DNA of 36,298 bases from Acidobacteriota bacterium. GTDB lineage: Bacteria; Acidobacteriota; Holophagae; Holophagales; Holophagaceae. Positions 1 to 36,298 of this stretch are shown here, piece by piece (position 1 is the first letter of the stretch; each line of letters opens with the position of its first letter). A program made the translations under genes and the position numbers. The stretch covers positions 1-36,298 of the forward strand of contig JACQZU010000008.1 in assembly GCA_016213735.1 (NCBI GenBank), written 5' to 3'. The notes below the pieces were generated by a model. It ran no database searches. It was not told the DNA's origin and saw only the letters and a list, made by a program, of their open reading frames with translations.

Positions 1-90
1 CCGCTCTGGTGGAGTGGGTGCCGCCCGGCCCTTGTGGCAGCCTCTCCGAAAATCACACCCTGGACGCGATGAGGGGTTCTCGTCTCCGTT

Positions 91-118
91 TGCGCTTGAA
101 GGAGCAGGAGGCAACACC
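91..118 (+). promoter_or_regulatory. Conserved leader with doubled Shine-Dalgarno, RP1
   Basis: The 28 bases before the ATG contain TGCGCTTGAAGGAGC followed by AGGAGGCAACACC. Two overlapping ribosome-binding cores (AGGAG and AGGAGG) sit side by side. The same block recurs before the other four repeat genes, whereas the DNA further upstream has diverged, so it is likely a translation signal under selection. Confidence 0.65.
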
Positions 119-466
119 ATGAACAAGACCCACACCCCCGCCGCGGTCATCCTGAAGACCGCGCTCCGCGGCGGCAGCGTTCCGAGCGGCAAGGACCCTC
201 CGCCCGGCTACAACCACACCCAGCGCGGGCTGGCCAAGGCGTCCAGCGGCCTCACCCTGAAGTCCGGCCTGCGCGGCGGTGGCAGCTATGGCGGGGTCAA
301 GGACCCCCCGTCCGGGTTCAATCACAACCAGCGCGGCTTGGTCAATGCGCCTCGCGGCATCACCCTGAAGACCGGGGTGCGGGGGGGCATCATTCCCACC
401 GGGAAAGAACCTCCGCCGGGCTACAACCACAATCAGCGGGGCCTGGCCAAGACGCAGGATGCCTGA
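119..466 (+). CDS. Repeat protein RP1, three copies of a ~36-residue KTGLRGG/NHNQRGL unit
   Basis: Function unknown. The 115-residue product opens with MNKTHTPAAVI and then consists of three tandem units, each with a basic LKTGLRGG-like block, a Gly-rich linker, a K(D/E)PP(P/S)G turn and an NH(T/N)QRGL block. I chose the ATG at 119 because a strong AGGAGCAGGAGG lies just upstream and the four longer paralogues all begin MNKTH at the same place; the reading frame stays open upstream but that part is not conserved. There is no signal peptide, membrane segment or known domain, and the composition is Gly/Pro/Asn/Arg-rich and basic. It is the first of five related genes. Synonymous differences between units in this frame argue that the peptide is selected. 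It could be a multi-core precursor peptide or a structural repeat protein; neither is shown. Confidence 0.8.
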   Translation: MNKTHTPAAVILKTALRGGSVPSGKDPPPGYNHTQRGLAKASSGLTLKSGLRGGGSYGGVKDPPSGFNHNQRGLVNAPRGITLKTGVRGGIIPTGKEPPPGYNHNQRGLAKTQDA

Positions 467-490
467 TCCCAAACTTGGCGGCACTGGACC

Positions 491-514
491 AAGGGGGGGG
501 CTTTCCCCCCTTTT
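491..514 (+). terminator. G-run/C-run hairpin terminator after RP1
   Basis: AAGGGGGG pairs with CCCCCCTT across a short GGCTTT loop and is followed by T residues, the form of an intrinsic terminator. It lies 25 bases after the stop codon of RP1 and has counterparts after the next three repeat genes. Confidence 0.7.
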
Positions 515-609
515 CATTGTCGAGGCTCCTTCTGGGAGCCCCGGGCCCTGGCGGTGGTGGCGAATCCGGAAACCTTTTTTGGGGGAAGTGATGGAATTCC
601 TGCTCCCCC

Positions 610-637
610 TGCGCTCGTAGGAGAAGGAGGCAATACC
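610..637 (+). promoter_or_regulatory. Conserved leader with doubled Shine-Dalgarno, RP2
   Basis: TGCGCTCGTAGGAGAAGGAGG plus CAATACC directly precedes the start codon. It is identical to the leader of RP3 and differs from that of RP1 at four of 28 positions. Just upstream, GATGGAATTCC and a CCCCCTGCG stretch are also shared with RP3. Confidence 0.65.
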
Positions 638-1297
638 ATGAACAAGACCCACATCCCCGCCGCGGTCATCCTGAAGACCGCGCTCCGCGGCGGCGGCATT
701 CCGAGCGGCAAGGATCCCCCGTCCGGCTACAACCACAGCCAGCGCGGGCTGCTTCGGCAGCCGCAGGGCATGACCCTGAGGACCGGTCTTCACGGCGGAA
801 TCGTTCCCACCAGTGGGAAGGATCCCCCCGCCGGCTACAACCACAACCAGCGTGGGCTTCTCCGGACTCCCAAGGGTGTCGAGCTGTCCACGCGCCTGCG
901 CTGCGGAATGGGCGGCTGGGGCGGGACCAAGGATCCTCCGTCCGGCAGCAACCACAACCAGCGCGGGATGCTCCGCCAACCGCAGGGTGTTTCCTTGAAG
1001 ACCGGCCTGCGCGGCGGCAGCGGCTTCGGCGGGGCCAAGGATCCCCCATCCGGATTCAACCACAACCAGCGCGGGCTGGCCCAGGCATCGAGTGGCGTCG
1101 TCATGAAAACCGGTGTGCGGGGCGGTTACTGCGGCCCAAAGGGCTACAACCACAACCAGCGCGGTCTGGCGAATACCCCGGTCGGCATCACCCTGAAGAC
1201 TGGGCTGCGCGGCGGCGGCACCTACGGTGGGGTCAGGGATCCCCCGTCCGGCATGAACCACAATCAGCTGGGCCTGGCCAAGACGCAGGATGCCTGA
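638..1297 (+). CDS. Repeat protein RP2, six units
   Basis: Function unknown. The 219-residue product starts MNKTHIPAAVILKT and carries six units. The third is a variant that reads VELSTRLRCGMGGWGG, bringing in a cysteine and a tryptophan. The fifth is shortened (GGYCGPKGYNHNQRGL), has a second cysteine and lacks the KDPPSG turn. The last unit has NHNQLGL where every other copy has QRG. The C-terminus AKTQDA is identical to that of RP1, and the downstream intergenic DNA is also close to that after RP1, so gene plus flank appear to have been duplicated together. The ATG at 638 follows AGGAGAAGGAGG; codons upstream in frame are not conserved. There are no recognisable domains and no secretion signal. 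Confidence 0.8.
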   Translation: MNKTHIPAAVILKTALRGGGIPSGKDPPSGYNHSQRGLLRQPQGMTLRTGLHGGIVPTSGKDPPAGYNHNQRGLLRTPKGVELSTRLRCGMGGWGGTKDPPSGSNHNQRGMLRQPQGVSLKTGLRGGSGFGGAKDPPSGFNHNQRGLAQASSGVVMKTGVRGGYCGPKGYNHNQRGLANTPVGITLKTGLRGGGTYGGVRDPPSGMNHNQLGLAKTQDA

Positions 1298-1321
1298 TCC
1301 CAAACTTGGCGGCACTGGACC

Positions 1322-1344
1322 AAGGGGGGGCTTCCCCCCCTTTT
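1322..1344 (+). terminator. Hairpin terminator after RP2
   Basis: AAGGGGGGG and CCCCCCCTT form a stem around a three-base CTT loop, ending in TTTT. It is the closest relative of the hairpin after RP1, embedded in nearly identical intergenic sequence. Confidence 0.7.
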
Positions 1345-1440
1345 CCTCGCCGAGGCTCTTTCTGGGAGCCCCGGGGCCCTGGCGGTGGTGGCGAATCCGG
1401 AGATTTGTTTTGGGGACGGTGATGGAATTCCGCCGCCCCC

Positions 1441-1468
1441 TGCGCTCGTAGGAGAAGGAGGCAATACC
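1441..1468 (+). promoter_or_regulatory. Conserved leader with doubled Shine-Dalgarno, RP3
   Basis: This 28-base block matches the RP2 leader exactly. Upstream, 1298-1440 is a close copy of 467-609 (the TCCCAAACTTGGCGGC block, the terminator and a GGCTCT...GGGAGCC hairpin), confirming duplication of the whole module. Confidence 0.65.
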
Positions 1469-1927
1469 ATGAACAAGACCCACATCCCCGCCGCGGTCAT
1501 CCTGAAGACCGCGCTCCGCGGCGGCAGCATTCCGAGCGGCAGGGACCCCCCGTCCGGCCTCAACCACAACCAGCGCGGGCTGCTTCGGCAGCCGCAGGGC
1601 ATCACCCTGAGGACCGGTCTTCACGGCGGAATCGTTCCCAGCAGTGGGAAGGATCCCCCGTCCGGTTACAACCACAACCAGCGCGGGCTGCTTCGGAAGC
1701 CGCAGGGCATCACCCTGAGGACCGGTCTTCACGGCGGAATCGTTCCCAGCAATGGGAAGGATCCCCCCGCCGGCTACAACCACAGCCAGCGCGGGCTGCT
1801 TCGCCAGCCGCAGGGCATCACCCTGAGGACCGGTCTCCACGGTGGAATCGTCCCCACCAATGGAAAGGATCCTCCCCCCGGCTACAACCACAATCAACGC
1901 GGACTGGCCAAGGCCACGGCGGATTGA
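1469..1927 (+). CDS. Repeat protein RP3, four units
   Basis: Function unknown. The 152-residue product has the shared MNKTHIPAAVILKTALRGG start and four units. Units two to four are almost identical to one another (ITLRTGLHGGIVP, then a short S/T/N-G-K linker and DPP(S/A/P)GYNH), with His replacing Arg in the RGG block. This is the most homogeneous gene of the set, which suggests recent expansion of one unit by unequal crossing over or gene conversion. The ATG at 1469 is fixed by the AGGAGAAGGAGG leader. The C-terminus AKATAD differs from those of RP1 and RP2. No cysteine, no membrane segment and no known domain are visible. Confidence 0.8.
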   Translation: MNKTHIPAAVILKTALRGGSIPSGRDPPSGLNHNQRGLLRQPQGITLRTGLHGGIVPSSGKDPPSGYNHNQRGLLRKPQGITLRTGLHGGIVPSNGKDPPAGYNHSQRGLLRQPQGITLRTGLHGGIVPTNGKDPPPGYNHNQRGLAKATAD

Positions 1928-1951
1928 CGGCAAACCAGGTGTCACCAGACC

Positions 1952-1976
1952 GAGGGGGGAAGCTTCCCCCCTCTTT
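1952..1976 (+). terminator. Palindromic hairpin terminator after RP3
   Basis: GAGGGGGGAAG followed by CTTCCCCCCTC is a perfect 22-base palindrome, then TTT. The preceding TCACCAGACC is shared with the terminator after RP4, so the RP3 and RP4 3' flanks form a second subtype distinct from RP1/RP2. Confidence 0.65.
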
Positions 1977-2095
1977 CGTCGTCCAAACGCGTCCTGGGGT
2001 GTCCGGGCTTGCGAGATTCCGCAGCGAGCTCGGCGCCACGGAGGGTGGATCACTCGTGAAAATGTTCGGAATGTTGATGGGTCCGGACCTCTCCT

Positions 2096-2123
2096 TGCGC
2101 TTGTAGGAGCAGGAGGCAACACC
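2096..2123 (+). promoter_or_regulatory. Conserved leader with doubled Shine-Dalgarno, RP4
   Basis: TGCGCTTGTAGGAGCAGGAGG plus CAACACC precedes the ATG. It differs from the RP1 leader by one base, although the 100 bases further upstream do not align with RP1-RP3. Confidence 0.65.
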
Positions 2124-3017
2124 ATGAACAAGACTCACATCTCCGCCGCCGTCATCGTGAAGACCGCGCTCCGCGGCGGCGGCACCTACGGCGGCACCAA
2201 GGATCCTCCGTCCGGCTACAACCACAACCAGCGGGGGCTTCTCCGGACCCCCAAGGGTGTCGAGCTGTCCACGCGCCTGCGCTGCGGGATGGGCGGGTGG
2301 GGCGGCACCAAGGATCCCCCGTCCGGCTACAACCACAGCCAGCGCGGGCTGGCCAAGGCGCCGAGCGGCATCACCCTTAAGACCGGTCTCCGCGGCGGCG
2401 GCACTTACGGCGGCACCAAGGATCCCCCGTCCGGCTCCAACCACAACCAGCGCGGCCTGCTCAAGGCGGCCACCGGCGTTGCCCTGAAGACCGGCCTGCG
2501 TGGCGGAGCCGGAACCGGTTACGGCGGAATCAAGGATCCCCCGTCCGGAAACAATCACAGCCAGCGCGGGCTTCTCCGGACCCCCAAGGGTGTCGAGCTG
2601 TCCACGCGCCTGCGCTGCGGGATGGGCGGGTGGGGCGGCACCAAGGATCCCCCGTCCGGCTACAACCACAGCCAGCGCGGGCTGGCGAAGGCGCAGGCCG
2701 GCGTCACCCTGAAGACCGGTTTGCGCGGCGGTGGCAGCTACGGCGGTGTCAAGGATCCTCCGTCCGGTTTAAATCACAGCCAGCGAGGCCTGGCCAAGGC
2801 ACCCAACGGCATCACGCTGAAGACCGGGCTGCGCGGCGGCGGCAGCTACGGCGGAGCCAAAGATCCTCCGTCCGGGTACAACCACAACCAGCGGGGAATG
2901 GCAAAGGCGCAGGCGGGCCTCACCCTGAAGACCGGCGTGCGGGGCGGCATCCTCAAGGAACCCCCGCCAGGCCTCAACCACAACCAGCGCGGTTTGGCAA
3001 AGGCGAAGGCTGCCTGA
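2124..3017 (+). CDS. Repeat protein RP4, eight units
   Basis: Function unknown. At 297 residues this is the longest member, with eight units after MNKTHISAAVIVKTALRGG. The Cys/Trp variant unit (VELSTRLRCGMGGWGG) occurs twice, as units two and five. The DNA around these copies, 2235-2353 and 2568-2686, is identical as far as I can read, offset by 333 bases or three units. Most other units read (I/V/L)TLKTGLRGGGSYGG or GGGTYGG, then KDPPSG and N-H-(N/S)-QRG. The last unit is shortened (VRGGILKEPPPGLNHNQRGL) and the protein ends AKAKAA. The ATG at 2124 follows AGGAGCAGGAGG. An open frame continues upstream to 1842 but covers the RP3 tail and its terminator, so I discount it. Confidence 0.8.
   Translation: MNKTHISAAVIVKTALRGGGTYGGTKDPPSGYNHNQRGLLRTPKGVELSTRLRCGMGGWGGTKDPPSGYNHSQRGLAKAPSGITLKTGLRGGGTYGGTKDPPSGSNHNQRGLLKAATGVALKTGLRGGAGTGYGGIKDPPSGNNHSQRGLLRTPKGVELSTRLRCGMGGWGGTKDPPSGYNHSQRGLAKAQAGVTLKTGLRGGGSYGGVKDPPSGLNHSQRGLAKAPNGITLKTGLRGGGSYGGAKDPPSGYNHNQRGMAKAQAGLTLKTGVRGGILKEPPPGLNHNQRGLAKAKAA
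2235..2353 (+). repeat. Long exact direct repeat, copy 1 (in RP4)
   Basis: About 119 bases encoding the end of one unit, the Cys/Trp variant block and the start of the next. I find no difference from 2568-2686. A slightly diverged copy lies in RP2 from about 854 to 946. Identity at third codon positions points to a recent copy event. Confidence 0.75.
2568..2686 (+). repeat. Long exact direct repeat, copy 2 (in RP4)
   Basis: Second copy of the block at 2235-2353, displaced by 333 bases, exactly three 111-base units, so the reading frame and unit register are preserved. Confidence 0.75.
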
Positions 3018-3040
3018 CCCGGACCTTGCATCACCAGACC

Positions 3041-3063
3041 GAGGGGGGCGCGCTCCCCCCTTT
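3041..3063 (+). terminator. Hairpin terminator after RP4
   Basis: GAGGGGGG, a CGCGCT loop, CCCCCC and TTT follow the stop codon by 23 bases. It shares the TCACCAGACC upstream block and the TTTCGTCGTC downstream block with the RP3 terminator. Confidence 0.65.
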
Positions 3064-3197
3064 CGTCGTCGAGGATCCGCGCAGGATCATTTGGGTGCGC
3101 TTGTGGATGGCATTTGGACTGCGTCGCGGCTCGATCCTGGCAGCACTGGCGCATTCATAGACCTTTTTCGAGGCGCTGATGGATTCCCAACTCCCCC

Positions 3198-3224
3198 TGC
3201 GCTTGAAGGAGTAGGAGGCACGAC
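3198..3224 (+). promoter_or_regulatory. Conserved leader with doubled Shine-Dalgarno, RP5
   Basis: TGCGCTTGAAGGAGTAGGAGG plus CACGAC precedes the GTG. It is the most divergent copy (27 bases) but keeps both AGGAG cores, and the CTGATGG and CTCCCCCTGCG blocks upstream match those before RP2. Confidence 0.6.
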
Positions 3225-3374
3225 GTGAGCAGCCATCAGACCATCAACAACCGCCCCTCCGGCATCAACCTGAAGACCGGCCTGCGCGGGGGCGGCAGTT
3301 ATGGCGGGGCCAAGGATCCTCCGTCAGGTCTCAACCACAACCAGCGCGGGCTCGGGGTCGCCACCAAGGGGTGA
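3225..3374 (+). CDS. Repeat protein RP5, single-unit member with GTG start
   Basis: A 49-residue product with a GTG start (M-SSHQTINNRPSG) followed by one unit (INLKTGLRGGGSYGG, then AKDPPSG and LNHNQRGL) and a short GVATKG tail. The start is set by the shared AGGAGTAGGAGGCA leader five bases upstream. The N-terminus differs from MNKTH in all the other members, and there is no G/C-run terminator afterwards; instead the TPR gene starts 100 bases later. It may be the minimal functional form of the family or a decayed remnant. Its clean frame, conserved leader and intact unit favour a working gene. Confidence 0.7.
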   Translation: MSSHQTINNRPSGINLKTGLRGGGSYGGAKDPPSGLNHNQRGLGVATKG

Positions 3375-3474
3375 CCGGAATGCGGGCCAGCCTCTCGGTG
3401 CCGGCCCACCAACATGCGGACCTTGACTCCCCCACAACCAGGATCGCCGGTCCTCCGGCCATGCAGGTGAAACC

Positions 3475-4554
3475 ATGGATGCCGTCGAACTGCACAACTC
3501 CGCCTGGGAGCACCACGAGGCGGGGCGCTTTCCCGAAGCCCGCGCGGCGCTGGAGCAGGCCATCGCCCTGTTCGAACGGACCGATGGACCCGACAGCGCG
3601 GACGTCGCCAACCTGGTCACCGACCTGGCGGTGATGCTGGAGGACACCAACGACTACCCCGCCGCCGAACGCACCGCGAGGCGGGCGCTGGCGATCCTGC
3701 AGCGCTTCGAGAAAGGGGAGGAGGCCCTGGCGCCGATCCGGATGCGCGCCCATGGCGTCCTCTCGATCACCCTGCGGGCCGTGGGACGGGTCCCCGAAGC
3801 GCGGGCGGAGATCGAGCAGGCGGTGCAGGTCGCCGAAGGGCAGTTCGGGCCGGATCATGCCATGACGGCCTCGGCGCTGACCGGCCTGGGGATGTATTTC
3901 AAGTACAGTGGCGAATTCGACCAGGCGGAAGCGGCTTACCGGCGGGCGATCGGAATCCTCGAGGGTCTGCACGGGGCCGACACGCCGTACCTCGCCAACC
4001 TGTACCACAACATGGGCGGACTCTTGCATGCGCGGGAGGACTACGCGGGGGCCGAGCCCTGGGCCCGGCGGGCCTTCGAGGTGCGGCGGGCCGCCCTCGG
4101 CGAGGACCACCAGGCCACGGTCTCGGACGCCGTGGCGCTGGCCGGCGTGCTGGATGGCCTGGGTCCCAGTGCCGAGTCGGAGGCGATCTACCGGCGGGCG
4201 CTGCAGTTCTGGTCCGGACTCTTCGGGGAGGAGCACCACGAGGTGGCCACCACCCTGCACAGTCTGGCGGCCCTCCGCCGGGATCTCGGGGATCCCGAGG
4301 AGGCGGAGGCCTTGTTCAGCCGGGCCTACCGGATGAAGGTGAAGCTGCTGGGTGAACAGAGCCCCGACACGGCCTTGTCGGCCGCCTGCCTCGCCCAACT
4401 GCTCCATCGGAAGGGACGCCATGCCGAGGCCGCAGGCCTTTGCACGAGGGCCCTCCAGGCCTACGAGGCCAATTGCCACCCGGACCACCCGGAAAGGACG
4501 GCCTGCCAGGGACTGATGGACCGCATCCAGGCTCGGCTGTCCGCTGGCGCCTGA
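3475..4554 (+). CDS. Tetratricopeptide-repeat protein (kinesin light chain type)
   Basis: A 359-residue, all-helical scaffold of about seven to eight 42-residue TPRs. Hallmarks are repeated (Y/L)xxA(L/E/I)xIxExxxGxxHPxTAxxLxxLA-like stretches, such as the blocks around GPDSADVANL, GPDHAMTASAL, GADTPYLANLYHN, GEDHQATVSDA and GEQSPDTALSA. This spacing is that of the TPR_10/TPR_12 kinesin-light-chain class, which usually binds peptides. No catalytic, membrane or export segment is visible, so it is probably cytoplasmic. The ATG at 3475 follows AGGTGA by four bases. It lies 100 bases after RP5 in the same direction, without a clear terminator between them, so a role in binding the repeat peptides is possible but inferred from position only. 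Confidence 0.85.
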   Translation: MDAVELHNSAWEHHEAGRFPEARAALEQAIALFERTDGPDSADVANLVTDLAVMLEDTNDYPAAERTARRALAILQRFEKGEEALAPIRMRAHGVLSITLRAVGRVPEARAEIEQAVQVAEGQFGPDHAMTASALTGLGMYFKYSGEFDQAEAAYRRAIGILEGLHGADTPYLANLYHNMGGLLHAREDYAGAEPWARRAFEVRRAALGEDHQATVSDAVALAGVLDGLGPSAESEAIYRRALQFWSGLFGEEHHEVATTLHSLAALRRDLGDPEEAEALFSRAYRMKVKLLGEQSPDTALSAACLAQLLHRKGRHAEAAGLCTRALQAYEANCHPDHPERTACQGLMDRIQARLSAGA

Positions 4555-4864
4555 GTGCTTGCCGGGGATTCCGCCGAAAATGGGGCCGGGGAAGAACCTA
4601 TCGCCCCTTCCCCCGAGGCGAAACAGGGTTTCCGGCGGGGTCCCCGCCGAGGGGCGGAAGGACCCCAGCCATCGGCGCGGGGCCCCATGCGTCGGGGCGG
4701 CCCTCCCTTAGACCGGGCACATTTTTCCAGCCAGGAGAAATCTTCCCGATTTTGATGGGATCGGGCAGGATTCCACGCTCGTGATGGATGAGAGCGGTTC
4801 CTTCCATCCGAGCCGACTCTCCGCAGGCCCGGATGAATCCCCGGTGCAGGAGGTCCCACGAATC
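4555..4864. other. 310-base gap between TPR gene and lipoprotein gene
   Basis: No convincing gene. It holds several GC-rich inverted repeats, the clearest being GGCGGGG-T-CCCCGCC at 4634-4648, plus a GGGGCCCC palindrome near 4680. These may end transcription of the TPR gene, but there is no T-run. A less GC-rich stretch around 4728-4770 may hold the promoter of the downstream run; I could not pick boxes with confidence. Confidence 0.4.
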
Positions 4865-5626
4865 ATGAGCGCCCCTTCCCGAATGTTCCCCATCAACCTC
4901 CTCCTGGCGCTGATCGCCTCTGCCTGCAGCTCGGGGACTCCGCGCTCACGCTACGTCGTGGCAACGGACCCTGGCTCTCGTTACAACTTCCGATACATGA
5001 AAGATCGTCAGAGCGGCCAGTGGATCCACATCCATTGCGAAATGCGGGTTTCCGACCAGCGTCCCCTCCCCAACCCGATATCCAGGCCGGACCAGGGCGA
5101 CCTCCTGTCCTTCACGTTTTTTACCTCCCGATCCATGGGCAGCGCCGGCATCGTCCCCTCCTCGTTCCTGAAGCGGGACGGCCACAAAGTCTGGCTCTAC
5201 CGGGAGGTGGGGCTCCCGGAACACCTCGACGGCACGGCGGCCCTGAGCGTCCAGGTCCATTGGCCAGCTGAAGGCAAAGGGTCGAAAAACCCCGAATCCA
5301 TGGAGTATTTCCGGTTTCCAGGGCTCCAATCCCTCGCTCCCTACGAATGGAGCCCCTGGCGCAAGGCGGATGAACTTCGCGGCGGCATTCTGGCGGGCTG
5401 GGAAAAACTGCAGGGAACGGGGGCCGAGACCGGCCCGGACGGCCGCCCCAGGCCTCAAGGTATACCCTCCGCCCCGGCGTTCCCCTTCGAAATGCGCTTC
5501 CGGGTGGTGCTGGCGGATTTGCTCGTCGTGCCCATCGAGGCCGAGGATCCCAACATCGGCCGGCCAGACCCTTCCACCTTCAAGCCCCCGGCTCCGCCTT
5601 CCGGGAGACCCGGGAGCCAGCCGTGA
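4865..5626 (+). CDS. Putative lipoprotein of unknown function
   Basis: 253 residues. MSAPSRMFPINLLLALIASAC is a lipoprotein signal peptide with the acylated Cys at residue 21 (ASAC box), so the protein is probably anchored in the envelope. The rest has no domain I recognise; it alternates short hydrophobic strands (LLSFTFFTSR, VWLYREVGL, FRVVLADLLVVP) and ends in a Pro-rich tail, fitting a beta-rich periplasmic domain. I chose the ATG at 4865 because AGGAGG lies 12 bases upstream and the signal peptide starts there; in-frame codons from 4781 would add an unlikely 28-residue extension. It starts a run of closely packed small genes. Confidence 0.7.
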   Translation: MSAPSRMFPINLLLALIASACSSGTPRSRYVVATDPGSRYNFRYMKDRQSGQWIHIHCEMRVSDQRPLPNPISRPDQGDLLSFTFFTSRSMGSAGIVPSSFLKRDGHKVWLYREVGLPEHLDGTAALSVQVHWPAEGKGSKNPESMEYFRFPGLQSLAPYEWSPWRKADELRGGILAGWEKLQGTGAETGPDGRPRPQGIPSAPAFPFEMRFRVVLADLLVVPIEAEDPNIGRPDPSTFKPPAPPSGRPGSQP

Positions 5627-6009
5627 CCAGCCCAGCCGGCGGCGCGCTGGCAACCTGGCTTGCCAGGCTCGCCTGGGCCTCTCTGGTCATCATCCCCGTT
5701 CTGCCCATCGCGGGGCGCTGGCTGGATCCGGCGCCTGCGCAGATCAAACCCCCCGCCGACCTGGCCGGCGCCGCCGGGATGATGATTGACCTGTTCTCCA
5801 ACCTCGCCCCCCGTGCCTGGATGCTTCCCGCAACCCTGGGGCTCTCCGCCTGCACCGCCCTCTGCGCCTTGGCCGGATTCGCGGTCCGGGCCCATGGCCA
5901 GGTGCCCTGGGCGCAGAACAGGACCCACCTTTGGCCCCTGGGGGCGCTTCTCATCGCTCTGCTGCTGGCCACACTGCTGGACCACCACCTCCCGGAGTTT
6001 CGGCCATGA
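5623..6009 (+). CDS. Small membrane protein
   Basis: 128 residues with a GTG start that overlaps the preceding stop (GTGA), implying coupled translation with the lipoprotein gene. Three hydrophobic segments are visible: about residues 13-31 (LARLAWASLVIIPVLPIAG), 66-88 (WMLPATLGLSACTALCALAGF) and 106-119 (WPLGALLIALLLATLL). The loop between the first two (DPAPAQIKPPADLAGAAG) probably lies outside the membrane. I do not recognise the family. Overlaps at both ends place it in one transcription unit with its neighbours. Confidence 0.65.
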   Translation: MTSPAGGALATWLARLAWASLVIIPVLPIAGRWLDPAPAQIKPPADLAGAAGMMIDLFSNLAPRAWMLPATLGLSACTALCALAGFAVRAHGQVPWAQNRTHLWPLGALLIALLLATLLDHHLPEFRP

Positions 6010-6383
6010 ACCACACCATGCGTCCCCTCCAAGGGCCCCGGACCCTCTTGGGGTTCCGAGCCCCCCTGCTGCTGCTGACGATGGTCTCCGGCCCAGTCCT
6101 GACGGCCGCAGGACCCCCGGCGCTGGCCCGGCCCGTCCTGACAGTGTTCGGGGTCCGGCTGGGTGAACCCCTGAAATCCCAATGCCGCGCCTGCCCGGAA
6201 GAGCAAGGGGCCTCCGGGCGGCTTCCCGACCAGCCCTGCTGGGTTCCGGATCCTGTCATCAGGGGCGTCCACACGGTTCGGCTTTCTCTCGGGACCTTCG
6301 AGGACCTTGGACGCCTCGAAGTCAGGCGCGTGAGGGAGGTCGGCGGCGTGGTGGTGGAAGTGGAGGTGGAATTCCCCCCCTAG
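6006..6383 (+). CDS. Secreted protein, N-terminal part, cut by in-frame TAG
   Basis: 125 residues beginning at an ATGA overlap with the upstream stop. A long hydrophobic stretch (APLLLLTMVSGPVLTAAG) ending PPALA suggests a cleaved signal peptide. The mature part begins VLTVFGVRLGEPL, has two cysteines close together (CRAC) and one more before a Trp (CW), and breaks off at a TAG at 6381-6383 after VEVEVEFPP. Reading through the TAG in the same frame gives another 96 residues of plausible protein, so I think the original gene ran from 6006 to 6674. It may be a nonsense mutation, a sequencing error, or a truncated but used product. Confidence 0.55.
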   Translation: MNHTMRPLQGPRTLLGFRAPLLLLTMVSGPVLTAAGPPALARPVLTVFGVRLGEPLKSQCRACPEEQGASGRLPDQPCWVPDPVIRGVHTVRLSLGTFEDLGRLEVRRVREVGGVVVEVEVEFPP

Positions 6384-6674
6384 GAATCCCGCAGGGTGGA
6401 ACGGCATCTCCGCAAGCAGCTGGGGCCCCCTGTCTCGAGCGAGGCCTTCGAGCGCCACGGCCGTCTCAGTGGACTCCGGAAATCCATGGCCTACACCTGG
6501 CGAAACGAAGGGGTGACCCTTCACTTCCTGGAGAACTCGGCGAGCGGCAATGCCAGCGTGCGTGGATTCCTGGACAGCTGGGCCGAGCAGGCCGCCCGGG
6601 AGGAAAAGGCATGGCGCGAGCGGGAAGCCACACCCCCCAAGGATGCCCCGGGGGGCAGGGCCCAGGCCGAGTGA
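6384..6674 (+). pseudogene. C-terminal part of the secreted protein after the in-frame stop
   Basis: Same frame as 6006-6383. It reads ESRRVERHLRKQLGPP, then a GRLSGLRKSMAYTWRN strand-like region, VTLHFLENS, and a charged helical tail (WAEQAAREEKAWRERE). The pattern (helix ending in K-x-L-G-x-P, then a W-containing strand and a hydrophobic strand) is what one expects as the second half of the domain begun upstream. A GTG at 6396 could start an independent 92-residue product, but I see no good ribosome-binding site before it. Confidence 0.5.
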
Positions 6675-6699
6675 GTCGAGGATCTGGACAGGAGGGCCA

Positions 6700-6981
6700 A
6701 TGAGATTCTGGGTTCTGTGGGGGTTCGACGCGGTCGTCGCAGCGGTGGGATTGGGGTTCTTCCTCGCCGGCCTCGCGGACCGGTCGGTTTCCTCTTTCAA
6801 TGCTCCGCTCTGGGCCGCCTTGCTGGTCTTCCTGGCGGGTGTGCTGGGGGGGAGCCTCCTCCTTCGATCGGCCGGTCACCCCTCGGTGGCCACCGGACTG
6901 CTCCTGGTCCTGGCCCTGCCGGCCCTGCTGGGGGGAATCCTTCTGCTCCTCATGATCCTCCTGAACCCGCGCTGGAACTGA
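6700..6981 (+). CDS. Small three-segment membrane protein, family often labelled osmoprotectant transporter permease
   Basis: 93 residues, starting MRFWVLWGFDAVVAAVGLGFF and ending NPRWN. Three hydrophobic helices lie at about 4-22, 36-55 and 62-86, with VGLADxSVSSFN-like polar residues between the first two (here AGLADRSVSSFN). From memory this layout, including the SVSSFN loop and the NPRWN end, matches a widespread small family that automated pipelines name osmoprotectant transporter permease; I know of no experimental support for that name. The ATG at 6700 has GGAGGG eight bases upstream; the longer frame from 6550 is rejected. The next gene follows after 21 bases. Confidence 0.75.
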   Translation: MRFWVLWGFDAVVAAVGLGFFLAGLADRSVSSFNAPLWAALLVFLAGVLGGSLLLRSAGHPSVATGLLLVLALPALLGGILLLLMILLNPRWN

Positions 6982-7002
6982 AGGGGAGAAGGTGATTCCG
7001 AA

Positions 7003-7338
7003 ATGACCGGACTTCGTTGGTTCCTTGGGATCACGGCAGCGGCGGGGGCGGCCGGGTGGCTGGCGATTGCGCTTCTTGGGAACGAGTTTCGGCGATCCTT
7101 CGGGGCCTCCGGGACAGACGCCCTCACCGCCCTCGCACCCCCCGCGGCGATGCTGCTGGCACTTGCAACCGTCCTCCTTCCGGCCTACCGGGGCCTCCTG
7201 CACGCCTCGGCGGTCCTGTTCGCCCTCGCATCCGTCGGTCTGGTGTGGGTCCTGAGGGAATCCCTCTTCGTCGGAATCTGCGGCCTTTCCTTCCTGGCCC
7301 TCTGGTTCATCTACTACTGGCGCGCGGCCTGGTCATGA
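7003..7338 (+). CDS. Small membrane protein
   Basis: 111 residues with four hydrophobic segments (about 6-23, 44-60, 64-80 and 86-105) and a polar NEFRRSFGASGTDA loop after the first. The ATG at 7003 is preceded by GGGAGAAGG. In my recollection a protein of this type often sits beside the NPRWN-ending family, so the two may work together; the reaction or substrate is unknown. Its stop overlaps the start of the HEAT-like gene (ATGA), so the three are likely co-translated. Confidence 0.7.
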   Translation: MTGLRWFLGITAAAGAAGWLAIALLGNEFRRSFGASGTDALTALAPPAAMLLALATVLLPAYRGLLHASAVLFALASVGLVWVLRESLFVGICGLSFLALWFIYYWRAAWS

Positions 7339-8081
7339 ACCCCGGGGATCCAACAAGAAGGTCCCTGGACCCGGCCGTCGCCCCGACCGCCCTGGAGCGG
7401 TTCACCTGCAGCCTCGAGGCCTCGGAGCCGGACTTCAGGGAATCCTTGGATCTGGAGGCCCTACAGCAGACCGCGGGCACCGACCGGTCCGAGGCGGAGG
7501 CAATCCTCCTCCGGCGTGCGGCGGAGGAGGACGACTGGCGGGTTCCCCCCGCCATCGCATCGATCGGGCTGCATCGCGCCATTCCGGTGATGGAGGAACG
7601 ACTTCCGCAGGCGCGGGGGAGGATGCGGCTGGCCCTTGCCCGGTCCCTCGTCTCGCTGGGTGCGCTCAGGCGGATGGATGAAACCGTCGCCGCCATGCTC
7701 GAGGACGGGGACCGCGAGGAGGGGATCTCCGCCCTCGCGGCCTCGGAAGGCCTGTCGTCACCGGAGGTTCTGGCCGCCCTGGCGCGGGCCTGCACCCACC
7801 ACCCGAGCCCCGAAGTCAGGGTGAACGCCGGGGCGCACCTCTTCTGCGCCTGCGGGGAGACCCGGGACCCGCTTGCCTGGGAATTCAGGCCGCTCTACCT
7901 CCAACTGGGGGATCCCGATGAAGCCAGGCGACAGGAAGCCTTCCAAACCGTCTGCAACACCCTCCGCCTCCCTCAGGACCTCCTGGTCCAGCAGGGGGGG
8001 ATTCCCGACAGGAATTCAAAGCAGCCGGATCACCGGGAGACCGAAAAGGGGAGCGAGGATGAAAAGCCAGAATCCTGCTAG
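7335..8081 (+). CDS. HEAT-repeat-like protein
   Basis: 248 residues, soluble and helical, with no signal peptide. Pairs of amphipathic helices recur from about residue 50 to 210 (for example MRLALARSLVSLGALRRMDETVAAML and PEVLAALARACTHHPSPEVRVNAGAHLFCACG), the look of HEAT-type repeats that bind proteins. The C-terminus is polar and likely disordered. The start ATG overlaps the previous stop; the open frame upstream of it is a shadow of the preceding gene. Its last 66 bases overlap the 3' end of a minus-strand membrane protein gene. Confidence 0.7.
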   Translation: MNPGDPTRRSLDPAVAPTALERFTCSLEASEPDFRESLDLEALQQTAGTDRSEAEAILLRRAAEEDDWRVPPAIASIGLHRAIPVMEERLPQARGRMRLALARSLVSLGALRRMDETVAAMLEDGDREEGISALAASEGLSSPEVLAALARACTHHPSPEVRVNAGAHLFCACGETRDPLAWEFRPLYLQLGDPDEARRQEAFQTVCNTLRLPQDLLVQQGGIPDRNSKQPDHRETEKGSEDEKPESC

Positions 8082-8327
8082 GAGGAGAGGGAGAAGCAGG
8101 GTGGCCGCGGCCAGTAGGGCCCACTTGCGTCCCGCCGGCTTGGCCGGGACGAGGGCCCCCCACAACAACCCCGCGCCCAGAGAGCCGAAGAAGGCCGCGC
8201 CTTCTGCGGTTCCGGACAGCCGACCCGCCGGGAGGATCGACCCCGCCAAGAAGGCCAGGGTCAGGACCAGAAAGGGAGCGGACAAGGCCCCGGCGAACCA
8301 TCCCCAACCTGACCCCCGGACGCCCAT
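8016..8327 (-). CDS. Small membrane protein
   Basis: 103 residues from an ATG at 8327 (MGVRGSGWGWFAGALSA). Four hydrophobic segments follow one another with short polar turns, the last being LLPLLLAGFWLFILAPLFGLPVI. The frame stays open upstream to 8456, but that part is polar and low-complexity. The convergent 66-base overlap with the HEAT-like gene is a warning, yet the hydrophobic pattern on the minus strand is clear, so I keep it at moderate confidence. Family unknown. Confidence 0.55.
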   Translation of the reverse strand: MGVRGSGWGWFAGALSAPFLVLTLAFLAGSILPAGRLSGTAEGAAFFGSLGAGLLWGALVPAKPAGRKWALLAAATLLLPLLLAGFWLFILAPLFGLPVIRLL

Positions 8328-8454
8328 GGGCCCAGCATAACCCCGCCCCCGCCTCCGTTCCCCTGGGGACGGGCACCCGGTCAAACGCACCATCCGCCCT
8401 GTCATGCCCAACCCCGGAGCAAACCCCACTCCAATGTCCAAAGTGGAATCCCCC

Positions 8455-9609
8455 ATGAAGCCCCTCGACCCTTCCCGCGCGCCTTTTCAATCCCCGCCCG
8501 GCGGTCAACCCACACCCTCTCAGGCGAAGCGCCGAGCCTTGATCGTCGTCCAGGGACTGGGCGCCCTCAGCCTGGTGGCGTATCCGGGCGTGCTGGTGGC
8601 TTCCGTCATGGCTCTGGCGGCCCCCGGGCACGGGCTCGCCCAGGTGGTGGGTCGAGGGATCGCCCTCCTGGGGATTTCCTATCCTCTGGCCTGGGGCCTG
8701 CTCTATTGGCTTTCCTGGCGGGCCTTCCGACGGGGCAGGCCGGGGCTGGCCCTGACCTTCGCCCTTCCTCCCCTGGTGTTCTCCCTCGCCGGTGTCGCCG
8801 TGCTGGCGGTGTCCGCCCTCTGGAGCGCCTCGATCCTGCGCGGTTTCGCCCGAGGGAACCTGCAGGAGGCGGAACGGATCCGCGCCGGGAACGCCCCGGC
8901 CGGCGCCGTGCTGCTGTACTCCCAGGGCGCCATGTCCCGCGCGGAACTGGAGCGGGTCATCCGCGCGGCGGACCAGGTGACCCTGTCCCGGCCGGTGGAG
9001 CGGCGCGAGGTGGAGGTGCCCGGGGTGCGGGTCACGACCTTTCCTGGAAGCGGGCCCGATCCGGGGCGGCGCCATTCCCCCCTCGCGATCGCCCTGCGTG
9101 AGAGCGGGCTCGACCGGCGTCTGGAGATGCGGGGGGCGGAACCGATGCTCGAGGCCGCCCGGCTGCTCATGCAGCGCGGCGCCCGACTGTCCGCGGAAGA
9201 GCAGGCTCGCGAGGGGACCCTGGTGTGGCTCGTGGACCTCCTGTCCCGGGATGGCCGGCTCCCGGATCCTGGGGCAGAACAGGAAAACCCCTTGGTGTGG
9301 AAGATCATGACAACCCCCCCTGGCTCCCAAGGAGCGGTGGCGGAGGCGATATTTTCCGCACGCGCCCGGCAGCCGGAGTTGCTGCGGGTGGCGACACGCA
9401 CCTACGGCACGCCCCTGCGCGCCGCCCTCCTGAGGGGAATGGGCCTGCGGGTCCGGGACCTGGTGAACAATGGGGCCGTGCTGTCCGCCAGCGAGCGGGC
9501 GATCCCCAGCCTGGTCCACCAGCTCGACCTGTGCTTCGACCTGCCGGTCAACGCCGGCCTCCGGGAGCGCTACGAGACCAATCTCAGGAACCCCGTCCCG
9601 GGGAGGTGA
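8455..9609 (+). CDS. Membrane-anchored protein with ankyrin-like C-terminal region
   Basis: 384 residues from the ATG at 8455 (MKPLDPSRAPF); ATGs at 8434 and 8404 in the same frame are possible alternatives and none has a strong ribosome-binding site. Three hydrophobic segments in the first 130 residues (ALIVVQGLGALSLVAYPGVLVAS, a long block ending LLYWLSW, and FALPPLVFSLAGVAVLAVSALW) anchor it. The rest is soluble, with helix-turn-helix units such as MLEAARLLMQRGARLSAEEQ and AALLRGMGLRVRDLVNNGAVLS that resemble degenerate ankyrin repeats. Likely a membrane-tethered binding protein; the partner is unknown. Confidence 0.7.
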   Translation: MKPLDPSRAPFQSPPGGQPTPSQAKRRALIVVQGLGALSLVAYPGVLVASVMALAAPGHGLAQVVGRGIALLGISYPLAWGLLYWLSWRAFRRGRPGLALTFALPPLVFSLAGVAVLAVSALWSASILRGFARGNLQEAERIRAGNAPAGAVLLYSQGAMSRAELERVIRAADQVTLSRPVERREVEVPGVRVTTFPGSGPDPGRRHSPLAIALRESGLDRRLEMRGAEPMLEAARLLMQRGARLSAEEQAREGTLVWLVDLLSRDGRLPDPGAEQENPLVWKIMTTPPGSQGAVAEAIFSARARQPELLRVATRTYGTPLRAALLRGMGLRVRDLVNNGAVLSASERAIPSLVHQLDLCFDLPVNAGLRERYETNLRNPVPGR

Positions 9610-9648
9610 CGGACGGGGGGCATCGGGGCCTCCAGCGTGGACAAGGAA

Positions 9649-9849
9649 TCACGAGGGTTTGCCTCGATGACGCCACCCCAGGATCGCCGCCAGGAACAGG
9701 AGCACCAGGCCCGCGGGCACCCCCGCCAGGGGAATCATCCCAGCCATCTCGTCGAAGGTCCGCCGTCCGGGCCCCGTGTTGAGTCCCCACCAGGCAAACG
9801 CTTCCAGGGCCATTCCGGCCAGGAACAACAACACGCAGACGGTTTTCAT
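9649..9849 (-). CDS. Small two-helix membrane protein
   Basis: 66 residues: MKTVCVLLFLAGMALEAFAWWG, a polar middle (NTGPGRRTFDEMAG), then MIPLAGVPAGLVLLFLAAILGW and a basic RHRGKPS end. Two transmembrane helices in a hairpin with both ends likely cytoplasmic. An ATGGAG lies about ten bases before the ATG. No family assigned. Confidence 0.6.
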   Translation of the reverse strand: MKTVCVLLFLAGMALEAFAWWGLNTGPGRRTFDEMAGMIPLAGVPAGLVLLFLAAILGWRHRGKPS

Positions 9850-9876
9850 GGAATGGGCTCCATTGGGAAGTATTCC

Positions 9877-10059
9877 TCAATAAGGGCGGGATTCCGGGGG
9901 GCATTTCTTCCAGCGGCAGGCCGGGTCGGTCCGGGGAAAACCGTCCTCGGGAGCCTGGCCGCCCTCAAGGAGGAAATGTTCGAGTGCCGTGATGGCTTCG
10001 GGCCACCGTCCCCGCTTGTGGGAATGGAGGCTGCTGCCCCCATGGCCTGACCTGTCCAC
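9877..10059 (-). CDS. Possible small soluble protein
   Basis: 60 residues; the middle ([20 protein letters not shown]) looks like a helix of a TPR-type fold and the end is Cys/Pro-rich. It would lie 27 bases upstream of the two-helix membrane gene on the same strand. The start is uncertain and falls close to the ribosome-binding site of the divergent RCC1 gene, so this may be a chance frame or a remnant. Confidence 0.25.
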
Positions 10060-10077
10060 CCCCTATTGGAGGTTTCC

Positions 10078-13017
10078 ATGCGTCCTTTCCCCCTCATCGT
10101 CTCTTCGGCCAGCCTGTTCCTGGCTCTTTCCATGACCCACTGCGGCGGAGGAGGAGGCGGGGGTGCCACCCCCCAGCCAGTTCCCGATCCGCAGATTTCC
10201 TCCTTCGGGCCGGCCAAGGCCACCATCAGCGCAGGGGAGGCGACCACCCTCACTGGTGTGTTCTCCAACGGCACCGGCACGGTTGACCAGGGGGTCGGCG
10301 CGGTCCAGAGCGGCACCGCGGTCACCACTGGAACCCTCACCAGCAGCAAGACCTTCACTTTGACGGTGACCAACACCGCCGGGAAAAGCACCACCTCCCA
10401 GGCCACGGTCAACGTCCTGGCGGCGCCGGTGATCAGCAGCTTCACCGCCAGTCCCGCCACCCTGACGACGGGAGAGAACACCCTGCTGACCTGGACCGTC
10501 TCGGGGGCCACGTCCCTGTCCCTGAACCAGGGCATCAATGACGTGACCGGAACGAGCAGCCGCACCGTCACCCCGCCGCAAGGGACGACCACCTACACCC
10601 TCACCGCCACCAACGCGGCCGGGGGCAGCAGCACGGCTTCGGTGACCGTCCAGGCGGTTCCCGCGCCGACGATCGCCAGTTTCACCTCTGCAAGCAGGAC
10701 CTTCGGGTTCTTCCAGGGCACCACCTTGACCGCCCAGTTCAGCGGCGGCGTGGGCACGCTCCTGCCGGGCAACATCCCGGTTCTCAGCGGGATCCCCGTG
10801 CCCGTTTCGCGCACCACGGCCTCGCGCTTTGTCCTCAGGGTGACCAACGCCGCCGGGCGGATCGCCACCAGCAGCCTGGTCGGTTTCCAGCCGGGCTCTG
10901 CCGTTGCGGCCGGGGACCGGTTCAGCATCTTCCTGAAGGCCGATGGAAGCGTGTGGAGCACGGGGTACAACTTCAACGGCCAGCTTGGCGACGGCAGCCT
11001 CCTCGACCGGGGCGCTCCCGTCGCGGTGCAGGGCATGACGGGCTGCCTCGCGGTGGCCACCGGGGCCTACCACGGAATGGCCCTCAAGCAGGACGGAACG
11101 GTCTGGACCTGGGGCTGGAATCAGTCCGGCCAGCTGGGGGACGGCACCAACACCGACCGGAATTCGCCCGTCATGGTCCCCGGCCTGACGAACGTGATCG
11201 CCATCAGCGCCGGCCAGCTCCACGGTCTGGCCCTGCGCCAGGACGGCACCCTCTGGACCTGGGGCGCCAACCACGCCGGCCAGCTCGGGGATGGGAGCAC
11301 CACCTACCGGCCCACGGCGGCCCCCGTGCCCGGGCTGACCGGCGTGGTCGGAATGGCTGGGGGTTGGGGGCACACCCTCGCCCTCAAGGAGGACGGCACC
11401 GTCGTGGCCTTCGGGGCCAACGCCCAGGGCCAGTTGGGCCTCGGCAGCACCGCCAACAGCCTGGTGCCCCTGCCGGTCCCCGGCCTGACCGGGGTGGTCC
11501 GCCTCGGTTCGGGAAACTACAGCAGTTATGCCCTCAAGGCGGACGGCAGCATGGTCGCCTGGGGGGACAACACCCACTCGCAGCTCGGGGACGGCACGAC
11601 GATTCAACGGAACGCCCCGGTTCAAGTCACTGGTTTGAATGAGATTACGATTCTGGCCACCGGAAGCACCAATGGTCACTTCCTCGCCGCTGCCCTCGAC
11701 GGAGGCATCTACGCCTGGGGCCGGAATGACTTCGGCCAGCTCGGGGTGGGTGACCTGGTGAATCGCAACGTGGCCACCCTGCAGGGGTCCGGGGCTCCGA
11801 CGCCGGCCGCCCTCGCCGCGGGAATGTATTTCACCCTGGAACTTGGCCACGACGGCATCCTGACCGCTGCGGGAAGCAATTCCTCCGGCCAGCTCGGCGC
11901 CGGGGTCGCTCCGTGGAGAAACGCGCCGGCCCCCATTCCTGGGCTGGCCGCGAACACCACGCCCTGGACCGGGGGGAGCCGCAGCTGGAACGGATTCGCG
12001 ATTCTGCCCGACGGGACGCTCAAGAGCTGGGGGATGGGGGGCTATGGCGTAACCGGGGATGGGAACATGGCGGACCACTCCGTGCCGGCGACAGTTCCAG
12101 GGGTCTCCGGGGTTGCCGCCATGGCCGCCGGTGTGAGCCATGCGCTGGCCCTGAAGGCCGATGGGACCGTGCTGGCCTGGGGCTGGAACCACAAGGGCCA
12201 GCTTGGAGACGGAACCACGACGAACCGCACCGCTCCGGCCCCGGTCCCCGGACTGTTGGGAGTCATCGCCATCGCCGCGTCGGTGTACGCCAGCTTCGCC
12301 CTGAAGAGCGACGGGACCGTCTGGGCCTGGGGGTCCAACGGATATTCGGAACTTGGCGGAGGCCCTGCCCCGGCCCAGCGGACCGAACCCTACCAGGTTC
12401 CCGGACTCGGCGGCGTCACCGCCATCTCCGCCGGCGACGGACACGTCCTGGTCCGGAAGAGTGACGGCACCGTGTGGGCCTGGGGCTACAACTACTACGG
12501 CCAGATCGGGGATGGAACGACGGTCTCCCGCAGCGCCCCCTACCAGGTTCCTGGACTCTCCGACATGATTGCCGTGTCCGCCGGGATGAATGAAAGCTAC
12601 GCCCTGAACGCGGATGGATCGGTCTGGGCCTGGGGTGCGGACTTTGCAGGGCAGATGGGAGACGGGGCGCCCGCGGCGAATCGGCTCTCCCCCTTCCAGG
12701 TTCCCGGAATCGGCGGGGTGGCCTCCATCCACGCTGGCAACGGCTTCCTCCTCGCACTCAAGAGCGACGGCAGCGTCTGGGGCTGGGGCTGGAACACCTA
12801 CGGTCAGCTCGGGGATGGGACCAACACGAACCGCAATGCTCCGGCGCCCACGGGCCTCACGGGAGTCCTGAGCCTTTCCGTCGGCAGCAGCTATGTCGTG
12901 GCGGTCAAGTCCGATCACACCCTGGTGTCCTGGGGGGCCGACTCCTACGGACAGCTGGCCTCGGGGAGGGCCCTGCGGTTCCAGGTGCCCACGAGCTTCC
13001 CTGTGGATCTCTGGTAG
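10078..13017 (+). CDS. Large putative lipoprotein with Ig-like domains and 14 RCC1 repeats
   Basis: 979 residues. A hydrophobic signal ([14 protein letters not shown]) ends at Cys22 followed by seven glycines, a spacer typical of surface lipoproteins, although the THC box is a poor match to a standard lipobox. Residues about 37-285 form three Ig-like beta domains ([30 protein letters not shown] and [13 protein letters not shown] starts, each ending in a TLTVTNxAG-like strand). From about 290 to the end there are 14 RCC1 units with the signature DGTVWxWGxNxxGQLGDGT. Since one RCC1 propeller uses seven units, this fits two propellers. The ATG at 10078 has GGAGG at good spacing. Likely cell-surface binding or adhesion; ligand unknown. 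It stands alone in its orientation. Confidence 0.88.
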
Positions 13018-13041
13018 TCAGACAGCACACCCGTCGTTTCA

Positions 13042-13085
13042 GGCGCAGGATCCTCCGGAATGGGATGACCCGGGGATCCTGCGCC
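13042..13085. repeat. Inverted repeat, REP-like, may end RCC1 transcription
   Basis: GGCGCAGGATCC pairs with GGATCCTGCGCC (12 perfect pairs) around a 20-base loop in which CCGG can pair again. The loop sequence GGAATGGGATGACCCGG can alternatively pair with GGTCATTCC just downstream. The GTCATTCC element is like those of palindromic intergenic repeats in other bacteria. There is no T-run. Confidence 0.5.
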
Positions 13086-13281
13086 CGCGTTCCCGGTCAT
13101 TCCCCGAGACGAGGGGGGTCCATCCGCAGACCCAGGGTGAACTGAGGGGTTCCCACCGACTTCACCTCCTGTCCCGGGGCCCCCGCGGTTCACGGCCCAC
13201 CCAAGGGAAGGCCCGTCATTGCCGGATTCCGACCGCGTTCGAGAAGAAACCCGGAGGGAGGCTCTCCGGATCCCTTTTCGG

Positions 13282-13311
13282 TTGGCGGCCTGGTGGATCG
13301 CCCGATACACT
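13282..13311 (+). promoter_or_regulatory. Likely thrS promoter
   Basis: TTGGCG, an 18-base spacer and TACACT. Transcription would start about 13318, giving a leader of roughly 40 bases that begins at the hairpin 13317-13334. Confidence 0.5.
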
Positions 13312-13316
13312 GAAAT

Positions 13317-13334
13317 GCCCCCTGGTCTGGGGGC
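13317..13334 (+). promoter_or_regulatory. Leader hairpin before thrS
   Basis: GCCCCC, a TGGTCT loop and GGGGGC, followed by GATTTTGTTT. It looks like a short intrinsic terminator placed between promoter and start codon, so it may act in attenuation of thrS; it is much too short for a T-box. Confidence 0.45.
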
Positions 13335-13360
13335 GATTTTGTTTCTGCTAGGAGCCTGCC

Positions 13361-15277
13361 ATGCCCCTCCAGGTGCGCCTCCCCGATGACTCCATCCGGC
13401 AACTGCCGGACGGGGCCACCGGGACCACCCTGGCGGAAAGCATCGGTCCCAGGTTGGCCGAGGCGGCCCTGGGGGTCCGCCTGGACGGCGGGAAGCTGCA
13501 GGATCTGGGAACCCCCCTCTTGGATGGGCAGAAGGTCGCCATCGTCACCAGCAAGGACCCCGAAGCCCTGGACCTGCTCCGGCACTCGACGGCCCACCTC
13601 CTCGCGCAGGCGGTGAAGAGGCTTTTCCCCGCCGCCAAGGTGGGGATCGGGCCCGTGATCGAGGATGGCTTCTACTACGACTTCCTGGTGGAAAAGGCCT
13701 TCACCCCCGAGGACCTGGCCGCCATCGAGGCCGAGATGATGCGCATTTCGCGTGAGGACCTGCCCGTCGTCCGGGAGGAGATGCCCCGCAACGCTGCCGT
13801 GGAGCGTTTCCGAGCGATGGGCGAACAGCTCAAGGTGGAAGTGGTATCCGACATTCCGGAGGGCGAGACCATCAGCGGTTATCGCCAGGGGGACTTCTAT
13901 GACCTCTGCCGGGGACCCCATGTGCCCAGCACGGGGAAACTCAAGGCCTTCAAGCTCCTCCACACCGCCGGCGCCTACTGGAAGGGGGACGAGCGGAATC
14001 CCATGTTGTGCCGGATCTACGGCACCGCATGGTTCTCCCAGAAGGACCTGGAGGAGCACCTGAAGCGCCTCGAGGAGGCCAAGGCCCGGGATCACAGGAA
14101 GCTCGGGCGGGAGCTGGACCTCTATTCCTTCCACCCCGAGGCCCCCGCCTCGCCCTTCTTCCACCCCAAGGGGACCGTGGTCTACAACGCCCTGGTGGAC
14201 TACATCCGGGAGCTGTACCACAAGTACGGGTACCGCGAGGTGATCACGCCCCAGATCCTGGACGTTTCATTGTGGAAGACCAGCGGACATTACGAGAACT
14301 ACGCCGAGAACATGTACTTCACCACCGCCGAGGAGCGGGAGTACGCGGTGAAGCCCATGAACTGCCCCGGGCACTGCCTGCTCTTCGGGAGCGCCAAGCG
14401 CAGCTACCGGGAGCTTCCGATGCGCATCGCGGACTTCGGCAGGCTCCACCGCTTCGAACGAAGCGGCGTGACCCACGGCCTGACGCGGGTGCGGACCTTC
14501 TGCCAGGACGACGCCCACCTGTTCTGCGAACCTGAGCACATCAAGGAGGAAATGGCCTCCTTCCTCGCCCTACTGAAGGAGGTCTACGACACCTTCGGCT
14601 TCCACGAGATGCGCGTGGCGCTCTCCACCCGCCCCGAAAAACGCCTGGGTTCGGACGAGGTCTGGGATGCGGGCGAGAAGGCCCTGGCCGACGCCATGAC
14701 CGAGGCGGGCATGGCCTTCACCCTGAATCCGGGCGAGGGTGCCTTCTACGGGCCCAAGATCGAGTTCCAGATCCTGGACGCCCTGCGCCGCCCGTGGCAG
14801 CTGGGGACCCTCCAGGTGGACTACATGCTCCCCGAGCGCTTCAAGCTCCGCTACACCCGGGCCGACGGACACGAGGGACAGCCCGTCATGCTCCACCGGG
14901 CCATCCTGGGAAGCCTGGAAAGGTTCATGGGAATCCTGGTGGAGCACACGGCCGGGGCCTTCCCTGTCTGGCTGGCGCCGGTCCAGGCGGCCATCCTTCC
15001 CATCACCGACCGCGCCCACGCCTATGCCCGGCAGGTCCAGGAGGAAGCCCAGGCCCTCGGCCTCCGGACCGACCTGGACCTGCGCAACGAGAAGATCAAC
15101 GCCAAAATCCGGGACCACCAGCTGATGAAGGTGCCCTACATGCTGGTCCTCGGAGACCGGGAAGCCGCGGCGGCCCAGGTTTCCGTCCGGCACCGGCACG
15201 CAGGGGACCAGGGCGTGACCCCCACCGCCGCGTTCCTGGAGCGGCTCCGGGACGAGGCCCGGACCAGGGCCCATTGA
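13361..15277 (+). CDS. thrS: Threonyl-tRNA synthetase
   Basis: 638 residues, the usual length. It charges tRNA-Thr with threonine using ATP. Domains in order: TGS (1-62), the editing domain with its HSTAH zinc-like motif at about residue 75 and GPVIEDGFYYDF, then the class II catalytic core with MNCPGHC (about 333; Cys is a zinc ligand), motif 2 (RFERSGVTHGLTRVRTFCQDD), motif 3 (HRAILGSLERFMG) and a C-terminal anticodon-binding domain starting near PVWLAPVQ. The ATG at 13361 follows TAGGAGCC. It heads the thrS-infC-rpmI-rplT-pheST order known from many bacteria, but infC and rplT have promoters of their own here. Confidence 0.98.
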   Translation: MPLQVRLPDDSIRQLPDGATGTTLAESIGPRLAEAALGVRLDGGKLQDLGTPLLDGQKVAIVTSKDPEALDLLRHSTAHLLAQAVKRLFPAAKVGIGPVIEDGFYYDFLVEKAFTPEDLAAIEAEMMRISREDLPVVREEMPRNAAVERFRAMGEQLKVEVVSDIPEGETISGYRQGDFYDLCRGPHVPSTGKLKAFKLLHTAGAYWKGDERNPMLCRIYGTAWFSQKDLEEHLKRLEEAKARDHRKLGRELDLYSFHPEAPASPFFHPKGTVVYNALVDYIRELYHKYGYREVITPQILDVSLWKTSGHYENYAENMYFTTAEEREYAVKPMNCPGHCLLFGSAKRSYRELPMRIADFGRLHRFERSGVTHGLTRVRTFCQDDAHLFCEPEHIKEEMASFLALLKEVYDTFGFHEMRVALSTRPEKRLGSDEVWDAGEKALADAMTEAGMAFTLNPGEGAFYGPKIEFQILDALRRPWQLGTLQVDYMLPERFKLRYTRADGHEGQPVMLHRAILGSLERFMGILVEHTAGAFPVWLAPVQAAILPITDRAHAYARQVQEEAQALGLRTDLDLRNEKINAKIRDHQLMKVPYMLVLGDREAAAAQVSVRHRHAGDQGVTPTAAFLERLRDEARTRAH

Positions 15278-15285
15278 ACTTCCCA

Positions 15286-15314
15286 TTGGAAGACAAAGGG
15301 GCTGCTGGTAGACT
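15286..15314 (+). promoter_or_regulatory. Likely infC promoter
   Basis: TTGGAA, a 17-base spacer and TAGACT, beginning nine bases after the thrS stop. This is the best-matched promoter I can see in the window. The transcript would start near 15321 with a leader of about 24 bases. Confidence 0.6.
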
Positions 15315-15344
15315 CAATGTCCTTGTCTTTGTAGGGGGTTGACC

Positions 15345-15917
15345 ATTCGGGCAAACGAAACTCGCATCAACGACGGCATCCGGAGCCCGGAGGTCCGCGT
15401 CATTTCAGAGGATGGCGAACAGCTTGGGGTGATGAGCCCCGCCCAGGCCATCCGGATCGCGGAGGAGAAGGGCCTGGACCTGGTGGAGGTGGCCTCCAAT
15501 GCCAACCCCCCGGTTTGCCGGATCATGGACTACGGCAAGTACAAGTTCATGGAAGCCAAGCGGGAGCACGCGGCCCGGGCCAAACAAAAAAACATCGTGG
15601 TCAAGGAAGTCAAATTCCGCATCCGCACCGATGACCACGATTTCGACTTCAAGGTGCGGCACATACTCCGATTCCTGGAGGAGGGCGACAAGGTCAAAGT
15701 GGTGGTGATGTTCCGCGGCCGCGAGGTGGTTCACCGCGACCTCGGATTCAAGATCTTCGATGAGGTGCTGGCCCGAGTGGCCGAACACTGCGTCGTCGAG
15801 AAGCCGGCCGGCATTGACGGTCGCGACATGCACGCCATCATCGCCCCCAAGCCCGTGGATCCCAAGGCCAAGAAGCTCAAGGAATCCAAACCAGCCCCCG
15901 AAGCCCAGAACGCATAG
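15345..15917 (+). CDS. infC: Translation initiation factor IF-3, AUU start
   Basis: 190 residues. IF-3 binds the 30S subunit, prevents premature joining of 50S and checks the start codon. The N domain ([16 protein letters not shown], then [20 protein letters not shown]) and C domain ([33 protein letters not shown]) are intact, and a Lys/Pro/Ala tail extends the end. I chose ATT at 15345 as start: AGGGGG ends six bases before it, while the in-frame TTG at 15339 directly abuts the same Shine-Dalgarno and there is no ATG or GTG nearby. AUU is the known autoregulated infC start in Escherichia coli. Confidence 0.93.
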
Positions 15918-15934
15918 CCACCCAGAGGCCCGCC

Positions 15935-16132
15935 ATGCCCAAGCTCAAGACCCACAAGGGCGCCCAGAAGCGCTTCAAGAAGACCGGAACCGGCAAGTTC
16001 AAGCGCGGCTGCTCCCACCAGCGGCACATCCTCACGAGCAAGACCGCCAAGAGAAAGCGCCAGTTGGACATGGGCGGCGCGGTGGACAAGGCCGACCTGG
16101 CCTCCGTCCGGGAAATGCTGCCCTACGCCTGA
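15935..16132 (+). CDS. rpmI: 50S ribosomal protein L35
   Basis: 65 residues, [24 protein letters not shown]..., with the conserved MPKxKTxxxAxKRFKxTGxGK start and a HxLxxKxxKRKRxL centre. It is a small basic protein of the large ribosomal subunit. It starts 17 bases after infC and is probably on the same transcript. Unusually, a 186-base gap with strong hairpins separates it from rplT. Confidence 0.97.
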
Positions 16133-16140
16133 GCTTCTCC

Positions 16141-16169
16141 GGGGGGCACCGCCTTCGGCTCGGCCCCCC
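16141..16169 (+). terminator. Hairpin after rpmI
   Basis: GGGGGGC and GCCCCCC enclose an inner GCC-TTC-GGC hairpin. It is followed by C-rich rather than T-rich sequence, so it may attenuate or protect the infC-rpmI mRNA end instead of being a classic terminator. A second hairpin, CGGGC-GGA-GCCCG, lies at 16188-16200. Confidence 0.45.
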
Positions 16170-16208
16170 CGACCCCCGCGTCCCTCGCGGGCGGAGCCCG
16201 CTCGGGGC

Positions 16209-16237
16209 TTCCACAAGGGGGACAACAGGCCTAGAAT
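16209..16237 (+). promoter_or_regulatory. Likely rplT promoter
   Basis: TTCCAC, a 17-base spacer and TAGAAT in an otherwise GC-rich gap. It would give rplT a transcript independent of rpmI with a leader of about 75 bases. Confidence 0.5.
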
Positions 16238-16318
16238 ATTCAGTTCAACCCGGGGGCCGAGGCCACCCCCGATGAGGCTCCCAAAGCTCCCTGAGCTGCC
16301 TCGAGGAAAGGAAAGACC

Positions 16319-16666
16319 ATGACCCGCGTCAAACGTGGCTTCAAGCGAGTCCAGCGCCGCAAGCGGATGCTCAAATTCGCCAAGGGTTTCTACGGCGCCA
16401 AGTCCCGCCTCTACCGTTCAGCGAAAGAGGCGGTGGAAAAAGCGCTCGGATATGCCTACCGTGGCCGGAAGGAGCGCAAGCGTGATTTCCGCAGCCTCTG
16501 GATCGTCCGCATCAATGCGGCCTGTGCCCAGAATGGAACCTCCTATTCCAAGTTCATGGGAGGCCTGAAGAAGGCCAAGGTCACCCTGGACCGGAAGGTC
16601 CTGGCCGATCTGGCGGTGCGGAATCCCGAAGCCTTTAGCAAGCTCGTTCTGGTGGCCAAGGACTGA
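16319..16666 (+). CDS. rplT: 50S ribosomal protein L20
   Basis: 115 residues, with the typical [58 protein letters not shown] core and the C-terminal IVRINAA...YSxFMxGLKKA domain. It is essential for early 50S assembly and in other bacteria represses its own operon by binding the leader RNA. GAGGAAAGGAAAG precedes the ATG. The length is normal. Confidence 0.97.
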
Positions 16667-16700
16667 ACGAGCCAGACCCCCGATCCAACCCGTTCAATCT

Positions 16701-16722
16701 CAAGGCCGCATCCGCGGCCTTG
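16701..16722 (+). terminator. Hairpin between rplT and pheS
   Basis: CAAGGCCGC, an ATCC loop and GCGGCCTTG form a perfect nine-pair stem 34 bases after rplT, followed by ACTTGTCT. It may terminate rplT transcription or act as a pheST attenuator; no Phe-rich leader peptide is visible, which weakens the second option. Confidence 0.45.
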
Positions 16723-16740
16723 ACTTGTCTAGAGACGACG

Positions 16741-17865
16741 ATGGAAACCCTGAACGACACCCTGCAGGCGGGTCTGGCGGCGATGACGGATGCGCCGCTC
16801 CGGGCAAAGCTGCTCCGCATGCTGGAGGCCCAGGGCGAGTTCGAGGTCCAGCTCGCCGCCTGCGGGAGCATTGACGAGTGCCAGCGCCTCAAGGGACGGT
16901 TCCTGGGCAGGACCGAGAGCCTGGCCGCCGAAGCCATGACGGCCATGAAGGCCATTCCTGCCGAGCACAAAAGAAGCCTCGGCGGGGAAATCAACCGGAT
17001 CAAGGCGGCCTGGGAGGAAGCCCTCCGTGCCCGGCAGATCTCCCTGGAAACGCGCCAGAAATCCCAGGCCTCCTCCTCCACCGCCTGGGATCCGGACCTG
17101 CCCCCCCCCACGCCCGCCCGAGGGTCCCTGAATCCCCTGGTCCGCCTCATGGACCGCCTCGTGGAAGTCTTCAGGCCCCTGGGCTTTCACGTCGAAGAGG
17201 GGCCCGAGGTGGAGACGGAGGAGCACAATTTCGACGGGCTCAACATTCCCGAGGATCACCCGGCCCGGGGGAGCACCGACACCTTCCACTTCTCGAAGCA
17301 CCCGGGCCTGGTCCTCCGGACCCACACCAGTCCGGTCCAGGTGCGCACGCTCAAGAGGGTGGCGCCCCACTTGGAGGCCCTGGGGGGGATCCGCTTCCTG
17401 GCCCCGGGACGGGTGTACCGCAAGGACGAGATCGATCCCACCCACAGCCCCATGTTCCACCAGGTGGAAGGGCTGCTCGTCGGTCACGGCATCGGGATGC
17501 ACCACCTGAAGGGCACCCTGGGCCATGCCATGAAGGGCCTCTTCGGACCGGGCGCGGAGGTGCGCTTCAGGCCCAGCTACTTCCCCTTCGTGGAGCCCGG
17601 CTGCGAGATGGATGTCCGCTGCCCGCTGTGCGGAGGAGGAGGTTGCCGCGTCTGCAAGGGATCGGGGTGGGTGGAAATCCTGGGCGCCGGCCTCGTGCAC
17701 CCCAACGTGCTCCGCCATGCGGGCATCGACCCGGATGTCTGGTCGGGCTTCGCCTTCGGCATGGGCATCGAGCGCATCGCCATGATGGTCAGCCAGACCC
17801 CGGATCTGCGGCTCTTCTTCGAAAACGACCAGCGCTTCCTTCGCGCCATGGGGGGGGTGGACTGA
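16741..17865 (+). CDS. pheS: Phenylalanyl-tRNA synthetase alpha subunit
   Basis: 374 residues. It is the catalytic subunit of the alpha2-beta2 enzyme that charges tRNA-Phe. The N-terminal coiled coil is followed by the class II core: HPLVRLMDRLVEVFRPLGFxVEEGPEVE-like start (here NPLVRLMD), FNFDGLNIPEDHPAR-like segment, TxxVQVRxL, GRVYRKDEIDPTHSPMFHQVEG (motif 2) and GFAFGMGIERIAMM (motif 3). The ATG at 16741 gives the usual N-terminus; the frame is open a little further upstream without a better start. A Cys-rich insert (CPLCGGGGCRVCKGSGW) near residue 295 may bind zinc. The stop overlaps the pheT start (TGATG). Confidence 0.96.
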   Translation: METLNDTLQAGLAAMTDAPLRAKLLRMLEAQGEFEVQLAACGSIDECQRLKGRFLGRTESLAAEAMTAMKAIPAEHKRSLGGEINRIKAAWEEALRARQISLETRQKSQASSSTAWDPDLPPPTPARGSLNPLVRLMDRLVEVFRPLGFHVEEGPEVETEEHNFDGLNIPEDHPARGSTDTFHFSKHPGLVLRTHTSPVQVRTLKRVAPHLEALGGIRFLAPGRVYRKDEIDPTHSPMFHQVEGLLVGHGIGMHHLKGTLGHAMKGLFGPGAEVRFRPSYFPFVEPGCEMDVRCPLCGGGGCRVCKGSGWVEILGAGLVHPNVLRHAGIDPDVWSGFAFGMGIERIAMMVSQTPDLRLFFENDQRFLRAMGGVD

Positions 17866-19799
17866 TGCGCATCGAACGGGCAGCGCTTCACGCCGAACTC
17901 CCTGTCCTCTCCGACATGGAGACCCCGGCCCTCTGCGAACTCCTGGCGGGGCTCGGTTTCCCAGTGGACGCCGTGGAAGGCTTCGAGGGAACGACGGTCC
18001 TCGAGGTGGACGTCACTCCCAACCGGGGGGACGCCATGAGCCACCGCGGTCTGGCCCGGGACCTCAGCGCCAAGCTGCTGGCGGACCTGAGCCCAGTGCC
18101 ATTCCTCCCCGTGACGGAATTGCACGAGGGCCTCCGTCCCATCATCCTGGAATCCGAAGCCTGCCCCTGCTACGCCAGCGCAATCCTGGAACTGGGATCC
18201 CGGCAGGAGACGCCGACCGAGGTCCAGGCCTTCCTTCGCGCCATGGGCTCCTCCCCAAAGAACCTCGCCGCGGTGGACGCTTCCAACGAGCTCCTCCACC
18301 GCTACGGGCACCCCACCCACGCCTTCGACGAGGAGCGCCTCCAGGGGGCCATCCGGGTCCGGAAGGCACGGAAAGGAGAATCCTTCCTCGGACTGGACGG
18401 GGTGACCCGGACCCTCTCGGGGGACGATCTGGTGATCGCGGACGACTCCGGCGCCATCGCCCTCGCGGGCGTGATCGGGGGGGAGGCGACGAAGGTCACG
18501 GAAGGCACTCGGCGGGTCCTTCTGGAATCCGCCTGGTTCGACCCGAAGGGCGTTCGGCTGGCCGCCAGGCGTCACGGCATCTTCACGGATGCCTCCCACC
18601 GCTTCGGACGGGGAGCGGATCCGGCCATGGCCCGCATCGCCAGGGACCTGCTCCTCCGCCGGCTGGAGGCCTGGGCGGGGGCCAGGGTCCTGGGGGCTTG
18701 GTGCGTGGGGAAGATGCCCGCCGAAGCCCCTCCCATCGCGTTCCCGAAGGACCTGCTCCAGCGAATCGCCGGAGAGCCGCTCCGGGTGGCGGTGGCCTCG
18801 GAATGGCTTCAGCACCTCGGCTGCCGGGTGCAGGGGGAACCGGGGGTTCTCCACGTCACACCGCCCTCCTGGCGCCACGACCTGACCTCCCCAGAGGACC
18901 TGGCCGAGGAAGTGCTACGCATCCGTGGCTACGACAAAATCCCCTCAGCCTTGCCGCCCCTCGAAGGCTCTCCGCTGCCCCTGGCGGATGGCTACCGCAG
19001 GGCCAGGAGCCTGGGCCTCCGGATGGCCCACCTGGGGTTCCATCAAACCGTGACCTTCGGCTTCGTGTCCCCCGAGGAGGACGCGGCCTCCTCGGAATCC
19101 CCAGCGGAAGGAAGAACCCTGGGAAATCCTCTCGGCATCGAATTCTCCGTCATGCGGGCTTCCCTCCTGGGCTCCCTGCGGAAGGCCGCCGAATCGAACT
19201 TGAAGCACGGCGCCCGCCAGGTCCGTCTCTTCGAGATCGCGCCGGTGTACAGGACCGCGCCGTCCGGGCCCCTGGAGATCCCGAGCCTGGGCGTCGTGTG
19301 GGGCGGGCAGCTGGGCGGGGAGGACCCCTACACCCCCACACGGCCCGTGGGGGCGGCCGACCTCAGGGGGATCGCCCTGGACCTGGGGCTCAGGCCCGAA
19401 CATTGCATCTTCCGGGTCCTGGGGGAGGATCTCTTCGGGCTCGAATGCCCCCTGGACGCCCTGCCTTGGGGCGGGGCCCAGGTGATCCCTTCCTACCGAC
19501 CCTTCAGCCGCTTCCCGGCGGTGCACAGGGACCTGTCCCTCCTGGTGGCGGTGGACCATCCCTACCGGGGCCTCGCGGATGCCATGGCGGCCAGGGTCCA
19601 GGAGCTCGGGGCCCCCCTCCAGGATCTCCGCTGCGTGGACGTGTTCCGCCCCAAAGGCCCGCCGCCAGGCAAGGTGGCCTGGTTGTTCCGTTTCAGCTTC
19701 CAGCACCCGGGGGAGACCCTGACCCATGGCGACGTGGACCGGTGGATGAATGCCGCCCTCGACACCGCCCGGGCCCAGGGCGCGGAACTGCGAGGTTAG
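17865..19799 (+). CDS. pheT: Phenylalanyl-tRNA synthetase beta subunit, short form
   Basis: 644 residues, about 150 shorter than Escherichia coli PheT. The start ATG shares a base with the pheS stop. The protein goes from the N-terminal helix region (LCELLAGLGFPVDAVEGFEG) straight to VTPNRGDAMSHRGLARDL at residue 50; the EMAP-II-like tRNA-binding domain that normally lies between these is absent. The B3/B4 editing domain (HPTHAFDEERLQGAIRVRKA, VIGGEATKVTEGTRRVLLES, RHGIFTDASHRFGRGADP), the B5 domain (PPSWRHDLTSPEDLAEEVLRIRGYDKIP), the catalytic-like core and the C-terminal FDX-ACB anticodon domain (RFPAVHRDLSLLV to the end) are present. The gene therefore looks functional, with a lineage-specific domain loss. 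Confidence 0.95.
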   Translation: MRIERAALHAELPVLSDMETPALCELLAGLGFPVDAVEGFEGTTVLEVDVTPNRGDAMSHRGLARDLSAKLLADLSPVPFLPVTELHEGLRPIILESEACPCYASAILELGSRQETPTEVQAFLRAMGSSPKNLAAVDASNELLHRYGHPTHAFDEERLQGAIRVRKARKGESFLGLDGVTRTLSGDDLVIADDSGAIALAGVIGGEATKVTEGTRRVLLESAWFDPKGVRLAARRHGIFTDASHRFGRGADPAMARIARDLLLRRLEAWAGARVLGAWCVGKMPAEAPPIAFPKDLLQRIAGEPLRVAVASEWLQHLGCRVQGEPGVLHVTPPSWRHDLTSPEDLAEEVLRIRGYDKIPSALPPLEGSPLPLADGYRRARSLGLRMAHLGFHQTVTFGFVSPEEDAASSESPAEGRTLGNPLGIEFSVMRASLLGSLRKAAESNLKHGARQVRLFEIAPVYRTAPSGPLEIPSLGVVWGGQLGGEDPYTPTRPVGAADLRGIALDLGLRPEHCIFRVLGEDLFGLECPLDALPWGGAQVIPSYRPFSRFPAVHRDLSLLVAVDHPYRGLADAMAARVQELGAPLQDLRCVDVFRPKGPPPGKVAWLFRFSFQHPGETLTHGDVDRWMNAALDTARAQGAELRG

Positions 19800-19819
19800 A
19801 CTTGGGGGGCGGAGTACCC

Positions 19820-20056
19820 ATGGACGTCCTGAAACAGCTCGAAGCCAAACTCCGAGCCCTGGTCGAACAGCGCAACCGCCTCCAGCAGGAACTCGAGGCC
19901 GCGACCCGGGGCCGGGACGCCGAGCGGGGGGACCTGGAAGACCTTCGCCGCCGCCTGGAGGCCTCGGAAGCGGAGCGGAAGGCCCTGGCCGCCGAGCGCG
20001 AACAGACCCGCAAGGACGTTGAACAGATCCTGAAGCTCCTGAAGGGGGTGGGATGA
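19820..20056 (+). CDS. Coiled-coil protein, ZapB-like
   Basis: 78 residues, almost entirely one coiled coil (MDVLKQLEAKLRALVEQRNRLQQEL...), ending VEQILKLLKGVG. GGCGGAG lies eight bases before the ATG and the stop overlaps the zapA start (ATGA). Length, heptads and position next to zapA fit a ZapB-type cell-division protein that bundles the Z-ring through ZapA, but coiled coils match many families by chance. Confidence 0.75.
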   Translation: MDVLKQLEAKLRALVEQRNRLQQELEAATRGRDAERGDLEDLRRRLEASEAERKALAAEREQTRKDVEQILKLLKGVG

Positions 20057-20427
20057 AACCGGGCTCCTGGGAGGCGGTGACCCATCGCATGGATCCGGAA
20101 GGCGTCACCATCGAGGTCCTCGGGCGGCCCCTGCGGCTGCACAACCAACAGGACCCCGTGGCCCTCCGGGAAGCCGTCGAAATCCTGGAACGGAGCTTCC
20201 GGGACATGGAGGAGGCCTATCGGCTAAGATGGGGCTGCCCCCCGTCGGCCCAGGACACAACGACCTGGCTGCTGCTCGGGGCCCTGAACCTGGCGTACCG
20301 CATTGGGCGCCTCGAACAGGAAGCCACCAGGCAAACCAAGGATTTGGAAATCACCCTTTCCAAGCTGCTCGATGACGTTCCCGTGGACAACCCCCCGCCC
20401 AAGCCCCTCCTGGAAGAGGGCGAGTAG
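20053..20427 (+). CDS. zapA: Cell division protein ZapA
   Basis: 124 residues. ZapA binds FtsZ and stabilises the Z-ring at midcell. The N-terminal VTIEVLGRPLRLHNQQDPVALREAVEILERSFRDME carries the I-x-I-x-G-x-x-x-x-(I/L) strand and the first helix, followed by a TWLLLGALNLAYRIGRLEQEATRQ coiled-coil helix. Position between a ZapB-like gene and a 6S-like RNA followed by rny agrees with this. The start overlaps the preceding stop. Confidence 0.85.
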   Translation: MKPGSWEAVTHRMDPEGVTIEVLGRPLRLHNQQDPVALREAVEILERSFRDMEEAYRLRWGCPPSAQDTTTWLLLGALNLAYRIGRLEQEATRQTKDLEITLSKLLDDVPVDNPPPKPLLEEGE

Positions 20428-20558
20428 GGACGTTCCGGGGGCGCTCCCCATCCCTGCGAGGCCCGTGAGACGGCCAGGCGCTTGTTCCGTACGTACCAAC
20501 GGGAGGCCTTCCCCCGGGCTTGTGCGCGCCGCGCGTCGGAGCGCCTGCACCCGGGTCC
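20428..20558 (+). ncRNA. ssrS: Possible 6S RNA
   Basis: The intergenic sequence after zapA can fold into a long rod. GGAC pairs with GTCC, CCGGG (20435-20439) with CCCGG (20550-20554), and GGCGCTCC (20440-20447) with GGAGCGCC (20538-20545). This leaves a large internal bubble and an upper stem (GGCGC 20477-20481 with GCGCC 20526-20530) capped by a CGGGAGG/CCCCCG hairpin. A closed stem with central bubble is the 6S RNA shape that mimics an open promoter for the housekeeping RNA polymerase, and ssrS next to zapA is a known arrangement. At about 131 bases it is short for 6S, so the ends are uncertain. Confidence 0.5.
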
Positions 20559-20569
20559 GCCCCGCGCAA

Positions 20570-20587
20570 GCGGTGGCGGGACACCGC
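20570..20587 (+). terminator. Hairpin after the 6S-like RNA
   Basis: GCGGTG, a GCGGGA loop and CACCGC, followed by CTCACCCCCT. It has no T-run; it may mark the 3' boundary of the small RNA or end the zapA transcript. Confidence 0.35.
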
Positions 20588-20686
20588 CTCACCCCCTAGT
20601 CGAGTGGGAACTCGGCAGCCTCCACGACCGAGCGGGGACCTTCATCGATCCTGACCTGCCTGGGTGGCTCCATCCGGAGAGCCCCC

Positions 20687-22315
20687 ATGAACCTGTTGAC
20701 CATCGTTCTCATCGCCGCCACCCTCCTGCTCGGGGGCATCGTGGTGGCCCTCTCCATGGGCCTCGCCCGGGCCCGGAAGCAGGCCCTGGAGCGTGCGGAA
20801 AGCCACATCCGGGCCGAGGAGGAGGCCCGTCGGATCCGGGAAAAGGCCCTCCAGGACGCCGAGCGGGAATCGGGTCACAGCCGGGATCGCGCCCGGCGGG
20901 AGGCCGAGGCCATCCTCAAGGAGGCTGAGCTGAAGGCCAAGGAATCCGCCCTCCAGTCCAGGCAGGAGACGGAGAAGCTTTTCAAGGAACGGCAGGCCAG
21001 CCTGGACAAGCAGGAACAGCGGCTGACCGGAAAGGAAGAGAACCTCGACAAGAAACTCCAGCTGGCGGACCAGAAACAGAAGGAACTGGAGCTGCGCTCC
21101 GAAAAGCAGCGGGCGGAGCAGGAGCGGCTCCTGGCGGCCCAGGCGGAGGCAGATCGACTGGTGGCTGAGCAGGGTCGCCGTCTGGAGGAAATCGCAGGGC
21201 TGAGCCGGGAGGACGCGAAACGCGAACTGATCGGCGGCCTGGAGTACGAGGCCAAGATGGATGCCGCCAAACTGGTCCGGCGCATCGAGGAGGAAGCCCA
21301 GGAAGAGGCCCTGAAGAAGGCCCGATGGACCATCGGCACGGCCATCCAGCGTGTGGCTTCGGACGTGGTGGCGGAGACGGCCGTGACCAGCGTCCAGCTG
21401 CCCAGCGACGACCTGAAGGGCCGGATCATCGGCCGGGAGGGGCGGAACATCCGGGCCATCGAAAAGGCCACGGGTTGCGACCTCATCGTGGATGACACCC
21501 CGGAGACCATCGTCGTCTCCTGCTTCGACCCCATCCGCAGGGAAGTGGCACGGCAGGCCATTCTCCGGCTCCTGGCGGATGGGCGGATCCACCCGGCCCG
21601 CATCGAGGAGGTTGTGGAAAAGACCAAGGTGGAAATGGACCAGCACCTGAAGGAGATCGGGGAACAAGCCTGCGTGGGCCTGGGTTTCCCCGACGTCCAC
21701 CCCAAGCTCCAGAAGCTCGTGGGACGCTTGAATTACCGCACGAGTTACGGCCAGAACGTCCTGGAACACACCCGGGAGGTGGCCAGGATCGCCGAATACA
21801 TGGCGGCCGAAATGGGGGCGGATGCGAAGCTGGCCCGGCGGGCCGGGCTCTTCCACGACATCGGGAAGGCCATCGACCGCGAGGTGGAGGGCACCCACAT
21901 CGAGATCGGGATGGAGCTCATGCGCCGCTTCGGGGAGAAGGAGGAGGTCATCCACGCCATGAGCTGCCACCACGGGGACTTCGAGCCGCGAACGGTGGAA
22001 GCCATGCTCATCACCGCTGCCGACGCGTTGAGCGCCGCCCGTCCGGGGGCCCGGCGCGAGATGCTGGAGACCTACGTCAAGCGCCTGGAGCAACTGGAGG
22101 AGATCGCCAACTCCTACAAGGGGGTCCAGAAGAGCTATGCCATGCAGGCCGGCCGGGAGATCCGGATCCTCGTGGACGCGGGCCAGGTCAACGATGACCA
22201 GGCCTTCTGGCTGGCCAAGGACGTGACCAAGCGCATCGAGGCCGAGATGCAGTACCCCGGCCAGATCAAGGTGACGGTCATGCGTGAGACCAGGGCCGTG
22301 GAGTATGCGCGGTAG
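20687..22315 (+). CDS. rny: Ribonuclease Y
   Basis: 542 residues. This membrane-anchored endoribonuclease initiates mRNA decay. An N-terminal transmembrane helix (LLTIVLIAATLLLGGIVVALSMG) leads into a long charged coiled coil (about 25-200), a KH RNA-binding domain (GRIIGREGRNIRAIEKATG near residue 245) and an HD hydrolase domain with AGLFHDIGKA (near 384) whose His-Asp pair binds metal, followed by CHHGDFEP. The length is close to the family norm. The gene lies about 100 bases after the 6S-like hairpins; the ATG gives the membrane helix directly. Confidence 0.96.
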   Translation: MNLLTIVLIAATLLLGGIVVALSMGLARARKQALERAESHIRAEEEARRIREKALQDAERESGHSRDRARREAEAILKEAELKAKESALQSRQETEKLFKERQASLDKQEQRLTGKEENLDKKLQLADQKQKELELRSEKQRAEQERLLAAQAEADRLVAEQGRRLEEIAGLSREDAKRELIGGLEYEAKMDAAKLVRRIEEEAQEEALKKARWTIGTAIQRVASDVVAETAVTSVQLPSDDLKGRIIGREGRNIRAIEKATGCDLIVDDTPETIVVSCFDPIRREVARQAILRLLADGRIHPARIEEVVEKTKVEMDQHLKEIGEQACVGLGFPDVHPKLQKLVGRLNYRTSYGQNVLEHTREVARIAEYMAAEMGADAKLARRAGLFHDIGKAIDREVEGTHIEIGMELMRRFGEKEEVIHAMSCHHGDFEPRTVEAMLITAADALSAARPGARREMLETYVKRLEQLEEIANSYKGVQKSYAMQAGREIRILVDAGQVNDDQAFWLAKDVTKRIEAEMQYPGQIKVTVMRETRAVEYAR

Positions 22316-22318
22316 GCC

Positions 22319-22348
22319 CTGACGTCGCGGGGCCCTTCGAGCTAGACT
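22319..22348 (+). promoter_or_regulatory. Likely promoter of the DUF4286-like gene
   Basis: CTGACG, an 18-base spacer and TAGACT, starting four bases after the rny stop. It repeats the TAGACT form seen before infC. Confidence 0.45.
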
Positions 22349-22372
22349 TCACCGAAACCCCTGGAGGGCGGC

Positions 22373-22672
22373 ATGGTCACCTACGAGGTCCAGGTGGAAG
22401 TGGAAGCGTATCTGGCGGAGGGCTTCCAGCGGTACATGGTGCTCCAGCACATTCCCGAGATCATGGCGACGGGGTGCTTCGCGGCCATTTCCTTCGAACG
22501 GGGGGCCCCGGGGCGCTTCCGGACCCGGTACACGGCCGAGACCCAGGAGGACCTGGACCGTTACCTGGAGCGGCACACCCGGAGGTTCCGGGAGGACCTG
22601 CAGAAGCACTTCCCGGAGGGGGTGAACCCCCGGAGGGAGACCTGGGAGTCCATCCAGCGCTGGGGGCGTTAG
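22373..22672 (+). CDS. DUF4286-family protein
   Basis: 99 residues, MVTYEVQVEVEAYLAEGFQRYMVLQHIPEIMATGCFAAISFER..., the ferredoxin-like fold seen in the DUF4286 family (YEVxxxV start, an HIPEVLATGCF-like helix, RYxAxTxxDLDRYLxxHxxxLRxD). Biochemical role unknown. GGAGGG precedes the ATG. Its stop lies only three bases from the stop of the convergent alaS. Confidence 0.8.
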   Translation: MVTYEVQVEVEAYLAEGFQRYMVLQHIPEIMATGCFAAISFERGAPGRFRTRYTAETQEDLDRYLERHTRRFREDLQKHFPEGVNPRRETWESIQRWGR

Positions 22673-22675
22673 GGC

Positions 22676-25339
22676 TCAGAGGGCCGGACAAGCCTCCCGG
22701 GCCGCGGCCAGGGCGGCCTGGATGCCCCCGGGGTTGCTCCCGCCGCCCTGGGCCAATTCTTTCTTGCCGCCGCCGCGCCCCTGAAGGTGGGGCAGCATGG
22801 CCTTCAGGATGGCGCCGGCATCGGCGCGGTCCGTCATGGAAGCCGGGACGGACACCAGGACGGACACCTTTTCCGCCGACACCCTCGAGACCACCACCAC
22901 GATCCCCGGGACACCCCGCGTCCTCTGCTGGTCCATGAGTTCCCGCAGCTCCGGGCCGTCGAGACCCTCCACGAGGAGGATGGCGTTCCCTTCGGCCGCC
23001 GGGAAACCGGAGGAGCCCTGCCCTCCAGAAGCGGCCTTGATCTTGGCCTCCTTCAGTTCCCGCTCCAGCTGCAGGATGCGGGTATCCCGGGCGTCCAGGG
23101 AACCCAGGAGGGCCTCGCGACCGGCGTTGACCTTCCGGCTGAGGGTTCCGAGAAGGCGTTCATCCGCCTGGAGGAGTTCCAGGGCAGCCCCTCCTGCCAC
23201 GGCCTCGATCCGGCGAACGCCGGCGGCGACGGCCCCCTCGCTCACGATTTTCACCAGGCCGATCTCGCCCGTGTTGGACACGTGGGTGCCTCCGCAGAGT
23301 TCGACCGAAAACCCAGGAACCGACATGACCCGAACCCGCTCCCCGTACTTTTCGCCGAAAAGAGCCATGGCGCCGCTCTGCAGAGCCTCGTCGATGGCCA
23401 TCTCCTCCACCGATGTGGCCCGGGCCAGGAACACCTGCTCGTTCGCCAGGCGCTCGATCTCGTCCAGCTGTTCAGGCTCGATGGGGGCGAAGTGGGAGAA
23501 GTCGAAGCGAAGCCGCTTGTCATCCACCACGCTCCCGGCCTGCTTGACGTGGGTCCCCAGCACCTCCCGGAGGGCGGCATGGAGCAGGTGGGTCGCCGTG
23601 TGATGCGCCTTGATGCGGTTTCGGCGGGCGGAAAACACCTCCGCCTGGACCTTCTGCCCTTCGCGGAGGGGGGCGGTCACCGCATCCACCCGGTGCAGGG
23701 ATCGTTTCGGGGCGGGGGAGAGGCAATCGAGCACCTCCGCGCTTTCCCGAAGCGCAGTCCCGGCCGCCGAATCCCAACGCAGCCAGCCTGTGTCCCCCAC
23801 CTGGCCGCCGCTCTCGGCATAGAAGGGGGTGCAGTCCAGCAGGACGTAGCCGGGACCCTGCAAGGACGCCACCCGCTTCTTGTCCGCGTCGAAGAGGGCG
23901 AGGACCGTGGCTCCCGCCTCGGTGGTGCGCTCGTAGCCCAGGAACCGGGTGGCAGGAAGATCGGCCAGGTGGGCCAGGTCCCCCGAGAGCCTCTGGTCGT
24001 GGGCCTTCATGGACTCGCGGCTCCGGGTCTTCTGGGCGGCCAGTTCCCGCTCGAACCCCTCCAGGTCGCAGCGGAGCCCTCGCTCCCTGCACCAGTCCTG
24101 GACCAGGTCGGAGGGGAAGCCGAAAGTGTCGTGCAGTTTGAAGATCTCCTTTCCACTGAGCACGCCGGCGGATACGTCGCATCCTTCCAGCTGCCGGAGG
24201 CCGGCGTCGAGGGTGAGGGAGAACTGCTTCTCCTCCCGGTGGATCACCCCGTAGATCCGTTTCAGTTCCCCCTCCAGCTCGGGATAGGCGTCCCCCATGG
24301 CGTCCTTGACCGAACCCACCAGTTCGCCAAAGAAGGTTCCCTTGATGCCGAGCTTCTTTCCGAAACGAAGGGCCCGGCGGATGATCTTGCGCAGCACGTA
24401 ACCCCGGCCCTCGTTGCTCGGGACCACCCCGTCGAACGTCATGAAGGTGGCGGCCCGGATGTGATCCGCCACCACCTGGGAGGCGGTGCGGTTCGAATGC
24501 TCCCGCCGTTGCTCGGGGGTGAGGCGGGTGTTCGCCCAGATCGCACCGAAGATGGGGGCGAAGAGGTCGATCTCGTAGTTGGACTCCACCCCCTGCAGGA
24601 TGCTGGCGGTGCGCTCCAGGCCCATGCCCGTGTCGATGCTCGGCTTTGGCAAGGCGGTGAGCACCCCCGCGCCATCCCGCTCGTACTGCATGAAGACCAG
24701 GTTCCAGATCTCCATGACGTCGTCGCCGTCGCCGTTCACCAGGTCCGCGCGGTTGCCCGAGAGGTCCCTGGGCCGGTAGTAGTGCATCTCCGAGCAGGGG
24801 CCGCACGGGCCCGTGTCTCCCATCTGCCAGAAGTTGTCCTTCTTCCCGAAGCGCAGGATGCGGTCCGGTTGGACTCCCGCGGCCTTCCAGAGTTCCTCGG
24901 CCTCGGTGTCGGCAGGGATGCCCTCGGCGCCCTCGAAGACCGTCACCCACAGGCGTTCCGGATCCAGGCCCAGGTTTCCCTCCGCCACCGGCCCGGTAAC
25001 GAACTCCCAGCCGAAGCGGATGGCGTCCTCCTTGAAGTAATCCCCGAAGGAAAAATTCCCGAGCATCTCGAAGAAGGTGTGGTGCCGCGCGGTGAAGCCC
25101 ACGTTTTCGAGGTCGTTGTGCTTGCCTCCGGCGCGGAGGCACTTCTGGCTGGAGGCGGCCCGGGCGTAGTCCCTCCGCTCCTTGCCAAGGAAACAGTCCT
25201 TGAACTGCACCATGCCGGCATTGGTCCACATCACCGTGGGATCGTCGGCGGGACCGATGACGGGGCTGGAAGAGACCACCCGGTGGCCGCGGGCGGCGAA
25301 GTAGTCCAGGAATCGCTGTCGTAGTTCGGAGGTCTTCAT
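22676..25339 (-). CDS. alaS: Alanyl-tRNA synthetase
   Basis: 887 residues, the normal length. It charges tRNA-Ala, recognising the G3-U70 pair, and clears mischarged Ser/Gly. Domains: class II catalytic core (MKTSELRQRFLDYFAARGHRVV, FTARHHTFFEMLGNFSFGDYFK, NEGRGYVLRKIIRRALRFG), the editing domain with HHTATHLLHA and CGGTHV as metal ligands, a coiled coil and a C-terminal C-Ala domain with the GRGGGKKELAQGGG motif. The ATG at 25339 gives the standard MKTSEL start; an upstream in-frame ATG at 25351 would add four residues and has no better ribosome-binding site. It is the second gene after purH on this strand. Confidence 0.97.
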   Translation of the reverse strand: MKTSELRQRFLDYFAARGHRVVSSSPVIGPADDPTVMWTNAGMVQFKDCFLGKERRDYARAASSQKCLRAGGKHNDLENVGFTARHHTFFEMLGNFSFGDYFKEDAIRFGWEFVTGPVAEGNLGLDPERLWVTVFEGAEGIPADTEAEELWKAAGVQPDRILRFGKKDNFWQMGDTGPCGPCSEMHYYRPRDLSGNRADLVNGDGDDVMEIWNLVFMQYERDGAGVLTALPKPSIDTGMGLERTASILQGVESNYEIDLFAPIFGAIWANTRLTPEQRREHSNRTASQVVADHIRAATFMTFDGVVPSNEGRGYVLRKIIRRALRFGKKLGIKGTFFGELVGSVKDAMGDAYPELEGELKRIYGVIHREEKQFSLTLDAGLRQLEGCDVSAGVLSGKEIFKLHDTFGFPSDLVQDWCRERGLRCDLEGFERELAAQKTRSRESMKAHDQRLSGDLAHLADLPATRFLGYERTTEAGATVLALFDADKKRVASLQGPGYVLLDCTPFYAESGGQVGDTGWLRWDSAAGTALRESAEVLDCLSPAPKRSLHRVDAVTAPLREGQKVQAEVFSARRNRIKAHHTATHLLHAALREVLGTHVKQAGSVVDDKRLRFDFSHFAPIEPEQLDEIERLANEQVFLARATSVEEMAIDEALQSGAMALFGEKYGERVRVMSVPGFSVELCGGTHVSNTGEIGLVKIVSEGAVAAGVRRIEAVAGGAALELLQADERLLGTLSRKVNAGREALLGSLDARDTRILQLERELKEAKIKAASGGQGSSGFPAAEGNAILLVEGLDGPELRELMDQQRTRGVPGIVVVVSRVSAEKVSVLVSVPASMTDRADAGAILKAMLPHLQGRGGGKKELAQGGGSNPGGIQAALAAAREACPAL

Positions 25340-25400
25340 TGGACATCCCATCCAGAGGAGAAGGCCGGAGCAGGCTCCGCCTGCGAAGGCCGCGGGGGCT

Positions 25401-25432
25401 CCGGGGGTGTAGCGCGCAGCGCGGTCCCCCGG
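25401..25432 (-). terminator. Inverted repeat between purH and alaS
   Basis: CCGGGGG and CCCCCGG enclose an inner GCGC-GCA-GCGC stem. It lies seven bases past the purH stop and upstream of alaS; there is no T-run, so partial termination or mRNA stabilisation are both possible. Confidence 0.4.
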
Positions 25433-25438
25433 ACAACA

Positions 25439-26980
25439 TCAATGCCGGAAGTGGCGCATGCCCGTGAAGAAGAGCCAGACCCCGAGTTTCTGGGCCGCCG
25501 CGATGACCTCGTGATCCCTGAGGCTCCCCCCGGGTTCGATGAAGGCCGTAACTCCCTTGGCGGCGGCCAGCTCGATGGAGTCTGGGAAGGGGAAGAATGC
25601 GTCGGAACCCAGGACGGCTCCCCGGGCCTTTTCACCGGCCTTCCTGCAGGCGATCTCCACGCTGTCCACCCGGCTCATCTGGCCAGCTCCGATGCCCACG
25701 GTGGCTCCGTCCCGCACGAGCACGATGGCATTGGATTTCACCGCCTTGGCGACCATCTGGGCCAGGAGGAGGTCCTCCTTCCTGGGCTCCGGGGAGTGAC
25801 CGCTGGCCTTGAGCTGCCAATGGTCCAGGGCCGAGAAGGCCTCGTCCTGTTGCTGGACCAGGAATCCGCCCCCGGCGCTGCGGATGTCCAGACCGCCGGC
25901 GCCGCTGCTCCAGCGGGAGGGCGTCTCCAGGAGGCGGAGCTGCTTCTTGGTTCCGAGCACTTCCAGGGCTTCGGGTGTGAAGGCAGGGGCCAGGATCACT
26001 TCCCAGAAGGTGGGAACCATCGCCTGGGCCACTTCTCCGCCCACAGGCCGGTTGAAGGCCACAATCCCCCCGAAGGCGCTGATGGGATCGCTGGCCAGGG
26101 CCCGCTGGAACGCTTCCAAGGGGTGGGACCCGCAACCGACGCCGCAGGGATTGTTGTGCTTGACGATGACGCAGGCGGGAGCCTCGAAGGGCAGGGCCAG
26201 CCTCGCGGCGGCGTCGGCGTCCAGGAGGTTGTTGAAACTGAGTTCCTTGCCCTGCAACTGCCGGCAAGCGGCCAGGCCCTGCGGGTGTTCCCCGGGCCGG
26301 ACGTAGAAGGCCGCGGCCTGGTGGGGGTTTTCTCCGTAGCGGAGGCCCTGGCGTTCCTGGAGGCCCAGGGTCAGGCGGGCAGGCAGGGCCGGGGCCGGGG
26401 AGGAAACCTGGTTGGCGAACCAGGAGGCGATGGTGGCGTCGTAGGCCGCGGTGAGCTGAAAGGCGGCCAGGGCGCAGTCCCGCCGGTCCTGCTCGTTCCA
26501 CTTGCCCTCCTTGAGCTTTTCGAGGAAGGGTGCGTACTGGGCGGGACTGGTGAGCACCGTCACCGAGGCGTGGTTCTTGGCCGCGCTTCGAACCATGCTG
26601 GGGCCGCCGATGTCGATCTGCTCCACGCAGTCCTCGAAGCCGATACCCTCCTTGGCGATCGTGGCCTCGAAAGGGTAGAGGTTCACCACGGCCAGGTCGA
26701 TGGGGGGGATCCCCAGGCGTTCCGCGTCCTCCCGGTGTTTCGCAAGGTCGCGGCGGTGGAGAAGCCCCCCGTGGATCCTGGGGTGGAGGGTCTTTACCCG
26801 CCCGTCGAAGCATTCCGGGGCGCCCGTGTAGGCCGCGACTTCCGTGACGGGCAGACCCGCCTCCTGGAGGGCCCGGAGGGTGCCTCCGGTTCCCAGAAGT
26901 TCCCACCCCAGGGAGCTGAGGCCTCGGGCCAGCTCCACGAGGCCGCTTTTGTCATAGACCGAGAACAAGGCGGTCGGCAT
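25439..26980 (-). CDS. purH: Bifunctional AICAR transformylase/IMP cyclohydrolase
   Basis: 513 residues. It performs the last two steps of purine synthesis: formylation of AICAR with 10-formyl-THF, then ring closure to IMP. The N-terminal MGS-like cyclohydrolase domain starts ALFSVYDKSGLVELARGL and has LGTGGTLRALQEAG, GRVKTLHPRIHGGLL and NLYPFEATI. The transformylase part has LRYGENPHQAAAFY, IVKHNNPCGVG and SDPISAFGGIVAFNRP, and ends DAFFPFPDSIELAA...GGSLRDHEVIAAA...TGMRHFRH. The frame is open far upstream, but homology begins at the ATG at 26980, preceded by GGGGGA. Confidence 0.97.
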   Translation of the reverse strand: MPTALFSVYDKSGLVELARGLSSLGWELLGTGGTLRALQEAGLPVTEVAAYTGAPECFDGRVKTLHPRIHGGLLHRRDLAKHREDAERLGIPPIDLAVVNLYPFEATIAKEGIGFEDCVEQIDIGGPSMVRSAAKNHASVTVLTSPAQYAPFLEKLKEGKWNEQDRRDCALAAFQLTAAYDATIASWFANQVSSPAPALPARLTLGLQERQGLRYGENPHQAAAFYVRPGEHPQGLAACRQLQGKELSFNNLLDADAAARLALPFEAPACVIVKHNNPCGVGCGSHPLEAFQRALASDPISAFGGIVAFNRPVGGEVAQAMVPTFWEVILAPAFTPEALEVLGTKKQLRLLETPSRWSSGAGGLDIRSAGGGFLVQQQDEAFSALDHWQLKASGHSPEPRKEDLLLAQMVAKAVKSNAIVLVRDGATVGIGAGQMSRVDSVEIACRKAGEKARGAVLGSDAFFPFPDSIELAAAKGVTAFIEPGGSLRDHEVIAAAQKLGVWLFFTGMRHFRH

Positions 26981-27130
26981 CGCGCATCCCCCAAACGCGC
27001 ATTCTCCCACGCCGCTGGGGGGGCTGGAAGCGCGCCCGGAACCTCGGAGGGGTCCCCGGCACCGGATCCAGGAGCGGTTGCGGTGGCGAAGGGTCGTCAG
27101 TTCCGCGATCCTGGACCCTGGGAGTGGAAC

Positions 27131-27715
27131 ATGAACCTCGGACGACGAATCTTCCTGGCGGCCGGACTCCTTCTGGGTCTGGGGCTCCGGGCCCAGGACC
27201 CCTGGGAGAGCGGGTTCAAGCTGACCGCGGCGAGCTATCCCGGAGCCGAGACCGCCTACCTGGGCCAGGACCGGGCCTTCGGGCTGGCGATTTTCGGCAC
27301 CTACCCCTTCGGCCAGGCTGGGGGTGTGTCCTTCGAGGGTGGATACCGCTTTTTCCCAACGACCACCCACGTCGTGGGCCCCAGCAGCTGGGAAGACAAG
27401 AGCGACGGCTACTATGCCACGGCCCTCTACCGCCACCGCCTCTTCTTCGAAGGGTTCCAGGTCCACGGCGGGCTCCGGCTGAACCAGTACCTGACCAACC
27501 GGCGCTCCAATTTCCAGCCAGGGGATGGCAGCACGGCCACCACCAAGCTGCGAGGAAATTATGCGACGGGGGTGCAACCCCTTCTGGGCGTTGGCTTCCG
27601 GCTCACGGGGAAGTACGGCCTGGAACTGAACGCCAGCCCCCTGGAGCTCAAAGCGGTGGACGGAAGGTCCAAGAAGGGGACGCTCCTGGAGCTCGGCCTT
27701 CTGATTTATTTGTAA
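27131..27715 (+). CDS. Probable outer-membrane beta-barrel protein
   Basis: 194 residues. A signal peptide (RRIFLAAGLLLGLGLRA, cut before QDPW) is followed by alternating strands rich in Gly and aromatics (GVSFEGGYRFF, GYYATALYRHRLFFEGFQVHGGLRLNQYL, VQPLLGVGFRL) and ends in LLELGLLIYL, a C-terminal strand with aromatic/hydrophobic alternation like that of outer-membrane barrels. With about eight strands it would be a small barrel. GGGAG precedes the ATG. It is divergent from purH across 150 bases and no function is suggested by context. Confidence 0.7.
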   Translation: MNLGRRIFLAAGLLLGLGLRAQDPWESGFKLTAASYPGAETAYLGQDRAFGLAIFGTYPFGQAGGVSFEGGYRFFPTTTHVVGPSSWEDKSDGYYATALYRHRLFFEGFQVHGGLRLNQYLTNRRSNFQPGDGSTATTKLRGNYATGVQPLLGVGFRLTGKYGLELNASPLELKAVDGRSKKGTLLELGLLIYL

Positions 27716-27757
27716 TTTCCGGGGGGTCTCCTGCCGATCCGAGGAGGGGAGGCCGGG

Positions 27758-28096
27758 ATGAGCGTCCAGGTGGAAGTCCGGTTCAAGGTGGCCCACACCC
27801 TGGAAGAGTTGCGGGCCGAGTTCGTGGGACGGGGCCACATCCCTGACTGGAAGATGATGGAAGGGACGGAGACCCGGCCCGACATCTATTTCGAGGATCG
27901 GGTCGTGAGCTGGGAACTCCGATCCGAGAAGGAACGCTACGACTGGTTTGTCTTCTCCCTCGAAGCTTCCGGGGAATTGCGGCGCCGAATCGACATCCAC
28001 CACGTGATCCCGCCGGGGGTCTCCCTGGACCACCCGGACCTTCAGACCTTCCTTCAGTTCTGCAGGGCCTGCCTGACCGGCTCCCCCGGGCGCTGA
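27758..28096 (+). CDS. Small protein of unknown function
   Basis: 112 residues, no signal or membrane segment. The start MSVQVEVRFKVAHTLEELRAEF is a beta strand plus helix; WELRSEKERYDWFVFSLEASGELRRRIDIHHVIPPG suggests more strands, so a small alpha/beta fold is likely. GAGGAGGGGAGG before the ATG is a strong ribosome-binding site. It lies 42 bases after the barrel gene and 70 before the nuoG-like gene in the same direction. I do not recognise the family. Confidence 0.65.
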   Translation: MSVQVEVRFKVAHTLEELRAEFVGRGHIPDWKMMEGTETRPDIYFEDRVVSWELRSEKERYDWFVFSLEASGELRRRIDIHHVIPPGVSLDHPDLQTFLQFCRACLTGSPGR

Positions 28097-28166
28097 CGGG
28101 CTCTCCCGCGGCTTGAGGCCTGGGCCCTCCTGCCCCATCCTGGAGGAAGACGGGGAAGGTCGACCC

Positions 28167-29621
28167 ATGCCCAGGCTCAAGATCAACGACGTGGAACTCG
28201 AAGCGCCGGCCGGGGCCCTGGTCCTCGACCTCTGCCGGGAGCAGGGGATCGACATCCCCCACTACTGCTACCACCCCGCCCTGAGCCCGGTGGCCACCTG
28301 CCGCATGTGCCTGGTCGAGCTCAAAGGCCAGCCCAAGCTGGCCACCAGCTGCACCACCACCGTGCCCCCTGCTCCCCGGGACAACCCGGAGGCCGTGGTC
28401 ATGGAGGTGCTCACGAACAGCCCGGCGGTGGCGGACGCCAGGGCCTCGGTCATGGATTTTCTGCTGATGAACCATCCCCTGGACTGCCCGATCTGCGACC
28501 AGGCAGGAGAGTGCAAACTCCAGGACTATTCCTACGCCTACGGCAGCGGCGACAGCAAAATGGTGGAGCCCAAGCGGCGCTACCGCTACGAAGACCTGGG
28601 CGCCAAGATCGTCATCGACAAGAACCGCTGCATTCACTGCACGCGCTGCGTGCGGTTCACCAAGGAAGTCACGGGGACCTACGAACTCACCGTGGCCCAG
28701 CGGGGCTCCCATCTGGAGGTGACCACCTACAGCGGCAAGAGCCTGGACGGAAACCCCTGGGCCGGCAACGTGGTGGACCTCTGCCCCGTGGGTGCCCTGA
28801 CCAGCCGGGATTTCCGCTTCAACAAGCGGGTCTGGTACCTCAAGCCCGTTCCCTCCATCAGCCGCTATTCCGCCACCGCGAGCCCGGTGTGGCTGGACGT
28901 GGACCAGAACCGCGTCTGGCGCATCCGCCCCCGCCCCCTCCCCGGCCACCCGGAAACCTTCTTCCTCCACGACGAGGAGCGCTACGCCTACCACAGCTAC
29001 AACCTGGACCCGTCCCGGAGGCTTGAGGGTCCCCGGTTGAAGGGAGAGCGGGCCAGCTTCGACAGGATCCGCGAGGCCCTGGAAGGGGCGGGCCCGGTGG
29101 CCGTGGTGGGCCAGGGGACCTTCGGGAACGAATCCGCAGAGCGCCTAGGGAGCCTCGCCACCGAGGAGAGCTGGCGCTTCGGCACGGGGGACAAGCACTA
29201 TCCGATCCTGCTGCCCAAGCACCAGTTGAGCGCGGACGGCATCTTCAATCGCCGGGGCTTCAGCGAACGAGGTTTCCGCTTCGGCCTCCTGGAGATCCTG
29301 CAGGGCCTTCTGGAGGCCGGGACCGTGAAGGGACTGGTCATCCTCCACGACGAGGCCTTCAGCAGCGGGCGGGAATCGGAGCGGCTGCTCGGGCTGGTGG
29401 GAAGGGCCGCCTTCAGCCTTGTGCTGGAATGCCTTCCTTCCGAGCTGGGGAGGGCCGCCACGGCCACCGTCCCCATCACCACCTGCGCCGAGGAGAGCGA
29501 CGCCGTCACCAACCACCAGGGTGAGATCCGGCGCTACGAACGGGCCCTCCAGCCGCCCATGGGAATCTGCACCGTGGCCCAGGTGGTGAATGAATTGAAG
29601 GGCGTGCCCGTCCCGGCCTGA
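28167..29621 (+). CDS. nuoG: NADH-quinone oxidoreductase subunit G-like iron-sulfur protein, short form
   Basis: 484 residues, against roughly 780-900 in full-length NuoG. In complex I this subunit passes electrons through Fe-S clusters. Visible are the 2Fe-2S ferredoxin domain (HYCYHPALSPVATCRMC with later TSC), the His-Cys3 4Fe-4S site (HPLDCPICDQAGEC), a further 4Fe-4S site (CIHCTRC ... LCPVGALT) and the start of the molybdopterin-type domain (RDFRFNKRVWYLKPVPSIS). Most of the molybdopterin-binding domain is missing, replaced by about 200 residues of weaker similarity. The ATG at 28167 follows GGGGAAGG. No other nuo gene is in the window. It overlaps the DCC gene (TGATG). Confidence 0.85.
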   Translation: MPRLKINDVELEAPAGALVLDLCREQGIDIPHYCYHPALSPVATCRMCLVELKGQPKLATSCTTTVPPAPRDNPEAVVMEVLTNSPAVADARASVMDFLLMNHPLDCPICDQAGECKLQDYSYAYGSGDSKMVEPKRRYRYEDLGAKIVIDKNRCIHCTRCVRFTKEVTGTYELTVAQRGSHLEVTTYSGKSLDGNPWAGNVVDLCPVGALTSRDFRFNKRVWYLKPVPSISRYSATASPVWLDVDQNRVWRIRPRPLPGHPETFFLHDEERYAYHSYNLDPSRRLEGPRLKGERASFDRIREALEGAGPVAVVGQGTFGNESAERLGSLATEESWRFGTGDKHYPILLPKHQLSADGIFNRRGFSERGFRFGLLEILQGLLEAGTVKGLVILHDEAFSSGRESERLLGLVGRAAFSLVLECLPSELGRAATATVPITTCAEESDAVTNHQGEIRRYERALQPPMGICTVAQVVNELKGVPVPA

Positions 29622-30007
29622 TGTTCCCCCGCTCCGGCCTGCTCATCGCCTACGATGCGGAATGCAGTTTCTGCTGCCGGGTGGTGGGCCACCTCCGGCG
29701 AAGGGATCGGCAGGGGCGTCTGGTTTTCTTCCCGCTCCAGAACAGGGAACTGGCACTCCTCGCCCCCGAGCTGGCGGGGCTTCCCCTCCAGGGGGACGTG
29801 CATGCGGTGGACCTGGAATCCAGGGAGGTCTGGGGCGGGGCGGACCTGATCCCGCGGGCTTTGGCCCGCCTCCCTCGCTGGCGATGGGTGTCCCCCCTCC
29901 TCCGTTTCCCCGTAGCCGCCTGGGCCTCGAGGCTCTTGTGGCGTAGGCAGGCCGAGGCGCGGGTGCGGAAATTCGGTCGGCAGCCCTTCCGGGATCGCTT
30001 CGATTGA
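29621..30007 (+). CDS. DCC-family thiol-disulfide oxidoreductase-like protein (DUF393)
   Basis: 128 residues. Starts with LLIAYDAECSFCCRVV, the D-x-x-C-x-x-C signature after a beta strand that defines the DCC family, then VFFPLQNREL and a helical second half (RALARLPRWRWVSPLLRFPVAAW). Thioredoxin-like redox activity is predicted for the family but little is shown. Translation is probably coupled to the nuoG-like gene through the TGATG overlap. Confidence 0.8.
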   Translation: MFPRSGLLIAYDAECSFCCRVVGHLRRRDRQGRLVFFPLQNRELALLAPELAGLPLQGDVHAVDLESREVWGGADLIPRALARLPRWRWVSPLLRFPVAAWASRLLWRRQAEARVRKFGRQPFRDRFD

Positions 30008-30026
30008 CCGAGAGTTTGAAGGAACC

Positions 30027-30776
30027 ATGGCCTCCCTCTCGCTGGAACAGACCCTCTCCTCCTGGCTGGTCACCTACCTGACCGGGGAGGTCCCGGCGCA
30101 GACGCGGAGGGTCCCGGCCGATTTTGGCCGGCTCTCCTCCCAGATCCGTCCGGGGGATGTTCTGCTCGTCGAGGGCCGGACCCGCATCAGCCAGGTCATC
30201 AAATACCTCACCCAGAGTTCCTGGAGCCATTCGGCGATCTACGTGGGCGACGCCCTCCTGCGCTGGGGCGGGGCGGAGGCGCAGGCGGCCCTCCGCCGCT
30301 GGGGACCCGAGGCTGCCCAATTGCTGGTGGAGAGCGACCTCCGGGAGGGGGTGATCGTCGTCCCCCTTTCGAAATACCGGGACCACAACCTTCGCCTCTG
30401 TCGCCCCCACGCCTTGCCCGGCGAGGTTCTCGAGAAGGTGCTGGGGGAAATCTTCAGACACCTGGGATTCCGATACGACCGGCGAAACATCCTGGACCTT
30501 GCCCGCTACCTCACTCCCTTCCACCTGCTGCCCCAGCGGTTCCGCCGGAAGACCCTCTACCTTGGGAGCTCGGGGAGCCGCGAAGTCATCTGCTCGGCCC
30601 TTATCGCGAAGGCCTTCTACAAGGCCGGATTCCCCATCCAGCCTGAGAGCGGCGCCATCGCCGGTCCCGGGGGGAGGTCTCTGGTTCAGCGGCACCCGAG
30701 CTTCATCATGCCCCGTGACTTCGACCTCTCCGTCCAGTTCGAGATCCTCAAGCCCTACCCTTCCGGAGGTGCTTGA
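30027..30776 (+). CDS. YiiX/YebB-like NlpC/P60-superfamily cysteine hydrolase
   Basis: 249 residues. RPGDVLLVEGRTRISQVIKYLTQSSWSHSAIYVGD carries the His of the permuted papain-like fold and REVICSALIAKAFYKAGF the likely nucleophile Cys (here in a VIC-S context). Members are thought to act on lipids or peptidoglycan-linked amides, but substrates are mostly unknown. No signal peptide is visible. GAAGGAA precedes the ATG. Its 3' end overlaps the convergent acyltransferase gene by 22 bases. Confidence 0.8.
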   Translation: MASLSLEQTLSSWLVTYLTGEVPAQTRRVPADFGRLSSQIRPGDVLLVEGRTRISQVIKYLTQSSWSHSAIYVGDALLRWGGAEAQAALRRWGPEAAQLLVESDLREGVIVVPLSKYRDHNLRLCRPHALPGEVLEKVLGEIFRHLGFRYDRRNILDLARYLTPFHLLPQRFRRKTLYLGSSGSREVICSALIAKAFYKAGFPIQPESGAIAGPGGRSLVQRHPSFIMPRDFDLSVQFEILKPYPSGGA

Positions 30777-31711
30777 CGGAGGGGGTCGTCCCAGAAGGGA
30801 TAGAAGCAGTACCACTGGTCCGGGTGTTCCCGGACCAGGTCCTCCAAGAGTTGAGCGTAGGCCCGGAGCCCCTGTTGGATGGATGCGGCACGGGTTTGCC
30901 TGTCCCCGTCCACACGCCGTGGTTCGAAGAAGCGGACCCGGAAACGGCCGTCCTCGTCTGTGAAAAAGAAACATGGAATCACGGGGGCTCCGGTCATGGC
31001 GGAGAGTTCCCAGGGCCCCCGCGGAAAGTAGGCTTGGCGACCGAAAAAAGGGTGGGGGAGGCCCGTGAGGTTGAAATCCCGGTCCCCCTGCATTCCGACG
31101 AGCTTCCCTTCCCGGAGAAGCCCCACCAGGGGAAGGGTGGCAAAGCCGCTCCCTCCCACGGGAATACCCACCACGCCTCCCTGGCTCCGGATCCGGTCCC
31201 GGAGCCGCTCCACCGCGGCGAAACGGTCCGGTTTGTAGACCGCGTGCACCTTCAGGTCCCGCAACCGCAGGAGCAGGCCCCCCAGTTCGAAGTTGCCGGC
31301 GTGGGCCGTGAGGAGGATGGCTCCCCGGCCCTCCCCGAGGGCCTGGTGCAGGTACTCCTCTCCCGAGACTTCCGCGAAGGCCTCCGCCGCTTCCTCCAGC
31401 GGCCGTTGTCCGAAGTAGAAGAAGTCCACCCAGGCATAGGCGTGGTTCTTCATGATCCGGAGGGCCGTCCGTTCCGCCTCCGGGCTTCGGGGGGGGATTC
31501 CCAGGACCTGGGCCACGTTGGCCCGCACGGCATCCAGGTACTTGGGCCGACAGCGGATGAAGCCCGCGATGATGTTGTCGGCGATGTCGTAGCCCCGGCT
31601 CCGGCGCGCGAAAGTGCGGGCGGCAAAGAGGAACAGGGGGAACAGGGTGCCGAAGACCGCTCCGTAGAGGAGGTCCAGGGCCCTCGATCCGCTCTGCATC
31701 CGGTCCTGCAT
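30755..31711 (-). CDS. Lysophospholipid/lipid A acyltransferase family protein (LpxL/HtrB type)
   Basis: 318 residues. Adds a secondary acyl chain, in known members to lipid A at the inner membrane. An N-terminal hydrophobic segment (LLYGAVFGTLFPLFLFAARTF) anchors it; the catalytic H-x4-(D/E) motif is TAHAGNFELGG, followed by VYKPDRFAAVERLRDRIRSQGG, the second block GKLVGMQGDRDFNLTG and the third block ELSAMTGAPVIPCFF. The ATG at 31711 has GGTGG before it; ATG 31699 is a possible alternative. It lies 46 bases after rsgA on the same strand. Substrate is inferred from the family; acyl-ornithine or other lipids cannot be excluded. Confidence 0.87.
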   Translation of the reverse strand: MQDRMQSGSRALDLLYGAVFGTLFPLFLFAARTFARRSRGYDIADNIIAGFIRCRPKYLDAVRANVAQVLGIPPRSPEAERTALRIMKNHAYAWVDFFYFGQRPLEEAAEAFAEVSGEEYLHQALGEGRGAILLTAHAGNFELGGLLLRLRDLKVHAVYKPDRFAAVERLRDRIRSQGGVVGIPVGGSGFATLPLVGLLREGKLVGMQGDRDFNLTGLPHPFFGRQAYFPRGPWELSAMTGAPVIPCFFFTDEDGRFRVRFFEPRRVDGDRQTRAASIQQGLRAYAQLLEDLVREHPDQWYCFYPFWDDPLRQAPPEG

Positions 31712-31757
31712 GGGACCACCATGCCAGAGGGCCCGTCCGCTCCCGAAGGACTTCCGG

Positions 31758-32849
31758 TCAGCGGTGGATGTTCTGGTTCGGGTTCCGGGACCCCATTTCG
31801 TCCCACAGCCGCCGGAGGTTGTGGAGGCGCTCGGGGTAGTCCAGGCCTAGGGCTTCGTCCTCGGGGTCGAGGCCGCTGGGGTCCTCGATCCAATCCGCAG
31901 GGAATTCTGGAAAGACGTGGGCCAGGAGGGACCGGTCCAGGCCCCGGACGCTGAGGGTCCGTACCCCCGGCGTGTCCACCAGGGCCCCCCCATCCGTCGT
32001 CCGGAGCCAGCGGGCGGAGGTGGTGGTCTGGCGGCCCGTGCCGTACTTGGTCATCCCGCCGGTTCGAAGGTCTGCGTCCGGGATCAGCCGGTTCAGCAGG
32101 CGGCTCTTTCCGACGCCGCTGTGCCCGATCAGGACGACGGTACGGCCGGGAAGAAGGGCCTTGAGGGAATCGAGTCCCTGGTCCCGCTCCGCGCTGGTCT
32201 CCAGGATGTCCAGCCCCTGTTCCCGCAAGGGATCCAGTTCGGGAAGCTTGTCCCGGGGGTTGGCGAGGTCCCGCTTGGTCACGACGATCCGGAAGGCCAA
32301 CCCGGCATCCAGGGCCAGGCACTGGGCCCGCTCCAGAAGCCCCGGCCGGAGGGGAGGATCCAGGACCGCAGCGCAGACCCACAGTTCATCCGCGTTGGCG
32401 CAGATCAGCTGCCAGGGCTCCCGGTCGTCGATTCCGCCCCTGCGCAGGAGCGTTCGGCGGGGAAGGACGGCAACCACCTGGGCGACGGGGCCTGCGGCAT
32501 CCCGCCCCTCCCCAGGAGAGGAGAAGAAACGAACCCGATCTCCGCACACCAGGCGGACGCCCTTGAGCTTCCCGCTCAGGGCTGCCCTCAACTCGCTTCC
32601 ATCCTCGAGCTCAAGGTCCACCCAAAGGCTGTGGCGCTGCACCAGGGTGGCCTGGGGGAGGTGCACCCATGGGTCGGCATCGGGCAGGCGGAGCATCCCT
32701 TCCGGATCGTGGGCCTCGATCCGGGTCTGGAGGCGCTCCGTGCTCTGGTGGCGCCGCTTGCTCTCGGACTTGGTCTCCCGCACATAGGCTTCCCGGTGAT
32801 CCAGGTCCTGGGCGTTCCGGCTCTGCCCGAAGCGGAATTTCCGGGTCAT
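31758..32849 (-). CDS. rsgA: Ribosome small-subunit GTPase RsgA, zinc motif missing
   Basis: 363 residues. A circularly permuted GTPase that helps mature the 30S subunit. An OB-fold region (about 95-160) precedes the GTPase motifs in permuted order: VVTKRDL (G4), GHSGVGKSRLLNRLI (G1), GRQTTTS (switch I) and DTPGV (G3). The C-terminal domain normally has a C-x4/5-C-x-H-x5-C zinc site; here it reads FPEFPADWIEDPSGLDPEDEALGLDYPERLHNL and contains no cysteine. The first 80 residues form a charged extension. The ATG at 32849 overlaps the efpL stop, so the two are coupled. The open frame upstream is a shadow of efpL. Confidence 0.9.
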   Translation of the reverse strand: MTRKFRFGQSRNAQDLDHREAYVRETKSESKRRHQSTERLQTRIEAHDPEGMLRLPDADPWVHLPQATLVQRHSLWVDLELEDGSELRAALSGKLKGVRLVCGDRVRFFSSPGEGRDAAGPVAQVVAVLPRRTLLRRGGIDDREPWQLICANADELWVCAAVLDPPLRPGLLERAQCLALDAGLAFRIVVTKRDLANPRDKLPELDPLREQGLDILETSAERDQGLDSLKALLPGRTVVLIGHSGVGKSRLLNRLIPDADLRTGGMTKYGTGRQTTTSARWLRTTDGGALVDTPGVRTLSVRGLDRSLLAHVFPEFPADWIEDPSGLDPEDEALGLDYPERLHNLRRLWDEMGSRNPNQNIHR

Positions 32850-33424
32850 CAGGCCCTGCCCGCGAACTCCCCGGTCTCGGTGCTGACCTTCACCTTCTCG
32901 CCCTCCTTGATGAAGAGGGGGACCCGGACCTCGATTCCAGTCTCGAGCCGGGCGGGCTTGGTCACGTTTCCGCTGGCCGTGTCTCCCCGGGCGCCCGGCT
33001 CGGTGTAGGTGACGGCCAGTTCCACATGGGGAGGCAGCTGGAGCCCGATGGGATTCCCGTTGAATTTTTGGATCTGGATGACCAGGCCTTCGGTGAGGAA
33101 TCCGGCAGCGTTCCCCATCATGTCCGGCCCAAGGGTGTGGGTCTCGTAGCTTTCCTGGTCCATGAAGTGGGCGCCCTCTCCGTCGCTGTAGAGGTAGGAG
33201 GCCGGGCTGACGACGAGATCGGGTTCCTTGAACTTGTCTCCGGCCTTGAAGGTCTTGTCGAACACGGCCCGGGTAAGGAGGTTGCGCATCTTCAAGCGAA
33301 CCAGGGTTTGCCCTCCACGAGCCGTGGGGGTGGAGACTTCGACGTCGAGGCAGTGGAAGGGTGTGTCCTCGAACTCGAAATACATTTTTCGCTTGATCTC
33401 GATGGCCTCGATCAGGGACGCCAA
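32849..33424 (-). CDS. efpL: Elongation factor P-like protein EfpL (YeiP), TTG start
   Basis: 191 residues, the length of YeiP. EF-P proteins enter the E site of stalled ribosomes and help form peptide bonds at proline stretches. The acceptor loop reads STPTARGGQTL, like the SPTARGAATL of YeiP and unlike the PGKGxA loop of standard EF-P, so the tip residue is Arg. The three domains follow (VYxDGEGxHFMDQESYE-like block, GNPIGLQLPPHVELAVTYTEPG, and TGIEVRVPLFIKEGEKVKVSTETGEF). I chose TTG at 33424: GAGGTGG lies just upstream, and it aligns with the YeiP N-terminus (EIK at the same distance), whereas the ATG at 33481 adds a Pro/Gly-rich stretch. Confidence 0.88.
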   Translation of the reverse strand: MASLIEAIEIKRKMYFEFEDTPFHCLDVEVSTPTARGGQTLVRLKMRNLLTRAVFDKTFKAGDKFKEPDLVVSPASYLYSDGEGAHFMDQESYETHTLGPDMMGNAAGFLTEGLVIQIQKFNGNPIGLQLPPHVELAVTYTEPGARGDTASGNVTKPARLETGIEVRVPLFIKEGEKVKVSTETGEFAGRA

Positions 33425-33479
33425 TTGCCACCTCGTTGCTGGGCCCCCGGGGCGCGGACCGGCTCCGGGCGGAAGGGCC

Positions 33480-33485
33480 ATTCTA
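33480..33485 (-). promoter_or_regulatory. Likely -10 box of efpL-rsgA
   Basis: TAGAAT on the minus strand, about 56 bases upstream of the TTG start. The -35 region is not convincing. Confidence 0.4.
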
Positions 33486-33542
33486 GCGGGATGGGATGAT
33501 CCGCGGAGCAGGGGAAGTCCCGCCGCCCGTCCGCACCCGGAC

Positions 33543-33548
33543 TATAGT
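33543..33548 (+). promoter_or_regulatory. Likely -10 box of kinase gene 1
   Basis: TATAGT, 22 bases before the ATG, so the leader would be very short. It contains the palindrome GGGATATCCC at 33554-33563 (inside AATGG...CCATT), which could be an operator or a small hairpin covering the start. No good -35 or Shine-Dalgarno is visible. Confidence 0.4.
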
Positions 33549-33570
33549 GGAATGGGATATCCCTTCCATT

Positions 33571-34767
33571 ATGGCCCTCGACCCACTCAACATCGGCCGG
33601 TACCGCATCCTGCGACCCTTGGGTCAGGGCGCGATGGGGGTCGTGTACCTGGCGGAGGATCCGCTCCTCAAGCGCAACCTTGCCATCAAAGTGGTGAAGG
33701 CCGTTGGGGAAGCCCGGGACCTCGCCCTGGAGCGCTTCCAGCGCGAGGCGGAGATCAGCGCCAAGCTCAACCACCCCAACGTCGTGACGATCTACGATGT
33801 GGGGGAAGAGCCAGGAATGGGGCCCTTCCTGGCCATGGAGTACGTGGAGGGGTCGAGCCTCGCGCGGCTCATCCGGGATCGAAGCCTGGGGGTCGAAGCC
33901 AGCTTCAACATCCTCATTCAAGCCATGCGGGCTTTGCGGGCCGCCCATCGCTGCGCCATCGTCCACAGGGACGTCAAGCCGGAAAACATCCTCGTGGGTG
34001 AGGAGGGACGGGTCAAACTCATGGACTTCGGAATCGCCCGGACCATGTCCAGCACGCTCACGGGAAGCGGCGAGTTCCTCGGCTCCCCCGCCTATTCCGC
34101 CCCGGAGTTGCTGCGGGGCAACGAACCGACGCCCGCGTCGGACCGCTATGCCTTTGCGGCCTCGGCCTTTGAACTGCTCACGGGGCGCCTGCCCCATCCG
34201 GGCCCGAACGTGGCTGCGGTGATCACCCACGTGCTCCATGAGCCGCCGGCCATCCCCCCAGACATGAACGTGGAGCTTGCAGCGCTGTTCCGCCGGGGGC
34301 TGGCTCCCGATCCTGAGGACCGCCCCCAGACCCTGGTGGAATTCGTGGGCTCCCTGATCTCGGTCTACCCCATGTCCCCCCATGTCCGGGAACGGATCCA
34401 GGAACAGATGCGGCAGGACACCCAGACCCAGGACATCCTGCCCCAGCTCGCGCGGCCCGTGCCTTCCCGTCCGGCCACCACGACCGATCCCGGGGGGCGC
34501 GCCAGCCCAGCCTACCTGACAGAAAAGATGGAAACCCTCGGCGGACTCGCACAAACCGGCGCGTTGCGGATTCAACTGGACCACGCCCGGTCCTCCCAGC
34601 CGGACCCGCCCCTGACCCGGCCTGTGCCTTCTCGCCCCCCGGATGCCACGGCCACGGTGAGCTTGGGCCGGATGGTGAAGTGGGTGGTGGTGGTCGTCGT
34701 CATCAGCCAGCTGATCTGGTGGATTCTGGTCTATCTCGTGAACCGCAATGCAAGCCTGGTCCCCTGA
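33571..34767 (+). CDS. Membrane-anchored Ser/Thr protein kinase 1
   Basis: 398 residues. Hanks-type kinase with a Gly loop GQGAMGVV (18-25), ATP Lys40, alphaC Glu59, HRDVKPEN (132-139, catalytic Asp134), DFG (152-154), an activation segment with several Ser/Thr (TMSSTLTGSGEFLGSP) and APE at 177-179, so it should be active. After a Pro-rich linker a single transmembrane helix (VKWVVVVVVISQLIWWILVYLV) lies at the C-terminus with only a few residues beyond, so there is no outside sensor domain. The ATG at 33571 is chosen because the kinase fold begins at once; upstream frame to 33496 is not conserved. It is paralogous to the next gene. Confidence 0.93.
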   Translation: MALDPLNIGRYRILRPLGQGAMGVVYLAEDPLLKRNLAIKVVKAVGEARDLALERFQREAEISAKLNHPNVVTIYDVGEEPGMGPFLAMEYVEGSSLARLIRDRSLGVEASFNILIQAMRALRAAHRCAIVHRDVKPENILVGEEGRVKLMDFGIARTMSSTLTGSGEFLGSPAYSAPELLRGNEPTPASDRYAFAASAFELLTGRLPHPGPNVAAVITHVLHEPPAIPPDMNVELAALFRRGLAPDPEDRPQTLVEFVGSLISVYPMSPHVRERIQEQMRQDTQTQDILPQLARPVPSRPATTTDPGGRASPAYLTEKMETLGGLAQTGALRIQLDHARSSQPDPPLTRPVPSRPPDATATVSLGRMVKWVVVVVVISQLIWWILVYLVNRNASLVP

Positions 34768-34773
34768 GCCCCC

Positions 34774-35958
34774 ATGAGCCCATCCGAACGCACCATCGAC
34801 CGATATGTGCTCCGGGGGGCCCTGGGTCAAGGCGGGATGGGAATGGTCTACCTGGCCGAGGATCCCCTCCTCAAGCGAAAGGTGGCCATCAAGGTCGTCA
34901 AGGCCGAAGGAGCGGCGCGCGCCGAGGCCATGCAACGGTTCAAGACCGAGGCGGAGATCAGCGCCAAGCTCAACCACCCGAATGTCGTGACCATCCACGA
35001 CGTGGGAGACGAACCCGGGGTGGGCACCTGGATGGCCATGGAGTTCATCGAAGGGAAGAGCCTGGCCTCCCTGATCGACGAAAAGACCCTTGACCTGGAA
35101 GCCAGCATGCGGGTGCTCATCCAGGCCAGCCGGGCACTCCGGGCGGCCCACCGGCACGCCATCGTCCACCGGGACGTCAAGCCCGAGAACATCCTCCTGA
35201 CCACCGAGGGCCACGTGAAGCTGATGGATTTCGGCATCGCACGGACCATGGCCATGGAGCACCGGCTCACCGCGAACGGCGAATTCTACGGTTCACCCCC
35301 CTACACCGCCCCCGAGCTTCTGACGGGCCAGGAACCCACGCCCGCCTCGGACCGTTATGCCTTCGCGGCCACGGCGATGGAACTCTTGACGGGGGAACTG
35401 CCCCATCCCGGGGACAACCTCATGGGAATGCTCCAGCACATCCTCAACGAACCCCCGGTGATCCCTGCCGGATGCCCGGCCGAACTGGGCGCGGCCTTCA
35501 GCAAGGCCCTGGCCAGGGATCCGGACGATCGGCACGTCAACCTGGTGGATTTCCTCCGGGATGTTATCGAGGCTCTGCCCCTGCCGGAGGCCACCAAGGA
35601 GAGGCTCCTGGAGAGCCTTGCCCAGGGGGACCTTTCCGGGGATATCGTCCCCATCCGGAGGTTGCAGAAACGGGCAGGGGCGCCTCTCCAGCAGACCGCC
35701 CCCCCTCCCGCGGCCTTCACGGGGCCCATCGAGATCGGGCTCTCCCCACCAAGCCCCTCCGATCCGCGCCAGAATTCGGGTCGCTTCGAGGTTCCGGGGG
35801 ACGCGGCCGGGTCCTTTCCCCCGGCGTCCGCTGGCGGGGAGCCGTCGTTCTCGAGGCCTCAAGGGGCTTGGGGGCCGCGACGGGTGGCCTTGGTCGGGAT
35901 CCTGGCGATCCTCGGAATCCAGGTCCTTTGGCTGCTCTGGCTATTGTTGTTTGGGTGA
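34774..35958 (+). CDS. Membrane-anchored Ser/Thr protein kinase 2
   Basis: 394 residues, a tandem paralogue of the preceding kinase with motifs at the same residue numbers: GQGGMGMV (18-25), Lys40, HRDVKPENILL, DFGIARTM, YTAPELL. It starts six bases after the kinase 1 stop with no Shine-Dalgarno, so translation is probably coupled. The linker is longer and rich in Pro/Ser, and the end (RVALVGILAILGIQVLWLLWLLLFG) is one transmembrane helix that stops at the very C-terminus. The two kinases may phosphorylate each other or form a heterodimer; targets are unknown. Confidence 0.93.
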   Translation: MSPSERTIDRYVLRGALGQGGMGMVYLAEDPLLKRKVAIKVVKAEGAARAEAMQRFKTEAEISAKLNHPNVVTIHDVGDEPGVGTWMAMEFIEGKSLASLIDEKTLDLEASMRVLIQASRALRAAHRHAIVHRDVKPENILLTTEGHVKLMDFGIARTMAMEHRLTANGEFYGSPPYTAPELLTGQEPTPASDRYAFAATAMELLTGELPHPGDNLMGMLQHILNEPPVIPAGCPAELGAAFSKALARDPDDRHVNLVDFLRDVIEALPLPEATKERLLESLAQGDLSGDIVPIRRLQKRAGAPLQQTAPPPAAFTGPIEIGLSPPSPSDPRQNSGRFEVPGDAAGSFPPASAGGEPSFSRPQGAWGPRRVALVGILAILGIQVLWLLWLLLFG

Positions 35959-35959
35959 A

Positions 35960-35981
35960 GGGGGCCGTAGGCCGGGCCCCC
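35960..35981 (+). terminator. Hairpin after kinase 2
   Basis: GGGGGCC, an eight-base loop and GGCCCCC, followed by CATCACGATTGTTTATT. Likely transcription end of the kinase pair, although the T-run is interrupted. Confidence 0.5.
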
Positions 35982-36144
35982 CATCACGATTGTTTATTGA
36001 TTTATGGTGGGCACTAAGCTTCGATTGTATCTATCCTCCCTCCTCCGGCAGGGGGCACCCTCGCCTCGTCCCCGAATTCCCTTGTTCCAATGATCCTTTA
36101 TTGAGCCTATCCACCCGCATCCCAAATCTTCCTTTGGAGGCTGC

Positions 36145-36298
36145 ATGACATCCCAGTATCGTTCTCTTCTTTCCCTGCTCACGGTGTGTTTGGCGGGAGG
36201 GTCGCTGATGGCGGCGGCTCCGGATCGCGAGGACGTGGAGCGGAGGGTGAAGCCGTCGGCGGCGTCGTTCCGCCGGGAGATGACGAAGGAGTTGTCCA
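36145..36298 (+). CDS. Secreted protein, N-terminus only (cut by window edge)
   Basis: 51 complete codons. MTSQYRSLLSLLTVCLAGGSLMAAAPDRED is a signal peptide with a probable cut after MAA or AAA, then a charged stretch (VERRVKPSAASFRREMTKELS). GGAGG lies four bases before the ATG. The 160 bases upstream are clearly less GC-rich than their surroundings and probably hold its promoter. The family cannot be told from what is present. Confidence 0.65.
   Translation, partial: MTSQYRSLLSLLTVCLAGGSLMAAAPDREDVERRVKPSAASFRREMTKELS

Follow-up and report, generated by a model that had tools for sequence, protein, structure and literature searches.

Tandem-repeat genes beside a C39 peptidase exporter in an Acidobacteriota bacterium: probable concatenated precursors of small secreted peptides

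What is made by an array of five neighbouring genes that is built from 22 repeat units and in whose products no known domain can be recognized? The array lies in the window, that is, the whole 36,298-nucleotide stretch analysed here, which is the start of contig C26 of an Acidobacteriota genome, and a sixth repeat gene lies just beyond it (Table 1). We consider it likely, with a probability of about two-thirds, that these genes encode concatenated precursors for a C39-type exporter, with a leader-like cleavage site in each unit.

Table 1. Positions of the repeat-gene array and associated features in the window
Feature	Positions	Strand	Remarks
Overlap with the right end of contig C5	1..95	+	95 identical bases; in those two places only in the genome
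Conserved 5' region, gene A	70..118	+	TGAGGG, then TGCGCTTGAAGGAGCAGGAGGCAACACC
Putative repeat-precursor gene A	119..466	+	3 units; start MNKTHTPAAVILKTALRGG
Terminator-like hairpin 3' of gene A	491..512	+	
Conserved 5' region, gene B	589..637	+	TGATGG, then TGCGCTCGTAGGAGAAGGAGGCAATACC; TTTTTT before it, as in L037 and L038
Putative repeat-precursor gene B	638..1297	+	6 units
Terminator-like hairpin 3' of gene B	1324..1339	+	
Conserved 5' region, gene C	1420..1468	+	
Putative repeat-precursor gene C	1469..1927	+	4 units
Terminator-like hairpin 3' of gene C	1954..1970	+	
Conserved 5' region, gene D	2075..2123	+	
Putative repeat-precursor gene D	2124..3017	+	8 units
G/C hairpin 3' of gene D	3043..3060	+	Visible in alignment, missed by hairpin scan
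Conserved 5' region, gene E	3177..3224	+	
Putative repeat-precursor gene E	3225..3374	+	1 unit; GTG start; N-terminus differs (MSSHQTINNRPSGINLKTGLRGG)
Kinesin-light-chain-type TPR protein	3475..4554	+	No predicted membrane helix

The first-pass annotation, made from the letters of the DNA, had counted 3, 6, 4, 8 and 1 units in the five genes and had read the peptide-sparing, third-position changes between units as a mark of selection, and both statements are borne out. Differences in the conserved unit blocks fall at the three codon positions in the ratio 625/595/1741, and pairwise dN/dS in these blocks (22 window units of 23, the 23rd being in contig C5) is ~0.2, an absolute figure that is biased low, since the blocks were selected via the peptide pattern, which pulls dN downward. 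The frame control is unaffected by this bias, and both wrong frames give pN/pS of 1.5-1.8. The DNA of the repeat genes does consist of strong tandem repeats, as decaying or non-coding sequence might, and such a reading can hardly be correct: it is contradicted by the dN/dS, the third-position bias, the lack of internal stops, the ribosome-binding sites and the conserved relatives in other genomes. A strong ribosome-binding site sits inside the conserved 5' region of every repeat gene, and genes A to D, as well as the repeat gene in C5, share a conserved G6/C6 hairpin with a T run downstream. Given a conserved 5' region per gene and a hairpin at most genes, duplication has acted on whole gene cassettes as well as on units inside genes. 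Unit length in the window ranges from 30 to 38 residues, with a linker deletion in unit B5, and all the repeat proteins are strongly basic (pI 10.6-12). As the first-pass annotation had also held, they contain no known domain: scans of these proteins and their relatives against Pfam and NCBIfam returned no family at a credible score.

The overlap at the contig ends joins the array to contig C5, whose section L023:626-13026 carries, in order and on one strand, an ECF sigma factor (P0001), a Ser/Thr kinase with a PD40 propeller, a second Ser/Thr kinase with TPRs, an HlyD protein, an ABC exporter (L023:8124-10742) that includes a C39 peptidase domain (PF03412 at 5.5e-19), a second ABC protein lacking the C39 cysteine, and the sixth repeat gene, which has one unit (MNKTHTPAGVILKTAVRGGSVPSTRDPPPGYNHNQRGLAKAHEA). 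The catalytic residues Q12, C18, H98 and D114 are present in the exporter (A2 alignment), and Q/C/H/D are retained in 81 of 87 exporter relatives. With these residues in a C39 domain on an ABC exporter, the C5 protein has the make-up of a C39 exporter (PCAT).

We searched named genomes with a profile of six C39-ABC proteins, which yielded 290 relatives, of which the best 80 were kept. They are distributed among Acidobacteria, Chloroflexi, gamma- and deltaproteobacteria, Nitrosomonas, Nitrospira, myxobacteria and others; within the phylum, 7 of 297 genomes, the source genome among them, have a homologue of the second ABC protein. Across 87 exporter loci, two of which (L064 and L036) were counted although their ORFs are truncated or fused, only the two ABC proteins and HlyD recur. 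No modifying enzyme or maturase of the kind that defines RiPPs recurs at these loci. Of the neighbours that the first-pass annotation had suggested looking for, a transporter and a peptidase recur near the exporter; radical SAM, RRE and ATP-grasp proteins do not.

What does recur around the exporter is a set of very short ORFs. To be counted, such a mini-ORF needed an ATG, a ribosome-binding site and a match to (K/R)(T/S/V)x(L/V/I)(K/R)(A/G)G; the count was 79, spread over 37 of 86 exporter loci, where first-order shuffles would give 2.4. None lies more than 8 kb away, 68 of the 79 share the exporter's strand, and 50 have residue 10 as the exact end of the motif. The typical product is MKVKTNVKAG followed by a short tail, the shortest being MKVKTNVKAGSVNWG, and some tails comprise just 5 residues. 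This is the pattern that a short leader followed by its cargo would give. A search of 24 mini-peptides against Pfam and NCBIfam returned nothing credible, and no free MKxK(T/S) mini-peptides were found in the source genome. One mini-peptide touches PF12559 (Inhibitor_I10) at 2.9e-4.

The motif pattern for the mini-ORFs was seeded by the repeat finding itself, whereas the leader test relied on independent loci. In it, each decapeptide in the six repeat proteins was scored with 42 leaders, all of them from loci that have no NHN repeats. The 23 unit motifs (LKTGLRGG type) took the top 23 of 822 positions (AUC 1.0 in this rank test), and a putative ten-residue leader of the MKVKTNVKAG class thus precedes the tail in 23 of 23 units. 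An earlier leader PSSM, set against the proteins' own composition with a 99.99% cut-off, had matched 2 of 23; it was too strict and is superseded by the rank test. The unit motif has G at -1, hydrophobic residues at -8 and -4, and K/R at -7 and -3. Positions -2/-1 are GG in 20 of 23 units and CG in 3, relatives mostly having AG, which places the motif provisionally among double-glycine sites (GG, GA or AG). The motif lacks the classic residues L(-12), E(-8) and L(-7) and so is not a canonical double-glycine leader. C39 domains bind the leader N-terminal to the double glycine and then cut behind it (PMC6959990). Since the (L)KT.LRGG block matches the leader of free-standing mini-peptides, it is likely to be the recognition and cleavage site, and with G at -1, G/C at -2, a hydrophobic residue at -4 and the catalytic residues kept, it is simplest to suppose that cleavage takes place at the motif. 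The first-pass annotation had offered either the RGG or the NHNQRG block as a processing site; the former matches the exporter-linked leader, whereas the latter sits in the tail, or core.

The predicted export of the repeat products by the adjacent HlyD / C39-ABC / second ABC system is well supported. The six genes would encode cytoplasmic precursors of small secreted peptides, each unit opening with a ten-residue recognition motif, (I/V/L)xLKTGLRGG, that would be the in-line equivalent of the mini-peptide leader. The C39 domain would cut after each GG, an n-unit precursor giving n peptides, of which the internal ones would be ~30-38 residues long (GSYGGVKDPPSGYNHNQRGL...LKTGLRGG) and the last ~22-26. 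We infer cleavage at every unit because the motif repeats and one-unit genes adjoin multi-unit ones. All internal peptides would then keep a C-terminal leader motif, which is odd, and the three units with CG instead of GG, like the lack of L(-12), E(-8) and L(-7), also speak against the precursor reading.

The repeat proteins might instead be cut once, at the first (N-terminal) motif, and the remainder exported whole as a basic extracellular matrix or fibre protein or a polyanion-binding repeat protein. Their very high pI would suit this, as would the constant unit spacing in the relatives L037, L040, L043 and L135; uniform unit lengths in some relatives would also fit an uncut repeat fold. 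Considered as a candidate functional amyloid or beta-solenoid, gene D's product is drawn by AlphaFold2 with two strands per unit in a beta-solenoid-like arrangement, with weak beta-helix matches (none at E <= 0.001), but at a pLDDT of 60 and with five models that disagree (60 to 34.5). Structure-prediction networks tend to draw solenoids on repeats. The variable unit length in the window, the linker deletion in B5, the one-unit genes (in the window, C5, L087 and L032) and the 5-residue tails of mini-peptides all argue against this reading, and we retain this alternative as an unlikely one because of the constant unit lengths in several relatives and the beta-rich, if poor, model. Among the three roles suggested at first, the precursor with several cores is the one we favour; for a toxin or antigen array we see no support.

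Of 86 exporter loci, 10 have NHN-type repeat genes, the highest unit count being 16 (L040), and L038 contains a sequence close to the window unit (SLKTGVRAGGYGGTKDPPAGTNHTQRG). Peptides of the form KT.(V/L)(K/R)(A/G)G...NHNQ, which the first-pass annotation had mentioned, do exist, mainly in Acidobacteria. L037 and L038 keep the order repeat gene, TPR, sigma factor, kinase, HlyD, ABC, ABC. The window TPR gene has a homologue at 9 of 10 NHN-repeat loci but at 1 of 76 other exporter loci (p = 2e-10), counts that stand for fewer linkage events since L110/L114 and L037/L038 are near relatives. The closest solved relatives of the window protein are the TPR domains of kinesin light chains (9.8e-64); unlike these, it is bacterial, stands alone and adjoins repeat genes, and we infer that the basic repeats, or products derived from them, may be bound or escorted by it. 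A repeat-only profile run against 396 genomes of the phylum found only the source genome and one other (G357), whose protein has four VRTGVKAGGPxLQHNK units and lies between the kinase gene and a TPR gene in a cluster holding sigma, kinase and TPR genes, followed by HlyD, ABC1 and ABC2. Repeat genes are thus rare, and none was found apart from the exporter in this sample. A single-sequence repeat query of 60 related genomes recovered the source genome only, and a direct scan of genome contigs with the repeat alignment gave no relatives; exporter and profile searches did better. Weak repeat matches in contig C16 of the source genome proved to be ordinary or overlapping frames.

How do these genes compare with known systems? 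They resemble PCATs and their double-glycine peptides in having an ABC exporter whose C39 domain keeps its catalytic residues, short precursors close by, and a motif with G at -1, a small residue at -2 and a hydrophobic one at -4, but the ten-residue leader, (M/L)KVKTNVKAG, lacks L(-12), E(-8) and L(-7) (PMC6959990), has K/R at -7 and -3, and in the repeat genes recurs before every unit. The HlyD, peptidase-ABC and second ABC genes recall the NHLM/NHLP bacteriocin export trio, but no NHLP or Nif11 leader is present, and the C5 trio scores far below the cut-offs of TIGR03794 (36.8 against 156), TIGR03796 (175.7 against 853) and TIGR03797 (86.7 against 709). Multi-core RiPP precursors (cyanobactins, multi-core microviridins, and plant and fungal examples; PMC5934393) likewise carry several similar cores, but here no modifying enzyme recurs and every core has its own copy of the leader-like motif.

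Bacteriocins are the classic cargo of C39/HlyD exporters (PMC3140520), and the many divergent copies per locus could be taken for bacteriocins or microcins directed against neighbouring bacteria. We regard this as distinctly unlikely, given that no immunity gene recurs among the 87 exporter loci, that the tails are conserved (PP, NHNQRG) under purifying selection instead of being diversified, and that tails in some relatives are 5 residues long.

The concatenated precursors look like part of an undescribed and widespread type of secreted-peptide system, within a kind that is already known, C39-exported leader peptides. The leader class, its repetition within a precursor, and the linkage to TPR, kinase and sigma genes are absent from Pfam, NCBIfam and the papers searched, among which none deals with NHNQ precursor peptides or KTNVKAG-type strings. 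If the reading is right, one widespread exporter clade handles a large class of very short peptides, which annotation misses on account of their length of 15-60 residues and for want of a matching model. The repeat form, in which each unit has its own copy of the leader signal, would then be to bacteria what polyprotein hormones are to eukaryotes.

The kinases and the sigma factor may control expression of the peptide genes. One further proposal, which extends the precursor reading and is not an alternative to export, is autocrine signalling, in which the membrane kinases (with a periplasmic propeller or TPRs) sense the peptides and phosphorylate the ECF sigma factor, which in turn drives the peptide genes. 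To our knowledge, the signal for STPK/ECF pairs is usually unknown, and the linked genes make a peptide-sensing role directly testable. Each C5 kinase has a single hydrophobic transmembrane helix ahead of its sensor-like part. In P0001, QPTA replaces the canonical ECF DAED, with a candidate phosphorylatable Thr in third place, as expected of an ECF43-like factor; the corresponding motif of EcfP is STTA, in which the neighbouring kinase phosphorylates the second Thr (PMC8999054). The adjacent kinase gene and this Thr in region 2.2 liken P0001 to the STPK-activated factors ECF43, EcfP/PknT and EcfK/PknS, from which it differs in the linkage to a peptide exporter and in matching TIGR02999 (Sig-70_X6, 2.1e-62), the ECF43 likeness coming from the motif. 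A sigma gene is present at 6 of 10 NHN loci versus 4 of 76 others; against autocrine control, some NHN loci have no sigma gene, L110, L114 and L046 lack the Thr, and the kinases may respond to something else. We hold self-signalling to be tentative and rather unlikely, and its full form, a circuit leading from C39-cut polyprotein pheromones through Ser/Thr receptor kinases and phosphorylation of sigma region 2.2 to the peptide genes via a shared upstream element, to be unlikely, while the sigma, kinase and upstream-element evidence would allow a peptide-sensing circuit. The upstream element, TTTT-N(4-12)-TGATSGA, is a lead only, its pattern having been defined after inspection of the sites; it precedes genes B, C and E as well as the repeat genes of L037 and L038, and occurs at no other site in the joined contig, L037 and L038, against an expected 0.075 occurrences per 49 kb.

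At L087, a locus around a relative of the C39-peptidase ABC exporter linked to the window array (as are the other L-numbered loci), the small genes of the window repeat family carry one or two units each, with the pattern KVKTQVKGGG...LNHNERML, and are single cores arrayed, not a polyprotein. The homologue of the TPR gene adjoining the window array is absent from this locus.

The peptides with the longer leader MKNNTILNAADLLTAKTSVRAG and a tail of 5–8 residues, which share L037 and L038 with NHN-type repeat genes, are a second precursor type. The L046 array peptides (16–25 residues) have KTNIKAG leaders and Cys-containing tails of the PHGCGSGGCMHAA type, and the 15-residue ORFs by the Anaerolineae locus L059 have a predicted cargo of five residues. 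The Cys-rich peptides of the Chloroflexi locus L109 have the same leader motif as other exporter-linked mini-peptides.

Within the window, Cys occupies the predicted cleavage site only in three units (B3, third of gene B; D2 and D5, second and fifth of gene D), near-identical copies that look like a recent duplication.

At L105, the 626-residue protein, present at 7 loci, has no match in Pfam, and its neighbour is a MauG-type di-haem protein.

Coordinates of features in the window and at exporter loci
Location	Feature
Window 807-941	B3, LSTRLRCGMGGWGG, CG replaces GG
Window 2259-2348	D2, LSTRLRCGMGGWGG, CG replaces GG
Window 2592-2681	D5, LSTRLRCGMGGWGG, CG replaces GG
Window 10066-13017	983-residue protein, mostly RCC1 repeats
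Window 13361-29621	Routine housekeeping genes, encoding ThrRS, PheS, RNase Y, AlaRS, and PurH-type and NuoG-type proteins
L037:15232-15951	Longer-leader peptides
L038:14465-16204	Longer-leader peptides
L046:14088-19434	Two peptide arrays flanking kinase and ECF sigma factor, one each side
L059:5896-6157	Tandem of three identical ORFs, MKVKTNVKAGSVNWG
L087:6218-7681	Run of ~10 small genes
L105:5416-7293	626-residue protein
L105:2505-4736	744-residue neighbour
L109:44-6531	Six Cys-rich peptides, 58-98 residues
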